A stretch of DNA of 64,000 nt from an uncultured Pseudomonas sp. (GTDB taxonomy: Bacteria; Pseudomonadota; Gammaproteobacteria; Pseudomonadales; Pseudomonadaceae), in assembly GCF_946885955.1 (NCBI RefSeq), contig NZ_CAMPHI010000025.1, forward strand, positions 6,293 through 70,292. The letters are read 5' to 3'. This document shows positions 1 to 64,000 of the stretch, piece by piece. Within the stretch, counting starts at the first letter, position 1, and each line of letters opens with the position of its first letter. A program made the position numbers and the translations under genes. The notes under the pieces were generated by a model. It made no database searches. It had not been told where the DNA came from and worked only from the letters and a program-made list of their open reading frames with translations.

Positions 1-135
1 GCGCTGCATCAGTTGGGCCTGCATGCCGGATAACTGCGCCCAGGTGAAGTAACCGCCAAGCAACAGCGCCAACAGGCTGGTCGGCAACAGGGTAAGCAGT
101 AACACGCGGCCTTTGATGCCTAAATCCTTGAACAC
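1..135 (-). CDS. gacS: Sensor histidine kinase GacS (N-terminal fragment)
   Basis: Only the first 45 codons are in the window; the gene runs off the left edge. The peptide begins MFKDLGIKGRVLLLTLLPTS and continues as one hydrophobic membrane segment (about residues 9-32), which I recognise as the start of the GacS/BarA hybrid kinase of Pseudomonas. GacS phosphorylates GacA, which drives the RsmX/Y/Z small RNAs that titrate RsmA/CsrA. The start is GTG at 135, preceded by a GGGAGGA ribosome site. It is divergent from cysM. The HAMP, kinase, receiver and Hpt domains are outside the window, so the identity rests on the N-terminus and on synteny with cysM-rlmD-relA. Confidence 0.85.
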   Translation of the reverse strand, partial: MFKDLGIKGRVLLLTLLPTSLLALLLGGYFTWAQLSGMQAQLMQR

Positions 136-357
136 TTTCTTCCTCCCGCAGTCTGGTTGCGGCAGTGTAGCGATTCGACGGCGCAGAATCTGTAATCGCG
201 TGATCGGGTCTGCCCATGTGTCCCGACCGGCGGCATGCCGCGTGCTGAGGTTCTTGCGCTTGAGGCCAAGCCCGTATGTGGTCAACGGCGATTATGGCCG
301 TCGCCGGTTTGCCGTTATCATAGGCGTCTTTCCTGCCGTGTGGATTCGATCGACGCC

Positions 358-1254
358 ATGCCCCTGCACTACCCCACTATCGCCGATTGCGTCGGCAACA
401 CTCCGCTGGTGCGTTTGCAGCGCCTGCCCGGAAATACCTCCAATACCTTGCTGGTCAAGCTCGAGGGTAACAACCCGGCGGGTTCGGTGAAGGACCGTCC
501 GGCGCTGTCGATGATCGGTCGCGCCGAGCAGCGCGGCGATATTCGCCCGGGCGACATGCTGATCGAGGCCACCTCGGGCAATACCGGCATCGCCCTGGCG
601 ATGGCGGCGGCGATCAAGGGCTACCCGATGATCCTGATCATGCCGAGCAATTCCACCGCCGAGCGCAAGGCGGCGATGACCGCCTACGGCGCCGAGCTGA
701 TCCTGGTCGACAATATGGAAGACGCCCGCGACCTGGCGCTGCAGATGCAGGCGGAAGGCAAGGGCAAGGTGCTCGATCAGTTCGCCAACGGCGATAACCC
801 CGAAGCCCACTACCGTGGCACCGGCCCGGAAATCTGGCAGCAGACCGGTGGGGAGATCACCCACTTCATCAGCTCCATGGGCACCACGGGCACCATCATG
901 GGCGTTTCGCGTTTCCTCAAGGAGCAGTCGCCCGCTGTGCAGATCGTCGGCTTGCAGCCGATGGAAGGCTCGGCGATTCCGGGAATCCGCCGCTGGCCCG
1001 AGGAGTACTTGCCGAAGATCTACCAGGCCGAGCGCGTCGACCGGGTGATCGACATGGGCCAGCAGGAGGCCGAAGAAGTGATGCGGCGGCTGGCGCGTGA
1101 GGAAGGCATCTTCTGCGGCGTGTCCTCCGGCGGCGCGGTGGCGGCCATGCTGCGTTTGTCCCGGGAAGTTGAGAATGCGGTGATGGTGGCAATCATCTGC
1201 GACCGTGGCGACCGTTATCTGTCCAGTGGCGTGTACGACGCGCCGAGCAACTGA
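358..1254 (+). CDS. cysM: Cysteine synthase B (O-acetylserine sulfhydrylase)
   Basis: 298-residue PLP enzyme that makes cysteine from O-acetylserine and sulfide or thiosulfate. Visible family marks: the PLP-lysine region [10 protein letters not shown] near residue 40 (CysK would read N-P-S-x-S-V-K-D-R), the T-S-G-N-T-G substrate loop near residue 72, and the S-S-G-G-A PLP-phosphate site near the C-terminus. The reading frame stays open to 235, but the ATG at 358 gives the conserved start [20 protein letters not shown] and the family length. The stop overlaps the rlmD start by one base (TGATG), so the two are probably cotranslated. Confidence 0.95.
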
Positions 1255-2606
1255 TGGCCAGAAAAGACGGCGGTCTACGTTTTCAGCCCAGCGGCGGAAC
1301 CCGTGCGCCCCAGGTGCCGGTCGGTAAAAAACACAAGCTGACGATCGAGCGGCTGGCCAACGACGGCCGCGGTATCGCCTTCAGCGACGGCCGTACCTGG
1401 TTCGTCAGCGGCGCCTTGCCCGGTGAGCAGATCGAAGCGCGGGTCCTGGCGGCCCATGCCAAGGTGGTCGAGGCGCGGGTCGAACGTATCCTCGTCGCCA
1501 GCCCCGAGCGGCTTGCCGAACCTTGCGCGCATGCCCGGGTATGCGGTGGTTGCAGCCTGCAGCACATGCGCCATGCCGATCAGCTTGCGCTGAAACAGCG
1601 CATGCTCACCGAGCAATTGAGCCGTTTGGCCGATATCCAGCCGGATGAGTGGGCGGCGCCCTTGTGCGGCCCGGCATTCGCCTATCGTCGTCGTGCGCGA
1701 ATTGCCGTGCGTTGGGACGCCAAGACCAAACGCCTGGATGTCGGCTTTCGCGCCGCCGCCAGCCAGAACATCGTCGCCATCGACGAATGCCCGGTTCTGG
1801 TACAGCCCTTGCAATCTATTTTGAACGGCTTGCCGGCCGTGCTGGGCGAGCTGGAAAACCCGCGGGTCATCGGGCATGTCGAGCTGTTCCACGGCAGTGC
1901 CAGCGCGGTATTGGTGCGTCATACCGCGCCGCTACGCGAAACCGATCTGGCCCGTTTACAGGCATTTTGCAGCGAGCGGGATGCACAATTGTGGTTGCAC
2001 GGCGAGAGCGAACCGCAGCCTTATGTCGAGGGTCATGCCCTGGGCTACCGCCTGGCGACCTGGGATTTGCAGCTGGCGTATCGGCCCGGCGATTTCGTCC
2101 AGGTCAATGCCCAGGTCAATGAAGCCATGGTTGCTCAGGCGCTAGACTGGTTGGCAGTGACGGCGGAAGAACGGGTGCTGGATCTGTTTTGCGGCCTGGG
2201 TAATTTCGCCTTGCCGCTGGCCCGTCAGGCGCGGGAAGTGGTGGCGGTGGAAGGGGTGCAAACGATGGTCGAACGGGCGGCGCAGAATGCCGCGAGCAAC
2301 GGCATCGATAACGCGCACTTTGTTCAGGCCGATCTGTCCAACCCGCTGGTCGACGCCGGCTGGCTGGGCGAGGGCTTCGCCGCGGTGTTGCTCGACCCGC
2401 CGCGCGATGGCGCGTTGCAGGTGGTCAAGCAGATCGCGGCGCTGGGCGCCAAGCGTGTGCTTTATGTGTCCTGCAACCCGACCACGCTGGCACGTGATAG
2501 CGTCGAATTGCAGCGCCAAGGGTTTCGCTTGAAAAAGGCCGGAATCCTCGACATGTTTCCGCAGACCGCACATGTCGAGGCGATGGCGCTGTTCGAGCGG
2601 CCGTGA
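1254..2606 (+). CDS. rlmD: 23S rRNA (uracil-1939-C5)-methyltransferase RlmD
   Basis: 450 residues, SAM-dependent methyltransferase of 23S rRNA U1939. The N-terminal part carries a TRAM-type beta-barrel (about residues 20-80), followed by the 4Fe-4S cysteine cluster [10 protein letters not shown] (about residues 91-100) and a fourth Cys further on. The C-terminal Rossmann fold has the SAM motif [10 protein letters not shown], the D-P-P-R loop and the catalytic Cys in Y-V-S-C-N-P. It overlaps cysM by one base and sits upstream of relA, the usual Pseudomonas order. Confidence 0.95.
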
Positions 2607-2777
2607 AGGCAGGATTCGGGCGAATGCGACCAGGCCCCTTGGTTTTGTCGCGTTCAGCCTCTATTTAAGTGGTGCAGGGGCGCACGGAATTGCGCCTTAA
2701 GTGGTTAAACCGACCGGCTCAAAGAAGCGGGCGACTTTACAGGTGTGCCAGTCGCACACCTTCTGGAAGGTAGCGAA

Positions 2778-5021
2778 ATGGTTCAGGTTAGAGCGCATCA
2801 GCCGATCAACGACGACGGCAGCATCAACCTAGAGGCCTGGTTGGCCCATGTCCTGAGTATCGATCCGGCGCTCGACGGTGACGCCCTGCGTGAGGCCTGC
2901 GAATTTGCCCGCGAGGCCGAGCAGCAAGCCAACGCCGCGCAGAATCTATGGACCGAAGGCGCCTCCAGTTTCCGCGCCGGCCTGGAGATCGCGGAGATTC
3001 TCGCCGATCTCAAGCTCGATCAGGATTCTCTGGTCGCCGCGGTGCTTTACCGCGGTGTGCGGGAGGGCAAGATCACCCTGAGCGCAGTGCACCAGCGCTT
3101 CGGTGCGGTGGTGGCCAAGCTGGTCGACGGCGTACTGCGCATGGCAGCGATCAGCGCCAGCCTCAATCCGCGCGACTCTCTGGTGCTCGGCTCCCAGGCC
3201 CAGGTGGAAAACCTGCGCAAGATGCTGGTGGCGATGGTCGATGACGTGCGCGTCGCCCTGATCAAACTGGCCGAACGCACCTGTGCGATCCGTGCGGTCA
3301 AGCATGCCCCCGACGAAAAGCGCCAGCGTGTGGCCCGCGAGGTTTTCGACATCTACGCGCCCCTGGCTCATCGCCTGGGCATCGGCCATATCAAGTGGGA
3401 GCTCGAAGACCTTTCGTTTCGCTATCTGGAGCCGGAGCAGTACAAACAGATCGCCAAGTTGCTGCATGAGCGGCGCATGGATCGCGAGCAGTACATCAAC
3501 GAAGTGATGAACCACCTGCGCGAAGAGCTCGAGGCCACTGGAATCAAGGCCGATATCAGCGGTCGGGCCAAGCACATCTATTCGATCTGGCGAAAAATGC
3601 AGAAGAAAGGTCTGCAATTCAGCCAGATCTACGACGTGCGCGCGGTGCGCGTGCTGGTGCCGGAAATGCGCGATTGCTATACCGCCCTCGGTATCGTGCA
3701 CACCCTGTGGCGGCATATTCCCAAGGAGTTCGACGACTACATCGCCAACCCCAAGGAGAACGGCTATCGCTCGCTGCATACCGCGGTGTTGGGCCCGGAA
3801 GGCAAGGTGCTGGAGGTGCAGATCCGCACCCATGCGATGCACGAGGAGGCCGAGCTGGGCGTCTGCGCCCACTGGCGCTACAAGGGCACCGACGTCAAAT
3901 CCGGCTCCAACCATTACGAAGAGAAAATCTCCTGGTTGCGTCAGGTGCTGGAATGGCACGAGGAACTCGGCGATATCGGCGGCCTGGCCGAACAGTTGCG
4001 GGTGGATATCGAGCCCGATCGGGTCTATGTGTTCACCCCGGACGGCCATGCGATCGACCTGCCCAAGGGCGCCACACCGCTGGATTTCGCCTACCGGGTA
4101 CATACCGAAATCGGCCACAACTGCCGCGGTGCCAAGATCAACGGGCGTATCGTGCCGCTGACCTACAGTCTGCAGACCGGCGAGCAGGTGGAGATCATCA
4201 CCAGCAAGCACGGCGTGCCGAGCCGTGATTGGCTGAACTCCAACCTGGGTTACGTCACCACCTCGCGGGCGCGGGCGAAGATCGTCCACTGGTTCAAGCT
4301 GCAGGATCGCGACCAGAACGTCGCTGCCGGTAAAGCGCTGCTCGAGCGCGAGCTGCTGCGCCTGGGCCTGCCGCATGTGGATTTCGACAAGCTGGCGGAA
4401 AAGGCCAACCTGAAAAACAGCGAAGACCTGTTCGCTTCCCTGGGTGCCGGCGACCTGCGCCTGGCGCACCTGGCCAACCTGGCGCAGCAGCTGGTCGAGC
4501 CCGAGCGCAGCAGCGAACAGCTCGAGCTGATCCCGCGCAAGGCCCTGGGTTTCAAGCCCGGCAAGCGCGGCGATATTCAGATTCAGGGGGTCGGCAACCT
4601 GCTCACGCAAATGGCCGGTTGCTGCCAGCCGTTGCCGGGCGACCCGATCGTCGGCTACATCACCCAGGGCCGCGGCGTCAGCATTCACCGCCAGGACTGC
4701 GCCTCGGTACTGCAACTGGCCGGCCGCGAGCCCGAGCGGATCATTCAGGTCAACTGGGGGCCGGTACCGGTGCAGACCTACCCGGTGGATCTGGTCATCC
4801 GCGCCTACGACCGTTCCGGCCTGCTGCGCGACGTGACCCAGGTGCTGCTCAACGAAAAGCTCAATGTGCTGGCGGTCAACACCCGTTCGAACAAGGACGA
4901 CAACACCGCCTCGATGTCGATCACCGTGGAGATTCCGGGTTTGGATGCGTTGGGGCGGTTGTTGGGTCGTATCAGTCAGTTACCGAATATCATCGAAGCC
5001 CGCCGCCATCGGGCCAGTTGA
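2778..5021 (+). CDS. relA: GTP pyrophosphokinase RelA ((p)ppGpp synthetase I)
   Basis: 747 residues, ribosome-associated alarmone synthetase of the stringent response. Order: a degenerate HD hydrolase domain (the HD pair is replaced in V-D-D-V-R-V near residue 163, as usual for RelA), the synthetase domain (H-I-Y-S-I-W-R-K-M near residue 270 and the N-G-Y-R-S-L-H-T loop near residue 335), a TGS domain near residues 410-470, a zinc-finger/CC region with C-C-Q-P, and a C-terminal ACT domain. The ATG at 2778 follows GGAAGG and gives the conserved start MVQVRAHQPI. The frame opens earlier (2745) but that extension is not conserved. About 170 bases separate it from rlmD, so it may have its own promoter. 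Confidence 0.97.
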   Translation: MVQVRAHQPINDDGSINLEAWLAHVLSIDPALDGDALREACEFAREAEQQANAAQNLWTEGASSFRAGLEIAEILADLKLDQDSLVAAVLYRGVREGKITLSAVHQRFGAVVAKLVDGVLRMAAISASLNPRDSLVLGSQAQVENLRKMLVAMVDDVRVALIKLAERTCAIRAVKHAPDEKRQRVAREVFDIYAPLAHRLGIGHIKWELEDLSFRYLEPEQYKQIAKLLHERRMDREQYINEVMNHLREELEATGIKADISGRAKHIYSIWRKMQKKGLQFSQIYDVRAVRVLVPEMRDCYTALGIVHTLWRHIPKEFDDYIANPKENGYRSLHTAVLGPEGKVLEVQIRTHAMHEEAELGVCAHWRYKGTDVKSGSNHYEEKISWLRQVLEWHEELGDIGGLAEQLRVDIEPDRVYVFTPDGHAIDLPKGATPLDFAYRVHTEIGHNCRGAKINGRIVPLTYSLQTGEQVEIITSKHGVPSRDWLNSNLGYVTTSRARAKIVHWFKLQDRDQNVAAGKALLERELLRLGLPHVDFDKLAEKANLKNSEDLFASLGAGDLRLAHLANLAQQLVEPERSSEQLELIPRKALGFKPGKRGDIQIQGVGNLLTQMAGCCQPLPGDPIVGYITQGRGVSIHRQDCASVLQLAGREPERIIQVNWGPVPVQTYPVDLVIRAYDRSGLLRDVTQVLLNEKLNVLAVNTRSNKDDNTASMSITVEIPGLDALGRLLGRISQLPNIIEARRHRAS

Positions 5022-5051
5022 GCGGCAAGCGGTTAGCTTCAAGCTGCAAGG

Positions 5052-5218
5052 ACGTAGGATGGGTTAGGCGCATGTCACAGTCAGGGTAGCGAGCGCTGAG
5101 TCTGCTGCGCCGTAACCCATCATCGGTATTGGCGCTGCATCGGTTCGATGGGTTACGCGGCGCGCTGGTTTTATCATGGCTGCGGGATTCGTCCCCCGCG
5201 CCGCTAACCCATCCTACG
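5052..5218. repeat. Nested inverted repeats between relA and mazG
   Basis: The outer arms are CGTAGGATGGGTTA (5052-5065) and TAACCCATCCTACG (5205-5218), an exact inverted pair. Inside them lies a second pair, about GCGCCGTAACCCATC (near 5107) and GATGGGTTACGCGGCGC (near 5149). All four arms share the core GATGGGTTA. This fits a non-coding palindromic repeat of the REP/BIME or MITE kind that is common in Pseudomonas intergenic DNA. No transposase gene is present. Confidence 0.75.
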
Positions 5219-5231
5219 ACCGGAACTATCC

Positions 5232-6065
5232 ATGTACCAACTCGACGACCTGCTGCACCTGATGGCCCGCCTGCGCGACCCGCAATATGGCTGCCCGTGG
5301 GATTTGAAACAGTCCTACGCGAGCATCGTGCCGCATACGATCGAAGAGGCCTACGAGGTGGCGGATGCCATCGAGCGCGGCGATTTCGAGCATCTGCCCG
5401 GCGAGCTCGGCGATCTGCTGTTTCAGGTCGTGTATTACAGCCAGCTGGCGCGCGAGGAGGGGCGTTTCGAGTTCGCCGAGGTGGTCGATGGCATTACCCG
5501 CAAACTGCTGCGTCGACATCCTCATGTGTTTGTCGACGGCGACCTGTATGGCGCCCCCGATGCGGCCAAGCTGAACGAGGCCGCGGTCAAGCAGCGCTGG
5601 GAAGAGATCAAGGCCGAGGAGCGCGCCGAGAAGGCTGCCGCGCCCGAACAGCTTTCGCTGCTCGACGACGTGCCCAATGCCTTGCCGTCACTCAGCCGGG
5701 CGATCAAGTTGCAGAAGCGTGCGGCTCAGGTCGGCTTCGATTGGCCCGAGGCCCTGCCGGTGGTGGACAAGGTGCGCGAGGAGCTGGACGAAGTGCTCGA
5801 GGCCATGAGCGAAAACGACCCCGAGGCGATTGCCGAGGAACTCGGCGATCTGCTGTTCGTCGTCAGCAACCTGGCCCGGCACCTCAAGGTCGATCCGGAA
5901 AGCGCATTGCGCGCCGCCAATGCCAAGTTCGAACGGCGCTTCCGCTTTATCGAACAGGCATTGCGCGAAGCCGGTCGCGCCATGGAAAATTGCGCCCTGG
6001 AAGAATTGGACGCGCTCTGGGGCGAAGCCAAGAAATTGGAAAAACAGCAGGCGCGGGATTGTTGA
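5232..6065 (+). CDS. mazG: Nucleoside triphosphate pyrophosphohydrolase MazG
   Basis: 277 residues, hydrolyses NTPs to NMP and pyrophosphate; in E. coli it lowers (p)ppGpp and so counteracts RelA. Two MazG helical domains are visible. The first has C-P-W-D-L-K-Q-S and the metal-binding E-E-A-Y-E-V-A-D-A (about residues 20-70) with G-E-L-G-D-L-L-F. The second, near residues 165-250, has K-V-R-E-E-L-D-E-V and E-E-L-G-D-L-L-F. Length and repeat structure match the family. It lies downstream of relA but is separated by a palindromic repeat. Confidence 0.95.
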   Translation: MYQLDDLLHLMARLRDPQYGCPWDLKQSYASIVPHTIEEAYEVADAIERGDFEHLPGELGDLLFQVVYYSQLAREEGRFEFAEVVDGITRKLLRRHPHVFVDGDLYGAPDAAKLNEAAVKQRWEEIKAEERAEKAAAPEQLSLLDDVPNALPSLSRAIKLQKRAAQVGFDWPEALPVVDKVREELDEVLEAMSENDPEAIAEELGDLLFVVSNLARHLKVDPESALRAANAKFERRFRFIEQALREAGRAMENCALEELDALWGEAKKLEKQQARDC

Positions 6066-6121
6066 GTCCGCCGCTCGGTTGCTCCCTCCCAACATTCATG
6101 ATTCGTCGGTAAAGGTAGGTT

Positions 6122-6661
6122 ATGGCTCTCTCACTACGCGATCAGCTGCTCAAAGCCGGGCTGGTCAACGAAAAGCAGGCCAAGCAGGTCGGCAAGGAAA
6201 AGCAGAAGCAACAACGCCTGGAGAAAAAGGGCCATATCGAAAAGGACGAGTCGCAGAAACTCGCCGCTCAGCAGGCGATGGCCGAAAAGGCCGCGCGCGA
6301 CCAGGAGCTGAACCGCCAGCAGCAGGAGAAGGCCGAGCAGAAGGCCCGCGCCGCGCAGATCAAGCAATTGATCGAAGTCTCCCGTCTGCCGAAATTGACC
6401 ACCGAGGATTACTACAACTTCGTCGACGAGAAAAAGGTCAAGCGCCTGTCGGTGAACAAACTGATGCGCGACAAGCTTAGCAGCGGCTCGTTGGCCATAG
6501 TACGCAGCGGCGGCGGTTACGAAGTGCTGCCGCGCGAGGCTGCATTGAAGATCCAGGAGCGCGATCCACGCCGGGTCATTCTGCTCAATACCCCGACCGC
6601 AGCGCCGGACGCCGACGATCCTTATGCGGCCTACCAGGTGCCGGACGATTTGATGTGGTGA
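6122..6661 (+). CDS. DUF2058 family protein (YaiL-like)
   Basis: 179 residues, very rich in Lys, Glu and Gln in the first 90, predicted as a long charged coiled coil. It begins MALSLRDQLLKAGLV and ends in a compact part with D-E-K-K-V-K-R-L-S-V, as in the DUF2058/YaiL family, sometimes labelled nucleoprotein or polynucleotide-associated. The biochemical role is not established. Its start lies 57 bases after mazG, so an operon is possible, and a strong hairpin terminator follows. Confidence 0.85.
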   Translation: MALSLRDQLLKAGLVNEKQAKQVGKEKQKQQRLEKKGHIEKDESQKLAAQQAMAEKAARDQELNRQQQEKAEQKARAAQIKQLIEVSRLPKLTTEDYYNFVDEKKVKRLSVNKLMRDKLSSGSLAIVRSGGGYEVLPREAALKIQERDPRRVILLNTPTAAPDADDPYAAYQVPDDLMW

Positions 6662-6701
6662 CAGCCGGACGCCGCGCATAGACCCAATTTTCCGCGGTAC
6701 A

Positions 6702-6729
6702 AAAAAACCGAGCCATTGGCTCGGTTTTT
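6702..6729. terminator. Bidirectional intrinsic terminator
   Basis: Perfect stem ACCGAGCC/GGCTCGGT with loop ATT, flanked by A-run and T-run, between the convergent DUF2058 and DUF3108 genes. Confidence 0.9.
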
Positions 6730-6745
6730 CATACCTGCTGCTCGA

Positions 6746-7462
6746 TCAGTCGCGGCGGCCTTCGACCGGCTTGCCGTCGACGCTGCCGTCTTTAAGCATG
6801 ATCTGGTATTCCTTGCCGTCTTTTTCCACCTGATGCAGGCGTACCAGCAGGAAATTCCAATCCTTGGCGAACCATAGCACCGTCTTGCGGCTGCTTTGCG
6901 TCGGATCGCGTACTCGCTCGACCTTGATCGCGTCGATCAGCCCGGCCTTGGTGCGCACCACATCATCGCCGAGCACGCGGAAGTCGTAGGTTTCCACCTC
7001 GTCGCCGTCGACCACCTGGTAGCTCATGCTTTTCTTGCCGGCGGCCACGTCGTATTGCAGCGCCAGCTGATAGGTCGATTTGTCCTGCAGGCCTCGATTC
7101 AGTGGCAGGCGTACGGGTGTGCCGCGGTCATTGCCGATGACCTGCTTTTCATTCCAGTCGAAATCCTGCTCGATTTCCTTGCTCTTGCCCAAGCCGCTAC
7201 GTTGGTAGTGATAGGTCAGGGGCAGAAAGGCGGAATTCTCCACGCGGAAGGTGCTTTGTTCGGTCAGGCTGGCTACCAGCATCGAGGCTTCGAAGCTGAG
7301 TTGCCAATGATCGCCTTCGAGATGCTGCAGGCTGCGCTCGGCCGTGCCGCTGATCGGCAGCTGTTTCCAGTCGGCGGTATAGCTGGCGGAAAACGGTTTC
7401 GGCTCCACGGCCAGAGCCGGCAAGCTGAACAGGGCTACGGCGAGCAGTAGGACGGAACGCAT
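6746..7462 (-). CDS. DUF3108 domain-containing periplasmic protein
   Basis: 238 residues with a clear Sec signal peptide (MRSVLLLAVALFSLPALA, cleavage after ALA near residue 18). The mature part is a beta-rich domain of the DUF3108 family, recognisable from P-F-S-A-S-Y-T-A-D-W near residue 22 and F-R-V-E-N-S-A-F near residue 75. Family members are exported envelope proteins of unknown function. In Pseudomonas this gene follows purN/purM on the same strand, as here, but a 180-base gap separates it from purN. Confidence 0.85.
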   Translation of the reverse strand: MRSVLLLAVALFSLPALAVEPKPFSASYTADWKQLPISGTAERSLQHLEGDHWQLSFEASMLVASLTEQSTFRVENSAFLPLTYHYQRSGLGKSKEIEQDFDWNEKQVIGNDRGTPVRLPLNRGLQDKSTYQLALQYDVAAGKKSMSYQVVDGDEVETYDFRVLGDDVVRTKAGLIDAIKVERVRDPTQSSRKTVLWFAKDWNFLLVRLHQVEKDGKEYQIMLKDGSVDGKPVEGRRD

Positions 7463-7643
7463 AGAGTCTCCTAAAAAGAGAGGGTCAAGTCAGTTGCCCC
7501 GCGGGGGGGGGCGATAACCCTGGCAAACCATCTGTCGCACGGGCGGGTGCGATTTCTGGCAGGAGTGTAACGAACAATGCCCGGTCGATGCAGCCGTTGA
7601 CGCCGCTGAATGTTGCCAAGTGGTGAGCGAGCGGGCGATCAGG

Positions 7644-8300
7644 TCAGGCGCGGATCAGGTGGCCGCTGTTCGGCAAAGGCTGTCCGTCGAGCGAGGCACC
7701 ATGCTCATCCAGGCGCAGGCGACCCTCGGCGAACCAGTGCATGGCCAGCGGGTAGATCAGGTGTTCCTGCTCGTGCACGCGCTGCGCCAGGGTGGTTGGC
7801 GAGTCATCCGGTCGTACCGGGATCACTGCCTGTACGACCAGAGGGCCACCATCGAGTTCCTCGGTGACGAAATGCACGCTGCAGCCATGCTCGCGGTCGC
7901 CGGCGTCGAGTGCGCGCTGGTGGGTATGCAGGCCCTTGTACTTGGGCAGCAGCGAAGGGTGGATATTCAGCAGTCGCCCGGCATAGTGACGGACGAAGCC
8001 GGGACTGAGAATACGCATGAATCCGGCGAGTATCACCAGATGCGGCTCGTGCGCGTCTATGGCCTGCGCCAGGGCCGCATCGAAGGCTTCGCGGCCGTCG
8101 AACTGCTTGTGATCGAGTACCTGGGTGGCGATGCCGGCCTGCTCGGCGCGTTGCAGACCATAGGCATCGGCGCGGTTGGAAATCACCGCGCGGATGCGTG
8201 CCGGACAGCTTGGCGAGGCGTCCTTGATGCTGTCGATCAACGCCTGCAGGTTGCTGCCGGAGCCCGAGATCAGCACCACTACATTGCAGACGTTCGGCAT
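7644..8300 (-). CDS. purN: Phosphoribosylglycinamide formyltransferase PurN
   Basis: 218 residues, transfers a formyl group from 10-formyl-THF to GAR, the third step of purine synthesis. Marks: V-L-I-S-G-S-G-S-N-L-Q-A phosphate loop at residues 9-20, A-G-F-M-R-I-L near residue 95, the catalytic N-I-H-P-S-L-L-P-K-Y near residue 113, and H-x(3)-D-G-G near residue 144. The ATG at 8300 overlaps the purM stop by one base (TGATG). The reading frame extends upstream to 8375, but that part is antiparallel coding noise inside purM. Confidence 0.96.
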   Translation of the reverse strand: MPNVCNVVVLISGSGSNLQALIDSIKDASPSCPARIRAVISNRADAYGLQRAEQAGIATQVLDHKQFDGREAFDAALAQAIDAHEPHLVILAGFMRILSPGFVRHYAGRLLNIHPSLLPKYKGLHTHQRALDAGDREHGCSVHFVTEELDGGPLVVQAVIPVRPDDSPTTLAQRVHEQEHLIYPLAMHWFAEGRLRLDEHGASLDGQPLPNSGHLIRA

Positions 8301-9358
8301 CAGTGGCTTTTCAGGTTGTTCAATACGACCTGGGCGGCGCCCTCGGCTGCGGTGGCGATCTGGCCGATCACCCAAGGTTGTTCGCCAGCGTCGCGCAGGG
8401 TTTGCAGGGCAACTTCAACCTGGTCCTGGGCGACACAGATAACCATGCCGACGCCGCAGTTGAGGACGCGGTGCATTTCATGTTCGTCGACATTACCGGC
8501 CTGCTGCAGCCAGTCGAAGACCGCAGGGCGGGTCCAGCTGGCCACGTCGACCACCGCCTGGGCGCCGTGCGGCAGCACGCGCGGAATATTGTCGAGCAGA
8601 CCGCCGCCAGTGATGTGGGCCATGGCCTTGACCGCGCCGGTGTCCTTGATCAGCTTGAGCAGCGGCTTGACGTAGATACGCGTCGGCGCCATCAGCAGGT
8701 CGGTCATCGGCTTGCCGTCGATCTGGGTGGCTTCGATGTCGGCACCGGAGACTTCGATGATCTTGCGGATCAGCGAGTAGCCATTGGAGTGTGGACCGGA
8801 AGACGGCAGGGCGATCAGCGCGTCGCCTGCGGCAACCTTGGAGCCGTCGATGATTTCGGCTTTTTCCACCACGCCGACGCAGAAGCCGGCCAGGTCGTAG
8901 TCTTCGCCTTCGTACATGCCCGGCATCTCGGCGGTTTCGCCGCCGACCAGGGAGCAGCCGGCCAGTTCGCAACCGGCGCCAATGCCGGTAACCACGGTGG
9001 CGGCCACGTCGACGTTAAGTTTGCCGGTGGCGTAGTAGTCGAGGAAGAACAGCGGCTCGGCGCCGCATACCACCAGGTCGTTGACGCACATGGCGACCAG
9101 ATCCTGGCCGATGCTGTCGTGCTTGTTCAGGTTCAGCGCCAGGCGCAGCTTGGTGCCGACGCCGTCGGTGCCGGAGACCAGCACGGGTTGTTTGTAGCCG
9201 GCCGGGATCTCGCAAAGGGCGCCGAAGCCACCCAGGCCACCCATGACTTCCGGACGGGCGGTGCGCTTGGCCACGCTCTTGATGCGTTCGACCAAGGCTT
9301 CGCCGGCGTCGATATCTACACCTGCGTCCTTGTAGCTGATGGAGGGTTGCTTGCTCAT
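8300..9358 (-). CDS. purM: Phosphoribosylformylglycinamidine cyclo-ligase PurM (AIR synthetase)
   Basis: 352 residues, ATP-dependent ring closure of FGAM to AIR. It begins [19 protein letters not shown], the standard PurM start, and shows G-T-D-G-V-G-T-K-L, the [10 protein letters not shown] metal/nucleotide region, [21 protein letters not shown] and H-I-T-G-G-G-L. It is the first gene of a purM-purN operon; the promoter must lie in the 340-base region upstream, shared with the divergent DUF2066 gene. Confidence 0.97.
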
Positions 9359-9699
9359 AGATCCAGGCCTTTAAGGGGGAAGTCGGATGTGCAACGGCTC
9401 AGGCAAGGCGTCGCGGCTTTGGTCCAGTGCCAAATCCGGTAAGCTGCTTGTTGCCAGTCTGCGAAGGCGCGCGATTTTATCAGGCTTGCCGGGCAGCGGC
9501 CACCCAGCCCGAACGGAGGTTGCCGGCGAACCAGTGGCTGTTTAAGGTACGAGCTTGGCAAATCGTGCCGTTATGGCGCTCGGGGGAGTTTGCGAAGCTC
9601 CGCATACGCCCTGATTGCGCCTGTGATAAAAGGATCGCGAACCGCTGTACGGCGCGTTTTTTGTCGGCTTCATGCTTACCCCACTTTCGAGAATTTTCT
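9359..9699. other. Divergent intergenic region purM / DUF2066 gene
   Basis: 341 bases without a convincing gene. Short frames here lack ribosome sites and family resemblance. It must carry the promoters of purM (leftward) and of the DUF2066 gene (rightward). I see no clear PurR box or riboswitch. Confidence 0.6.
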
Positions 9700-10746
9700 A
9701 TGCGCTTGCTCGCCCGTGTACTCCTTCTGTGCCTGCCCTTGTTCAGCTTGCCGAGCCTTGCGGCCACGCTGAGTGACCTTTATCAGGTACGCGAACCGGT
9801 CGCCAGCCAGGAGCCCGGCGAGCGGGATGCGGCCTTGCAGCGCGCGCTGGATACCTTGGTACTGCGCCTGACCGGCAACCCGGAGGTGCTGAAGGGGCCG
9901 GCGTTGGAGGCGCTGCGCAAAGACCCCCAGCAGATCATCAGCCAATACGGCTATGAGCAGGACAGCCTGTTGGTCGACTTCGACCCGATTACCACCGATC
10001 GCAGCCTGCGTCAGGCCGGATTGTCGCTATGGGGCGCCAACCGTCCGGCGATTCTACTGTGGTGGCTGAGCGACGCCGATGGCACTTACAGCCTGGTTGG
10101 CGATGGCCAGAGCGGCGCGGCGCCACTGACTGCGGCGGCGCAGCACCGCGGCTTGCCACTGCGCTTGCCGCTCGCCGATTTGAGCGAGCAGTTGCTCGCG
10201 ACTCCGGAGAATCTGGCAGCTGCCGACCCCGCGGCATTGCGCACGGCGTCCGAGCGCTACGCTGGCGATGCGTTGCTGGTGGTGCAGGCGCATGAGCAGG
10301 GCGGCCAGTGGCAGGGTAAATGGCGCCTGTGGCTTGGCGACGAACGTGAGCAGGGTAGCGCTCAGGGCGGCGATCAGGCGGCGCTGGCCGACGCCATATT
10401 CCTGGCGATCGCCGAGCGTCTGGCACCGCGCTTTCTGGTGGCCCCCGGCGCATCGGCAAACCTGACGCTGGAGGTGCAGGGCGTGGATCTGGCCCGTTAT
10501 GCGCAATTGCAAAGTGTGCTCGAACCCCTGGGCGCGCAATTGCGTGAGTCGCAGGGCGATCGCCTGGTCTACCAGGTTGCGGTCAGCGCCGAACAGTTGC
10601 GCGCTCAGCTCGCCTTGTTGCATCTGCAGGAAGTGGCCGGGCAAGCCCCGGCTGCCGATGCCAGTCAGGCACCGGTTGCGGCGGATCAGCATGCCGCCGC
10701 GCCGAAGCTGCTGCCCCGTAACGATGTTCTGCACTTTCGCTGGTAG
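9700..10746 (+). CDS. DUF2066 domain-containing exported protein
   Basis: 348 residues. The ATG at 9700 opens a Sec signal peptide (MRLLARVLLLCLPLFSLPSLAA, cleavage near residue 22); the frame is open further upstream to 9427 but lacks this signal. The mature part matches the DUF2066 family found next to purM in Pseudomonas, with D-L-Y-Q-V-R-E-P-V and a conserved R-A-L-D-T-L-V-L-R-L-T-G near residue 48. The function is unknown. The C-terminal 40 residues are rich in Ala, Pro and Gln and probably disordered. Confidence 0.85.
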   Translation: MRLLARVLLLCLPLFSLPSLAATLSDLYQVREPVASQEPGERDAALQRALDTLVLRLTGNPEVLKGPALEALRKDPQQIISQYGYEQDSLLVDFDPITTDRSLRQAGLSLWGANRPAILLWWLSDADGTYSLVGDGQSGAAPLTAAAQHRGLPLRLPLADLSEQLLATPENLAAADPAALRTASERYAGDALLVVQAHEQGGQWQGKWRLWLGDEREQGSAQGGDQAALADAIFLAIAERLAPRFLVAPGASANLTLEVQGVDLARYAQLQSVLEPLGAQLRESQGDRLVYQVAVSAEQLRAQLALLHLQEVAGQAPAADASQAPVAADQHAAAPKLLPRNDVLHFRW

Positions 10747-10766
10747 ACTGCGCAGCGCTGGAGATG

Positions 10767-10800
10767 AAACCGCTGCGCATCAGACAGCGGTTTTCTTTTT
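10767..10800 (+). terminator. Intrinsic terminator after the DUF2066 gene
   Basis: Stem AAACCGCTG/CAGCGGTTT with a 9-base loop followed by TCTTTTTTT. Confidence 0.75.
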
Positions 10801-10857
10801 TTGGGAGATGCGGGGCGGTATTGCGCCGAGCGCCACGATCTCAACCGAGGACCGAGA

Positions 10858-11952
10858 ATGATTGCTTCGAATCGCTGGCTATGGATGGCTGGGCTGTTGC
10901 TGCTCGGCTGGTTGCTGTATCTGCTGCACCCGATTCTCCCGCCTTTTCTGGTCGGCATATTGTTGGCCTATATGGGCGATCCGCTGGTCGATCGCCTGGA
11001 GCGCCACAGGTTTTCGCGCACCTGGGGTGTGGTCACGGTTTTCGCCCTGTTCAGCCTGATTCTGCTGGTGATGCTGCTGGTGCTGGTGCCCATGCTGGGC
11101 AAGCAGTTGATGCGCCTCTATGAACTGGCGCCACAGATGCTCGATTGGGCACAACACGACGCTCTGCCCTGGATTCAGCTGCAGCTGGGTTTGGCCGATG
11201 GCTTCTGGCGTTTCGACCAGCTCAAGGCGTCGCTCTCCGGGCAGCTTGGTAAAACCACCGATATCCTCGGCATGCTGCTGTCCCAGGCCGGCGCATCGAG
11301 CCTGGCGCTGCTGGCCTGGCTGGCCAATGTATTACTGGTGCCGGTGGTGAGCTTCTATCTGATGCGCGACTGGGACCTGTTGGTAGCCCGGCTGCGTATG
11401 CTTTTACCGCGTAGCCACGAAGGGCTGGTGGTGAAGTTGGTGCGCGAATGCCATGAGGTCTTGGGCGCCTTCCTTCAAGGGCAATTGCTGGTGATGCTGG
11501 CGTTGGGGGCGGTGTATTCGATTGGCTTGATGGTGGTCGGCCTGGAACTCGGTTTGTTGATCGGTCTGATCGCCGGCCTGGCCAGCATAGTTCCGTATCT
11601 CGGCATGGCGGTCGGGCTGGGCGCGGCACTGACCGCGGGTGTGTTCCAGTTCGGCGGCGACTTCTATCCTTTACTGGCGATTGCCGCTGTGTTCACGGTC
11701 GGTCAACTGCTCGAAGGCATGCTGCTGACGCCCTGGCTGGTCGGCGATCGTATCGGCCTGCACCCGGTGGCGGTAATCTTTGCAATCATGGCCGGCGGTC
11801 AGTTATTCGGCTTCACCGGTGTGTTGCTGGCCTTGCCGGTTGCCGCTGTGATCATGGTGCTAGTGCGTCATCTGCATGATTTCTATAAACTTTCCGCCCT
11901 TTACGGAGAACTGCCACCGAGCGGTTCGGATGAGCCCCCCAGCCCCGCATGA
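10858..11952 (+). CDS. AI-2E family transporter (PerM/YdgG type permease)
   Basis: 364 residues, polytopic inner-membrane protein with about seven to eight hydrophobic segments (first at residues 8-24). Family marks: the P-P-F-L-V-G-I-L-L-A-Y segment near residue 27, the long amphipathic stretch in the middle, and the C-terminal G-D-R-I-G-L-H-P-V-A-V-I-F-A motif. The family includes TqsA but most members have no proven substrate, so autoinducer export should not be assumed. The ATG at 10858 is preceded by a GAGG-type site. The stop overlaps the start of hda (ATGA), so the two are translationally coupled. Confidence 0.9.
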   Translation: MIASNRWLWMAGLLLLGWLLYLLHPILPPFLVGILLAYMGDPLVDRLERHRFSRTWGVVTVFALFSLILLVMLLVLVPMLGKQLMRLYELAPQMLDWAQHDALPWIQLQLGLADGFWRFDQLKASLSGQLGKTTDILGMLLSQAGASSLALLAWLANVLLVPVVSFYLMRDWDLLVARLRMLLPRSHEGLVVKLVRECHEVLGAFLQGQLLVMLALGAVYSIGLMVVGLELGLLIGLIAGLASIVPYLGMAVGLGAALTAGVFQFGGDFYPLLAIAAVFTVGQLLEGMLLTPWLVGDRIGLHPVAVIFAIMAGGQLFGFTGVLLALPVAAVIMVLVRHLHDFYKLSALYGELPPSGSDEPPSPA

Positions 11953-12653
11953 CACCTATTCAACTGCCCTTGGGGGTACGTCTGCGCGACGATGCCACCT
12001 TCGCCAACTACTATCCAGGCGCCAATGCCGCGGCGCTTGGCTATGTCGAGTGCCTGTGCGAGGCGCAAGCCGGCTGGACGGAAAGCCTGATTTACCTGTG
12101 GGGCGCCGAAGGCGTAGGCCGCAGCCATCTGCTGCAGGCCGCCTGCCTGCGTTTCGAGCAGCGCGGCGAACAGGCGGTGTACCTGCCGCTGGGCGAGCTG
12201 GTCGACTATGGGCCGGCCTTGCTGGATAACCTCGAGCAGTGCGAGCTGGTCTGCCTCGACGATCTGAATGCGGTGGCCGGACGCAGCGACTGGGAAGAGG
12301 GACTGTTCCACCTGTTCAATCGCTTGCGCGATAGCGGTCGGCGCCTGCTCTTGGCGGCCGATGCCTCGCCGCGCGAGTTGCCGGTCAAACTGGCGGATCT
12401 GCAGTCGCGCTTGACCTTGGCGCTGGTGTTTCAACTGCAGTCACTGTCCGACGAGGACAAGCTGCGCGCCCTGCAGCTGCGCGCTTCACGGCGCGGCCTG
12501 CACCTGGGTGACGATGTCGGGCGATTCATTCTGACCCGTGGCGAGCGCAGCATGAGTTCGCTGTTCGAACTGCTCGAGCGCCTGGATCAAGCGTCGCTGC
12601 AAGCCCAGCGCAAGCTGACCATTCCCTTTCTCAAAGAGACCTTAGGTTGGTGA
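11949..12653 (+). CDS. hda: DnaA regulatory inactivator Hda
   Basis: 234 residues, a DnaA-like AAA+ protein that, with the DNA-loaded beta clamp, stimulates hydrolysis of DnaA-bound ATP after initiation. The N-terminus MTPIQLPLGVRLRDDATFANY contains the clamp-binding motif Q-L-P-L-G at residues 5-9. The Walker A is G-A-E-G-V-G-R-S (Arg instead of Lys, normal for Hda), the Walker B is L-V-C-L-D-D-L near residue 100, and the sensor II helix lies near the C-terminus. It overlaps the permease gene by four bases. Confidence 0.93.
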   Translation: MTPIQLPLGVRLRDDATFANYYPGANAAALGYVECLCEAQAGWTESLIYLWGAEGVGRSHLLQAACLRFEQRGEQAVYLPLGELVDYGPALLDNLEQCELVCLDDLNAVAGRSDWEEGLFHLFNRLRDSGRRLLLAADASPRELPVKLADLQSRLTLALVFQLQSLSDEDKLRALQLRASRRGLHLGDDVGRFILTRGERSMSSLFELLERLDQASLQAQRKLTIPFLKETLGW

Positions 12654-12763
12654 CAGGCGATAGGTCGATATCGCTTGATGGCTTACGCCGCTTAGAACAG
12701 CCCTGTTCTGCCAAGGATCATCCTGGCGGCTAACCATCCTGCGGGCTACCGGCTGTCGCTTGT

Positions 12764-12846
12764 GTAGGAGGGGCTTTAGCCGCGAGGCTTTTAGCGCCTT
12801 CAAGGTCAATCGCGGTTAAAGCGGAATGCCGTCCGACCCCTCCTGC
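12764..12846. repeat. REP/BIME-like palindromic repeat
   Basis: GTAGGAGGGG (12764-12773) faces CCCCTCCTGC (12837-12846), and between them GGCTTTAGCCGCGA faces TCGCGGTTAAAGC. The motif TGTAGGAGsGGCTTtaGCCGCGA is the familiar extragenic palindrome of Pseudomonas. It separates hda from the convergent hydrolase gene. Confidence 0.75.
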
Positions 12847-12865
12847 GGGCCGCTCGGAATTTTCC

Positions 12866-13539
12866 TTACAGTGCTTCGATAAAACCTTCGATAGCCCGTG
12901 CGCATGCCTGCGGTTGGCTTTGCAGAAGAAAGTGCGGGCCGTCGATGGTGACTCGTTGCAGCTGGCGGCAATGCTTCCGCAGGCTGGCGGCGGCATGCCG
13001 CGCGACCAGACGATCCCTGCTCGGCAGTAGCTGCAGTGCAGGCAAGCTTATACAGCCTGTAAGGGCTTGCAGATCGTTGAGGCTGGCCAGGCGTGCGCGC
13101 AGGAGTGACTGCGGCAGCGCATCTATTTCGCGCTGCAATAACTCCAGCAGTGCCGGGCTGGCCGAGTTGCCAAGGCAAAATAGGCGCAGCAGGCTGCTTC
13201 GCTTCAGCAACCCTTTCGGCAGCGGTAGGTATTTCGCCAGCGTCAGCAGCGACTGTGGTCGGCAGAGAAACGAAGCGGCGAATATCACCCCGCGCAACCC
13301 CGGCGGCTTTGCCATTGCCAGGCGATAGGACAGCGGCCCGGAGAACGATTCGCCGAGTAATACGCAAGGTCGATCGTCGAGTTCGCCGGCCAGTCTCTCG
13401 GCCAGGGTGCGGTAATCCTGAGCGCCATCTGCAGGCAGGTCGAGTATCTGCACTTCCAGTCCGGGATCCAGGTGTTCAAGCAGGGGCGCGAACAGGGCGC
13501 CGCTGCCATTCAGGCCGGGCAGCAGCACCAGGCGTGGGG

Positions 13540-13543
<4 letters not shown>
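12866..13543 (-). CDS. Alpha/beta hydrolase family protein
   Basis: 225 residues with alpha/beta-hydrolase features: oxyanion region L-L-P-G-L-N-G-S-G near residue 8, nucleophile elbow G-E-S-F-S-G near residue 67, a late Asp in P-S-R-D-R-L-V, and a C-terminal His in D-G-P-H-F-L-L. The substrate is unknown. I take the TTG at 13543 as the start: it follows AGGGGAAAG and overlaps the stop of the upstream DUF2069 gene (TTGA). Upstream residues in the same frame lie antisense to that gene. It is the last gene of the arsC-wrbA-DUF2069 group. Confidence 0.75.
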
Positions 13544-14898
<1,355 letters not shown>

Positions 14899-15005
14899 AT
14901 GCGGGTCGCGTCTTGTCTCGGATGGCGGCTATTCTACCCGCGTCGCGGTCTGCGTCAGGTCTTTGTAAGAGAAAAGGGCCGCTGCTTGGTCATTAAGGAG
15001 AATGC

Positions 15006-16229
15006 ATGCTACAGCGCGTCACTGATTGGCTGGACTTCTGGCGTTTTCTACTGCGCCGTTTTATCGCCGACCGCTGCGTCAACAATGCGGCGGCCTTGAC
15101 CTATACCACCTTGTTCGCGGTAGTGCCGATGATGACGGTGACCTTCGCGATGCTTTCCGCGGTGCCGGCATTTCAGGGTACGGGCGAGCAGATCCAACAC
15201 TTCATCTTCAGCAATTTCGTGCCCTCCGCTGGCGAGGTGGTCCAGCAGTATCTGGGTGAGTTCACCACCCAGGCGCGCCAGCTGACCTGGATCGGCGCGA
15301 TAGTGCTGGCGGTTACCGCGTTTCTGATGCTGGTCACCATCGAGAAGGCGTTCAATACCATCTGGCGGGTCCGCCAGCCGCGTCGCGGGGTGTCGAGCTT
15401 TCTGCTGTATTGGGCAATCCTGAGTCTGGGGCCGATCCTCCTCGGCAGTGGCTTCGCCATCAGCACTTATATCGCTTCGCTGTCATTGATTTCCGGGCCG
15501 GATGCGCTGCTGGGATTGAAGACGCTGTTGAGTTTTATGCCGGTGCTGTCGAGCATTGCCGCCTTTACTCTGATTTACGCCACTGTGCCCAACGCCCAGG
15601 TGCGTTTGCGCCATGCATTGCTGGGTGGCTTGTTCACCGCCGTGCTGTTCGAAGTGGCGAAAAAGCTGTTCGGCCTCTATGTGCAGATGTTTCCCGGTTA
15701 TCAGCTGATCTACGGCGCTTTTGCCACGGTGCCGCTGTTTCTTCTGTGGATCTACCTGTCCTGGCTGCTGGTGCTGTTGGGCGCCGAATTGGTCTGCAAC
15801 CTGGGCACGCCTCATCAGTGGCGCAAGCGCGCCTTGCCCCGCCTGTTGGTGATGTTGGGGATATTGCGGGTGTTCTATACGCGCCAGCAGTCCGGGCTGA
15901 AAGTGCGCTATCGCGACGTGCAGCGCCATGGTTGGCTGCTGCCCGAGTTCGAGTGGGAAGAGATTCTCGAATTTCTCGAGCAGCAACACCTGATCGCACC
16001 GACCGGGGCCGGGTTCTGGGTGCTGAGCCGCGATCTCGGTCATTACAGCCTGCAGCAACTGCTGAGCCGCAGTCCCTGGCCGCTGCCGCAACTCGGTCAA
16101 CTGCCGGAACATATGGATGAGCCCTGGTATCCGGCGCTGCGCGAGGCGCTGCAAACCTTGCACGATCAGCAGGAGGCATTGTTTGGCGAAAGCCTGGCGC
16201 AGTGGTTGCGTACACCAGAGGAGGAGTGA
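15006..16229 (+). CDS. YihY/BrkB (UPF0761) family inner-membrane protein
   Basis: 407 residues. The N-terminal 280 residues are the YihY/BrkB membrane domain with about six hydrophobic segments and the conserved [15 protein letters not shown] near residue 28. The C-terminal 120 residues are a soluble extension with a winged-helix-like look (W-E-E-I-L-E-F-L-E near residue 317). It was once called RNase BN in E. coli, a name now known to be wrong; the role is unknown. The start follows AAGGAG at a good distance. Confidence 0.9.
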
Positions 16230-16396
16230 CGAAAAACGTCAGTTTACGGCGTTGCAGCACGGTGGCGCAGGCTTGAGGGTAATGAGAGGGGCGCGGAAGT
16301 AGAGCACAAGGAGGCTGGCACGCTTTTGGCTATTGCTTAATGGCAGATTGCGATCAGGCTGCTGGCATGGCAGGGATTAGCGGAGTAAGGCGTTTT

Positions 16397-16609
16397 ATGA
16401 CAGCGAAAAGAAGTGCGGTTGTTCACCTCCATCGGCTCGATCCTGAAGAGGCTCTGGAGCGCCTCAACCGGATTACCGGGCTGCGCTTCGCGCAATGGCC
16501 CGAGTCTTTGGTTCAGCCTGCCGTCGACAGCGCCGCTGAGCAAGGCGGCGCGTGCGATGCCGATGTGTTTCAGATCATCGATACCGACTACGAGCATGCG
16601 CGCGGCTAG
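16397..16609 (+). CDS. Small conserved hypothetical protein
   Basis: 70 residues, begins MTAKRSAVVHLHRLDPEEAL. I do not recognise a domain. The ATG at 16397 follows GGAGTAAGG at good spacing; an earlier ATG at 16340 lacks a ribosome site. One predicted helix (about residues 16-27) is followed by a short beta-rich part and an acidic end. It stands alone after the YihY gene and is closed by a bidirectional terminator. Confidence 0.6.
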   Translation: MTAKRSAVVHLHRLDPEEALERLNRITGLRFAQWPESLVQPAVDSAAEQGGACDADVFQIIDTDYEHARG

Positions 16610-16637
16610 CAATTCGGCGCCTGGCCGCCCTTAACGC

Positions 16638-16663
16638 AAAACCCCACGGCAGGCGTGGGGTTT
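16638..16663. terminator. Bidirectional intrinsic terminator
   Basis: Stem AAACCCCACG/CGTGGGGTTT, loop GCAGG, between the convergent small gene and the minus-strand gene ending at 16683. Confidence 0.85.
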
Positions 16664-16682
16664 GATCATTCGCTGGTACCGC

Positions 16683-17075
16683 TCAAGCCAGCGCTTGTCG
16701 GCTTTCGCTTTGCGCCAGTTCTACCGCCTGGACGAACAGCTCTTCGACTATCAGGCCATGTGTCGGTACCGCTGTACGCAGGCGGACCTGCATATCCTGG
16801 ATCTTCTGCTTGACCGGCAGGCGGGCGATGCCGGAAAGCAGGATTTTGCTATGGCTATTGACCTTGCCGTGGTCGATTGCTATTTCCCGGCGCTGGTCGC
16901 CATCGCGATAACAGATCAGCAGCGAGACGGGCAGGGTTGCCAGGCCCGGCAGCTGCAGCCAGGCGGCTACGTTGAACTCGGCGATGCGTCCCTCATAGCG
17001 AGTTACCAGAAGGCGGGCGGAGTCGACGATGCGCGAAGGCACGGGGCCGATCAACTTGTCGTGTGCTTGGGACAT
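16683..17075 (-). CDS. Conserved hypothetical protein
   Basis: 130 residues beginning MSQAHDKLIGPVPSRIVDSA. No signal peptide or membrane segment, and no family I can name. A beta-strand-rich core (about residues 20-70) is followed by a helical C-terminus with several Gln and Ala. The frame is open to 17183, but the ATG at 17075 gives the only plausible polar start. It sits between the YihY gene and the PilZ-like gene on the same strand as the latter, 127 bases downstream of it. Confidence 0.6.
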   Translation of the reverse strand: MSQAHDKLIGPVPSRIVDSARLLVTRYEGRIAEFNVAAWLQLPGLATLPVSLLICYRDGDQRREIAIDHGKVNSHSKILLSGIARLPVKQKIQDMQVRLRTAVPTHGLIVEELFVQAVELAQSESRQALA

Positions 17076-17202
17076 GGGCGCAATTCCAGGCTGATAGCGG
17101 GACGAATCAAACAGATGTGCGACCAAGTATAAGCGCGGCTTTGCCGGTGAAACTGTGCGCTCGGCCAATGCTTGACGTGACACCGCTCGCAGTTTTGCGT
17201 GT

Positions 17203-18609
17203 TCAACCCAAGCGCATGGCGTGTCGGCTGACTTCGGCGCTTCTCAGGTTGGCGGCAGGCAGGGGCATGGCGGTCTGGCTGTTGCTATTGACCAATTGCA
17301 GCCAGAAATTTTCACCTTCGACGAACTGCTCGTTAGGCAGCCACAAGCCGTGGTGCCAGCCATGGCCGGGGGTCGGGGTGCTCTGCAGAATTCCGGGGTG
17401 CGCCTGGGCGCTGGGCGCGCGGCGCAGCCATGCGGGGCGCGGCAAACCCTTCAGGTAGCGCAGGCCCAGATGCAGGCCTTCGGCGTTGATATGCCGCCAG
17501 CGCACCAGGGCCAGGGTCGGGGTGGCGCTGCCGGTCAGCAGCAGAACCAGCTGGCCGACCGACAACTGTTGGGCCTGATTCGGGTTGCATAGCAGGCGTG
17601 TGCCGCCGGGGCTGCTATCGAGCATCTGGACGGGGGTAGCAGCGGGGCGTTTTTCCAGCAACTGCGCATGAACCGCGGGCAGCCCGACGATCAGATTGCA
17701 GGCCTGTGCCTGTTCCGCGCGCTGGTGACGACGTTGCTTCTGGCCCTGCCAGTGTTGCTGGACGCGCTCGAGCAATTGGCGTTCGCCAGGGCTGCGCAAT
17801 GGCGCCGGCTCATCCAGGGCGATCAGCAGTGCGCCAAGTTCGAAACGCCGCAGATTGAGCGGGTTGTTGTCGCGCAACTGGGTTGGATCCAGGCAGGGTT
17901 GTGCTTCGCTCAAATCAACAATTGGACCCTCGATCTCATCGTCCTGCTCCCAGGGCAGCAGTCGCGGCAGCTCGGCCAATTGCGCCAGGGCGCCAAACAG
18001 TTGCAGGCATTCGCCCTCGGCGAGGTGAAACGGATTACTCAGCGCCAGCAACAACACCTGTTGGTACAGGCCGCGCAGGGTGCAGGCCGGGAGTGGCTGA
18101 AACGCGGCGGCTACATGCTCGTCAAGGCATTGCTGGCGCTCGCCGATCCAGTACAGCAGATGGCTGTCGCGCCACAGCCCAGGCGCGGGTTCCTGATACA
18201 GCTGGTACTGGCGCAGCAGAGTTTGCGCAAGAAAGTGCTGGGCCATGTACAGGCACCAGGCCAGGTGCGGCTTCGAGGGTTGGCGGCCTTGGAACATCTG
18301 CAGGAGCAGACGTTTGAAGCCGACGGCCAATTCACTGCATAGGCGCACGAACAGGCTGGAAGGCGTGGCCCCCGGGGATATCGCCGCGTAGTGGCGATAC
18401 TCATCGCAGAAGCTTTGCAGCGCGCGTTGCCTTTCGAGTAAGGTCGTGACGCTCCGGTTGAGATGAAACAGCAGGCTGAGGACTGCCTGCAATGCGTGCT
18501 CTTGGGGCAACAGGCGGGCTTGAAGCAACTGCTCGTTGAGATCGGCCAGGGGAAGCGCATTCTCCCCATGGGTCTCCGGCACCTCCAGGTGCAAGGCATC
18601 TAGCGTCAT
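17203..18609 (-). CDS. Large hypothetical protein with a C-terminal PilZ-like domain
   Basis: 468 residues. The first 300 are helical, rich in Leu, Gln and His. The region at about residues 350-420 reads like a PilZ fold: D-S-S-P-G-G-T-R-L, then V-G-Q-L-V-L-L, then L-A-L-V-R-W-R and G-L-H-L-G-L-R-Y-L. The usual R-x-x-x-R at the start of PilZ is not obvious (E-K-R-P-A-A lies there), so c-di-GMP binding is uncertain. The ATG at 18609 is 30 bases from the divergent thioredoxin gene; the longer open frame overlaps that gene. Confidence 0.65.
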   Translation of the reverse strand: MTLDALHLEVPETHGENALPLADLNEQLLQARLLPQEHALQAVLSLLFHLNRSVTTLLERQRALQSFCDEYRHYAAISPGATPSSLFVRLCSELAVGFKRLLLQMFQGRQPSKPHLAWCLYMAQHFLAQTLLRQYQLYQEPAPGLWRDSHLLYWIGERQQCLDEHVAAAFQPLPACTLRGLYQQVLLLALSNPFHLAEGECLQLFGALAQLAELPRLLPWEQDDEIEGPIVDLSEAQPCLDPTQLRDNNPLNLRRFELGALLIALDEPAPLRSPGERQLLERVQQHWQGQKQRRHQRAEQAQACNLIVGLPAVHAQLLEKRPAATPVQMLDSSPGGTRLLCNPNQAQQLSVGQLVLLLTGSATPTLALVRWRHINAEGLHLGLRYLKGLPRPAWLRRAPSAQAHPGILQSTPTPGHGWHHGLWLPNEQFVEGENFWLQLVNSNSQTAMPLPAANLRSAEVSRHAMRLG

Positions 18610-18639
18610 AACAACCCAGCGTGGGCGAGGATCGAAAGC

Positions 18640-19119
18640 ATGGCAATACGGCTCCAGGCGGTGATGGGGAATATAGCGGGGATTTTCGCCGGTTTGCTGC
18701 TGGCTGGCTGCGCGCAAGACCTCGGCGTCGATCAGCATGGGCAAAAGGTAGCGGCTGAACGTGTGGATGGCCAGTGGTTGGTGATTAATTACTGGGCCGA
18801 GTGGTGCGCGCCTTGCCGCAGCGAGGTGCCGCAACTGAATGCCCTGGCCGAGGAGCTGCGTGGGCAGCCAGTAAGCGTGTTCGGGGTGAATTTCGATGGC
18901 TTGCAGGGCGCTGAGTTGAGCAAGGCTTCGCAGGCTTTGGGGATCGAGTTCACCGTGCTGGCGGAGGATCCTGCGACGCGCTTCGGTCTCTCCCGGGCCG
19001 AGGTGTTGCCGGTGACCTTTATCGTCGATCGGAACGGCAAGGTGCGGGAGCGTTTGCTCGGCGAACAGACGGCGGCCGGTCTCCGGGCACGCCTAACGAC
19101 ATTGCAGAAGCAGGAGTAG
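18640..19119 (+). CDS. TlpA-like thioredoxin-fold lipoprotein
   Basis: 159 residues. Lipoprotein signal with lipobox L-L-A-G-C (Cys 24), then a thioredoxin fold with the active site W-C-A-P-C near residue 55 and the cis-Pro region L-P-V-T-F-I-V near residue 122. It is expected in the periplasm, membrane-anchored, exchanging disulfides as TlpA/ResA-type reductases do. GAGG lies nine bases before the ATG. The gap to the acylphosphatase gene is only four bases, so the two are probably cotranscribed. Confidence 0.88.
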   Translation: MAIRLQAVMGNIAGIFAGLLLAGCAQDLGVDQHGQKVAAERVDGQWLVINYWAEWCAPCRSEVPQLNALAEELRGQPVSVFGVNFDGLQGAELSKASQALGIEFTVLAEDPATRFGLSRAEVLPVTFIVDRNGKVRERLLGEQTAAGLRARLTTLQKQE

Positions 19120-19123
19120 TCAG

Positions 19124-19399
19124 ATGTCGCGACTTTGTATGCATGGGTATGTCAGCGGCCGTGTTCAGGGTGTGAGCTTTCGCCAGCATGTCCAGGACCA
19201 CGCCGATCGTCTCGATCTCGACGGTTGGGTGCGCAATCTCGCGGACGGCCGTGTCGAGGTGCTGTTCGAAGGCGAGGAGGCCGCGGTGCGTGAGTTGGCT
19301 GCATGGCTGGAGCAGGGGCCGAGCAAGGCTCAGGTGTCCGCTGTCGAGCTGGAGAGCCAGCCATTGCAGGGGATCGCCGGTTTCGTGGTGCGTGGTTGA
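19124..19399 (+). CDS. Acylphosphatase
   Basis: 91 residues, hydrolyses acyl phosphates. Family signatures: G-R-V-Q-G-V-S-F-R with the catalytic Arg near residue 20, and G-W-V-R-N-L-A-D-G-R-V-E-V with the catalytic Asn near residue 38. Length is typical. It follows the TlpA-like gene at once. Confidence 0.93.
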   Translation: MSRLCMHGYVSGRVQGVSFRQHVQDHADRLDLDGWVRNLADGRVEVLFEGEEAAVRELAAWLEQGPSKAQVSAVELESQPLQGIAGFVVRG

Positions 19400-19415
19400 G
19401 CGGGCCGGCTTGCGG

Positions 19416-19988
19416 TCAGGGTTTGACGTACCAGAAGTCGTGCCAGAAGCCGATCACCTTGGCCGGGTAGGCCTGCTTGCCCAGGCTGCCGTTGTAGCGG
19501 GCCAGGGCGCGGCTGAGGTCGCCGTTTTCCTTGCGCAGATAGAAGCTGAGGATGGTGCAGCCGTAGCGCAGGTTGGTGGCGTTGTCGGTGAGGTTGTCTT
19601 GAGGGCGGCCGAGCTCGGCCTTCCAGAACGGCATCACCTGCATCATGCCTTGGGCGCCGACCGAGGAAATCGCGAAGCGATTGAAGTGGCTTTCGGTATG
19701 GATCAAGGCCATGACCAGGTCGGGGCGCAAGCCGGCCTTGCTCGCTTCTTGGTGCACCAGCCTGAGTAGTGTCAGGCGCTCCCGGGCATCGGGAATGTAG
19801 CGGGTCAGCCGGGTGGACATGTCCAGCAGCCAGACCTCGGCATCGAACCTGTCGACAAAGCTGTCCGCTTCGGCAACGGTGCGCTGCAGCAGGTCACGCA
19901 GCTCGGGCTCCGGCGCCTGGCGTATGCTGGCGTGAGCCGGCATGCAGAGCAGCAGGCCCAATAACGCCAGAGCGAAGCGCGCGGCCAT
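19416..19988 (-). CDS. Lytic transglycosylase (SLT domain), exported
   Basis: 190 residues with a Sec signal peptide (hydrophobic residues 4-19, A-H-A cleavage). The SLT fold begins near residue 88: the catalytic Glu is in L-I-H-T-E-S-H-F, followed by G-A-Q-G-M-M-Q-V-M-P and A-R-Y-N-G-S. It would cleave peptidoglycan glycan strands in the periplasm. It is cotranscribed with the lipoprotein gene upstream, separated by six bases. Confidence 0.9.
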   Translation of the reverse strand: MAARFALALLGLLLCMPAHASIRQAPEPELRDLLQRTVAEADSFVDRFDAEVWLLDMSTRLTRYIPDARERLTLLRLVHQEASKAGLRPDLVMALIHTESHFNRFAISSVGAQGMMQVMPFWKAELGRPQDNLTDNATNLRYGCTILSFYLRKENGDLSRALARYNGSLGKQAYPAKVIGFWHDFWYVKP

Positions 19989-19994
19989 GCCGGT

Positions 19995-20948
19995 TCAGCT
20001 AGCGCCGGGATCGGCAACCAGGCGCCCGGCATCCTGCATCAAGGCCTTGAGAAAGGCTTCCTGCAGTTCCGGGTCGTTGCGGGTCAGCTCGATCAGGCTC
20101 TGTTCCAGTTCGCTGGCTTCCTCTTCCAAACCCAGCTCGGACAGGCGTTTGACCCTGTGTACCCATTGCGCGATGTCGTCGTCTTCCAGGTCGTCGTAGA
20201 TCAGCCCGTGGGCTTCCAGCAGCTTGCCGCGCAAGGTATGGCTGACCAGCAGGCTGGCCTCGGCGCGGGTATCGCTCTGCGGGTCTTCGACGCTCAACAG
20301 CAGAATGCCGATATGGCTGACGTCCTGTTCGGCGAAGGGCCCGTCGAGCAGGTTGAGGCGCAGCACGCCATTGCGGTCGGTAAGCAGCTCGTGAGCCTGT
20401 TCACCGGCTTTGACGCTGACCACGCGTTCGGCCCAGGGCAGGCTGGAGTATTCGGTACGCGCATCCTGGCGTTTTTCGTCCAGGCTGGCCAGATTCTGCT
20501 GCGAGCGGCCGTTGGATTCGACGTTCATCAGCGGGTTCAGGCCGGCGAAGCCGTAGCTGATCCAGTCCTTGGTCGCACTGTCTGGCAGGCTGCCGAGTAG
20601 CACCACATTGAGCACGTTGGCGCCGATGCCGGCAACCACCGCGACCGCACCCAATGGCACTTCATAGAGCTCGCGCCATGCCTGGTACGGGGTGTAGCGA
20701 TCGTAACGGCGGGTGACCGCGAAGGCCATGACCTCGAAGGTCTTTTGCTCCTGTACGCGCACACGCCTTTGGGGCAATTCGAGAACGCCGGGTTCGCCGA
20801 CGTCTATCTGCAGGTTGTGGTCGAGCAGTCGTCGCTCGATCCGCTCTTCATGCTCGCTGCGTTGCGGTAGCTGGTTGGCACAACCGCTGAGAAGCAGGAC
20901 GGCGCCAAGTAAGGCGCCGACCAGGTGTACGGTGTTTCGCTTGAACAT
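19995..20948 (-). CDS. Conserved lipoprotein of unknown function
   Basis: 317 residues, signal peptide with lipobox L-L-S-G-C (Cys 23). The mature part begins with a charged, basic-acidic stretch, has a short hydrophobic segment around residues 98-117 (V-A-V-V-A-G-I-G-A-N), and ends in an acidic helical tail. I recognise no catalytic motif. It lies between proS and the lytic transglycosylase gene, which suggests an envelope role. Confidence 0.7.
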   Translation of the reverse strand: MFKRNTVHLVGALLGAVLLLSGCANQLPQRSEHEERIERRLLDHNLQIDVGEPGVLELPQRRVRVQEQKTFEVMAFAVTRRYDRYTPYQAWRELYEVPLGAVAVVAGIGANVLNVVLLGSLPDSATKDWISYGFAGLNPLMNVESNGRSQQNLASLDEKRQDARTEYSSLPWAERVVSVKAGEQAHELLTDRNGVLRLNLLDGPFAEQDVSHIGILLLSVEDPQSDTRAEASLLVSHTLRGKLLEAHGLIYDDLEDDDIAQWVHRVKRLSELGLEEEASELEQSLIELTRNDPELQEAFLKALMQDAGRLVADPGAS

Positions 20949-20974
20949 GATGACTCTTGCTAAAGGGCTGAAAA

Positions 20975-22690
20975 TCAGCGGCTGATACGCGCCTGGATAA
21001 ACGGCAGGATGTCGGCTAGGGGAACCGCCTGCGCATCGGTTTCGCGACGGCTCTTGTATTCCAGGTTGCCATCGGCCAGGCCGCGGTCGCTGACGACGAT
21101 GCGATGCGGGATGCCGATCAATTCCATGTCAGCGAATTTGATGCCCGGACTGGTCTTTTTGTCACGGTCGTCGAGTAATACTTCGAAGCCGGCCGCGGTC
21201 AAATCCGCATACAGCTTGTCGGTAGCCTCGCGTACTGCGTCGGTCTCGTAGCGCAACGGTACCAGGGCGATCTGGAAGGGTGCCAGGGCATCGCTCCAGA
21301 GGATCCCGCGCTCGTCGTTGTTCTGCTCGATGGCCGCAGCCACCACGCGGGAAACGCCGATGCCGTAGCAGCCCATGGTCAGGGTCACCGGCTTGCCGGC
21401 TTCGCCCAGTACCTGGCAATTCAGGGCTTCGCTGTATTTGGTGCCGAGTTGGAAGATGTGCCCGACCTCGATGCCGCGCTTGATCTCCAGGGTGCCCTGG
21501 CCGTCCGGGCTAGGGTCACCGGCGACGACGTTGCGCAGGTCTGCGACTTCGGGCAGCGGCAGATCGCGCTCCCAGTTGACGCCAAGGTAGTGCTTGTCGT
21601 CGATGTTGGCGCCGATGGCGAAATCGCTCATCAGGGCCACCGAACGATCGACGATGCACGGCAGCGGCAGGTTCAACGGGCCGAGGGAGCCGGCGCCGGC
21701 GCCGATGGCGGCGCGCAGTTCGGCTTCGCTGGCCATTGTCAGAGGGCTGGCGACCTGAGCCAGATTGGCGGCCTTGATCTCGTTCAGTTCGTGGTCGCCG
21801 CGGATGATCAGGGCGATCAACTTGCCCTCTTCGGCGCTATGCACGACCAGGGTCTTGATGGTTTTTTCGATGGGTAGGCCGCACTGGCTGACCAGATCGT
21901 CGATGGTTTTGCAGTTGGGCGTATCGACCAGGCGCAGTTCTTCGCTGGCGGCAGCACGGGCGCTTTCGCGAGGCACGGCTTCCGCTTTCTCGATGTTGGC
22001 GGCGTAATCGGAGCTGTCGCTGAAGGCGATATCGTCTTCGCCGGACTCGGCCAGAACGTGGAACTCATGGGAGCCGGTGCCGCCGATCGAGCCGGTGTCG
22101 GCCTGCACTGGGCGATAATTCAGGCCCAGGCGGCTGAACACGTTGCAGTAGGCCTGATGCATGCGGTCGTAGGTTTCCTGCAGCGAGGCCTGATCGATAT
22201 GGAAGGAGTAGGCGTCCTTCATGATGAACTCGCGGCCGCGCATCAAACCGAAGCGCGGACGGATCTCGTCACGGAACTTGGTCTGGATCTGGTACAGGTT
22301 GATCGGCAGCTGCTTGTAGCTGTTCAGCTCGTTGCGCGCCAGATCGGTGATTACTTCCTCGTGGGTCGGACCGGCGCAGAAATCGCGACCGTGACGGTCC
22401 TTCATGCGTAGCAGCTCGGGGCCGTATTGCTCCCAGCGTCCGGACTCCTGCCAGAGTTCGGCCGGCTGAATACCAGGCATCAGCACTTCGAGGGCGCCCG
22501 CGGCATTCATTTCTTCGCGCACCACCTTCTCCACCTTGCGCAGCACGCGCAGGCCTATGGGTAGCCACGTATAGAGGCCGGAGGCGAGTTTGCGGATCAT
22601 CCCGGCGCGCAGCATCAGCTGATGGCTGACCACGACGGCATCGGAAGGGGTTTCTTTGAGGGTGGAGAGCAGGAACTGACTGGTACGCAT
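20975..22690 (-). CDS. proS: Prolyl-tRNA synthetase ProS
   Basis: 571 residues, class II synthetase of the long bacterial type. It begins [18 protein letters not shown]. Motif 2 lies around [11 protein letters not shown] near residue 140. The YbaK-like editing insertion spans about residues 220-400, and motif 3 is G-I-G-V-S-R near residue 447. The open frame runs back to 22861, but the ATG at 22690 gives the conserved start. The divergent thioesterase gene begins 115 bases away. Confidence 0.97.
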
Positions 22691-22805
22691 ATTTGGCCGT
22701 TTTGTCGGTTGCGAAGGCTTTCGATAGGCCGGCATTGTACGGTGCCTGTACAGATGCGTACAGGTTGCCGGGCATGGCGGCGAGAACCAGTGGGAGGAGA
22801 GTGTG

Positions 22806-23222
22806 ATGTCGGGACTGACGGCGGAACAAGTACAGGCGCTGATACGCGCCGGGTTGCCCATGGCGGAAGATATCGAGCTGTGTATCGATCGACTGGACGA
22901 AGGCGGCGTGCTGGCGCGGGTGCCGTTTCATAGCAAGTTGGTGCGGCCGGGTGGCACCCTGTCGGGGCCGACCATCATGGCGCTGGCCGATGCGGCCATG
23001 TATGCCGTAGTGTTGGGCCGCCTGGGGCGGGTGGAGATGGCGGTCACCTCGAATTTAAATATCAACTTTCTGGTCAAGCCCAAGCCGGTGGACCTGTTGG
23101 CTGAGGCACGGATACTACGCTTGAGCCGGCGTCAGGCGGTCTGCGAAGTGTCGTTGTATTCGGCGGGGAACGTGGATGAATTGGTCGCGCATGTAACGGG
23201 CACCTACGCCTTGCCGCTGTAA
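22806..23222 (+). CDS. PaaI-family hotdog thioesterase
   Basis: 138 residues, single hotdog domain. The motif [17 protein letters not shown] (about residues 48-65) is the PaaI-type signature with the active-site Asp; N-I-N-F-L-V-K-P follows. It probably hydrolyses an acyl-CoA; the substrate is unknown. GGGAGGAG precedes tandem GTG/ATG codons; I take the ATG at 22806. Confidence 0.85.
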
Positions 23223-23241
23223 TCGCAAAATACTCGCCCAC

Positions 23242-23271
23242 AAAAAAGCCCGACCGAAGTCGGGCTTTTTT
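23242..23271. terminator. Bidirectional intrinsic terminator
   Basis: Perfect stem AAAAAGCCCGAC/GTCGGGCTTTTT with loop CGAA between the convergent thioesterase and oprD genes. Confidence 0.93.
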
Positions 23272-23303
23272 ATGCAGCTATACCGCTAACTGAATGGCCC
23301 GAA

Positions 23304-24563
23304 TTACAGGACGCTCAGCGGGTACTCGACGATCAGGCGGAAATCGTTAAGATCGCCGTCCAGGTCGTTATCGGCCCGGTAGAAGGCGTTACGAATACGG
23401 AAGGACAGATCCTTCGCTGCGCCTTCCTGGATCACGTACTTGGCTTCCATATCCAGCTCGCGCTCTTCAGCGCTGCCATCTGCCCCGGCGTCAATATTGT
23501 CGCCGATGGTGTAGCGGGTCATGAAGCTCAGGCCCGGTACGCCATAGGAGGCCATGTTGACGTCATAACGAACCTGCCAGGAGGTTTCGTCTTTGTTATT
23601 GAAGTCGGAGTACTGAACGGAGTTGTTCAGCCAGATGGTGCCATTACCATCGATATCGCCATAGCGGTAGCTGGTGTCACCGGTGGAGCGCTGGTGGCCC
23701 AGGGTGAATTTGTGGGCACCCATGGTGTAGGAACCTGCCAGGCTCCAGATGTTGTTGTCCATTTCGCCTTGGTCTTCATGACCGTCCCCGCGGGTGCGGT
23801 AGCCATTGAAGTCGAAGTTCAGCGATTGGTCGTCCGCCAGTGGCAGATTGTAGTTCAAGTTGACGTAAGTCTTATTGAAGTTGTCATCTGCGTCGGAGTA
23901 GTGCAGTGCGCCGCTGAAATTGTCATTGAACGCATAGCTTGCGCCGAAGATGTTGATATCGGGCACATTGAAGGTGTCACGATCGCTGCTGACTTGGCTG
24001 CTGATAGCGGTGAAGCGGCCGGCAGTCAGTTCCAGGCCTTCGATTTCGTTGCTGGTCAGCAAGGTGCCGGTAGCGACTTCAGGCAGGATGCGGCTGTCAT
24101 CGGTGCTGAGTACAGGGCTGCCGACGAACATGTTGCCGTGCTTCAGGACGGTGTCGGAGATGCGGAACTTGATGGCGCCGCCCACTTCGGACTGAGTGTC
24201 TTCGCCGCGGCCATTGCTGTCACTGTCAAATTGGCCATGACCAGCACTGTGACGACCACGACCGCTATCCAGCTTGATGCTGCTAAGGCTGTGAGCGTCA
24301 AAGCCTACGCCTACGGTACCTTGAGTGAAGCCGGATTCCAGCAGCAGGCGGATGCCCAGGCCGGTTTCTTCACGATAGCTCTGAGCGTTACGCTGAGGGC
24401 CGCCAGTGCGGTAATCACGGTTGTGATAAAGAACACGGTTGAAGATGTTGAAGCTGGTGTCTTCAACGATACCCTTGGACTCGGATTGGCTCGAGGCGAA
24501 TGCCATTTGGCTGGTGCCTGCTGCTACTGCGAGGGCGATTACGCTCCACTTCATCACTTGCAT
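23304..24563 (-). CDS. oprD: OprD-family outer-membrane porin
   Basis: 419 residues, 18-strand barrel of the OprD family, which passes basic amino acids and, in P. aeruginosa OprD, carbapenems. It starts MQVMKWSVIALAVAAGTSQ, a signal peptide nearly identical in pattern to P. aeruginosa OprD; AAGGAG lies before the ATG at 24563. Typical strands include G-F-T-Q-G-T-V-G-V-G-F-D, D-Q-S-L-N-F-D-F-N-G-Y-R-T, N-S-V-Q-Y-S-D-F-N and the closing F-R-L-I-V-E-Y-P-L-S-V-L. The position downstream of proS equals that of P. aeruginosa oprD, so orthology is likely, but several loops are shorter and the substrate range is not known. A candidate ArgR operator lies upstream. Confidence 0.88.
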   Translation of the reverse strand: MQVMKWSVIALAVAAGTSQMAFASSQSESKGIVEDTSFNIFNRVLYHNRDYRTGGPQRNAQSYREETGLGIRLLLESGFTQGTVGVGFDAHSLSSIKLDSGRGRHSAGHGQFDSDSNGRGEDTQSEVGGAIKFRISDTVLKHGNMFVGSPVLSTDDSRILPEVATGTLLTSNEIEGLELTAGRFTAISSQVSSDRDTFNVPDINIFGASYAFNDNFSGALHYSDADDNFNKTYVNLNYNLPLADDQSLNFDFNGYRTRGDGHEDQGEMDNNIWSLAGSYTMGAHKFTLGHQRSTGDTSYRYGDIDGNGTIWLNNSVQYSDFNNKDETSWQVRYDVNMASYGVPGLSFMTRYTIGDNIDAGADGSAEERELDMEAKYVIQEGAAKDLSFRIRNAFYRADNDLDGDLNDFRLIVEYPLSVL

Positions 24564-24690
24564 CGTGATTGCTCCTTGGTTTAGAAGAGTTGCGCTGTCC
24601 ACTGTTTTATTGTATGGACAGCTCTTTCTTTTTGTGTCGGCGGTAACTTATAGCACGCAGCCTTTATTGGCGATAGTTGCAATCTATTCG

Positions 24691-24748
24691 TTGCGAATTC
24701 TTTTTCATCATGTCGCAAAGAGTGAAAAAGAATGTCGCAATTCTGTAG
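24691..24748. promoter_or_regulatory. Candidate ArgR operator in the oprD upstream region
   Basis: On the plus strand TGTCGC at 24711-24716 is followed after eight bases by AA (24725-24726), exactly the P. aeruginosa ArgR half-site TGTCGC-N8-AA. A second TGTCGC lies at 24733-24738, 22 bases on, with AG instead of AA after N8. Pseudomonas ArgR binds such tandem half-sites, and ArgR is known to activate oprD in P. aeruginosa in response to arginine. The same bases form an inverted repeat: TTGCGA+ATTCTTTTTCA (24691-24707) against TGAAAAAGAAT+TCGCAA (24723-24740). The site lies about 150-185 bases from the oprD start. Confidence 0.7.
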
Positions 24749-25213
24749 CTTTCACTTGCGGCCTGTTAACGCCAACGGCTTTTCGCTACGGGAATCCGCT
24801 TGTACTGACCTGCGCGCGGGGCATTCAGGTTGGTGCCTAGCATAAGGCAAGAACCGTGCTCAAAATGCACGCTGTCACGGATTTATCATTTTCTACCCTT
24901 GCCTCTAGTGTCCCGTGGATGTTGTATCCAGAGAGCATGCGCACTTCAAGCCCCTGGCTAAACATTTGAGCGTTGCTTCACGGGTATTTGAACAAGCGAT
25001 TGATTGGGTTGTTGCCGGGCGTTTTCACTGCCATCAACGGCGCTGATTGTAACCGCTGTAATGGGGTTATTACGGTAGGAAACAAAAAGGTGCACGAACT
25101 GGTACGGCGGTGCATGGTTTTGGTGCGCGGGCTTCATCATAGTGTCGAGTTCTCGTAGGGGGGGACGATGCGGCGCTAGAATGGGCGATCGATTGCCTGG
25201 ACGGAGATTTCAT
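24749..25213. other. Intergenic region between oprD and the HIT gene
   Basis: About 465 bases with lower GC than the genes around it and no gene I can support; the short frames have no ribosome sites or family resemblance. It must hold the promoter of the HIT-slyX pair and perhaps distal control sites of oprD. Confidence 0.6.
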
Positions 25214-25639
25214 ATGTTCACCCTGGATTCACGCTTGCAGCACGATACCTTGCTGGTGGGCGATTTTCCGCTGTGTCGCCTGCTGCTGATGAACGATGCC
25301 CACTATCCATGGTTCATTCTCGTGCCCAGGCGTGAGCCGGTCAGCGAGCTGTTTCAGTTGGATACCGAGGAGCAGCAGGCCTTGTGGCGGGAAACCACTT
25401 GGCTGGCAGAGAAACTCAAGGATGCCTTCGCCGCAGACAAGATGAATGTTGCGACCTTGGGCAATGTGGTCAGTCAGTTGCACATGCATGTGGTCGTGCG
25501 TCGTCGCGACGATATCGCCTGGCCTGCGCCTGTCTGGGGCAAGCATGCAGCACAGCCGTATGATGAGCAGCAGGTCGCCGCCATCAGGGAAAAGCTGCAG
25601 CTGATCCTGACTGAGAACTTTTGCTTTGCCGAGGTGTGA
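25214..25639 (+). CDS. HIT domain protein (histidine triad)
   Basis: 141 residues. The triad region reads Q-L-H-M-H-V-V-V-R-R near residue 92: the first His of H-x-H-x-H is Gln, a common variant in this subgroup, and the two central His are kept. An N-terminal strand region (L-V-P-R-R-E-P-V-S-E-L) matches HIT proteins of the nucleotide hydrolase/transferase class. The ATG at 25214 follows GGAGATTTCAT. The next gene, slyX, starts three bases after its stop. Confidence 0.88.
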   Translation: MFTLDSRLQHDTLLVGDFPLCRLLLMNDAHYPWFILVPRREPVSELFQLDTEEQQALWRETTWLAEKLKDAFAADKMNVATLGNVVSQLHMHVVVRRRDDIAWPAPVWGKHAAQPYDEQQVAAIREKLQLILTENFCFAEV

Positions 25640-25642
25640 GTC

Positions 25643-25849
25643 TTGACGACGGAAGAACGAATTACCGAGTTGGAGAGTCGTCTGGCTTTTCAGGATGACA
25701 CTATTCAGGCGCTCAATGATGTGCTGGTAGCCCAGCAGCGGGTTTTGGAGCGCTTGCAGTTGCAGCTTGCGGCTTTGGCCAAGCGGCAGCAGGAGTCGTC
25801 CAATCAGTTCGATATGCAACAGGACGAGGCGCCGCCGCCTCACTATTGA
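25643..25849 (+). CDS. slyX: SlyX family protein
   Basis: 68 residues, single coiled coil typical of Sly[22 protein letters not shown] with heptad leucines, then a Pro-rich end. The start appears to be TTG at 25643, preceded by GAGG; no ATG fits. The function is unknown (named from its overlap with slyD in E. coli). Second gene of a HIT-slyX pair. Confidence 0.88.
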
Positions 25850-25886
25850 TCGGTTTCATCCGGCGATTGGATTGCCCGGCCGAAAT

Positions 25887-25926
25887 AAAAAGGCCCGCCT
25901 GCAGAACGTCTGCGGGCGGGCCTTTT
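25887..25926. terminator. Bidirectional intrinsic terminator
   Basis: AAAAGGCCCGCC opposite GGGCGGGCCTTTT with an inner GCAG/CTGC stem, between convergent slyX and the cold-shock gene. Confidence 0.92.
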
Positions 25927-25937
25927 GTTTTCTGCGG

Positions 25938-26540
25938 TTAACGGCGGGCGGGCATTGCCGCGATCACGTCTTCGGCTTGCAGGCCTTTATCGCGCTGCAT
26001 GACCGAGAACTCGACGCGCTGGCCTTCGACCAGGACGCGGTGGCCTTCGCCGCGGATGGCGCGGAAGTGCACGAAGATGTCATCGCCAGAGTCGCGAGAA
26101 ATAAAGCCGAAACCTTTGGATGTGTTGAACCACTTCACAGTACCGGTTTCGCGGTCGGTCATGTCGCGCGGTGCGCTGAGGGTGCGTGTTTGCAGGCGCA
26201 GGTTGGTGGCCAGATGCAGTACGACGGCCAGCAGTACGATCAACAGGCTGTATAGGCTCGCGGGTTGGTTGGCGATCACCGGCAGGGGGGCCAGCAACAC
26301 AAGGGCCTGCAACAGGCTGGCGAGAACCAACAGTGCCGAAACCGAGTTTTGCAGTTGATGGCGTAGGCCGGCGTGCCAGATGGGTAGTTGTGGGGCGAGT
26401 ATCAGGTTGATCAGGCCGAGCAGGGCAAGGGTCAATGCTTCAGGTCGTTGCAGAAATGGCTGGGTGTTTTCGTGGAGGCTGGGGACAAATGACAAGAGCA
26501 GAGCGGCTAGGCCTGTTACCAGGTGGACGATTTTCAGCAT
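25938..26540 (-). CDS. Membrane protein with C-terminal cold-shock domain
   Basis: 200 residues. The first 115 hold four hydrophobic segments (about 4-20, 33-49, 62-84, 92-110). From about residue 130 there is a complete cold-shock domain: [11 protein letters not shown]1 K-G-F-G-F-I and RNP2 D-I-F-V-H-F. The domain would face the cytoplasm and bind RNA or single-stranded DNA. This fused form is known in Pseudomonas next to slyX and dps. The start could also be the GTG at 26555; neither has a strong ribosome site. Confidence 0.85.
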
Positions 26541-26704
26541 GTTCAATGAGCTCACTAAATTTATAAGGACGCCAGGAGGAGCTGGCCGCGCGGGCTGGGT
26601 GAAATGGAGGAAGTTGGGCCTTGCGCGAAAGCAGCCTATGCGTCAACCAGGGGGTGATTGACGGCACGGGGCGTATTTAACAGCAAACGGCAGGGCGACT
26701 CAAA

Positions 26705-27772
26705 TCAAGCGGATAGCGCTGGCTCTGGCGCGGCAGGGTGGACCTGATTGCGGCCGTTGCGCTTGGCCTCGTAGAGGGCATCGTCGGCGCGGGTAAGCAG
26801 GCTTTCCAGATTGTCGCCGGCCTTGGCGAGCGAGTAGCCGAACGATGCGGTGATGCTGTCGAGTATCTGATCGGTGCTGCGCACCTTGATCCGCAGGGAC
26901 TGAATCTTCAGGCGCAGTTTGTTGGCGAAGGCGTGAGCCTGGGCTTCGTCGTCGCATTCGCGAAGAATTACGCAGAACTCCTCGCCGCCATAGCGCGCGG
27001 CCATGGCGTTGGCCGGTAGCAGGTTGCGCATGAGTTGGCCGACATGCTGCAGCACCCGATCGCCGAGCGGGTGACCATATTGGTCGTTGAACTCCTTGAA
27101 GTGGTCGATATCCAGCATTATCAGCGCAATACCCTCGTGCCCCTTGTTCAGGGCCTGTTCAAGCAGCCGGGTAAAGGCGCTTCTGTTGAATACCTGCGTC
27201 AGGCTGTCCAGGGTTGCCGCCAGGTGGGCGCGTTCCAGCTGGCTGCGCAGGTTCTTGATCTCATCTTGCGCGGCGCGCAGGCGGTGCAGGAACTTTTCCT
27301 GCTGGCTCTGCATCTGCTGGGTGTTCTCCTGCAGCTCGATCAATACAGTGGGCAGGTCGTCGATGACCGGCTCCTGCAGGGCTGCAAGGCCATGCTGCAG
27401 GCTGATTTGATAGTTGCGGCTGCCAATGACGCTGGTCTCTATGTTGCCTTCGATATCATCGACCAATTCGATAACTTGCTGCTGGCCCGAGCGCGCATCT
27501 TCCAGTTCGCCGCGGATGATGTAGTCGCGAAACAATTTCACCGCGGTTTCCGGGGGGAAACTGTCGAAGTCACGCAAGGCTTTGTCCAGGCGCTGATTCA
27601 GCTCCGGTTCCTTGCCGCGGCTATAGGTGTACCAGAGTGCGTAATGCACGGGGTTGGGCGGAATATCATGGCGCACCATCAGTGGCACGGCCTGGCGCAG
27701 CAGCGCCGCCGCTTCGCGGGTCTCTTCGGGGTAAAGCTCCAGAATCGACGGAGGCTTGTTTGACTTGCTCAT
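26705..27772 (-). CDS. Diguanylate cyclase (GGDEF protein)
   Basis: 355 residues. The N-terminal 150 form a helical, cytoplasmic sensory region without membrane segments, followed by a coiled coil (residues 150-185) and a GGDEF domain: D-S-L-T-Q-V-F-N-R at 189-197, D-I-D-H-F-K at 221-226 and the active-site G-G-E-E-F at 262-266. All catalytic residues are present, so it should make c-di-GMP. No R-x-x-D inhibitory site lies ahead of GGEEF, so product feedback is probably absent. The ATG at 27772 is chosen; the frame opens further upstream in the dps terminator. Confidence 0.9.
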   Translation of the reverse strand: MSKSNKPPSILELYPEETREAAALLRQAVPLMVRHDIPPNPVHYALWYTYSRGKEPELNQRLDKALRDFDSFPPETAVKLFRDYIIRGELEDARSGQQQVIELVDDIEGNIETSVIGSRNYQISLQHGLAALQEPVIDDLPTVLIELQENTQQMQSQQEKFLHRLRAAQDEIKNLRSQLERAHLAATLDSLTQVFNRSAFTRLLEQALNKGHEGIALIMLDIDHFKEFNDQYGHPLGDRVLQHVGQLMRNLLPANAMAARYGGEEFCVILRECDDEAQAHAFANKLRLKIQSLRIKVRSTDQILDSITASFGYSLAKAGDNLESLLTRADDALYEAKRNGRNQVHPAAPEPALSA

Positions 27773-27837
27773 GCCTATCACTGAGGTGGGGGTGCGAATG
27801 TGCAAAGCATAGAACAGGCAAGTGTCAGGCGCATAGC

Positions 27838-27863
27838 AAAAGACCCGACAAGTCGGGCCTTTG
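27838..27863 (-). terminator. Intrinsic terminator downstream of dps
   Basis: AAAG-A-CCCGAC-AA-GTCGGG-C-CTTT hairpin between the dps stop and the diguanylate cyclase start. Confidence 0.75.
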
Positions 27864-27879
27864 TGAGTCATTGTTGATG

Positions 27880-28350
27880 TTATTCGGCGAGTAGGCTGCG
27901 CAGCATCCAGGCGGTTTTTTCATGCACCTGCATGCGCTGTGTCAGCAGGTCGGCGGTCGGTTCGTCACTCACCTTGTCCAGTAGCGGGAAAATACCGCGG
28001 GCGGTGCGGATCACGGCCTCCTGGCCTTGTACCAATTGTTTGATCATTTCCGCTGCGCTGGGTACGCCTTCTTCCTCCTTGATCGAGGACAGCCTGGCGT
28101 AGGCGGCGTAAGTGCCGGGGGCCGGGAAACCGAGTGCACGGATGCGCTCGGCGATCAAATCGACCGCCAGGGCCAGTTCGGTGTATTGCCCCTCGAACAT
28201 CAGGTGCAAGGTGTTGAACATGGGGCCGGTGACGTTCCAGTGGAAGTTGTGGGTTTTCAGGTACAGGGTGTAAGTGTCCGCGAGCAGTCGGGACAGGCCT
28301 TCGGCGATGGCCGCTCGATCTTGTTCGGCGATTCCAATATTGATTTCCAT
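27880..28350 (-). CDS. dps: Dps family ferritin-like DNA-protection protein
   Basis: 156 residues. The family ferroxidase residues sit in H-N-F-H-W-N-V-T-G (about 34-42) and [14 protein letters not shown] (about 52-65). It forms dodecamers that oxidise iron with hydrogen peroxide and protect DNA. The start [12 protein letters not shown] at 28350 follows GAGGAGAAA at good spacing; the longer frame to 28380 has no such site. It sits between aspS and the cold-shock gene, as in other Pseudomonas. Confidence 0.93.
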
Positions 28351-28465
28351 AGATTTTTCTCCTCTCAAGTTGATTGGCAAACTATTGCACAGCCCTGTTG
28401 TTTTTGATCCTGGCTTATATCAATAGACATCATTGTTAGAGGTAATGGCTGGCTTGGCAGTTCAA

Positions 28466-29281
28466 TTATCGGCGTAACAGCTTGCGCAGTACGCTCGCAT
28501 AACCGGTCGGCAGCAGGCGTTGCAGGATATCCAGCAATCGCGCGTCGCCGCCGATCAGGATGCGCGGTCGCCTGGCCTTTATGCCTTCGACGATCAGGCT
28601 GGCTGCCCGCTCCGGGGTGGTGCGGGCGAGTCTGCCGAAGTCGGCCGCCGCGCGCGTGGCGTCGCGGTTGCCATCCATGCCCTGATAAAACCGGGCGGCC
28701 CGAGCGATATTGGTTCTTATGCCTCCCGGGTGGACGCAGCTCACGCCGACGTTACTCGAGTCGAGCTCCTGGCGGAGCGCTTCGGTAAAACCGCGTACGG
28801 CAAATTTACTGGCGTTATAGGCGGCCTGGGTGGGCAGCGCGATGATCCCGAACAGGCTGGAGATGTTGACGATATGCCCCTGGTTGGCCTTCAGCAGATG
28901 GGGCAGAAAAGCTTTGGTGCCATGCACCACGCCCCAGAAGTTGATGTTCATCAACCATTCGAAATCGTCGAAACTCAGTTCAGCGACGGTTTGCGAGACC
29001 GATACGCCGGCATTGTTGATGACCAACTCGACGCGCCCGTGCTGGCTCAATACCTCGTCGGCAAATGCGAACACGGCGGAGCGGTCGGCGACGTCGAGGA
29101 TATGGCTGCTCACCTGGTGACCGCGTTCGCGCAGCTCGGTGGCGACGTTTTGCAGATTTTCCGGGTGGTTGTCGGCGAGGGCCAGATGACAGCCCTCGCT
29201 GGCGAGTCGATGTGCGAGCGAGCGTCCAATGCCGGAGCCTGCGCCGGTGATTACGGCTACCTTGCCTGTGAGTGATCGCAT
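28466..29281 (-). CDS. Short-chain dehydrogenase/reductase (SDR)
   Basis: 271 residues, classical SDR. Cofactor loop T-G-A-G-S-G-I-G near residue 12, N-N-A-G-V near residue 89, catalytic Ser in N-I-S-S-L-F-G and Y-N-A-S-K near residue 158. An Asp at the end of strand 2 (L-A-L-A-D-N-H) points to NAD preference. After the SDR core comes a 70-residue tail ending R-K-L-L-R-R. The substrate is unknown; neighbours give no clue. Confidence 0.88.
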   Translation of the reverse strand: MRSLTGKVAVITGAGSGIGRSLAHRLASEGCHLALADNHPENLQNVATELRERGHQVSSHILDVADRSAVFAFADEVLSQHGRVELVINNAGVSVSQTVAELSFDDFEWLMNINFWGVVHGTKAFLPHLLKANQGHIVNISSLFGIIALPTQAAYNASKFAVRGFTEALRQELDSSNVGVSCVHPGGIRTNIARAARFYQGMDGNRDATRAAADFGRLARTTPERAASLIVEGIKARRPRILIGGDARLLDILQRLLPTGYASVLRKLLRR

Positions 29282-29339
29282 AAATGTGTGGCGCGCGCCT
29301 CGGTTCGGTTGATGGACGCCGGTCTGGCGTGTGGGGGTT

Positions 29340-30458
29340 CTACTGGTGAGCCAGTTCCGGATGCTGGTTGAGCGCGTGGTTGAACTGCTCGACCCAGTAT
29401 GCGCTGAACTGGCTGCCGGCAAGCCCGTTGATTTCAAGTATGGCGCGCAGCAGTGGGCGTTTGCTCAGGGTCTGATGGGCGCGCTCATGGGTGCGTGCAT
29501 CGAAGGTGTCGACGATGGCCAGAATCAGTGCGCCGGCGCTGATTTCCACTTCCTGCAGGCCTTTCGGATAGCCACTGCCGTCGGCATGCTCCTGGTGTTG
29601 CAGGGCTATTTCGGCAGCAGCCTGCCAATTGGGCATGCGCTTGAGCAGGTCGTAGGCCAAGCGCGGGTGGGATTGCATATGGCGACGTTCTTCGCGATTG
29701 AAGCTGGCGTCCTTGTGCAGCATTTCCAGTGGCAGAAACGCCATGCCGAGGTCGTGCAGGCAAACGGCTGCGGCGAGTTGATCCGGTGGCTCGGGTGTGC
29801 CACCGATGCGGTTGATCATCAGCGCCAGGTCCAGTTGTCGCATGCCGCGGCCCTGCCAGTAGCGGGAGCGGCGTTCGCTGGCTTGCATCAGCTCGACGAA
29901 GAACAGCAGGTCGGCATCCAGTGCAATGCCGTGGCGTTCCAGCAGCTGTTCCGCCTGAGGCGCGCCCAAGGTGGGCGGGTTGACCAGTTGGGTATTGGGG
30001 TCGAGCTTGAGCAACAGCGCACGGCGCGCATCCATCTGGCGATTGCTCGGTGTCGTCGCCAAGGCGCTGAGGGCTTTGCAGAGCGCATCGACCTGTGCGG
30101 CATCCAGTCGTGCGGGTGCGCCGCCGAGATCCTGGGCGATCAATTCCTTGAGGTTGTCGAGGCTGAGCAGAAGGATATCGCCCAGCAGGCTGTCGAAGCT
30201 CAATTGCGCCTCGCGCAGGCATGAGAGGACGTCTTCCAGTGCTTGCGGCAGCGGCATGCGCGCGTTGAGGCCGATGTAGCCCAGGTTGCCTTTGAGGCTG
30301 TGGATCTGGCGGAACAGCTTATGTAAGCGCTCGGGATCGTCCGGCGCTTGCTCCAGTTCGATCAGCAGCTGTTCGCTGCGCTGGAATTGCTCGGCGGTTT
30401 CCTGGCGGAAGTCGTCCAGCAGATCGCGGGGTATTTCGGCGAGGGTTGGCTTGGCCAT
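29340..30458 (-). CDS. Hpt domain - HD-GYP-like phosphohydrolase
   Basis: 372 residues. An N-terminal Hpt domain carries the phospho-accepting His 53 in H-S-L-K-G. The C-terminal HD-GYP-like domain has H-D-L-G-M (235-239), H-P (264-265), H-Q-E-x-x-D-G-S-G-Y-P (288-298). In canonical HD-GYP enzymes these read HD(I/L)GK and HHExxDGxGYP, so a Lys and a His are replaced while HD and GYP remain. Phosphodiesterase activity toward c-di-GMP is therefore uncertain. The Hpt part implies control by a kinase outside the window. Divergent from aspS. Confidence 0.85.
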   Translation of the reverse strand: MAKPTLAEIPRDLLDDFRQETAEQFQRSEQLLIELEQAPDDPERLHKLFRQIHSLKGNLGYIGLNARMPLPQALEDVLSCLREAQLSFDSLLGDILLLSLDNLKELIAQDLGGAPARLDAAQVDALCKALSALATTPSNRQMDARRALLLKLDPNTQLVNPPTLGAPQAEQLLERHGIALDADLLFFVELMQASERRSRYWQGRGMRQLDLALMINRIGGTPEPPDQLAAAVCLHDLGMAFLPLEMLHKDASFNREERRHMQSHPRLAYDLLKRMPNWQAAAEIALQHQEHADGSGYPKGLQEVEISAGALILAIVDTFDARTHERAHQTLSKRPLLRAILEINGLAGSQFSAYWVEQFNHALNQHPELAHQ

Positions 30459-30677
30459 GGCCGCTCTCCTGTAGTGAGAACCCTCAGTATAGAAAGCCTT
30501 GACGAAAGCGCGTGGGCGGGCGGCTGCAAGTAGCGACTTAACCATATATAATCCTGCGCTTTGCCGCGAAATGCGGGTTGCGGAAAGCGTTGCGCAACCC
30601 CTCTGGCGGGCATGATCCGGACACGCGCGCCGCCCTGCGGCCCAACGAATTCAAGACTCAAGAGAAGCGATTACCCC

Positions 30678-32453
30678 ATGATGCGCAGCCACTATTGCGG
30701 CCAACTGAACGAGAGCCTGGAAGGTCAGGAAGTCACCCTTTGCGGTTGGGTCCATCGCCGTCGCGATCACGGCGGGGTGATCTTCCTCGATATCCGCGAC
30801 CGTGAAGGCCTGGCCCAGGTGGTATTCGACCCCGATCGCGCCGAAACCTTTGCCGCGGCAGACAAAGTGCGCAGCGAGTACGTAGTCAAAATCACCGGCA
30901 AGGTGCGGCTGCGACCGGCGGGTGCCGGTAACGCCAATATAGCTTCCGGCGCTATCGAAGTGCTGGGCTACGAACTGGAAGTGCTGAACGAGGCGGAAAC
31001 TCCGCCGTTCCCGCTCAATGAATACACCGACGTGGGCGAAGAAACCCGTCTGCGTTATCGCTTCATCGACCTGCGTCGCCCGGAGATGGCCGAGAAGCTC
31101 AAGCTGCGCTCGCGCATCACCTCGAGCATCCGCCGCTACCTCGACGACAACGGCTTCCTCGACGTGGAAACCCCGATCCTCACCCGCGCCACCCCGGAAG
31201 GCGCGCGCGACTATCTGGTGCCGAGCCGCACCCACGCCGGTAGCTTCTTCGCCCTGCCGCAGTCGCCGCAGCTGTTCAAGCAGCTGCTGATGGTGGCCGG
31301 CTTCGACCGCTACTACCAGATCGCCAAGTGCTTCCGTGACGAAGACCTGCGCGCCGACCGCCAGCCGGAATTCACCCAGATCGACATCGAGACCAGCTTC
31401 CTCGATGAAAAAGACATCATGGGCATCACCGAGACCATGGTGCGCAACCTGTTCAAGGAAGTGCTGGATGTCGAGTTCGGCGAGCTGCCGCACATGACCC
31501 TGGCCGAGGCCATGCGCCGCTTCGGTTCGGACAAGCCGGACCTGCGCAACCCGTTGGAACTGGTGGACGTCGAAGATCAGCTCAAGGACGTCGACTTCAA
31601 GGTCTTCGCCGGTCCGGCCAACGACCCCAAGTGCCGCGTCACCGCGCTGCGCGTACCGGGCGGGGCGAGCATGCCGCGCAAGCAGATCGACGACTACACC
31701 AAGTTCGTCGGCATCTACGGCGCCAAGGGCCTGGCCTATATCAAGGTCAACGAGCGCGCCAATGGCGTCGATGGCCTGCAGTCGCCGATCGTTAAGAACA
31801 TCCCGCTGGACAACATCAATGTGATCCTCGATCGCGTTGGTGCGGTCGATGGCGACATCGTGTTCTTCGGTGCCGACAAGGCCAAGATCGTCAGCGAGGC
31901 CCTGGGCGCGCTGCGCATCAAGCTGGGTCATGATCTGAATCTGCTCACCTGCGAGTGGGCACCGCTGTGGGTCGTAGACTTCCCGATGTTCGAGGAAAAC
32001 GACGACGGCAGCCTGACTGCCATGCACCACCCGTTCACCGCACCGAGCTGCAGCCCGACCGAGCTGGAAGCCAACCCGGCCGCCGCGCTGTCGCGTGCCT
32101 ACGACATGGTGCTTAACGGTACTGAGCTGGGCGGCGGTTCGATCCGTATCCACGACAAGGCCATGCAGCAGACCGTGTTCCGCGTACTGGGCATCAGCGA
32201 AGAGGAGCAGCAGGAGAAGTTCGGCTTCCTCCTCGACGCCCTGAAGTTCGGTGCGCCGCCTCATGGTGGCCTGGCCTTCGGTCTGGACCGTCTGGTGATG
32301 CTGATGACCGGCGCCCAGTCGATCCGCGAAGTGATCGCCTTCCCGAAAACCCAGAGCGCGGCCTGTGTCATGACCCAGGCGCCGGGTTTGGTGGATAACA
32401 AGGCTCTACGCGAACTGCATATTCGCCTGCGTGAGCAGCCGAAGGCGGAGTAA
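30678..32453 (+). CDS. aspS: Aspartyl-tRNA synthetase AspS (probably non-discriminating)
   Basis: 591 residues, class IIb synthetase with an OB-fold anticodon domain, the large GAD insertion (about residues 290-420) and motif 3 G-L-A-F-G-L-D-R near residue 535. The start [14 protein letters not shown] at 30678 is the Pseudomonas one. The anticodon domain reads R-R-R-D-H-G-G near residue 30 and A-G-A-G-N near residue 82; E. coli has R-R-R-D-L-G-S. His at position 31 and Gly near 83 were reported for the P. aeruginosa enzyme as the cause of relaxed tRNA-Asp/tRNA-Asn recognition, so this enzyme probably also makes Asp-tRNA-Asn for GatCAB. Confidence 0.96.
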
Positions 32454-32461
32454 AGCGTCAA

Positions 32462-32492
32462 AAGAAGCCTGGTTTTCCAGGCTTCTTCTTTA
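32462..32492 (+). terminator. Intrinsic terminator of aspS
   Basis: Stem AAGAAGCCTGG/CCAGGCTTCTT with loop TTTT, followed by CTTT. Confidence 0.9.
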
Positions 32493-32557
32493 TAGCTGGA
32501 CGGAGAGGCTCGAACTCTTACGCCTCGTTATCGAACTTGCAACAACCGGAGTGAGTT

Positions 32558-33307
32558 ATGGCTGGTCATTCCAAATGGGCCAATATCAAGCACCGCAAGG
32601 GGCGCCAAGACGCCAAGCGCGGCAAGATTTTCACCAAGCTTATTCGTGAGCTGACCGTTGCTGCCAAGCATGGCGGGCCGGTCCCGGCAGACAACCCGCG
32701 CCTGCGTCTGGCCGTGGACAAGGCGTTGACGGCCAACATGTCGCGTGACGTCATCGATCGTGCCATCGCCCGGGGTGCTGGTAACGACGAAGCCGACAAC
32801 ATGATCGAGCTGAGTTATGAAGGTTATGCGCCAAGCGGCGTGGCGATCTTCGTCGAGGCCATGACCGACAATCGCAACCGCACTGCCGCCGAGGTACGCC
32901 ACGCCTTTACCAAGTGCGCCGGCAACCTGGGCACCGATGGTTCGGTGGCCTATATGTTCGAGCGCAAGGGGCATATCAGTTACGCCCCCGGGGTCGATGA
33001 AGAAGCCTTGATGGACGCCGCCCTAGAGGCGGGTGCCGACGATATCGTCAGCAACGACGACGGTTCGGTGGATGTCTACACCGCCTTCGCCGGCTTCCAT
33101 GCGGTGAACGAGGCGCTCGGCGCCGCCGGGTTCAAGGGCGACGAGGCCGAGATATCGATGATCCCGTCGATCGCCGCGCCCATCGCCGATCTGGAAACCG
33201 CGCAGAAAGTCATCAAGCTGATCGACATGCTGGAAGACCTCGACGACGTGCAGAACGTCTACCACAACGCCGAGATCCCCGACGAGATCATGGAGCAGCT
33301 GGGCTGA
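32558..33307 (+). CDS. yebC: YebC/PmpR family transcriptional regulator
   Basis: 249 residues, begins [20 protein letters not shown], the invariant YebC start, with the acidic C-terminal region typical of TACO1/YebC proteins. In P. aeruginosa the orthologue PmpR represses the PQS quorum-sensing regulator; the family has also been linked to relief of ribosome stalling at proline stretches. GGAG precedes the ATG. Located between aspS and ruvC, as in most gammaproteobacteria. Confidence 0.94.
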
Positions 33308-33325
33308 TCGCGATTGTCGCTCGCC

Positions 33326-33361
33326 AAGCCGGAAGTCGCCCCAGGCCCTTCCGGCTTTTTT
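33326..33361 (+). terminator. Intrinsic terminator of yebC
   Basis: Stem AAGCCGGAAG/CTTCCGGCTT with T-run to 33361. Confidence 0.85.
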
Positions 33362-33484
33362 CATGGTGAGTGCGCAGGCGTATTCGGGGTGACGCCGGCA
33401 TGGGCTGCCCCTATACTCGGCAACTGGATAAATAGACAGTGCGGCCGGTCAGTGAGTATCGGCGGTTCGAGTGGGCGGCATTAA

Positions 33485-34009
33485 ATGACCTTGATTCTCG
33501 GCATCGACCCCGGTTCGCGCATTACCGGCTATGGCGTGGTGCGCGACACCGGGCGCAGTTGCGAATATGTCGCCTCGGGCTGCATCCGCACGGGTAGCGG
33601 CTCCATGGCCGAGCGCCTGCAGATCGTGTTTCGCGGGGTGCGTGAGGTCATCGAAACCTACGGGCCGGTGACCATGGGCATCGAACAGGTGTTTATGGCG
33701 CGCAATCCGGACTCGGCGCTCAAGCTTGGCCAGGCGCGGGGCGTGGCCATAGTCGCGGGGATCGAAGCGGGCCTGGATGTCGCCGAATACACCGCGACCC
33801 AGGTCAAGCAGGCGATTTCCGGCAGCGGTGGGGCGAACAAGGAGCAGGTGCAGCTGATGGTCATGCACCTGCTCAAGTTGGTGCAGAAACCGCAGATCGA
33901 CGCCTCCGACGCCCTGGCGGTCGCGCTTTGCCATGCCCACCATCGGCAGAGCCTGATACCCCATGGTCTGGTCGGCGCCAAGCGGCGTGCCGGTCGTCTT
34001 CGTTTATAA
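33485..34009 (+). CDS. ruvC: Holliday junction endonuclease RuvC
   Basis: 174 residues, cuts Holliday junctions symmetrically. Acidic catalytic residues are visible in I-L-G-I-D-P-G-S (Asp 7), M-G-I-E-Q-V-F (Glu 66) and the D-A-S-D-A-L-A-V-A pair near residue 139. First gene of ruvCAB, which resolves recombination intermediates; ruvA follows after 20 bases. Confidence 0.96.
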
Positions 34010-34029
34010 GCATATTCAAGGAAGCAGCG

Positions 34030-34635
34030 GTGATCGGACGTTTGCGCGGTACCCTGGCGGAGAAACACCCGCCCCATGTAATTCTGGATGTGAATGGTCT
34101 GGGTTATGAGCTGGAAGTCCCCATGACGACCTTGTACCGTTTACCGGCGGTGGGCGAACCCCTGACATTGCATACCCATCTGGTGGTGCGCGAGGATGCG
34201 CACCTGTTGTATGGCTTTTTTGAGAAGCGCGAGCGCGAGCTGTTCCGCGAGTTGATCCGCCTCAATGGCGTCGGCCCTAAATTGGCCCTGGCCTTGATGT
34301 CGGGGCTTGAGGTCGACGAGCTGGTGCGTTGCGTGCAAGCGCAGGACACCTCGGTGCTGGTGAAGATACCCGGCGTCGGCAAGAAAACCGCCGAGCGCTT
34401 GCTGGTTGAACTGAAGGACCGCTTCAAGGCCTGGGAAACCGTGCCGGGTCTGACCCCGTTGGCGGTTGAACCTCGTGGCAAGGGCGCAGTCATAAGCGCG
34501 GAGAATGATGCGGTCAGTGCACTTATTTCTCTCGGTTATAAACCCCAGGAAGCCAGTCGCGCCGTCTCAGCCATCAAGGAAGAAGGCTTGAGTAGTGAAG
34601 ATCTGATTCGTCGTGCCCTGAAGGGAATGCTGTAG
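34030..34635 (+). CDS. ruvA: Holliday junction DNA helicase subunit RuvA
   Basis: 201 residues. The start is GTG at 34030 after AAGGA; the product begins [20 protein letters not shown]. Domain I beta-barrel, domain II with two helix-hairpin-helix motifs ([10 protein letters not shown] near residue 77 and [11 protein letters not shown] near residue 112), and domain III at the C-terminus that contacts RuvB. The stop overlaps the ruvB GTG by one base. Confidence 0.96.
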
Positions 34636-35687
34636 TGCTAGAAGCCGATCGCCTGATTACCTCGACCACGCTCGACCGCGACGAGCAGGTCGACCGTGCT
34701 ATCCGTCCGCTCAAGCTGGCCGATTACATCGGTCAGCCGAATGTGCGCGAACAGATGGAGCTGTTTATCCAGGCCGCCCGTGGGCGCAGCGAAGCCCTGG
34801 ACCACACACTGATCTTCGGCCCGCCCGGTCTGGGCAAAACCACCCTGGCCAATATCATCGCCCAGGAAATGAACGTCTCGATCAAAAGCACCTCGGGTCC
34901 GGTACTCGAACGTCCGGGCGATCTGGCTGCTCTGCTGACCAATCTGGAGCCGGGCGATCTGTTGTTCATCGATGAAATCCATCGCCTGTCGCCCATCGTC
35001 GAGGAAGTGCTATACCCGGCCATGGAGGATTTCCAGCTCGACATCATGATCGGCGAAGGTCCGGCGGCGCGCTCGATCAAGCTCGACTTGCCGCCGTTCA
35101 CCCTGGTCGGTGCCACCACTCGCGCCGGCATGCTGACCAATCCGCTGCGCGACCGCTTCGGTATCGTCCAGCGTCTGGAGTTCTATAACGTCGACGATCT
35201 GACGACCATCGTCATGCGTTCGGCGGGGATTCTCGGCTTGCCGATCGAGCAGCAGGGCGCCTTCGAGATCGCCCGGCGCGCCCGTGGCACCCCGCGTATC
35301 GCCAACCGCCTACTGCGCCGTGTGCGCGACTTCGCCGAAGTGCGCGGCCAGGGCCAGATCACCCAGGCCATCGCCGACAAGGCGTTGAACCTGCTGGATG
35401 TCGACGAGCGCGGTTTCGACCATCAGGATCGTCGGCTGTTGTTGACCATGATCGAGAAATTCGACGGCGGCCCGGTCGGGGTCGACAACCTGGCGGCGGC
35501 GATCAGCGAAGAGCGCCACACCATCGAAGACGTATTGGAGCCCTACCTGATTCAGCAGGGTTACATCATGCGCACCCCGCGTGGGCGCGTGGTCACTCGT
35601 CATGCCTACTTGCACTTTGGTCTGAATACGCCCAAGCGTATGGGCGAATTGCCAAGTGCCGATCTATTTGCGGACGACAATGAATAG
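34635..35687 (+). CDS. ruvB: Holliday junction branch-migration ATPase RuvB
   Basis: 350 residues, AAA+ hexameric motor. GTG start at 34635, overlapping the ruvA stop (TAGTG). Walker [10 protein letters not shown] near residue 62, Walker B L-F-I-D-E-I-H near residue 112, sensor I G-A-T-T-R-A-G, and a C-terminal winged helix with R-T-P-R-G-R near residue 318. Confidence 0.97.
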
Positions 35688-35739
35688 AAAAAAATACTTA
35701 CCTCAGGCGATTGGCAAGATCGGGAGCCGGCACTAGAGT

Positions 35740-36195
35740 ATGCGCGCATCAAACGGAGTTCAGCCTTTCGCCCATCGTTGTCGGGTTTATTACGAAGACA
35801 CCGATGCGGGCGGCATCGTCTACTACGTCAACTACCTCAAATTTATGGAACGGGCTCGCACCGAGCGGCTGCGTGATCTGGGTTTTGCCCAGTCGGCGCT
35901 GGCAGGTGAGGGCCTGTTATTCGTCGTGCATTCGGCAGAGGCGCGCTATCACGCGCCGGCCCGTCTGGACGACGAGTTGCTGGTAACGGCCGAAGTGATC
36001 GAGTTGAACCGTGTCAGCCTGCGTTTTCGTCAACAGGTCAGGCGCGTGGCGGATGATGTGCTGCTCTGTGAGGGGCAGTTTTTGGTGGCCTGTGTCGGCG
36101 CCAGTAGTTTGAAACCCCGGGCTATTCCCCCAGTTCTGCGTGCGGCCTTTGCCGAGCAGGGCGGCGCGGGTACATCTAGTAGAGCAGGAGAGTAA
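35740..36195 (+). CDS. ybgC: Tol-Pal associated acyl-CoA thioesterase YbgC
   Basis: 151 residues, hotdog thioesterase. [14 protein letters not shown] near residue 17 contains the catalytic Asp; F-M-E-R-A-R-T-E follows. YbgC acts on acyl-CoA or acyl-ACP and is the first gene of the tol-pal cluster. The stop is two bases from the tolQ start, so transcription is shared. Confidence 0.94.
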
Positions 36196-36197
36196 GC

Positions 36198-36893
36198 GTG
36201 GAAGCCAACGCCGTTGACCATATGTCGATGTGGAGTTTGATCAGCAACGCCAGCCTGGTGGTGCAATTGGTGATGTTGACGCTAGTGGCTGCGTCCGTCA
36301 CCTCCTGGGTCATGATCTTTCAGCGCACCACCTTGCTGCGCGCGGCCAAGCGCGCCCTGGATAATTTCGAAGAGCGCTTCTGGTCCGGTATCGACCTGTC
36401 CAAGCTGTATCGTCAAGCGGGCAGCAACCCGGATCCGGATTCCGGGCTGGAGCAGATTTTCCGCGCCGGCTTTAAGGAGTTCTCGCGCTTGCGTCAGCAG
36501 CAGGGCGTCGACCCTGACGCGGTGATGGACGCTGTGGCGCGCGCCATGCGCGTGGCCATTTCGCGCGAAGAAGAGAAGCTCGAGCAGAGCCTGCCGTTTC
36601 TCGCCACCGTCGGTTCCACCAGTCCTTATATCGGTCTGTTCGGCACCGTTTGGGGGATCATGAACTCGTTCCGCGGCTTGGCCCAGGTGCAACAGGCAAC
36701 TCTCGCCACAGTCGCGCCGGGTATCGCCGAGGCGTTGATCGCCACGGCCATCGGTTTGTTCGCCGCCATCCCGGCGGTCATTGCCTATAACCGTTTTTCC
36801 TCGCGCGGCGAGATGCTGATCGGCCGTTATTACACCTTCGCCGACGAGTTCCAGGCGATTCTGCATCGCAAAGTGCACACCAGCGACGACTAA
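36198..36893 (+). CDS. tolQ: Tol-Pal motor subunit TolQ
   Basis: 231 residues, inner-membrane protein homologous to ExbB/MotA. Three transmembrane segments: about 19-39, 135-157 and 170-192, with the conserved T-V-G-S-T-S-P-Y-I-G-L-F-G-T-V-W-G motif. With TolR it uses the proton gradient to energise TolA during outer-membrane constriction. The start is GTG at 36198 after GGAGAGTAA. Confidence 0.96.
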   Translation: MEANAVDHMSMWSLISNASLVVQLVMLTLVAASVTSWVMIFQRTTLLRAAKRALDNFEERFWSGIDLSKLYRQAGSNPDPDSGLEQIFRAGFKEFSRLRQQQGVDPDAVMDAVARAMRVAISREEEKLEQSLPFLATVGSTSPYIGLFGTVWGIMNSFRGLAQVQQATLATVAPGIAEALIATAIGLFAAIPAVIAYNRFSSRGEMLIGRYYTFADEFQAILHRKVHTSDD

Positions 36894-36927
36894 GCCCTCG
36901 GCATTTTCAATACAGGTTTTCTAAGCC

Positions 36928-37380
36928 ATGGCGAGAATTCGCAACAGACGCAAGCCGGTCGCCGAGATGAACGTGGTGCCCTACATCGATGTGATGTTGG
37001 TGCTGCTGGTGATCTTTATGGTGACTGCGCCGATGCTCAATCAAGGGGTCAAGGTCGATCTGCCGAAAGTCAGCAGCGAGGTCTTGCCGCAGGACAACAA
37101 CGCCCAGGTGCTGACCATATCGATCAAGGCCGACAAGACCTATTACTGGAATATGGGTACCGAGGTCGATGTCGATACTGTGCAGGACCAGGCGATGACC
37201 TTGGAAGAAATGACCCGCGCGGTGACCGCGATCATCAACCAGAGCCGTACCCAGGGTAAGCAGGTGCAGGTATTCGTGCGCGGTGACAAGGCGGTCGATT
37301 ACGGCACCGTAATGGCGGCCATGGGCGGCCTGCAGCAGGCCGACGTCGGTAACGTCGGGCTGATTACCGAGGCCCCCTGA
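36928..37380 (+). CDS. tolR: Tol-Pal motor subunit TolR
   Basis: 150 residues, one transmembrane helix (about 18-38) with the proton-carrying Asp in V-V-P-Y-I-D-V-M-L-V-L-L-V-I-F-M, then a periplasmic ExbD-like domain. The stop overlaps the tolA start by one base. Confidence 0.95.
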   Translation: MARIRNRRKPVAEMNVVPYIDVMLVLLVIFMVTAPMLNQGVKVDLPKVSSEVLPQDNNAQVLTISIKADKTYYWNMGTEVDVDTVQDQAMTLEEMTRAVTAIINQSRTQGKQVQVFVRGDKAVDYGTVMAAMGGLQQADVGNVGLITEAP

Positions 37381-38324
37381 TGCAGCAGCGCGAGCGTTCC
37401 CCTTCGGAAAGCCTGTTCTGGCCGGTGCTTTGGGCCGTGGCGCTGCATGTGCTGATGTTCGCCATGCTGTTCGTCAGCTTCGCCTTCGCCCCGGATCTTC
37501 CGCCGGCGAGGCCGGTGGTGCAGGCGACCTTATATAAGTTGCAGTCGCAGAGTCAGGCCACCACCCAGACCAATCAGAAAATCGCCGGGGAAATCAAGAA
37601 AACCACCGCGCCTATCTATGAGACCGAACAGCTCGAGCAGAAAAAAGCCGAGCAGGAAAAGCAGGCGGTTGCAGCCAAGGCTGCGGAGCAGAAAAAGGCC
37701 GAAGAGGCCAAGAAGGCCGAAGCGGCGAAAAAAGCCGATGCCGAGAAAAAGGCCGCCGAACAGAAGAAGCTAGCGGATATCGCCAAGAAGAAAGCCGCGG
37801 ATGAGGCGGCGAAGAAGAAAGCCGCCGAGGACGCGAAGAAGAAGGCGGCAGAAGAAGCGAAGAAAAAGGCAGCAGCCGAAGCAGCTAAAAAGAAAGCTGC
37901 TGAGGATGCCAAGAAGAAGGCCGCTGAGGCTGCGCAGCGCAAAGCATTGGAAGACAAGAAGGCCGCGGCTTTGGCCGAGTTGCTCTCCGAAGACGTGGGG
38001 CGTCAGCAAGCGATGGCTGAGACTCAGGGCGATGAGGTGGCGGGTAATTTGGATGATTTAATTACCAGGCTGATTACAGAAAGCTGGCAGAAGCCGATGT
38101 CAGCCCGTCCTGGAATGAGTGTTCAGCTGCAGATTCAGATGCTGCCGGACGGGACTATTACTAATGTTAGTGTCACTCGCTCCAGTGGTGATGGGGCGTT
38201 CGATAGCTCGTCTGTGGCGGCGGTGCGCAATGTCGGCCGTATTCCCCAGATGCAAGATCTAGATAGAGCTACCTTTGACCGGCTGTATAGGCAACGCGAC
38301 ATTATTTTCCAACCGAGGGAATGA
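37380..38324 (+). CDS. tolA: Envelope protein TolA
   Basis: 314 residues. A single membrane anchor at residues 14-37 is followed by a periplasmic helix of about 120 residues made almost only of Lys, Ala and Glu (imperfect AKKKAAEE repeats, residues about 80-200) and a C-terminal globular domain with G-M-S-V-Q-L-Q-I and [10 protein letters not shown] that binds TolB/Pal and colicin- or phage-type ligands. The repeat shows at DNA level as runs of AAGAAGAAAGCC. The stop lies nine bases before the likely tolB start. Confidence 0.94.
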
Positions 38325-38329
38325 ATTCT

Positions 38330-39628
38330 GTGAATACCTTGATACGTATCGCCCTACTGGGGCTTACTCTTCTCGTTGGCGTTGCGCAGGCTGCTAACCC
38401 GTTGATGATTGTTGATGGTACCGACCGCGCCACCCCCATCGCCGTCGTCCCCTTTGGCTGGCAAAGCGGCAGCGTATTGCCGGACGACATGGCGGACATC
38501 ATTGGCAAGGACCTGCGCAATTCCGGCGTGTTCGAGCCCATTGCCCGGCAGAACATGATCAGCCTGCCGACCCAGGCCAGTGAAGTGATCTATCGCGACT
38601 GGAAAGCGCTGGGCGCCCAGTACGTGCTCGTCGGCAATATGGTGCCCAACGGTGGACGTCTGCAGGTGCAGTTCGCCCTGTTCAACGTCGCCACCGAGCA
38701 ACAGGTGTTGGCCGGCAGCGTCGGTGGTGGTGTCGATCAAATACGCGATATGGCCCACCATATCGCTGACCAGTCATTCGAGAAGCTGACCGGGGTCAAG
38801 GGCGCGTTTTCCACCCGCTTGCTCTATGTGACCGCCGAGCGCTTTTCGGTCAACAACACCCGCTACACCCTGCAGCGCTCCGATTACGACGGCGCCCGCG
38901 CGGTGACCTTGTTGCAATCGCGCGAGCCGATCCTGTCGCCATCCTTTGCGCCGGACGGTAAACGCATCGCCTATGTCTCTTTCGAGCAGAAGCGTCCGCG
39001 AATTTTCGTGCAGCACATCGACACCGGTCGTCGTGAGCAGATCACCAACTTCGAAGGCCTCAACGGCGCGCCAGCCTGGTCGCCGGACGGCAATCGCCTG
39101 GCCTTCGTGCTGTCGAAGGACGGCAATCCGGAAATCTATGTAATGGACATGGGCAGTCGCCAATTGCGGCGGGTGACCAACCAGGGTTCGATCGATACCG
39201 AACCTTTCTGGGGGAAGGATGGTCAGACGCTATATTTCACGTCCGACCGCTCGGGAAAACCACAGATTTACAAAACCAATATCAACAGCGGCGCAGTGGA
39301 GCGTGTGACCTTTGTAGGCAACTACAACGCCAACCCGAAACTGTCCGCTGATGAAAAAACCCTGGTGATGATTCATCGTCAGGATGGTTACACCGTGTTC
39401 AAGGTGGCGGCGATGGACCTGCAGCGCGGCAATTTGCGCATCTTGTCGGACACCAGTCTGGACGAGTCGCCCACTGTTGCGCCAAATGGCGTCATGCTAA
39501 TCTACGCCACCCGCCAGCAGGGTCGGGGAGTCTTGATGTTAGCGTCCACCAATGGTCGCGTAAGGCTCCCTCTTCCTACCGCTCAAGGCGAAGTTCGAGA
39601 GCCTTCCTGGTCCCCCTTCCTGAACTGA
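38330..39628 (+). CDS. tolB: Periplasmic Tol-Pal protein TolB
   Basis: 432 residues: signal peptide (A-Q-A cleavage near residue 21), N-terminal alpha/beta domain, and a C-terminal six-bladed beta-propeller with repeated P-x-W/F-x-P-D-G and D-R-S-G-K-P-Q-I-Y motifs. Two starts compete: ATG 38321 (overlapping the tolA stop) and GTG 38330. GAGGGA abuts the ATG directly but lies ten bases from the GTG; the GTG also gives MNTLIRIAL, like other Pseudomonas TolB. I prefer the GTG. Confidence 0.95.
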
Positions 39629-39691
39629 TGCGGTGCTTCACCTTTGCTTCACAATTTGCTTAACACACTGGGGTTCATTAGGAGCTACATG

Positions 39692-40189
39692 ATGGAAATG
39701 TTGAAATTTGGTAAGTTCGCTGCGCTGGGTTTGGCTCTCGCCGTGGCAGTTGGTTGTTCCTCCAAGGGCGGCGATGCTGCTGGCGAAGGCGCTACCGATC
39801 CTAACGCCGGTTACGGCGCCAACACTGGCGACGTCGATGGCAGCCTGAGCGAAGAAGCGGCTCTGCGCGCTATCACCACCTTCTACTTCGAATACGACAG
39901 CTCGGACCTGAAACCGGAAGCCATGCGCGCTCTGGACGTTCATGCCAAGGACCTGAAAGGCAACGGCGCTCGCGTCGTTCTGGAAGGCCACGCTGACGAG
40001 CGCGGCACCCGTGAGTACAACATGGCTCTGGGCGAGCGTCGCGCCAAGGCCGTTCAGCGCTACCTGGTTCTGCAGGGCGTTTCCCCGGCTCAGCTGGAGC
40101 TGGTTTCCTACGGTGAAGAGCGTCCGGTTGCCACTGGCAACGACGAGCAATCCTGGGCGCAAAACCGCCGCGTCGAACTGCGTAAGTAA
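39692..40189 (+). CDS. pal: Peptidoglycan-associated lipoprotein Pal (OprL)
   Basis: 165 residues. Lipobox V-A-V-G-C with Cys 21, a Gly-rich linker, and an OmpA-type peptidoglycan-binding domain ([10 protein letters not shown], then [13 protein letters not shown], then N-R-R-V-E). It links the outer membrane to the wall and to TolB/TolA. Of two adjacent ATGs, 39692 has the better distance to AGGAG and gives MEMLKFGKF as in P. aeruginosa OprL. Confidence 0.96.
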
Positions 40190-40195
40190 TTCGAT

Positions 40196-41017
40196 ATGCA
40201 GACCTGCCGACGTGCTTTAGCCGTTTTACTCCTCAGTCTGCCGTTCGCGGCGATGGCCGAGGTTCCCGTGGTGGACAACAACGCCGAATATGGCGGTAGT
40301 TACCCACCCGAAGGTTACGGCACGTCCGGCGCCTACGTCGGGGGAGGGGCCACGGCCCCTGCCTCGGCGCAAGGCATGCTGTTCAGCCAGTTGCAGCAGA
40401 TGCAGCAGGAAATCGCGCAACTGCGCGGCATGCTCGAAGAGCAGCAGAACGAAATCCAACACCTCAAGCAAGAGAGCCTGGAGCGTTATCAGGAGCTCGA
40501 TAGACGCATGAGTGGTGCGGCAGCCGGTGCTGCGACCAACCAGAATTCTCCAGCCGATGGCGCCATTGACGCCAGCGGCGCGCCGGTCCCTCCTGTAGGG
40601 CAGGCACAACAAACCGCAGGTGGCGAGCAGTCGGCCGATCCAGCGAAGGAAAAGCTGTTCTACGATGCCGCTTTCGACCTGATCAAGGCCAAGGACTTCG
40701 ATAAGGCCAATCAGGCTTTCAGCGCTTTCCTGCGTAAGTATCCGAACAGTCAATACGCCGGCAACGCGCAGTATTGGCTGGGCGAAGTGAACCTGGCGCA
40801 GGGCAATCTGCAAGGCGCCGGTCAGGCGTTCGCCAAGGTCAGCCAGGCTTACCCGAGCCATGCCAAGGTACCCGATTCCTTGTTCAAGCTCGCCGATGTC
40901 GAGCAGCGTCTGGGCAATACCGACAAAGCCAAGGGCATCCTGCGCCAAGTGGTCGCCCAGTATCCGGGCAGTTCGGCCGCGCAATTGGCCCAGCGGGACT
41001 TGCAGCGCTTGCAGTAA
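40196..41017 (+). CDS. cpoB: Cell division coordinator CpoB (YbgF)
   Basis: 273 residues: signal peptide (A-M-A cleavage near residue 21), a trimerising coiled coil rich in Gln (about 60-105), a linker rich in Gly, Ala and Gln, then three tetratricopeptide repeats (about 150-270). It links PBP1B activity to Tol-driven outer-membrane constriction. It lies seven bases after pal, the last gene of the tol-pal operon, followed by a strong terminator. Confidence 0.93.
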   Translation: MQTCRRALAVLLLSLPFAAMAEVPVVDNNAEYGGSYPPEGYGTSGAYVGGGATAPASAQGMLFSQLQQMQQEIAQLRGMLEEQQNEIQHLKQESLERYQELDRRMSGAAAGAATNQNSPADGAIDASGAPVPPVGQAQQTAGGEQSADPAKEKLFYDAAFDLIKAKDFDKANQAFSAFLRKYPNSQYAGNAQYWLGEVNLAQGNLQGAGQAFAKVSQAYPSHAKVPDSLFKLADVEQRLGNTDKAKGILRQVVAQYPGSSAAQLAQRDLQRLQ

Positions 41018-41038
41018 AGGCTGAGCTGAGGATCGACG

Positions 41039-41063
41039 AACCCGCGCTTTGCGCGGGTTTTTT
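41039..41063 (+). terminator. Intrinsic terminator of the tol-pal operon
   Basis: Stem AACCCGCGC/GCGCGGGTT, loop TTT, T-run after it. Confidence 0.92.
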
Positions 41064-41474
41064 ATTAGCTATATCCCCGTCCTCAGGCATCGGCGCTTAA
41101 GTGGGGACTGGCTTCGTGGGGGGGCGCCGTGCGCACCAAGAATCTGCGCTGACGCTGGTGCGCATGGCGCGCCCTACGCATTGCGGCCTCTGCAAGCAGT
41201 GTCACTTTTCCCCGGGTAACCCATGCCGCATGTAATGGGTACATGGTCATTTTGTTACCTGCCATCCCTGGCGGCGGTTGTTCGACTCGTTGCTACGCGG
41301 CGCTAAGAATTCTCCCGGGGCGTTTTTATGGCCTGCCATCCCTGGCGGCCACCCTTCTGGCCGTCGCTGCGCGACGTTAAAAATTTCTCCCGGAAATTTT
41401 TTCGTATACAATTCGCGCCCCTTTTCCCGCAACGGAGGCGGATGGCCTGTTTAGCCGTCACGCCCGTGGCTGAT
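41064..41474. other. Intergenic region upstream of queE with two tandem repeat units
   Basis: No gene is supported here. Besides the 74-base repeat listed separately, there is a possible minus-10 element TACAAT (41407-41412) close to the end of the second unit, which could serve queE. A clear minus-35 was not found. The frame of queE is open back to 41328 but the upstream part is repeat sequence. Confidence 0.55.
41258..41403. repeat. Two tandem imperfect 74-base repeats upstream of queE
   Basis: Both units begin with CCTGCCATCCCTGGCGG (41258 and 41332, period 74) and share the later blocks CGTTGCTaCGCGgCG and TCTCCCGG plus a T-rich end. The second unit ends where the candidate queE promoter begins. 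The motif is rich in short palindromes and looks like a REP-type intergenic repeat. Confidence 0.75.
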
Positions 41475-42122
41475 ATGCAAGAAACCCTGCGCATTACCGA
41501 GATTTTCTACTCGCTGCAGGGCGAGACGCGCACCGCCGGCTTGCCGACTGTGTTCGTTCGCCTGACCGGCTGTCCTTTGCGTTGCCAATACTGCGACACC
41601 GCTTACGCATTCAGCGGCGGCGAGATCCAGTCACTGGATGCCATCGTCGAGCAGGTGGCCGGCTATAAGCCGCGCTACGTCTGCGTGACTGGCGGCGAGC
41701 CGTTGGCTCAACCCAATTGCATTCCCTTGCTCGAGCGCCTGTGCGACGCCGGCTATGAGGTGTCGCTGGAAACCAGCGGCGCCCTGGATGTTTCGGCGGT
41801 CGATCCGCGGGTGAGCAAGGTGCTGGACCTGAAAACGCCGGGCTCGGCGGAAGTGGGGCGCAACCGCTACGAGAATATCGAGTTGTTGACGCCCAACGAC
41901 CAGGTCAAGTTCGTCATCTGCTCGCGCGAAGACTATGACTGGGCGGTAAGCAAACTGATCCAGTACCGATTGGACAAGCGCGCCGGCGAAGTGCTGATGT
42001 CGCCCAGTCATCACGAGCTGGATGCGCGTTCCCTAGCCAACTGGATAGTCGCCGACAATCTGCCTGTGCGCCTGCAGATGCAGTTGCACAAGATTCTCTG
42101 GAACGACGAGCCAGGTCATTGA
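41475..42122 (+). CDS. queE: 7-carboxy-7-deazaguanine synthase QueE
   Basis: 215 residues, radical SAM enzyme that contracts CPH4 to CDG in queuosine/7-deazapurine synthesis. The cluster motif is C-P-L-R-C-Q-Y-C (C-x3-C-x2-C) near residue 33, and G-G-E-P lies near residue 75. The ATG at 41475 gives MQETLRITEIFYSLQGE, the conserved start. queC follows 110 bases later on the same strand. Confidence 0.94.
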   Translation: MQETLRITEIFYSLQGETRTAGLPTVFVRLTGCPLRCQYCDTAYAFSGGEIQSLDAIVEQVAGYKPRYVCVTGGEPLAQPNCIPLLERLCDAGYEVSLETSGALDVSAVDPRVSKVLDLKTPGSAEVGRNRYENIELLTPNDQVKFVICSREDYDWAVSKLIQYRLDKRAGEVLMSPSHHELDARSLANWIVADNLPVRLQMQLHKILWNDEPGH

Positions 42123-42232
42123 GCCATTGCGCGAAAGCGCTGCAGGGTTCGACCAAGTAAACATTTGCGATCTGAGCGGAGCCCCGGGGCACCCTGGCTG
42201 CCCCGCAGGTTCGAAAAAACGGGGTGTTATCG

Positions 42233-42907
42233 ATGAGCGATAAAAAAGCGCTGATTCTTCTGTCCGGTGGCCTGGATTCGGCCACCGTGGTGGCGTTGGC
42301 CAAGGCGCAGGGTTACAGCTGCTACAGCATGAGCTTCGACTACGGCCAGCGGCATCGCGCCGAGTTACAGGCCGCTGAGCGCGTGGCGCAGCAATTGGGC
42401 GTGGTCGAGCACAAGGTGGTCGGGATTAACCTCAACGGCATTGGCGGTTCCGCGCTGACCGACAGCAGCATCGATGTGCCGGAAACGCCGACCGAGGGTA
42501 TTCCGATTACCTACGTGCCGGCGCGCAATACGGTGTTTCTGGCGCTGGCTCTGGGTTGGGCCGAGGTGTTGGGCGCGCGGGATATTTTTATCGGCGTCAA
42601 CGCGGTGGATTACTCCGGCTACCCGGATTGCCGCGCGGAATTCATCGAGGCTTTCGAGCGCATGGCCAATCTGGCGACCCGTGCCGGTGTCGAGGGGCAG
42701 GGCTTTCGCATCCAGGCGCCGTTGCAGTACATGAGCAAGGCCGAGATCATTCAGGCGGGCATACAGCGCGGCGTCGACTATGGGTTGACGGTGTCTTGCT
42801 ATCAGGCCGATGCGGACGGCCGCGCATGCGGCAAGTGCGAGAGTTGCCGGCTGCGCGCAGCGGGATTCGCCAGCGCCGGTGTGGTCGATCCAACCCGCTA
42901 TCGCTAA
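42233..42907 (+). CDS. queC: 7-cyano-7-deazaguanine synthase QueC
   Basis: 224 residues, ATP-dependent conversion of CDG to preQ0. PP-loop S-G-G-L-D-S-A-T near residue 11, Y-V-P-A-R-N-T-V-F near residue 92, and the zinc site C-x8-C-G-K-C-x2-C near residue 192. The ATG at 42233 is chosen over a GTG nine bases upstream because it gives the conserved [13 protein letters not shown]. Confidence 0.95.
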
Positions 42908-42924
42908 AAGTTTGTCGTTTTTTG

Positions 42925-42952
42925 TTGATTTAATGAATTAAATCAGTATCAT
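42925..42952 (+). promoter_or_regulatory. Sigma-70 type promoter of tRNA-Lys
   Basis: TTGATT (42925-42930), 16-base spacer, TATCAT (42947-42952), then the GC-rich discriminator GCGCAGCGCG, which is typical of stable-RNA promoters under stringent control. The tRNA begins 12 bases later. Confidence 0.65.
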
Positions 42953-42964
42953 GCGCAGCGCGTT

Positions 42965-43040
42965 GGGTCGTTAGCTCAGTTGGTAGAGCAGTTGGCTTTT
43001 AACCAATTGGTCGTAGGTTCGAATCCTACACGACCCACCA
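42965..43040 (+). tRNA. tRNA-Lys (anticodon TTT)
   Basis: 76 bases with encoded CCA. Acceptor GGGTCGT/ACGACCC, D-arm GCTCAGTTGGTAGAGC, anticodon loop CTTTTAA with anticodon at 42998-43000, T-arm GTAGGTTCGAATCCTAC. Nearly identical to E. coli tRNA-Lys. In P. aeruginosa the tRNA-Lys next to this region is an attachment site for genomic islands; here nadA follows directly, so the site is empty. Confidence 0.98.
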
Positions 43041-43064
43041 TATTTCCTTCCTCTGGGAGGCGCT

Positions 43065-43105
43065 AAAAGCCTGATGGCTCTGGAAAGGAGCTCTCGGGCT
43101 TTTTT
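43065..43105 (+). terminator. Terminator-like hairpin after tRNA-Lys
   Basis: AAAAGCCTGA (43065-43074) pairs with TCGGGCTTTT (43094-43103) and is followed by TT; the loop contains an inner GAGCTC. Confidence 0.7.
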
Positions 43106-43202
43106 GTGTCCGCTGCTTTTCCAGCCTTGGCGCGCTGTGCCCGTGTTGTCTGCGGGTATACTCGAGTTTCGCCGCTGCCAGACCTTCACAGGGCCCGATG
43201 AT

Positions 43203-44261
43203 ATGACGCAGATTTCCGAACGCCTTCTAGTCCAGGCCCACCTGGATGCCAAACAGCCCAAGCCGCTGACGCCCGAGCAGGAAGCGTTCTATCGCGCCGA
43301 AATCGCCGCCGAGCTGAAGAAGCAGAACGCCGTGTTGGTCGCTCATTACTACTGCGACCCGGTATTGCAGGCGCTCGCCGAAGAGACCGGCGGCTGCGTT
43401 TCCGATTCCCTGGAAATGGCGCGTTTCGGCAATGCCCATCCGGCGCAGACCGTGTTGGTCGCCGGGGTCAAGTTCATGGGCGAGACGGCGAAGATCCTCA
43501 ACCCGGAAAAGCGTGTGCTGATGCCTACTCTGGAGGCGACCTGCTCGCTCGACCTGGGCTGTCCGGTGGAGGAGTTCGCGGCGTTCTGCGATCAGCATCC
43601 GCAACGCACCGTGGTGGTCTATGCAAATACCTCGGCGGCGGTCAAGGCGCGCGCCGACTGGGTGGTGACCTCCAGCTGCGCGGTGGAGATCGTCGAACAT
43701 CTGATGGATAACGGCGAGAGCATCATCTGGGCGCCCGACCAGCATTTGGGGCGTTACATCCAGAACAAGACCGGTGCCGATATGCTGCTGTGGGACGGTG
43801 CCTGCATCGTCCATGAGGAATTCAAGGCCAAGCAGCTTGAGGATATGAAGGCGCTGTATCCCGATGCCGCGGTACTGGTGCATCCGGAGTCGCCGACCGC
43901 GGTGATCGAGTTGGCCGATGCGGTCGGTTCGACCAGCCAGCTGATCGCCGCCGCGCAAACCCTGCCGAACAAGATGTTTATCGTCGCCACCGATCGCGGC
44001 ATTTTCTACAAGATGCAGCAGCTGTGCCCGGACAAGGAGTTCATCGAGGCGCCCACCGCCGGTAACGGCGCGGCCTGCCGCAGCTGTGCGCATTGCCCGT
44101 GGATGGCGATGAACACGCTGGAACGGACGCTCAGCTGCCTGCGCGAGGGCAGCAACGAGATATTCGTCGACCCGGCGCTGATTCCCAAGGCGATCAAGCC
44201 GCTCAAGCGCATGCTCGACTTCACCCAGGCGGCACGCCTGAAGCTGTCCGGTAACGCCTAG
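43203..44261 (+). CDS. nadA: Quinolinate synthase NadA
   Basis: 352 residues, 4Fe-4S enzyme that condenses iminoaspartate with DHAP to quinolinate for NAD synthesis. H-Y-Y-C-D-P-V near residue 47, cluster cysteines in [14 protein letters not shown], and [10 protein letters not shown] near residue 297. The ATG at 43203 gives [14 protein letters not shown]; the frame is open upstream into the tRNA terminator. Confidence 0.96.
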
Positions 44262-44299
44262 ACCACGCGGCCGGATGTAATCCGGAAGCGGCTTTGCTG

Positions 44300-44365
44300 G
44301 CGAGAATTCCCCGGATTTCATCCGGGCTACGAAGCACGCGTTGGCAGGGCGGACAAGCCTTCGGC
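44300..44365. repeat. Dispersed intergenic repeat, copy 1
   Basis: Holds CCGGATTTCATCCGG (a palindrome), GGCTACGAAGCACGCG and GGCGGACAAGCCTTCGGC (44348-44365). The last 18 bases recur exactly at 47803-47820. Confidence 0.7.
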
Positions 44366-44476
44366 CGTAGACCTTGCAGATGCACAGGGCTAACGATTAG
44401 GGCGCCAAGTTCGGATAAGGCTTGGCGCAAGCAATCCGCGGCCGCGTCCCCGGATTGCAGCCAAAGGCCTTGCTTG

Positions 44477-45910
44477 CTAGTGCATCATCTGCTGGATCAT
44501 GCGTTGATCTTCGATCAGCTCGCGTTGCCGCGCGTCGATACGTGAGGCCAGCTGGAAGTTGTTGCTGAGTCGGCGTTTGGCGAAGTCGAGTTGTTCGATG
44601 GCCTGGTCGTAGTCGCCAACCAGGGCGAAGAACTCGGCGCGGGCCTGGTGCAAGCCAATGGTATTGCCATTGAGGCCGCGGACTTCTGCGACCTGGTACC
44701 AGATGTCCGGGTCTTTGTCGCGGCGCTTGAGTAGTTGATCGAGCGCGCGTTCGGCATCCTGAGTCCGCCCCTGCTTGAGCAGCAGGTCGACGTGCGCCTG
44801 ATTGACTGGGTAGTTTTTCGGATACAGCTCGAGTAGCCGTTCGACCCGGCTCGCGGCCTCGGGCAGGCGGCTTGTCGCAAGGTCCGCATCGATTTGCGCC
44901 AGATTGTAGGCGATATCGTTTGGTGCTTTTTCCAGCAGCGGTTGCAGGGTCTCGCGCGCTTTCGCGGGTTGGCCACTTTTCACCTGGGCAATGGCCAGGC
45001 CGTAGCGGGCGGCATCGAGCCCGGGGTTTTCATCGAGCATGGCGCGGAAGCGTTTGGCGGCCAGGCCTGGGGTTTCCTCGTAGATCAGTTGCACGCGGGC
45101 GCGCATCAGCTGGTAGCGCAGGCTGTCGCTGGTGCCGCCATCCGCGTATTGCGCAGCGCGGTTGCGGGTGTCGGCAATACGCGATTCGGATACCGGGTGG
45201 GTCAGGAGAAATTCCGGCGGCATGCGATCGTAGCGGTACTGGCGCATCAGGCGCTCGAACATGCTCGGCATCGCGCGCGGGTCGTATCCGGCTTTTTCCA
45301 GGTTGACCAGGCCAATGCGGTCGGCCTCCTGTTCGTTCTGACGGGAAAAGCGCCGTTGTTCCTGTAGGGCGGCGGCCTGGGTCGAGGCGATTGCGGCAAC
45401 GCCCAGGTCACCGGCCCCAGCGGCCGCGGCGACGATGCCGGCAAGCATGCCGGCCATCACTGGAATCTGCATGCGCTGTTGGGCTTCCAGGCCGCGGGCG
45501 AAGTGGCGCTGCGACAAGTGGGCCAGTTCGTGGGCGATTACCGAGGCGTACTCGGCCTCGGTCTGGGCATAGAGAAACAGGCCGCCATTGACCCCGATGA
45601 TCCCGCCCGGTGCGGCGAAGGCGTTGATTTGCGGGCTGTCGAGCACTACGAATTCCAGGCGTCGATCCTGCACCTCGCTGGTTTCGCTGATGCGATAGAC
45701 GCTGCTCTCGATGAAATCCTTGAGCTGCGGGTCGGACAGTTGATGGACCTGTCCGCGAACCAGACTCAGCCAGGCGCGACCCAGCTGGTGTTCCTGCTGT
45801 GGCGAAACCAGCGCCGAGCTGGCGTCGCCGAGCGAGGGGAGGTCGCTGGCGGCAGTGGGGAGGGCGATCAGGCAGGCGAGCGTCAACAGGGTGGGGCGCA
45901 GAAAATTCAT
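44477..45910 (-). CDS. M48-family metalloprotease with TPR domain (BepA-like)
   Basis: 477 residues. Sec signal peptide (cleavage near A-A-S, residue 22), M48 protease domain with zinc motif H-E-L-A-H at 127-131 and third ligand Glu in N-E-Q-E-A-D-R-I-G near residue 196, then a C-terminal TPR region (about 280-470). This is the layout of BepA/YfgC, the periplasmic protease and chaperone that helps LptD assembly and removes stalled barrels. A hydrophobic Gly/Ala-rich loop lies between the two parts. Orthology to BepA is likely; proof is lacking. Confidence 0.87.
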   Translation of the reverse strand: MNFLRPTLLTLACLIALPTAASDLPSLGDASSALVSPQQEHQLGRAWLSLVRGQVHQLSDPQLKDFIESSVYRISETSEVQDRRLEFVVLDSPQINAFAAPGGIIGVNGGLFLYAQTEAEYASVIAHELAHLSQRHFARGLEAQQRMQIPVMAGMLAGIVAAAAGAGDLGVAAIASTQAAALQEQRRFSRQNEQEADRIGLVNLEKAGYDPRAMPSMFERLMRQYRYDRMPPEFLLTHPVSESRIADTRNRAAQYADGGTSDSLRYQLMRARVQLIYEETPGLAAKRFRAMLDENPGLDAARYGLAIAQVKSGQPAKARETLQPLLEKAPNDIAYNLAQIDADLATSRLPEAASRVERLLELYPKNYPVNQAHVDLLLKQGRTQDAERALDQLLKRRDKDPDIWYQVAEVRGLNGNTIGLHQARAEFFALVGDYDQAIEQLDFAKRRLSNNFQLASRIDARQRELIEDQRMIQQMMH

Positions 45911-46171
45911 GCACGGGGCTCGTGGTGTTCAAAGGCGTTACTGTAGCCGGGTACGCGCTCGCCTGGCCAGGGTCGTGCGGGCTTGGGTATCCTAAAGGGC
46001 CGTGACCGTTGCCGCGCAACCCGGGGTGGGGCGGGCGCTGTTATGGCGTGATACCGCGTTTCTCCCGCCGATTTGAAATAGCCGCGTGCCGTGCGCCTCG
46101 TGCCAGAGCTGGTGCCGACGCGGTCGCAATAAAACGACAACAGAGCCAGGGCCTGGATGAGGAGATATTGC

Positions 46172-46423
46172 ATGAAAGATGCGCAAGACTGGGCCAATGC
46201 TTTCGATGTGGAGCTGGATGCCAGCGGCCTGAATTGTCCGCTACCGCTGCTCAAGGCCAAACTGGAGCTGAATCGGTTGCCCAGTGGGGCGGTGCTCAAG
46301 GTCACCGCAACCGATGCCGGATCACAGCGCGACTTCCGTGTATTCGCGCAATTGGCCGGTCACGGGCTATTGCACGAGGAAGCCGAGGCCGGCGTTTACC
46401 GCTATTGGCTGCGCAAGGCTTGA
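46172..46423 (+). CDS. TusA-family sulfur-carrier protein
   Basis: 83 residues. The motif D-A-S-G-L-N-C-P-L-P-L-L-K near residue 17 carries the single active Cys that holds a persulfide. In P. aeruginosa the protein at this position (next to the M48 gene and a permease) has been tied to molybdenum-enzyme function and nitrate respiration; this one may serve the same. The ATG at 46172 follows GAGGAGATATTG. Confidence 0.88.
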   Translation: MKDAQDWANAFDVELDASGLNCPLPLLKAKLELNRLPSGAVLKVTATDAGSQRDFRVFAQLAGHGLLHEEAEAGVYRYWLRKA

Positions 46424-46461
46424 AGTATTTCAAGACGGTGTTTTCGGGCTAAGGGACATCC

Positions 46462-47532
46462 ATGCTTAACGTGTTGCGGGGCTGGTTTTATCGCTATTTT
46501 TCCGATGAGCAGGCGGTGGTTCTGGCGCTTTTGCTGGTGCTCGGTTTTGCCGTGGTGCTGGGGCTCGGCGGCATGCTCGCGCCGGTGCTCACGGGGCTGG
46601 TGCTGGCGTTCCTGATGCAGGGGATGGTCAGCGCGCTCGAACGCTTGCGTCTGCCGCCGATCATTGCAGTGTGGCTGGTGTTCATCCTGTTTATCGGCCT
46701 GCTGGCCCTGTGCATGCTGGTGCTGCTGCCATTGATCTGGCGGCAGTTGATTACCCTGTTCAACGAAGCGCCGCGCATGCTCGTTGAATGGCAGGCGTTA
46801 TTGTTGCTGCTGCCGGAGCGCTATCCCGAATTGATCAGCGATGCCCAGGTATTGCAGCTGATTGAATCGATCCGCGGTGAGCTGGGTACGTTCGGCCAAT
46901 TGGCGGTGTCGTTTTCCCTGTCCAGCCTGCCGCTATTGGTCAGCGTCATGATCTACCTGGTGTTGGTGCCGATTCTGGTGTTCTTCTTTCTCAAGGATCG
47001 CGAGCTGATCGGGCGCTGGTTCCGTGGCTACCTGCCGAGCGAGCGGCCCTTGATAACGCGAGTGTCGCGTGAAATGAACAAGCAGATCGCCAACTACATT
47101 CGCGGCAAGGTGATCGAAATCATTATTTGCGGCGTGGTCACCTACATCGCCTTCGCCGCCCTGGGCATCAACTACGCGGCGCTGCTCGCGCTGTTGGTCG
47201 GGCTGTCGGTAGTGGTGCCCTATATCGGCGCCGTGGTGGTGACGGTACCTGTGGCGCTGATCGGCTTGTTCCAGTGGGGCATGAGCGATCAGTTTCTCTA
47301 CCTGATGGTGGTTTACGGCGTGATCCAGGCGCTCGACGGCAACGTGCTGGTGCCGCTGCTGTTCTCCGAGGCGGTCAATTTGCATCCGGTGGCGATCATC
47401 TGCGCGGTTTTGCTGTTCGGCGGCCTGTGGGGCTTCTGGGGCGTGTTCTTCGCTATCCCGCTGGCGACCCTGTTCAAAGCGGTGATCGACGCGTGGCCGC
47501 GCACCGAACCGGCGGGATACAAAAGCCCGTAA
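46462..47532 (+). CDS. AI-2E family transporter (second PerM-like permease)
   Basis: 356 residues, seven or eight hydrophobic segments. It has the family C-terminal pattern S-E-A-V-N-L-H-P-V-A-I-I-C-A followed by G-G-L-W-G-F-W-G-V-F-F-A-I-P. It is a distant paralogue of the permease at 10858-11952. The substrate is unknown. It begins 38 bases after the TusA-like gene, so a two-gene operon is likely. Confidence 0.88.
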   Translation: MLNVLRGWFYRYFSDEQAVVLALLLVLGFAVVLGLGGMLAPVLTGLVLAFLMQGMVSALERLRLPPIIAVWLVFILFIGLLALCMLVLLPLIWRQLITLFNEAPRMLVEWQALLLLLPERYPELISDAQVLQLIESIRGELGTFGQLAVSFSLSSLPLLVSVMIYLVLVPILVFFFLKDRELIGRWFRGYLPSERPLITRVSREMNKQIANYIRGKVIEIIICGVVTYIAFAALGINYAALLALLVGLSVVVPYIGAVVVTVPVALIGLFQWGMSDQFLYLMVVYGVIQALDGNVLVPLLFSEAVNLHPVAIICAVLLFGGLWGFWGVFFAIPLATLFKAVIDAWPRTEPAGYKSP

Positions 47533-47864
47533 GCAGCGGCGGTTGGCTTATGTAAGGCCCTGCATCGCTTTTTGTAGACCCTATGTTTATACGTAGGATC
47601 TATGCGGGCGTAGGGTGGATGGCGCTTTATCCATCCACTAAACCAGCGATGCTGGAAGAAAACATGGCTCTGATAGATCCCATGTTCCTGCGCAATCTGG
47701 GATGGCGGCGACCCGGTCCCGGATTACGCTGCGCTTATCCAGGCTACGAGGCGTGCTTTTGTAGGGGGGATATAGCGAAGCTCTGTCCTGGCTCCCCAGG
47801 GTGGCGGACAAGCCTTCGGCATGTCCGCCCTACGATTCATGGCGAGAGCTGAGCGAGCTGGCAT
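47533..47864. repeat. Intergenic repeats between permease and bcp (copy 2 of dispersed repeat)
   Basis: 332 bases, no gene. GTGGATGG (47615-47622) faces CCATCCAC (47631-47638). Around 47720-47755 there is GGATTACGCTGCGCTTATCC and GGCTACGAGGCGTGC, related to the repeat at 44300. GGCGGACA-A-GCC-TTC-GGC-A-TGTCCGCC (47803-47829) is a strong hairpin whose first 18 bases equal 44348-44365; it may also terminate the two convergent genes. Confidence 0.7.
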
Positions 47865-48338
47865 TCAGCCTTTGTTCAAGGCCTGCGCCGCCGCCAGTAC
47901 TGCATCGACATGCCCTGGCACTTTCACCCCTCGCCATTCCTGGCGCAGTACGCCGTTCTTATCGATCAGGAAGGTGCTGCGGTCGACGCCCAGGTATTCC
48001 TTGCCGTAGAGCTTCTTCAGCTTGATCACATCGAACAGCTGGCACAGCGCTTCGTCTTTATCGGAGATCAGCTCGAACGGGAACTCCTGCTTGCACTTGA
48101 AGTTCTCGTGGGACTTCAAGCCATCCCGGGAGACACCGAAAATCACGGTGTTGGCGGCCTGGAAAGCCGGGTACTGGTCACGAAAACCCTGGCCTTCCGT
48201 GGTGCAGCCCGGCGTGCTGTCCTTCGGGTAGAAATACAGCACGATCTGCTGACCCTTGAGCGCGCTCAGCTGCACCTGCTGGCCGCTGGTGGCTTGTGCC
48301 TGGAAATCGGCAACCGCGGTATCGACTGCTACGGCCAT
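47865..48338 (-). CDS. bcp: Thioredoxin-dependent peroxiredoxin (Bcp/PrxQ type)
   Basis: 157 residues. The peroxidatic site reads Y-P-K-D-S-T-P-G-C-T-T-E-G-Q-G-F near residue 46. In standard PrxQ enzymes a second Cys follows five residues later (C-T-T-E-A-C); here that place is Gln, so the resolving Cys is absent or lies elsewhere (Cys occur in F-K-C-K and L-C-Q-L). It reduces peroxides with thioredoxin or another thiol. Downstream of gcvR on the same strand, 15 bases apart. Confidence 0.92.
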   Translation of the reverse strand: MAVAVDTAVADFQAQATSGQQVQLSALKGQQIVLYFYPKDSTPGCTTEGQGFRDQYPAFQAANTVIFGVSRDGLKSHENFKCKQEFPFELISDKDEALCQLFDVIKLKKLYGKEYLGVDRSTFLIDKNGVLRQEWRGVKVPGHVDAVLAAAQALNKG

Positions 48339-48352
48339 AAAAACATTCCTTT

Positions 48353-48910
48353 TTAAGGGTTCTGTGGGCGCCAGGGTTCGATCAGGGCGTCCAGGTTCAA
48401 CGCATCGGCGAAATCGAGGAACTGGTCGCGCAACCAGCTGATCTGCGTGCCAGCCGGCAGCGTCACGGTCAGGGTGGCGTTGAGCATGGTGCCGCCGGTC
48501 TGTGGCGCCAGGTAGGTATCGCAGGTGAGGTTTTCCAGCTCGACATGATGGTCGATGAAGAACTGGCACAGCTCATTGAGAATGTCGGGGCGGTAGGCCG
48601 CGCTGACGTAAGCGACATAGGGCAGCGCCTGGGGGCGAGCTTCCGATGCTGCGCTACGGATCACATTGACCGAGAAGCTGTGCTTCTTCGCCAGGGCGGG
48701 CAGGCTCGCCTCCAGGCGCGCCAGGGCGTCCCAGTTGCCGGAGATCTGTAGCACCAGGGCGCTGAAGTCGCCATGGCGGCTCAGGCGGGTGCTGACCACA
48801 GCACAACGGTTCTCATGGCTGGTGCGGCACAGGACGTTGGTCAGCTCCATGGCATTGGGGCCGAGCGCACTGATAAGGAGGAATTGTTCGCGAACTGGGG
48901 GGGTGGACAT
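48353..48910 (-). CDS. gcvR: GcvR-type ACT domain regulator
   Basis: 185 residues, two ACT domains in tandem (about residues 8-80 and 95-170), the layout of GcvR, the glycine-binding antagonist of GcvA at the glycine cleavage operon. The start [19 protein letters not shown] is conserved in Pseudomonas. No DNA-binding domain is visible, as expected. It is cotranscribed with bcp and divergent from dapA. Confidence 0.88.
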
Positions 48911-49137
48911 GCAACCTTCCTAAAGCGATTAACGCTCTGCGCACACGAAGTGCGTCAAGCAAAGGCGGAAGGGTAGCGAAAAGCGTAGCCCAGGGGAATG
49001 CTCATGGGTCGTCTGGGCGAGGATTGTTCGGTGCTTCGCACAGAAATTCTGGTTGTTCGAGAGCCTTGTACTTCGCTTGTGCAAGGCTGGTGGCGCCAGT
49101 ACCATTACCGCTCTCTTTTTCCGGCAGGAGCGGTTGC

Positions 49138-50016
49138 ATGATTGCGGGCAGTATGGTGGCACTGGTCACGCCCATGGATGCACAAGGTGGTCTCGATTGG
49201 GACAGCCTGAGCAAACTGGTGGATTTCCATCTGCAAGAAGGCACCAACGCCATAGTCGCGGTCGGCACCACGGGTGAGTCCGCCACGCTGGATGTGGGCG
49301 AGCATATCGAAGTCATCCGACGTGTGGTCGACCAGGTCGCCGGGCGTATTCCGGTCATCGCCGGTACCGGTGGCAACTCCACCCGTGAATCGGTCGAGCT
49401 GACCCGGGCGGCGACCGAGGTTGGCGCAGACGCCTGCCTGCTGGTCACGCCCTACTACAACAAGCCGACCCAGGAAGGCCTGTACCAGCACTTCCGTCAT
49501 ATCGCCGAAGCCGTGGCGATCCCACAGATTCTCTATAACGTACCGGGCCGCACCGTGTGCGACATGCTGCCGGAAACCGTCGAGCGTCTGTCGAAGATCG
49601 ACAACATCATCGGTATCAAGGAAGCCACTGGCGACCTGCAGCGCGGCAAAGAAGTGCTGGACCGGGTCGCCAAGGATTTCCTCGTGTACTCCGGCGACGA
49701 CGCCACCGCTGTCGAACTGATGCTGATGGGCGGTCGCGGCAATATTTCGGTAACCGCCAACGTCGCCCCGCGCGCCATGAGCGACCTGTGCGCCGCCGCC
49801 ATGCGTGGCGAGGCGGCCATCGCCCGTGCCATCAACGACCGCTTGATGCCGCTGCACAAGGCGCTGTTTATCGAATCCAACCCTATCCCGGTGAAGTGGG
49901 CCCTGCATGAAATGGGCATGATGCCTAACGGTATCCGCTTGCCGCTGACCTGGCTCAGCCCGCGTTGTCATGAACCGCTGCGTCAGGCCCTGCGCCAGTC
50001 CGGCGTATTGGTTTAA
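49138..50016 (+). CDS. dapA: 4-hydroxy-tetrahydrodipicolinate synthase DapA
   Basis: 292 residues, TIM barrel. Condenses pyruvate with aspartate semialdehyde for lysine and DAP synthesis. G-T-T-G-E-S-A-T near residue 43, the catalytic Tyr in P-Y-Y-N-K-P and the Schiff-base Lys in G-I-K-E-A-T-G-D near residue 161. The ATG at 49138 follows GGCAGGAGCGGTTGC. The frame is open back to 49024. bamC follows after 17 bases. Confidence 0.97.
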
Positions 50017-50033
50017 TTGAGGAAATATCACGC

Positions 50034-51152
50034 ATGAAGCGACTGGGCGGACTCTCAGCACTTGCTCTTATCATCTCCAGCGTCAGCGGTTGCGGTTGGA
50101 TCTACGGCGAAAACGGCTATTTCCGCGATCGCGGTAGCGATTACCTCGAAGCGCGGCAAACCGCGCCCATGCAAATGCCTGCCGGTGTCGAGGCCAAGCG
50201 CATCGATCCACTGCTGCCGGTGCCGCAGCAGGTCGCCGACAGCAAGGCTCAGGGCGAGTACGAAGTGCCGCGGCCGCAGCCGATGTCGATCAGCGCCGAC
50301 GCCAGCGAGTTCAGTCTGCAAAAGAGCGGCGATTCGCGTTGGCTGGTTGCCCAGCGCGTGCCCGCCGAAGTCTGGCCGTTGGCCCGTCAGTTCTTCGAAG
50401 ACAATGGCTTTCAGATCGTCGACGAGCGCCCTCAGACCGGCGAATTCAGTAGCGCCTGGCAGCGTATCGATCAGCTGTCGTCCACCATGGCCAGCCGCCT
50501 GAGCAGCAGTGTCGACGGCGGCGCCGCGGCCACCGAGGCCCGCGTACGGGTGCGTATCGAGCCCGGCGTGCAGCGCAACACCAGTGAAGTCTTCGTGGTC
50601 AGTGCCTTGCGCCCGGCCGGTAGCAATGCCGATGTCGCCTTCACCAGTCGTAGCGGCAATGCTGGCGTCGACGCCGCGTTGCTCGACGAAATGCTCGTCA
50701 GCCTGGCCCGTAGCGCCGAGCAGGGTGGTTCGGTGTCACTGCTGGCCGCTCGCGATTTCGACGCGCCGAGCCGCGTCAGCCTTACCGAGGACGGCAACGG
50801 CAATCCGATACTCAACCTGGGCGCCGATTTCGATCGTGCCTGGTCCGCCGTTGGCCGCTCTCTGGAACTGGCCGACGTACGCATCGACGACCTTAACCGC
50901 AGCCTTGGCGTGTACTACGTCAACCTGGCTGAAGGCGCCCGCAAGAAAGACGAAGAGCCTGGCTTCTTCGGCAAGGTGTTTGGCGGCGAACCTGATAAGG
51001 AAACCATCGAGGAGCGCGCCGAGCGCTATCAGGTGCGCCTGACCCCGGTCGGCGATAGCGTGCAGGTCACGGTGGAGAAAGACTTGAACACCGTTGCGCC
51101 GGCCGACGTAACCCGCCGCGTGCTGACGCTGATCCAGGACAATCTGGGTTAA
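50034..51152 (+). CDS. bamC: Outer-membrane assembly lipoprotein BamC
   Basis: 372 residues. Lipobox V-S-G-C (Cys 20), then the conserved unstructured segment containing Y-F-R-D-R-G-S-D-Y that lies across BamD, and two helix-grip domains. It belongs to the BAM complex that folds outer-membrane barrels. The dapA-bamC pair is conserved in gammaproteobacteria. Confidence 0.93.
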
Positions 51153-51183
51153 GCTTCGCCGCTAGTGTTGTTGCATTACCAAT

Positions 51184-51212
51184 AGGCGAAACCCGGTGGG
51201 TTTCGCCTGTTT
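51184..51212 (+). terminator. Hairpin between bamC and purC
   Basis: AGGCGAAACCC (51184-51194) and GGGTTTCGCCT (51198-51208) form an 11-bp stem with a 3-base loop, followed by GTTTCGTTT. The T-run is broken, so it may end bamC transcription only partly or act in the purC leader, 26 bases before the start codon. Confidence 0.6.
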
Positions 51213-51238
51213 CGTTTCCTAAAGACGGAAATCCAGAA

Positions 51239-52108
51239 ATGACCACACCCTCGACCCTGAGCCTGAAAAAGATCTACTCGGGCAAAGTCCGCGACCTCTA
51301 CGAAATCGACGACAAGCGCATGCTGATGGTCGCCACCGACCGTCTTTCGGCCTTCGACGTGATCCTCGCCGAGCCGATCCCGGACAAGGGCAAGATCCTC
51401 ACCGCGATCTCCAATTTCTGGTTCGACAAACTCGCCGGCCTGGTGCCCAACCACTTCACCGGCGACAAGGTCGAAGACGTGGTGCCGGCCGCCGAGCTGC
51501 CGCTGGTCGAGGGTCGCGCTGTGGTCGCCAAGCGCCTCAAGCCAATCGCCGTGGAAGCCATCGTACGTGGCTACATCGTCGGTTCCGGCTGGAAGGAATA
51601 CCAGAAGAACGGCACCGTCTGCGGTATCCAACTGCCCGCCGGCCTACGGGAAGCCTCCAAGCTGCCGCAACCGATCTTCACCCCGTCGACCAAGGCCGCC
51701 GTCGGCGACCACGACGAAAACATCTCCTACGAGCAATGCGAGGCCATCATCGGCGCGGACATCGCCGCCAAAGTGCGCGACACCGCCATTGCCCTCTATA
51801 GCGCCGCTGTCGAGTACGCCGCGACCCGCGGCATCATCATCGCCGATACCAAATTCGAATTCGGCCTCGACGAGAACGGCACCCTGACCCTGATGGACGA
51901 AGTGCTGACCCCCGATTCCAGCCGCTTCTGGCCCGCCGAGAGCTATGCCGAAGGCCAGAGCCCGCCAAGCTTCGACAAGCAATTCGTGCGCGACTGGCTG
52001 GAGTCCACCGGCTGGAACAAACAACCTCCAGCCCCCGCAGTACCCGCCGACGTCGCGCAAAAGACCGCCGACAAATACCGCGAAGCCCTGACCAAACTGA
52101 CCCAGTAA
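51239..52108 (+). CDS. purC: SAICAR synthetase PurC, long form
   Basis: 289 residues. Joins aspartate to CAIR in purine synthesis. Marks: [10 protein letters not shown] near residue 12, D-R-L-S-A-F-D near residue 35, R-G-Y-I-V-G-S-G-W near residue 110, D-T-K-F-E-F-G and [12 protein letters not shown] near residue 220. The family has a short form (about 237 residues; E. coli, P. aeruginosa) and a long form (about 290-300 residues; for example Neisseria and yeast). This is the long form although it stands where Pseudomonas carries the short one, between bamC and tRNA-Ser. Base composition is like its neighbours. Confidence 0.93.
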
Positions 52109-52206
52109 ACGGCCCGGACAGCGACGGCAGCTTGCTGTCGCCGTTGCCATACACCAGCCGAATGACGCAAGCATCTGAAAGCAGGCAAGAAATTTACCCG
52201 GCGGGC

Positions 52207-52235
52207 TTCGCCAAATCGATTTCAGCTGCTATCAT
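52207..52235 (+). promoter_or_regulatory. Probable promoter of tRNA-Ser
   Basis: TATCAT at 52230-52235 followed by GCGCGCC, the same minus-10 plus GC discriminator as in front of tRNA-Lys. The minus-35 is weak (TTCGCC at 52207). Confidence 0.45.
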
Positions 52236-52247
52236 GCGCGCCGCCAC

Positions 52248-52337
52248 GGGAAGATGCCGGAGTGGCCGAACGGGACGGATTCGAAATCCGTTGTATCAGC
52301 GATGGTACCTAGGGTTCAAATCCCTATCTTCCCGCCA
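52248..52337 (+). tRNA. tRNA-Ser (anticodon CGA)
   Basis: 90 bases, class II with long variable arm and encoded CCA. Acceptor GGGAAGA/TCTTCCC, anticodon stem ACGGA/TCCGT with anticodon CGA at 52282-52284, T-arm TAGGGTTCAAATCCCTA. Its 3' end is partly duplicated at 53930-53961, which marks it as the integration site of the island that follows. Confidence 0.96.
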
Positions 52338-52341
52338 TATA
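52329..52341 (+). repeat. Putative attachment repeat, left copy (tRNA-Ser 3' end)
   Basis: TTCCCGCCATATA, the acceptor end of tRNA-Ser plus four bases, recurs exactly at 53949-53961. Including mismatches the likeness extends about 17 bases into the T-arm (TAGGgTTcAAATCC against TAGGaTTaAAATCC). Confidence 0.65.
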
Positions 52342-52350
52342 GCAGTACCT

Positions 52351-52386
52351 AAGCCCCTGATTTTCCTAGCGAAGTCAGGGGTTTTT
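52351..52386 (+). terminator. Intrinsic terminator of tRNA-Ser
   Basis: CCCCTGA opposite TCAGGGG followed by TTTTT. Confidence 0.85.
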
Positions 52387-52452
52387 GCGTTTCTGGGTAT
52401 TAGCACTGGCGAAAAAGTGTCGAAGGCTCTGCACTGGCCCTCTTCTGGCTAA

Positions 52453-52617
52453 AGCCTCTTCCTGCACCTAGCCGCCGGCTCCGGTAGGGAGAAGCTGTTG
52501 AAGCAGCTAGCCACGACCGTCATTGGAATCAGGCTAGGTGAGATTACGGGATCTCGGGCGCGAATCCACATCGATGCACCAGCTGACATTTCCATAGCCA
52601 GAGAAGAGCTACTATGA
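52453..52617 (+). pseudogene. CsrA/RsmA-like remnant without start codon
   Basis: The frame from the TAA at 52450 to the TGA at 52615-52617 reads 54 codons: S-L-F-L-H-L-A-A-G-S-G-R-E-K-L-L ... T-T-V-I-G-I ... R-A-R-I-H-I-D-A-P-A-D-I-S-I-A-R-E-E-L-L. This follows the CsrA plan: L-x-L at the start, G-E-K-L-L, then T-V-x-G-I, and above all R-I-x-I-x-A-P-x-x-x-x-x-x-R-E-E at the end, with about five extra residues (G-E-I-T-G) in the middle loop. No ATG, GTG or TTG exists at the expected first codon (CTC/CTG), so I call it a decayed gene. The stop overlaps the ATG of the next ORF. Confidence 0.5.
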
Positions 52618-52673
52618 GATTAGACACAATAGAGCTTGTAAACTACCGTATGGATGTAACCCCATGGCAATAA
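52614..52673 (+). other. 19-codon ORF, possible 5' remnant of an ATPase gene
   Basis: ATG at 52614 overlaps the stop of the CsrA-like frame (ATGA) and follows GAAGAG. It encodes MRLDTIELVNYRMDVTPWQ and stops at 52673. The first 12 residues look like the N-terminal strand of RecF/SMC-type ATPases (M-R-L-x-x-I-E-L-x-N-Y-R), after which the likeness ends. It overlaps the start of the lipoprotein gene. Twelve residues are too few for certainty. Confidence 0.3.
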
Positions 52674-53244
52674 TTAAATCCTCTATTTTAACTTTAACAA
52701 ATATCATTGGATATTTACTTGTTTCTGGATGCGCTTCAATGCCACCAGAAGCTAAAGTAGAGGAGGGGGTGCGTTTAATACTTGATCGATCAAATGATCC
52801 GGCGGTTAATTTTTTTACTACGCTGACGACTATGATTGTTTCTCCCCTAGAGCTATAACGTTACCTTACACGCAGATGATTGGAGCATATTCAGTTCCTA
52901 GAAAGAAGTACTTAACTATATATGCCGCCCATGAGAACTCCCCGATCCCAGGTCTGCCTCTATATCGATCCCAGTGCGTCGAGGTCGAGACAGTGTTAAT
53001 CGAGGGAGTTAAGGAGCTCAAAATTGTTACTGGCGTGGGAGCTAACGATTGCGAAACTATATACTCTGCCAAAGGAGAAGATAACCAATGGAGGGAGCTA
53101 GATAGCGTGCAGCGCATCAATCCCCATCTTCCTTTTTGGGCGCTTGAAACTCAAGGGCCTTACTGTATTGCCAGTCCGCAATTTCAAGGGTCCTCACTTT
53201 ATATTAAGCCCCGCACCAAAGCGGATAATGAAAAGGCTTATTGA
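52664..53244 (+). pseudogene. Cys-rich lipoprotein gene, frameshifted at a run of seven T
   Basis: ATG 52664 encodes a lipoprotein signal with lipobox L-V-S-G-C (Cys 23) and runs to V-N-F-F, then shifts to a stop at 52858. At 52810-52816 there are seven T; with eight the frame would go on as F-F-Y-Y-A-D-D-Y-D-C and stay open to 53244, giving 193 residues. The next gene carries the same A-D-D-Y-D-C, V-T-G-x-G-x-x-x-C-x-T-I and F/Y-Q-G-S-S-x-Y-x-x-P-R at matching distances, with all four mature cysteines conserved. So it is a broken paralogue, or a sequencing error, or slippage at the T-run. AT-rich compared with the backbone. Confidence 0.75.
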
Positions 53245-53249
53245 TTTCC

Positions 53250-53822
53250 ATGACCAGCATAGTCAGAAAGTTTAAAACGTGTATTGCTTTATCTTTGGCG
53301 CTCTTACTAGCCGGTTGCACAGCGCCTCCCCTTCAAAAGCCGTCTAGCGGCAATAAAGTTGAAGTCACCTTTGAGCGAACCAACACCATGACTGGTGAGT
53401 TTGTAGTATGGGCGGATGACTATGATTGTTACGGCTATGCAGAGCCAGTTAACTTTGGCTCTGGCATAAACAAAGTTAAAGTTTTCTTAGAGCGAAAGCC
53501 TTATCTCAGTATACAGTCTATGCAATATTCACAAATTACAGTGCCGGGAATTTCTACCACATACAGCTCCTGCGGAGGAACCAGGACAATTGCAATTGAC
53601 GAGACCAGTCAGTACAAAGTAGTGACAGGTCTAGGCCCATACTACTGTCAGACTATTTTCTTAAAAAAAGAAGCTAGCGGCCAATGGGTAACCATAGAAT
53701 CAGATAAGCGCCTTCCTCCACCCAGCACTGGATGGGGTATAAATAATCCTGGTTGCGCTGCAGATGCTAAATACCAAGGTTCTTCTATATACATGCAACC
53801 GCGCGGGCCATCCGCCCAATAA
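53250..53822 (+). CDS. Cys-rich lipoprotein of unknown function (intact paralogue)
   Basis: 190 residues from the ATG at 53250 (a TTG at 53241 is possible). Signal peptide with lipobox L-L-A-G-C. The mature part is beta-rich with four cysteines (D-Y-D-C, S-S-C-G-G, Y-Y-C-Q-T, P-G-C-A-A), which could form two disulfides. I recognise no family. It follows its frameshifted paralogue at once, the stop of that gene lying six bases before this start. Low GC and rare-codon use set it apart from the backbone. Confidence 0.75.
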   Translation: MTSIVRKFKTCIALSLALLLAGCTAPPLQKPSSGNKVEVTFERTNTMTGEFVVWADDYDCYGYAEPVNFGSGINKVKVFLERKPYLSIQSMQYSQITVPGISTTYSSCGGTRTIAIDETSQYKVVTGLGPYYCQTIFLKKEASGQWVTIESDKRLPPPSTGWGINNPGCAADAKYQGSSIYMQPRGPSAQ

Positions 53823-53857
53823 CAAGGGTTAGTGTAAAAACATTGCAAAAAATAGCT

Positions 53858-53957
53858 GGGATTGGCGGAGGTCTCTCGGCTAGAGGTCGCGAATATCAAT
53901 GCTTTGCCAGATATAGCGGGCGAAAATATAGGATTAAAATCCTTAATATTCCCGCCA
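53858..53957 (+). other. tRNA-like sequence ending in the tRNA-Ser 3' end
   Basis: 100 bases that begin GGGATTG and end TATTCCC-G-CCA, so an acceptor stem can form with one mismatch and one wobble. Three hairpins fit between: GGTCTC/GAGGTC (53870-53888, two wobbles), ATATC/GATAT (53893-53914), and AGGAT-TAAA-ATCCT (53930-53943) where the T-arm belongs. No normal anticodon loop with U33 is found and the T-loop lacks TTCAA. It may be a degenerate tRNA-Ser left by integration or a tRNA mimic. A terminator follows at once. Confidence 0.5.
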
Positions 53958-53961
53958 TATA
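53949..53961 (+). repeat. Putative attachment repeat, right copy
   Basis: TTCCCGCCATATA, identical to 52329-52341, 1620 bases away in direct orientation; it bounds the AT-rich segment with the lipoprotein genes. Confidence 0.65.
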
Positions 53962-53964
53962 TAG

Positions 53965-54002
53965 AAAAGCCCCGCAAATAAATAGAATTTGCGGGGCTTT
54001 TT
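53965..54002. terminator. Strong intrinsic terminator after the tRNA-like sequence
   Basis: AAAGCCCCGCAAAT and ATTTGCGGGGCTTT form a 14-bp stem, T-rich on one side and A-rich on the other, so it can work both ways, also for the minus-strand parD remnant operon. Confidence 0.9.
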
Positions 54003-54016
54003 CTTTTGGAGCTTCT

Positions 54017-54073
54017 TCAAAAAACTCTCCACCATTTCGCCAGTGTTCTCGGGGTAATCGGTTTGGTCTTCAT
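54017..54073 (-). pseudogene. Truncated ParE toxin gene (first about 12 codons)
   Basis: ATG at 54073 overlaps the parD stop (ATGA), the usual parDE coupling. It reads MKTKPITPRTLA, which resembles the start of one ParE subgroup (MKxKPxxPRxLA), then K-W-W-R-V-F and a stop at 54017-54019. The roughly 80 further residues of a ParE toxin are missing. The break, about 54038, lies at the edge of the AT-rich segment, so an insertion or deletion removed the toxin. Confidence 0.6.
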
Positions 54074-54306
54074 GCCCGAGCGCTACGCACCTTGACGCGT
54101 AGCAATTTGAAGTAGTCGCCATCGGCAGGCGTAGTGGGGGCGGATTTCGCTCCAACCAGAAGCAGACCACGCAGATGCTGCCGGTCATGATCCTTACGAA
54201 TCAGTTCGCGAACGTACTCGCTACTGGTGCTGTAGCGACGCTGGCCAACCTGCTCATCGACGAAGCTTTTCAGCGCATCGGGTAAAGAAATGTTCATGGT
54301 GCTCAT
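54070..54306 (-). CDS. parD: ParD-family antitoxin (ribbon-helix-helix), orphan
   Basis: 78 residues, begins MSTMNISLPDALKSFVDEQV: an N-terminal ribbon-helix-helix (M-N-I-S-L-P-D strand, then two helices with S-T-S-S-E-Y-V-R-E-L-I-R) for operator binding, and a C-terminal toxin-binding tail with G-D-Y-F-K-L-L-R. This matches ParD of type II toxin-antitoxin systems. Its toxin partner downstream is truncated to about 12 codons, so the antitoxin is an orphan; it may still repress its own promoter or bind other toxins. Confidence 0.85.
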   Translation of the reverse strand: MSTMNISLPDALKSFVDEQVGQRRYSTSSEYVRELIRKDHDRQHLRGLLLVGAKSAPTTPADGDYFKLLRVKVRSARA

Positions 54307-54582
54307 GATGGAATCCGCCCTTTTGGCAAAAATTGGCAAAGACGCCACATCCTACCGCTAAAGAGGGTGTCGAAAACACTGTGCCAAATAGCGACGAATC
54401 GAGACGGCAAGGAAGGGCGAACCCTCCGTACTGCAACGGTTTGCGATGAATTGAAACGCTAGAAGACGGGTTCAAATCCCATAAATTATGCCCCGGATGG
54501 CACGCGGGCACTTTTGCGCATTTGATCATTATCAGGGCCGCGTGCAAGCTACGGCCTCTACTCCTTTCTTGCGTTATGCCCC
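54307..54582. other. Intergenic region with a stray tRNA T-arm copy
   Basis: 276 bases. GGGTTCAAATCCC (54468-54480) is identical to the T-arm of the tRNA-Ser at 52313-52325, but no acceptor end or CCA follows and no full tRNA can be folded. It may be a second, older attachment remnant. The promoter of parD (leftward) and of the GlxA-type gene (rightward) must lie here. Confidence 0.5.
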
Positions 54583-55533
54583 ATGAAATCCGTCGCAGTC
54601 GTGTTGTTCCCTGAACTCCTTCTACTTGATGTCTCTGGGCCGATGGAGGTTTTCTCCATTGCTAACCGCTTCCTGGCTAAAGACGACTGCTATGAAATAT
54701 CGACAATAGCCTCGGATGAGTTGCTGGTCCGCGCATCGAATGGGTTGGCGCTTACTGCGGATATGCTGATTGACGATGCGCCTGGGGGCTACGACGTGCT
54801 GTTGGTGCCGGGTGGGCCGGGTGCCTATAACGAGGTTTATCCGCGGATCGAATGTTGGCTGCGTAAGGTCGCTACAGGGGTCAAGTGTTTGGGCTCGATC
54901 TGTACCGGGGCCTTTATTTTGGGGCAGGCTGGCCTGCTTGATGGTCGCCGCGTCACTACCCATTGGAATTACACGGAACGGTTGGCCAAGCGCTATCCCC
55001 ACGCGGAGGTCGAAACCGACCGGATATTCGTTAGAGATGGAAACTTGATCACCTCGGGCGGGGTTACCACCGGGATCGATTTGGCGCTGTCGATTGTCGC
55101 CGAAGACCATGGGAAGAAAATGGCGTTGGCCGTGGCCAAGGTGTTGCTGGTGGTGATGCAGCGTCAAGGCGGGCAGATGCAGTTCAGCCCTTTGGTGGCG
55201 GCCGTCGCCAAGGACGATTCGCCTATTGCCAGAGTCCAGAATTACGTACTGGAAAATGTGACGGAGGAGTTCAGCATCGAGCGCATGGCCGCGCTGGCAG
55301 CTATGAGCTCACGTCACTTTGCACGGCTTTTTACCCGCGAAGTGAACATGACGCCGATGGAATTTGTGCAAAGCGCGCGCATCGACAGCGCCAGAGCGCT
55401 GTTGGAAACCACGGAGCTTCCGCTGAAAACAGTGGCTTACCGCAGTGGCTTCGGCAGTGTGCGGCATATGCGCTACTTGTTCAGCGAAAGGTTGGGGCTT
55501 ACGCCGACGCTCTATCGCAGGCAATTCAGCTAG
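54583..55533 (+). CDS. GlxA-family AraC-type transcriptional regulator
   Basis: 316 residues. N-terminal DJ-1/PfpI-like domain (about 1-170) with P-G-G-P near 76 and the nucleophile-elbow Cys 107 in S-I-C-T-G-A-F; C-terminal AraC helix-turn-helix pair (about 215-312) with M-S-S-R-H-F-A-R-L-F and the final A-Y-R-S-G-F-G-S-V-R-H-M-R-Y-L-F. Family members sense small amines or other metabolites and activate catabolic genes. The target is unknown. GC content has returned to the genome level. Confidence 0.88.
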   Translation: MKSVAVVLFPELLLLDVSGPMEVFSIANRFLAKDDCYEISTIASDELLVRASNGLALTADMLIDDAPGGYDVLLVPGGPGAYNEVYPRIECWLRKVATGVKCLGSICTGAFILGQAGLLDGRRVTTHWNYTERLAKRYPHAEVETDRIFVRDGNLITSGGVTTGIDLALSIVAEDHGKKMALAVAKVLLVVMQRQGGQMQFSPLVAAVAKDDSPIARVQNYVLENVTEEFSIERMAALAAMSSRHFARLFTREVNMTPMEFVQSARIDSARALLETTELPLKTVAYRSGFGSVRHMRYLFSERLGLTPTLYRRQFS

Positions 55534-55712
55534 TGTCCGTATTGGGCTGTCGATTGGCCGTATCTGTCCGCTTTTGAGCACTTTCTCAGCAAGGATCTTT
55601 GCGAGGATGTCCGGGAATCCTCACAACGGAGGAGCGCTAGACGCTGAGCGGAGTTGGTTTGGTGGTTGGTACGCCAAGACGAGCCTGGTCGCTGTCCTAG
55701 CGCTTCGTATGC

Positions 55713-57185
55713 ATGGAAAGACCCAGAAGCATCCACCCCGAAGGGACAGTACGGTTCGGGCCCTTTTGCTATCACGCGCACCAGCGGCTCGTAGCCGATG
55801 GGAATAAGCCACTGCGCCTGGGTAGCAAGGCGCTCGAGATCCTCCATCTGCTGATTGAGAACGCCGGGGCCGTGGTGAGCAAGGAAACCATCATTGCTCA
55901 TGTATGGCCTTCCACTGTGGTCGAAGACATCAACTTGCGGGTACAGATTGCCGCCTTGCGACGCGTGCTCAGGGACGGGCAGGGCGGTCAGCGTTATATC
56001 GTCAATGTCCCGCAGCGTGGCTACAGCTTCGTTGCCGAGGTGCAAGCGGGCATCGCGCAAAGTGCCGGCCCTGCTTGGCGGGCCGAGAGCTCAGGTGCCA
56101 ATCTGCCGGTGCGACTGTCCGCGGTTGAAGGTCGTGATGCGGTTGTCGAGCGCCTGATCAAGCTGCTGCCCGTTCGCCGCTTCATCACCCTGGTTGCCGC
56201 TGGCGGCATGGGTAAGACGACGGTGGCGGTGCGGGCTGCCGAGTTGCTGCAACAGCACTATGGCGATGGGGTGGTTTTTGTCGATCTCGCCGCACTTACG
56301 GATTCGGCGCGAGTGCCGGCCAAAGTCCTTAGCACCCTCGGCCTGGGCACCCAGGGCATTGAGCCTGGCGCTTGCCTAGCCGACCATCTGCGCAATCGCC
56401 ATCTGTTGCTGCTACTGGATAATTGCGAACACCTGATCGATGCCTGCGCCAATCTGGCTGAGCACCTGCTCAAGGAGGCGCCTCGGTTGTCGATTCTGGC
56501 GACCAGTCGCGAGCCTCTGCTGGCCGTGGGGGAGTCTGTGCAGCGCTTGATACCGCTAAGCATTCCCGAGGCTACGGCGCACTTGAGCGCGAACGAGGCG
56601 TTGAAGTACTCGGCGCTGCAGCTATTCGTTTCTCGCGTGGCGGCTCATCAAGAACGCTTCACTCTGCAGGAGCAGGATGTGGCCACTGTCGCGGATATCT
56701 GCCGGCGATTGGACGGTTCCCCACTGGCTATCGAGTTGGCGGCTGCGCGGGTGGAGGCCTTCGGTTTGGAGGGACTGCGGGTTCACCTGGATGGTGATTT
56801 TCTATTGTCGATGCGCGGACAGCGAACGGCCCTGTCGCGTCAGCAGTCGTTGCGCGATTCCTTGAGCTGGAGTTATGCGTTGCTGTCAACGGCCGAGCGG
56901 ACCGTGTTGCAGCGCCTGGCCGTGCTCAAGGCGCCCGTTACGCTGGATCAGGCAATTACGGTTGTCAGCTGCGAGTTGCTGGGTGAGGCCTGTATCTTCG
57001 AGGCGATTATCCAATTGGCGGCAAAGTCCTTGCTCTTCGTCGAGATGAGCGCTGAGGGCGCGCGCTATGGATTACTCAATTGCACCCGTGCCTATGCCCT
57101 GGAAAAGCTCAGGGAAAGTCAGGGTTATCTGGTGGCGCAAAACGCTGTACCCGCTATCGGGATCCGCGTCATCGAGCCGGCATGA
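55713..57185 (+). CDS. Winged-helix / ATPase regulator, C-terminally shortened
   Basis: 490 residues. N-terminal OmpR/CadC-type winged helix (about 15-110: S-K-A-L-E-I-L-H-L-L, V-V-S-K-E, N-L-R-V-Q-I-A-A-L-R, V-P-Q-R-G-Y-S-F-V) and an NB-ARC/AAA-like ATPase with Walker A A-A-G-G-M-G-K-T-T near 166 and L-L-L-L-D-N-C-E-H near 230. It is a close paralogue of the convergent gene at 57201-60011, aligned through Y-A-L-E-K-L-R near residue 466, after which it has only about 20 unrelated residues; the roughly 450-residue helical repeat domain of the paralogue is missing. It may be a truncated copy or a repeat-less regulator. Confidence 0.8.
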   Translation: MERPRSIHPEGTVRFGPFCYHAHQRLVADGNKPLRLGSKALEILHLLIENAGAVVSKETIIAHVWPSTVVEDINLRVQIAALRRVLRDGQGGQRYIVNVPQRGYSFVAEVQAGIAQSAGPAWRAESSGANLPVRLSAVEGRDAVVERLIKLLPVRRFITLVAAGGMGKTTVAVRAAELLQQHYGDGVVFVDLAALTDSARVPAKVLSTLGLGTQGIEPGACLADHLRNRHLLLLLDNCEHLIDACANLAEHLLKEAPRLSILATSREPLLAVGESVQRLIPLSIPEATAHLSANEALKYSALQLFVSRVAAHQERFTLQEQDVATVADICRRLDGSPLAIELAAARVEAFGLEGLRVHLDGDFLLSMRGQRTALSRQQSLRDSLSWSYALLSTAERTVLQRLAVLKAPVTLDQAITVVSCELLGEACIFEAIIQLAAKSLLFVEMSAEGARYGLLNCTRAYALEKLRESQGYLVAQNAVPAIGIRVIEPA

Positions 57186-57200
57186 ATTGTCGCGCCCGCC

Positions 57201-60011
57201 TCAGGCCGGGAGCGCGAAGTTCAGTCGATCCAGCGTTTGCTTGGCCTGCAGCAAGTCGGGGGTGGCAAAACCCTCGGTAAAGCGCGCATAGATCGGAGCC
57301 AGCAGGGCGTGGGCGTCTTGCTCGCGACCTTGCAACTGCCACAGGTGCGCGAGGCTGGTGGCACTGCGCAGCTCCCAGGCGATGGCGCCCTGTTGCCGTG
57401 CAATAGCCAGTGACTGTAATAGCAAGCCTTCGGCTGTGTGCTGTTCTGCTGGCTGTAGCTCGATCAGGTTCACTGCTTTCGCGCGTAGCGTCTCCGCCGT
57501 CGCCCAGCCGGCATCCCCGGACATCGCCCGCTCGAGCATGGCATCGTCGGCAAAGCAGGAATGCAGCGTCACTGCGATATCCCTGACCAGCCCTGAATAT
57601 GCGGTTCGGTTTTCCGTCAGGGTGGCTGCATCCAGCGTGGCGTAACGCCGAGCCCAGGTATGGAAAAAACGCAGGTTGTGCGTTTGGCTGCGCTCGAGGA
57701 ACAACTCGAGGAGTTGACCAGCTGCTTCGCTGTGGCCGTTGTAGCGAGCGATGATCCAGGCGGACAGGGCGAGCGTGTAGCAGATCGACAGGCCGTGATC
57801 GATTTGCAGGGCAAGCTGCAAGGCCTGGTTGGCCAGCTGCCAGGCCTGCTCGGGGAACCCTTGTAGCCAGAGTGTGCGAGCCAGCAGGGTGTTGGTGGCG
57901 ACCTGGTGGTCGTATTGCACGCCGAAACCATAGGTGAGGTGGCTGCGCGCCTGGTTTTCGGCAAAGTAGGTAAGTACCTGCTCGGCGTGGTGCCGAGCCT
58001 CGGGCTGGTGGCCGACAAAATGCTGCGCCAACCCTTGCAGACGCACCTTGCTGAACGCCAACTGGGTGGCGTCGAGGGGGCATAGATCACTGAAATGACC
58101 GGTTTGCTCCAGTGCCTGGCGGTAGCGGCCACAACTCAAGTTCACCGCCATAAGACCTGATAGCGCTCTCAGCTGACCGGTCACGTCGTTGCATTGTTCT
58201 GCCAGTTGCAGGGCTGTGGTAAAGGCCTCGATAGTCTCGGTCGTGCCGCCGTTCATGTGGTACCAGGCGTTACCCTGGATCAGCTTGAGTGCGAGCTTGA
58301 GGGATAGGTTGGGCTGCGTTTGACTGTCCAGCGCGGCCAAGGCGCTGCTGACAAAGGCGCCATGCTCTTTCAGCAGGGATAGCTCCTGCCACAGGGGGGC
58401 CGATAGTAGGGTAAGGCGAATGGCAATCTGCGTATGCGCGTTCACCGAGAACGCCCAAGTGAGTAACGCGCGGATGTCCTCCAGGGCATAGACATAGCTG
58501 TTCAGCCAGAGCTGTCGCGCAGTGCTTTCCCACTCGTTTTGCGCCTGCTCCATCAGCGTCGCGCAGCGCTCCGCTTGGCGCAGCTGGCAGGCTGGTAGCT
58601 CGCCGGCATCGCGCAATTTTTCCAGCGCGTAGGTACGGGTGATATCCAGAAGACGGTAGTGTGCCTGATCGTCGGCTATCGCCACCTGTACCAACGACTT
58701 GGCCACCAGTTGGCTGAGCACAAGGGGCACCTGCTCGGGCGGCATATCGGCGGCAGCGATCACCGCTATCGCTGACTCAAGCGTGAAGCGCCCGCGAAAC
58801 ACGCCGAGACGGCGCAGGCTGAGTTGCTCCTCGGGGCTCAGCAGGTCATGGCTCCAGTCCAGGGTGGCACGCAGGGTTTGCTGACGCGGCAGGGCAGTGC
58901 GGCGGCCCCGGTTCAGCAGGCGAAAACCATCGTCGAGCTGCGCCAGTACGCCACCCAGCCCCAGGCCGCTGATCTGCGCCGCCGCGAACTCGATCGCCAG
59001 CGGGATGCCATCCAGCCGGCGGCACAACTCGCTGGCGATTGGCAGCTCGGCGTCGCTTAGTTCGAAACTGTCCAGGCTGCTGGTGGCGCGCTCCAGCAGC
59101 AGCTGCAAAGCGGTGAAACGCAGGGCCTGCGTTCTGTTCTGCGCGTCGGCGGGCGCTGGGCATTCCAGCGGCCCCAGGCGTCGCACACATTCGTCCTCGA
59201 TGCGTAAGGCCTCCCGGCTGGTCGCCAGGATGTGCAAGCAGGGTGCGGCTTTCAAAAGGTGCTCGGCCAGGGGCGCCACGGCATCGATCAGGTGTTCGCA
59301 GTTGTCCAGCAGCAACAACAGGCTGCGCTCTGCGAGGAAGCTAGAAAGATCGTCCAGCGCCTCATCGCTGTCTCGGGGAATGTTCAATACCGCGGCTAAT
59401 TTGTCGGCCAGGGTCGCAGGCTCGCTGAGCGGCGCCAGGTCGAGCAGATAAACGCCGTGCGCATAGTGCGGCAGCAGCAACTCGGCAACATGCAGCGCGA
59501 CTGTGGTCTTGCCGATCCCGCCAGGCCCCACGAGGGTGACGCTGCGCCGTTTACGTAGCAGCCGTACCAGGCTGCAGACCATCTCGCCACGGCCGATCAT
59601 GCGGGTCAGATGAGGGGGCAGGTTGTTTGCGCGAGAGTGCTCTGCCGGGTTCTCGACGTCATGCTCAACGTCCTGCCAGGCCAGTGGGGCGACCAGGCTA
59701 TAGCCTCGTTGCGGCACGGTAACGATGAAGCGCTGGCCGGCTTGGCCATCACCCAGGGCTTTTCGCAGTGCGGCCATATGCACACGCAGATTGATCTCTT
59801 CGACCACACTGTCGGGCCAGACCCGCGCGAGCAGTTGTTCCTTGCTGACGACCTCGCCCGCGTGCTCCAGCAGCGCCAGCAGGATATCCAGGGCGCGGCT
59901 GCCAAGGCGCACCGGCCGTTTGCTCTCGAGAATCAGGCGCCTGTGTGGATAGACCTGAAAGGGCCCCAGTGAGGCGACTTGTTCGTTGGCGGCGCTTGTT
60001 CGTCGGTTCAT
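57201..60011 (-). CDS. Winged-helix / ATPase / TPR-like transcriptional regulator
   Basis: 936 residues. Winged helix (about 15-105, V-P-Q-R-G-Y-S-L-V), ATPase with Walker A G-P-G-G-I-G-K-T-T near 165 and L-L-L-L-D-N-C-E-H, R-L-G-V-F-R-G-R-F-T-L-E winged region near 400, then about 450 residues of helical, TPR-like repeats. This STAND-type plan (DNA-binding, signal ATPase, repeat sensor) is typical of inducible activators. The start is ATG 60011 (GGGA six bases before); ATG 60017 is also possible. It is divergent from the hydrolase-amidohydrolase operon, so that is the first candidate target. Confidence 0.88.
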   Translation of the reverse strand: MNRRTSAANEQVASLGPFQVYPHRRLILESKRPVRLGSRALDILLALLEHAGEVVSKEQLLARVWPDSVVEEINLRVHMAALRKALGDGQAGQRFIVTVPQRGYSLVAPLAWQDVEHDVENPAEHSRANNLPPHLTRMIGRGEMVCSLVRLLRKRRSVTLVGPGGIGKTTVALHVAELLLPHYAHGVYLLDLAPLSEPATLADKLAAVLNIPRDSDEALDDLSSFLAERSLLLLLDNCEHLIDAVAPLAEHLLKAAPCLHILATSREALRIEDECVRRLGPLECPAPADAQNRTQALRFTALQLLLERATSSLDSFELSDAELPIASELCRRLDGIPLAIEFAAAQISGLGLGGVLAQLDDGFRLLNRGRRTALPRQQTLRATLDWSHDLLSPEEQLSLRRLGVFRGRFTLESAIAVIAAADMPPEQVPLVLSQLVAKSLVQVAIADDQAHYRLLDITRTYALEKLRDAGELPACQLRQAERCATLMEQAQNEWESTARQLWLNSYVYALEDIRALLTWAFSVNAHTQIAIRLTLLSAPLWQELSLLKEHGAFVSSALAALDSQTQPNLSLKLALKLIQGNAWYHMNGGTTETIEAFTTALQLAEQCNDVTGQLRALSGLMAVNLSCGRYRQALEQTGHFSDLCPLDATQLAFSKVRLQGLAQHFVGHQPEARHHAEQVLTYFAENQARSHLTYGFGVQYDHQVATNTLLARTLWLQGFPEQAWQLANQALQLALQIDHGLSICYTLALSAWIIARYNGHSEAAGQLLELFLERSQTHNLRFFHTWARRYATLDAATLTENRTAYSGLVRDIAVTLHSCFADDAMLERAMSGDAGWATAETLRAKAVNLIELQPAEQHTAEGLLLQSLAIARQQGAIAWELRSATSLAHLWQLQGREQDAHALLAPIYARFTEGFATPDLLQAKQTLDRLNFALPA

Positions 60012-60403
60012 GCCCATTCCCGTATATGGCGCGGATTTTTGCGTGACCTGAACGCCCCGAGCAGGCGCCGAAGGCGCGACCGAGGCTTGTCCGCTGTTCC
60101 CAACGCCTTGCGCGGACGCCCTCCGCATACAACCAATTCAGGATAAATAATCCAAGCAGATCATACACATACAGAGGTAGGGCTGCAGTCGTGTTAAGCC
60201 GTTAAGGGGGTTGGCACAACGACAATTAACAACCCTTAACTCGCCCTCGATCGGGCCCCGCCTGAAGATGAAGCCACGCCAGAGCATAGACCGGATGGCC
60301 TGCAATTAGCCGCTACCAGCAGGAAGGCGTTGCCGTTAGCCAGAACTGTTTCGCATCCCGGCAGCACCTGCAATCACCCCAGACCATTTGGAAGGAGCCG
60401 CAC
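60012..60403. other. Divergent control region regulator / hydrolase operon
   Basis: 392 bases without a supported gene, holding the promoters of the STAND-type regulator gene (leftward) and the hydrolase operon (rightward). The GTTAAG repeats listed separately lie in its middle. Confidence 0.65.
60193..60240. promoter_or_regulatory. Candidate operator with GTTAAG repeats
   Basis: GTTAAG at 60193-60198 and 60201-60206 in direct repeat, and CTTAAC at 60235-60240 plus TTAAC at 60226-60230 in inverted orientation. GTTAAGGGGGTTG (60201) against CAACCCTTAAC (60230) forms an inverted repeat. Placement midway in the divergent region suits a binding site of the winged-helix regulator; this is inference. 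Confidence 0.5.
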
Positions 60404-61228
60404 ATGAGCACCATCACCACCCGCGACGGTGTCGAGATCTACTACAAGGATTGGGGCAGCGGTCAGCCCATCGTGTTCAGCCATGGCTGGCCGTTGAACG
60501 CCGACAGCTGGGAGTCGCAGATGTTGTTCCTGGCTGCCAACGGCTACCGGGTGATCGCCCATGACCGCCGTGGCCACGGTCGCTCCAGCCAGCCATGGGA
60601 TGGCAACGATATGGATCACTATGCCGACGACCTTGCCGAGCTGATCGAAACCCTCAACCTCAAGGACGCGGTGCTGCTCGGCTTCTCCACCGGCGGTGGC
60701 GAAGTGGCGCGTTATATCGGTCGGCATGGCACCCAGCGTGTGGCCAAGGCCGGGCTGATTTCGGCAGTACCGCCGCTGATGCTCCAGACCGAGGGCAATC
60801 CCCAGGGTGTACCGATGGAAGTGTTCGACGGCCTTCGCGCCGGCTCCATCGCCAACCGTTCGCAGCTCTATCGGGACATCGCCAGCGGGCCGTTCTTCGG
60901 TTTCAACCGTCCCGGCGCCAACACCTCCCAAGGCTTGGTCGATGCATTCTGGATGCAGGGCATGCTTGCCGGGCACAAGAACACCTACGACTGCATCGCC
61001 GCGTTCTCGGCCACCGATTTCTCCGCCGACCTGAAGAAGTTCGATGTGCCGACCCTGGTGGTGCATGGCGATGACGACCAGATCGTGCCGATCGGCACCG
61101 CCGGTCAGGCTTCGGCGCGGTTGCTCGCCGATGCCCGGCTGCTGGTGTATCCGGGGGCGCCGCATGGCCTGACCGATACCCACAAGGAACGCCTGAACGC
61201 CGATCTGCTGGCGTTTATCCGCGGCTAA
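60404..61228 (+). CDS. Alpha/beta hydrolase (cofactor-free haloperoxidase/esterase type)
   Basis: 274 residues, close to the non-heme chloroperoxidase/arylesterase group. I-Y-Y-K-D-W-G start, oxyanion H-G-W-P-L near residue 27, D-R-R-G-H-G-R-S near residue 54, nucleophile elbow G-F-S-T-G-G-G near residue 93, catalytic Asp in H-G-D-D-D-Q-I-V-P and His in G-A-P-H-G-L near residue 253. Members hydrolyse esters and can perhydrolyse acetate. GAAGGAG lies before the ATG. First gene of the operon. Confidence 0.88.
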
Positions 61229-61365
61229 CAGGCACCACCACGGTGGATATCTCCGGGATGATTGGTCGTTTCCGGCGATGAACAACCGTCTTCAGCCACA
61301 GAGCTGGCGCACCGCACAGCACGCGGCTTTGGATTGACTGATGCAACGAGGTTGCCGGAGAGGCT

Positions 61366-61905
61366 ATGGACAAGCTGGAAATCGTGACCCTGGTGGTGCG
61401 CCATCGGGTCAAGGCCGGGCAGGAAGCGGCCTATGAGCGATGGCTGCGCCGCACGACGCAGATCGCCAGCAGCTACCCTGGGCATCTGGGGGTGAATGTG
61501 ATGCGCGATATCGGGCAGTTCATTTGCGTGCTGCGTTTCGCCGGCACGGCTGAGTTGCAAAGCTGGTTGGACTCCAGTGAGCGTCGGCATCTGATCGAAG
61601 AGGTCGAACCCTTGTTGGCCGAAGGCGACCAGATCCATATCGAGCCGGGGCGCGAATTCTGGTTCACCCCCAGCCCGCAGGCGAGCCCCGCGCGTTGGAA
61701 GCAGGCCTGTATCACCTTCATGGTGATTCTGCCGCTGAGCCTGCTGGTGCCGTTGCTGTGGCAACCGCTGTTCGCCCGTTTGCCCTGGTTGGGCGGCTAT
61801 CTGGCGAGCAACGTGCTGATCACCCTGAGCATCGTACTGCTGGTCGTGTACCTGTTTATGCCACGGGTGACAGCGCTGTTCGCCCACTGGCTGAGCTCGC
61901 GTTGA
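61366..61905 (+). CDS. Antibiotic biosynthesis monooxygenase domain protein with membrane tail
   Basis: 179 residues. The first 100 form an ABM/ferredoxin-like domain (V-T-L-V-V-R-H-R-V-K-A-G, Y-P-G-H-L-G-V-N, F-A-G-T-A-E-L-Q-S-W). The rest has two hydrophobic segments (about 110-130 and 143-165), so it is anchored to the inner membrane with the ABM domain probably cytoplasmic. Such proteins often go with hydrolases and quinone-type substrates. The substrate is unknown. Confidence 0.8.
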   Translation: MDKLEIVTLVVRHRVKAGQEAAYERWLRRTTQIASSYPGHLGVNVMRDIGQFICVLRFAGTAELQSWLDSSERRHLIEEVEPLLAEGDQIHIEPGREFWFTPSPQASPARWKQACITFMVILPLSLLVPLLWQPLFARLPWLGGYLASNVLITLSIVLLVVYLFMPRVTALFAHWLSSR

Positions 61906-61920
61906 AGGTCGGAGGTTCGC

Positions 61921-62052
61921 GTGAACGATGAGGCCAATCGCGGTCGCCGCACGTTTCTTGCCAGCAGTTCGGTGGTGGGCACCGCAGGTGTGCTCTGGTC
62001 CGCCTTCACCGCTGCTGGTCTATCACTCAATAACCCGAAGGGAATGCCATGA
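61921..62052 (+). CDS. 43-residue Tat-signal micro-protein
   Basis: GTG at 61921 stands six bases after a perfect GGAGG. The product, MNDEANRGRRTFLASSSVVG and 23 more residues, is a twin-arginine signal (G-R-R-T-F-L-A) with a hydrophobic core (about 17-34) and almost nothing after it. The stop TGA overlaps the amidohydrolase ATG (ATGA). It may be a free-standing Tat leader, a tiny exported or membrane peptide, or the broken-off leader of the amidohydrolase. Confidence 0.75.
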   Translation: MNDEANRGRRTFLASSSVVGTAGVLWSAFTAAGLSLNNPKGMP

Positions 62053-63887
62053 GCGCCGATCTGATTTTATTCAATGGCCGTTTGCATACCGTAGACCGCG
62101 AAAATCCCAAGGCTACAGCCGTGGCGATCAAGGACGGACGCTTCGTCGCGGTGGGCAGCGATGCCGAGGCCATGGCCCTGCGCGGCAGCGCCACCCAGGT
62201 GATCGACCTGCAACGGCGCACCATGGTGCCGGGCCTCAACGACTCGCACCTGCACCTGATTCGCGGCGGGCTCAATTACAACCTGGAGCTGCGCTGGGAA
62301 GGCGTGCCCTCGCTGGTCGATGCGCTGCGCATGCTCAAGCAGCAGGCCGAGCGGACGCCGGCGCCGCAGTGGGTGCGGGTGGTCGGCGGCTGGAACGAAT
62401 TCCAGTTCGCGGAAAAGCGCATGCCGACCCTCGACGAACTCAACCAGGCGGCGCCGGACACCCCGGTGTTCGTCCTCCACCTGTATGACCGCGCGCTGCT
62501 TAATCGCGCCGCACTGCGCGTGGTCGGCTACGACCGCAACACGCCCAACCCGCCGGGCGGGGAAATCCAGCGCGACGCCAATGGCGAGCCCACCGGCATG
62601 CTGGTGGCCAAGCCCAACGCGATGATTCTCTATTCGACGTTGGCCAAGGGGCCAAAGCTGCCGCTGGAGTATCAGGTCAACTCGACCCGCCAGTTCATGC
62701 GCGAGCTCAATCGTCTCGGTGTGACCAGCGCCATCGATGCCGGCGGCGGCTTTCAGAACTACCCGGACGACTATGCGGTGATAGAGGAGTTGGCCAAAGC
62801 CGACCAGCTCACCGTGCGCATCGCCTACAACCTGTTCACCCAGCGGCCCAAGGAAGAGCTGGCCGACTTCAAGAGCTGGACCGGCTCGGTCAAGCTGCAC
62901 CAGGGCGATGACTTCCTGCGGCACAACGGCGCCGGCGAGATGCTGGTGTTCTCCGCCGCCGACTTCGAGGACTTCGTCGAACCGCGCCCGGAACTCGCCG
63001 CGAGCATGGAGGACGAGCTCGAGCCGGTGGTGCGACATCTGGTTGAACACCGCTGGCCGTTCCGCCTGCATGCGACCTATGACGAATCCATCTCGCGCAT
63101 GCTCGACGTGTTCGAGAAGGTCGACCGCGACATCCCGTTCAATGGCCTGCCATGGTTCTTCGACCATGCCGAAACCATCTCGCCGAAGAATATCGAGCGG
63201 GTGCGCGCGCTCGGTGGCGGCATCGCCATCCAGGACCGCATGGCGTTCCAGGGCGAATATTTCGTCGACCGCTACGGCAAGCAGGCCGCCGAGCAGACCC
63301 CGCCGATCCAGCGCATGCTCGCCGAGGGCGTGCCGGTCGGCGCCGGTACCGACGCCACCCGGGTTTCCAGCTACAACCCCTGGACCTCGCTGTACTGGCT
63401 GGTCAGCGGGCGCACCGTCGGCGGCCTGGCGCTCTACCCGCAAGGGCTGCCGCGCGAAACCGCACTGCAATTGTTTACCCACGGCAGCGCCTGGTTTTCG
63501 TCCGAGCAGGGCAAGAAGGGCCAGATCAAGGTCGGCCAGCTGGCGGACCTGATCGCGCTGTCGGCGGACTTCTTCAGCATCGACGAGGAGGCGATCAAGT
63601 GGATCGAGTCGTTGCTGACCATCGTCAACGGCAAGGTGGTCCATGGCGCCGGCGAGTTCAACAAGCTGTCGCCGCCCGCTGTGCCGGTAATGCCGGACTG
63701 GTCGCCGGTGGTCAATGTGCCCGGGCATTGGCGGCCCTCGGCACCGCTGGCGGCGCAGGTGCACCAATGTGTGGGCGCCTGTGCGGTGCACGCGCACAGC
63801 CACGAGAAGGCGCGTTTGTCCAAAGTGCCGGTCAGCGACTTCCAGGGTTTCTGGGGCGCGTTCGGTTGTTCCTGCTTTGCCTTCTGA
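62049..63887 (+). CDS. Amidohydrolase family protein (YtcJ-like)
   Basis: 612 residues, metal-dependent amidohydrolase. N-terminal beta-sandwich (L-I-L-F-N-G-R-L-H-T), the metal ligands D-S-H-L-H near residue 65, L-H-A-T-Y-D near residue 338, F-D-H-A-E near residue 372 and G-A-G-T-D near residue 433, then V-G-Q-L-A-D-L-I-A-L near residue 498. The subgroup includes N-substituted formamide deformylase. The end is odd: C-V-G-A-C-A-V-H-A-H-S-H-E-K and F-G-C-S-C-F-A-F form a Cys/His-rich tail. It has no signal of its own; the Tat micro-protein precedes it. Confidence 0.88.
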   Translation: MSADLILFNGRLHTVDRENPKATAVAIKDGRFVAVGSDAEAMALRGSATQVIDLQRRTMVPGLNDSHLHLIRGGLNYNLELRWEGVPSLVDALRMLKQQAERTPAPQWVRVVGGWNEFQFAEKRMPTLDELNQAAPDTPVFVLHLYDRALLNRAALRVVGYDRNTPNPPGGEIQRDANGEPTGMLVAKPNAMILYSTLAKGPKLPLEYQVNSTRQFMRELNRLGVTSAIDAGGGFQNYPDDYAVIEELAKADQLTVRIAYNLFTQRPKEELADFKSWTGSVKLHQGDDFLRHNGAGEMLVFSAADFEDFVEPRPELAASMEDELEPVVRHLVEHRWPFRLHATYDESISRMLDVFEKVDRDIPFNGLPWFFDHAETISPKNIERVRALGGGIAIQDRMAFQGEYFVDRYGKQAAEQTPPIQRMLAEGVPVGAGTDATRVSSYNPWTSLYWLVSGRTVGGLALYPQGLPRETALQLFTHGSAWFSSEQGKKGQIKVGQLADLIALSADFFSIDEEAIKWIESLLTIVNGKVVHGAGEFNKLSPPAVPVMPDWSPVVNVPGHWRPSAPLAAQVHQCVGACAVHAHSHEKARLSKVPVSDFQGFWGAFGCSCFAF

Positions 63888-63897
63888 GGCCGCCGGC

Positions 63898-64000
63898 ATG
63901 AATCCATCGTCGGCCTGGAGCCCGCTGAGCTACCGAACCTTTCGCTGGCTGTGGCTGGCCAGCATCGCCTCGAACATCGGCACCTGGATGCACGAGGTCG
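63898..64000 (+). CDS. MFS transporter (N-terminal fragment)
   Basis: 34 codons up to the window edge: MNPSSAWSPLSYRTFRWLWL, then A-S-I-A-S-N-I-G-T-W-M-H-E-V. This matches the start of the EntS/MFS_3-like major facilitator group (R-x-F-R-x-L-W-x-A-x-x-x-S-x-x-G-x-W). It starts 10 bases after the amidohydrolase stop, so it belongs to the same operon and may carry its substrate or product. Confidence 0.75.
   Translation, partial: MNPSSAWSPLSYRTFRWLWLASIASNIGTWMHEV

What the first reader, a model, noticed from the sequence alone, without database searches (positions are those of the whole stretch)
52338..54582. Decayed AT-rich island integrated at tRNA-Ser
Between tRNA-Ser and the GlxA-type gene the composition turns AT-rich, backbone genes stop, and almost every element is broken or an orphan: CsrA-like frame without start, frameshifted lipoprotein, tRNA-like remnant, truncated parE. 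Exact direct repeats TTCCCGCCATATA at 52329 and 53949 bound the first 1.6 kb. No integrase is left. It looks like the residue of one or more elements.
Basis: partly seen in the sequence, partly recalled or inferred. Interest (0 to 1): 0.7.

Follow-up and report, generated by a model that had tools for sequence, protein, structure and literature searches.

The report
Decayed filamentous-phage remnants at tRNA-Ser
This short AT-rich stretch of a Pseudomonas chromosome is what is left of one, more likely two, filamentous (Pf-like) viruses that inserted into a serine tRNA gene and lost nearly all their own genes; the kind of event is common, though the leftovers include an orphan antitoxin and a rare lipoprotein.

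Summary
Behind an intact tRNA-Ser(CGA) GC drops to 0.44-0.52; csrA, one lipoprotein gene and parE are broken, a second lipoprotein gene and parD are intact, and no integrase was found. The sequence before it is a conserved attachment arm: a profile of 16 right ends from other genomes (window left out) finds 54366-54482 at E=4e-27. The same arm closes Pf-like filamentous prophages, one of them at the same tRNA-Ser in Pseudomonas peli, and 7 of 7 viral contigs with its exact 19-mer carry inovirus-type genes. A csrA of the same extended form sits in an apparently complete relative. The island is thus a stump of Pf-like prophages. A second, degenerate tRNA/terminator copy (53929-54007) suggests two tandem insertions, each cut by an internal deletion to ends plus distal cargo; that part is weaker. 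Of 398 genomes surveyed 16 carry the arm; beside it 8 have no integrase match and 2 only a fragment. None of these 10 has a Zot match, against 5 of the other 6, so helper-dependent mobility is not supported. Ordinary process, modest novelty.

The parts
52248..52337 (+). tRNA-Ser(CGA), intact; its 3' part is the attachment core
   Evidence: ARAGORN; Rfam
52338..52430 (+). left attachment arm: terminator-like hairpin, then GTGTCGA at 52417 with a degenerate copy 11 bp before it (read by eye)
   Evidence: GTGTCGA at +80 from the tRNA end; L011, L012, L019, L028, L030 have pairs at +66/67 and +77/78
52444..52617 (+). csrA pseudogene of the extended type seen in a Pf-like prophage; start lost, one stop in frame
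   Evidence: PF02599 on 52486-52614; CsrA of L107 aligns to 52444-52611, E 2e-6
52664..53244 (+). lipA: lipoprotein pseudogene split into two frames (52664-52858 and 52876-53244)
   Evidence: continuous 193-aa homologue P0005, 84% to the C-terminal piece; paralogue of lipB, 34% over 106 aa
53250..53822 (+). lipB: intact 190-aa lipoprotein (LLLAGC lipobox, read by eye), no Pfam or PADLOC family
   Evidence: only P0001 (itself), P0002 and P0003 found in the protein database
53834..54007 (+). probable second attachment site: very degenerate right arm, tRNA-Ser 3'-end copy (53929-53961), terminator hairpin (53965-54001)
   Evidence: 0 of 1000 shuffles reach the core's score; 53839-53949, E 0.033, weak; inverted repeat I1; 53929-54007 matches tRNA 3' end plus terminator of L004 at 75.6%
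54017..54073 (-). parE remnant, 18 codons and stop
   Evidence: read; L004 has a 109-aa parE at the equivalent place
54070..54312 (-). parD antitoxin gene, intact 80 aa, orphan
   Evidence: PF03693; 84% to parD of L004
54366..54482 (+). right attachment arm ending in tRNA T-arm GGGTTCAAATCCC (54468-54480): right end of the element
   Evidence: nhmmer E 4.3e-27 with a profile that excludes the window; cmsearch E 3.5e-25

Best explanation
The segment 52338-54482 is the residue of Pf-like filamentous prophages (Inoviridae). A phage tyrosine integrase recombined the 3' end of tRNA-Ser(CGA) with a matching attP, so that the tRNA gene was restored at the left end and a 3'-end copy was left at the right end. 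Most likely this happened twice, giving a tandem array: tRNA/attL-A, A, attR-A/attL-B, B, attR-B. Each prophage then lost its integrase, replication and virion genes in one internal deletion that starts just behind its left end and stops inside its first remaining distal cargo gene (csrA in A, parE in B). What stays is the ends and the distal moron cassette: csrA', lipA', lipB, and parE'-parD. Shown: intact tRNA, right arm B, second tRNA 3'-end copy, identity of the csrA, parD and parE remnants, cousins with integrase at the same tRNA. Partly shown: the left arm (one exact repeat) and the arm of the internal site. Inferred: two insertions rather than one, single deletions, their order, and any present function. 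Possible residual roles, not tested: orphan ParD as protection against ParE of incoming Pf-like phages, lipB as a surface lipoprotein. Confidence 0.85 for Pf-like prophage residue; about 0.55 for the tandem version.
For: Right arm found by a profile of 16 other right ends, E 4.3e-27, and by a model of 14 of them, E 3.5e-25. The same arm closes an apparently complete Pf-like prophage at the same tRNA-Ser in P. peli (L101: tRNA 2951-3040, integrase PF00589, Zot PF05707, Arc PF03869, further genes named by position, right end 15945-16104). 7 of 7 IMG/VR contigs with the exact 19-mer match at least four of the prophage gene queries each. In the 398-genome survey 16 genomes carry the arm, 15 of them 1-15 kb downstream of a tRNA-Ser on the same strand. 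GTGTCGA at +80 behind the tRNA. A csrA of the same extended type lies between a conserved membrane-protein gene and the right end in L107 and viral contig L125. parDE next to the right arm in L004, L103, L104 and L108. Two right ends at the same tRNA-Ser in L011.
Against: None of the P. peli prophage queries (integrase, Rep, Zot, pIII-like, ssDNA-binding, Arc, excisionase-like) matches the window (lowest of these E 0.11), so the assignment rests on ends and cargo. The arm in front of the internal tRNA copy is not found by nhmmer up to E 10, does not beat shuffles clearly in pairwise alignment (54, 289 and 17 of 500 as good) and is weak with the full model (E 0.033 in 2.6 kb, partly from the tRNA core), so the tandem version is not proven. 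lipA and lipB were not found in any viral contig. The right arm has no match at E<=0.01 in 50,697 phage records. Three other viral contigs found with the L107 CsrA match none of the prophage queries.
Confidence: 0.85

Rival explanations
1. One prophage, not two: a single Pf-like prophage with the order csrA, lipA, lipB, parDE, right end; the internal tRNA 3'-end copy arose by later recombination.
For: In relatives csrA follows the membrane-protein gene (L107) and parDE stands just before the right end (L004, L108), so the window order could be one distal cassette. The arm before the internal copy is hardly recognisable.
Against: The internal copy carries tRNA 3' end plus terminator exactly where parE is cut off; two right ends at this tRNA exist in L011.
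Confidence: 0.3
2. A non-autonomous satellite: ends plus cargo without integrase, moved in trans by the integrase of a resident or incoming Pf-like phage.
For: 8 of 16 genomes with the arm have no integrase match beside it and 2 only a fragment, yet several keep left end, right arm and whole cargo frames (L004, L102, L103, L104, L110). L103 and L104 share the first about 205 bp including the tRNA (86%) and the parDE-to-right-arm block (91%) but differ in between. Integrases at most 60% identical to that of P. peli lie elsewhere in several of these genomes.
Against: 0 of the 10 genomes without a full integrase beside the arm have a Zot match at E<=1e-10, against 5 of the 6 with one. The right tRNA core is not recognisable in L103 and altered in L004. 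Broken genes and degenerate att copies in the window do not look like an active unit. No identical unit was seen at two sites, though none was searched for systematically.
Confidence: 0.07
3. Remnant of a tailed phage of the PAJU2 type or another tRNA-Ser element unrelated to inoviruses.
For: 23 phage records, all named Pseudomonas, match this tRNA-Ser; the 20 listed ones match 67 bp (52275-52341) at 89.6%, in PAJU2 just upstream of the integrase gene.
Against: The right arm has no match in the phage collection, and all 7 viral contigs that have its 19-mer carry inovirus-type genes.
Confidence: 0.06

Closest known systems
Pf filamentous prophages (Pf1, Pf4, Pf5, Pf6; Inoviridae) of P. aeruginosa
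   Same: tyrosine integrase, tRNA 3'-end attachment core, excisionase, parDE as one of the commonest morons (passages read in PMC7549136), kinase-kinase-phosphatase cargo in Pf6 (passages of PMC11341870)
   Different: The window keeps none of the core genes. [quoted passage not shown] aeruginosa sites; here 15 of 16 arms lie at tRNA-Ser (9 GGA, 6 CGA).
PfiT/PfiA toxin-antitoxin pair of Pf4
   Same: a ParE/RelE-superfamily toxin with antitoxin inside a filamentous prophage (starts of the abstracts of PMC7264888 and PMC13048266, seen in the listing)
   Different: Here parE is cut to 18 codons and parD stands alone; homology to PfiT/PfiA themselves was not tested.
CsrA/Rsm proteins on mobile elements of Pseudomonas
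   Same: csrA alleles on phages and plasmids are described (passages read in PMC7366521)
   Different: The word 'filamentous' does not occur in that text; the copy here is an extended, broken variant.

Membership tests
Pf-like inovirus prophage (intact) | Zot/pI-like ATPase gene | tested here: not met
   tblastn of P. peli Zot against the window, best E 0.38
Pf-like inovirus prophage (intact) | Rep, ssDNA-binding and integrase genes | tested here: not met
   best tblastn E 2.2, 0.21 and 0.57 with the P. peli proteins; the names Rep and ssDNA-binding are mine, by position
Remnant of a Pf-like prophage | conserved right attachment arm | tested here: met
   E 4.3e-27, E 3.5e-25
Remnant of a Pf-like prophage | tRNA restored at one end, 3'-end copy at the other | tested here: met
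   at 54468 only the 13-bp T-arm is exact, the acceptor part is altered
Remnant of a Pf-like prophage | left arm with paired GTGTCGA repeats | tested here: inconclusive
   one exact repeat at +80 and one degenerate, same 11-bp spacing
Remnant of a Pf-like prophage | cargo shared with members that have the core genes | tested here: met
   extended csrA in L107/L125, parDE beside the arm in L108
Tandem array of two prophages | second attachment site with its own arm | tested here: inconclusive
   tRNA 3' copy certain, arm weak
Type II toxin-antitoxin pair parDE | both genes intact | tested here: not met
   parD intact, parE cut
Trans-mobilised satellite | helper phage in the same genome | tested here: inconclusive
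   in relatives, 0 of 10 genomes with integrase-poor elements have a Zot match; the window's own genome is not held
Trans-mobilised satellite | precise excision or transfer | not testable with these tools
   needs an assay or strain comparison

The most novel reading that the evidence does not exclude
Integrase-free units made of Pf-type left arm, defence or toxin-antitoxin cargo and Pf-type right arm at tRNA-Ser genes are a class of inovirus satellites (or selectively retained cargo islands) in Pseudomonas, and the window holds two decayed ones side by side.
Probability: 0.08. Interest if true: 0.7.

Novelty: new member of a known kind. Interest (0 to 1): 0.33.

Why it matters
It turns an unexplained AT-rich patch into a named, testable history and gives a 117-bp arm that finds Pf-like prophages and their stumps, including ones that searches for Zot would miss: of the 16 genomes found by the arm, 10 have no or only a fragmentary integrase match beside it, and none of these 10 has a Zot match. 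It also suggests that in Pseudomonas outside P. aeruginosa tRNA-Ser is a usual site for such phages, and that their distal cargo (parDE, AriA/AriB-like, NsnB-like ATPase, kinase-like genes) can outlast the phage.

Tried and rejected
Pairwise alignment of the segment before the internal tRNA copy with three right arms did not separate it from shuffles (54, 289 and 17 of 500 shuffles as good); kept only as weak. A full-length tRNA-Ser pseudogene was rejected. lipA and lipB searches in viral contigs found no relative; in 398 genomes only one distant chromosomal relative (G025) was found, both with lipB and with P0005; none in 15 named relatives. The structure of lipB was predicted with low confidence (mean pLDDT 61.7) and the PDB search gave no match at E<=0.001, so no function is claimed beyond a probable beta-rich lipoprotein. 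Rfam matches around 53860-54030 are all below their gathering scores and probably reflect the terminator hairpin. The 20 plasmid matches listed (of 93 records) lie at parD or the parD-parE junction. Two genomes of the survey (G317, G227) were dropped because their matches are 22-bp words that do not align with the others. PMC12629846 on Pseudomonas defence islands was searched for tRNA-Ser and filamentous phages without a hit.
Full report
What was asked. The finding describes a decayed AT-rich island between tRNA-Ser and a GlxA-type gene at 52338-54582. No whole genome is held for the window. The 80 best BamC-anchored loci place it in Pseudomonas, close to P. tumuqii (83% BamC identity), P. 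anguilliseptica (80%) and P. peli (79%); none is conspecific.

The observation. tRNA-Ser(CGA) is intact at 52248-52337. GC is 0.440-0.456 in the five 500-bp windows inside 52500-53999, 0.49-0.52 in the next three, and 0.56-0.68 elsewhere in 48000-60000 apart from the window that straddles the tRNA (0.486). The exact 13-mer repeat is there. It belongs to a copy of the tRNA T-arm and acceptor end (53929-53961) with a following terminator; 0 of 1000 dinucleotide shuffles reach its score, while the 5' part of the tRNA is not found above chance (668 of 1000). CsrA (PF02599, 27.5 bits against a cut-off of 27), a split lipoprotein gene, an intact paralogous lipoprotein gene (34% over 106 residues), a parE cut to 18 codons (read) and an intact parD (PF03693) are confirmed.

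The right end. In L004 (Pseudomonas sp. CC6-YY-74) and L017 the last about 110 bp before the 54468 repeat recur beside the same tRNA-Ser. Searching 398 genomes drawn from the genus of P. peli with window 54340-54482 gave matches in 18. Two (G317, G227) rest on 22-bp words and were dropped after alignment. The other 16 share the arm: GTGTCGA repeats and a conserved stretch of about 100 bp that in most leads into a tRNA T-arm; in G002 the T-arm is not recognisable. A profile of 16 right ends (15 of these 16 genomes plus L017; the window and G002 left out) finds window 54366-54482 at E 4.3e-27; a second model from 14 of them gives E 3.5e-25. The arm has no match at E<=0.01 in 50,697 phage records.

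What the arm belongs to. In P. peli an apparently complete prophage sits at the same tRNA-Ser(CGA) as in the window, with its right arm about 13 kb from the tRNA (L101). Libraries name its integrase (PF00589, PF24624), Zot (PF05707) and an Arc-like protein (PF03869). The names Rep, pIII-like, ssDNA-binding, excisionase-like and repressor-like that I use for its other genes are mine, from position and recalled Pf gene order; PHROGs list the first three as families of unknown function, and the two regulators rest on weak HTH matches or on PHROG matches of the L004 homologues. With these as tblastn queries I looked at stretches of up to about 20 kb that hold the 16 arms. Fifteen arms lie 1-15 kb downstream of a tRNA-Ser on the same strand (nine GGA, six CGA); for the sixteenth (G300) ARAGORN found no tRNA, and its core matches the tmRNA core quoted in PMC7549136. 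Six of the 16 have a near full-length integrase beside the arm (G012, G258, G312, G333, G127, G300), two a fragment (G016, G365), eight none (G269, G233, G002, G265, G402, G213, G004, G132). Seven IMG/VR contigs carry the exact 19-mer GTGTCGAAAACACTGTGCC; all seven match at least four of the queries each. The arm is thus the right end of Pf-like filamentous prophages.

The left part. Behind the tRNA the window has GTGTCGA at +80 and, by eye, a degenerate copy 11 bp before it; L011, L012, L019, L028 and L030 have exact pairs at +66/67 and +77/78, and all five carry the integrase, part of it, or the right arm. Among 80 BamC-anchored loci 76 contain tRNA-Ser, and 12 of these have GTGTCGA within 250 bp, in two of them (L049, L056) at other distances. 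The csrA remnant is of an extended form with extra residues in its first half (by eye); a csrA of that form lies inside the apparently complete prophage L107 and, 100% identical, in viral contig L125, between the membrane-protein gene and the right arm. That protein aligns to window 52444-52611 through one stop at E 2e-6. Three further viral contigs found with it (L126-L128) lack the extra residues and match none of the prophage queries. So segment A also looks inovirus-derived, on weaker grounds than B.

One or two insertions. The internal tRNA copy with its terminator stands exactly where parE is cut. That fits attR of one prophage joined to attL of another, with B having lost everything from behind its left terminator into parE and A everything from behind its left arm into csrA. 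The arm in front of the internal copy is almost unrecognisable: not found by nhmmer up to E 10, E 0.033 with the full model in a 2.6-kb stretch, pairwise scores within shuffles. A precedent for two right ends at this tRNA is L011. I hold the tandem version at about 0.55.

Recurring stumps. Integrase-free relatives keep a left end, the right arm and distal cargo: L103 (P. tumuqii, tRNA-Ser GGA) keeps little more than arms and parDE in about 1 kb; L104 keeps arms, other frames and parDE in about 1.8 kb. L004 has genes that match AriA and AriB models best, L110 an ATPase that matches NsnB best, L102 a protein that matches PD-T4-6 kinase models best and, by eye, a second kinase and a PP2C-type phosphatase, which recalls the kinase-kinase-phosphatase module of Pf6 (PMC11341870, passages). 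L107 carries a P-loop ATPase that looks NACHT-like by eye; PADLOC gives only PDC-S60 at E 1.8e-5. I tested whether such stumps might be satellites: with the P. peli Zot as query, 0 of the 10 genomes with no or a fragmentary integrase beside the arm have a match at E<=1e-10, against 5 of the 6 others (G312 is the exception). Integrases at most 60% identical to that of P. peli lie elsewhere in several of the 10. This favours decay over helper-dependent mobility, though past helpers and more divergent Zot genes are not excluded.

The lipoproteins. lipB has two relatives (81 and 83% identical) in a search of about 5.8 billion proteins that needs shared exact words, the lipA C-terminal piece one (84%); a distant relative of both lies in 1 of 398 genomes next to a gene that looks like folE by eye. 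A low-confidence model (mean pLDDT 61.7) is beta-rich and has no PDB match at E<=0.001. A role as surface lipoprotein, perhaps against further phages, is a guess.

Known background. [quoted passage not shown] aeruginosa and parDE as one of the commonest morons, and mention tRNA-Ser as site of a filamentous phage that uses a serine-type recombinase; passages in PMC6813254 describe toxin-antitoxin pairs across inoviruses; passages in PMC7366521 describe csrA on phages and plasmids. The listings of six library searches showed no paper whose title or abstract start treats Pf-like prophages at tRNA-Ser with a tyrosine integrase; I claim no more than that. The tRNA-Ser also serves tailed phages: 23 phage records match it, the 20 listed over 67 bp at 89.6%.

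Verdict. Interest is modest; the recurrent integrase-free stumps and the arm as a detection tool are the more useful parts.

Noticed in passing
L010, L016, L019, L020, L032, L033, L036, L037: tRNA-Ser(CGA) is inverted relative to bamC in 8 of the 76 loci that contain it, in some next to purC, in others kilobases away.
   Followed up: no
window 51239-52108 versus L044-L079: The window's 289-aa PurC has no tblastn match at E<=1e-3 in these 36 loci although BamC and tRNA-Ser are in place, which suggests two different PurC types at one position.
   Followed up: no
window 54583-60128: The GlxA-type regulator and two convergent regulator genes with Trans_reg_C and NB-ARC/STAND-like domains (490 aa, perhaps truncated, and 975 aa) have no close counterpart in the 80 loci; GlxA gives two weak partial matches, the other two none.
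   Followed up: partly
L101 16215-17420: In P. peli a second, different integrase gene (Arm-DNA-bind_2) follows directly behind the right end of the filamentous prophage, so elements may be stacked there too.
   Followed up: no
G333:C1 2220974-2234527: Three Zot matches with identical scores lie exactly 6258 bp apart, which looks like a tandem triplication of a small inovirus.
   Followed up: no
L011 15153-15300 and 18016-18187: Two right ends in a row at one tRNA-Ser in P. khazarica, a likely tandem pair of remnants.
   Followed up: partly
L004 15879-16466, L101 13733-14479: A conserved protein gene (membrane segment by eye) without a Pfam family above its cut-off stands before the distal cargo in many of these prophages and stumps.
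   Followed up: no
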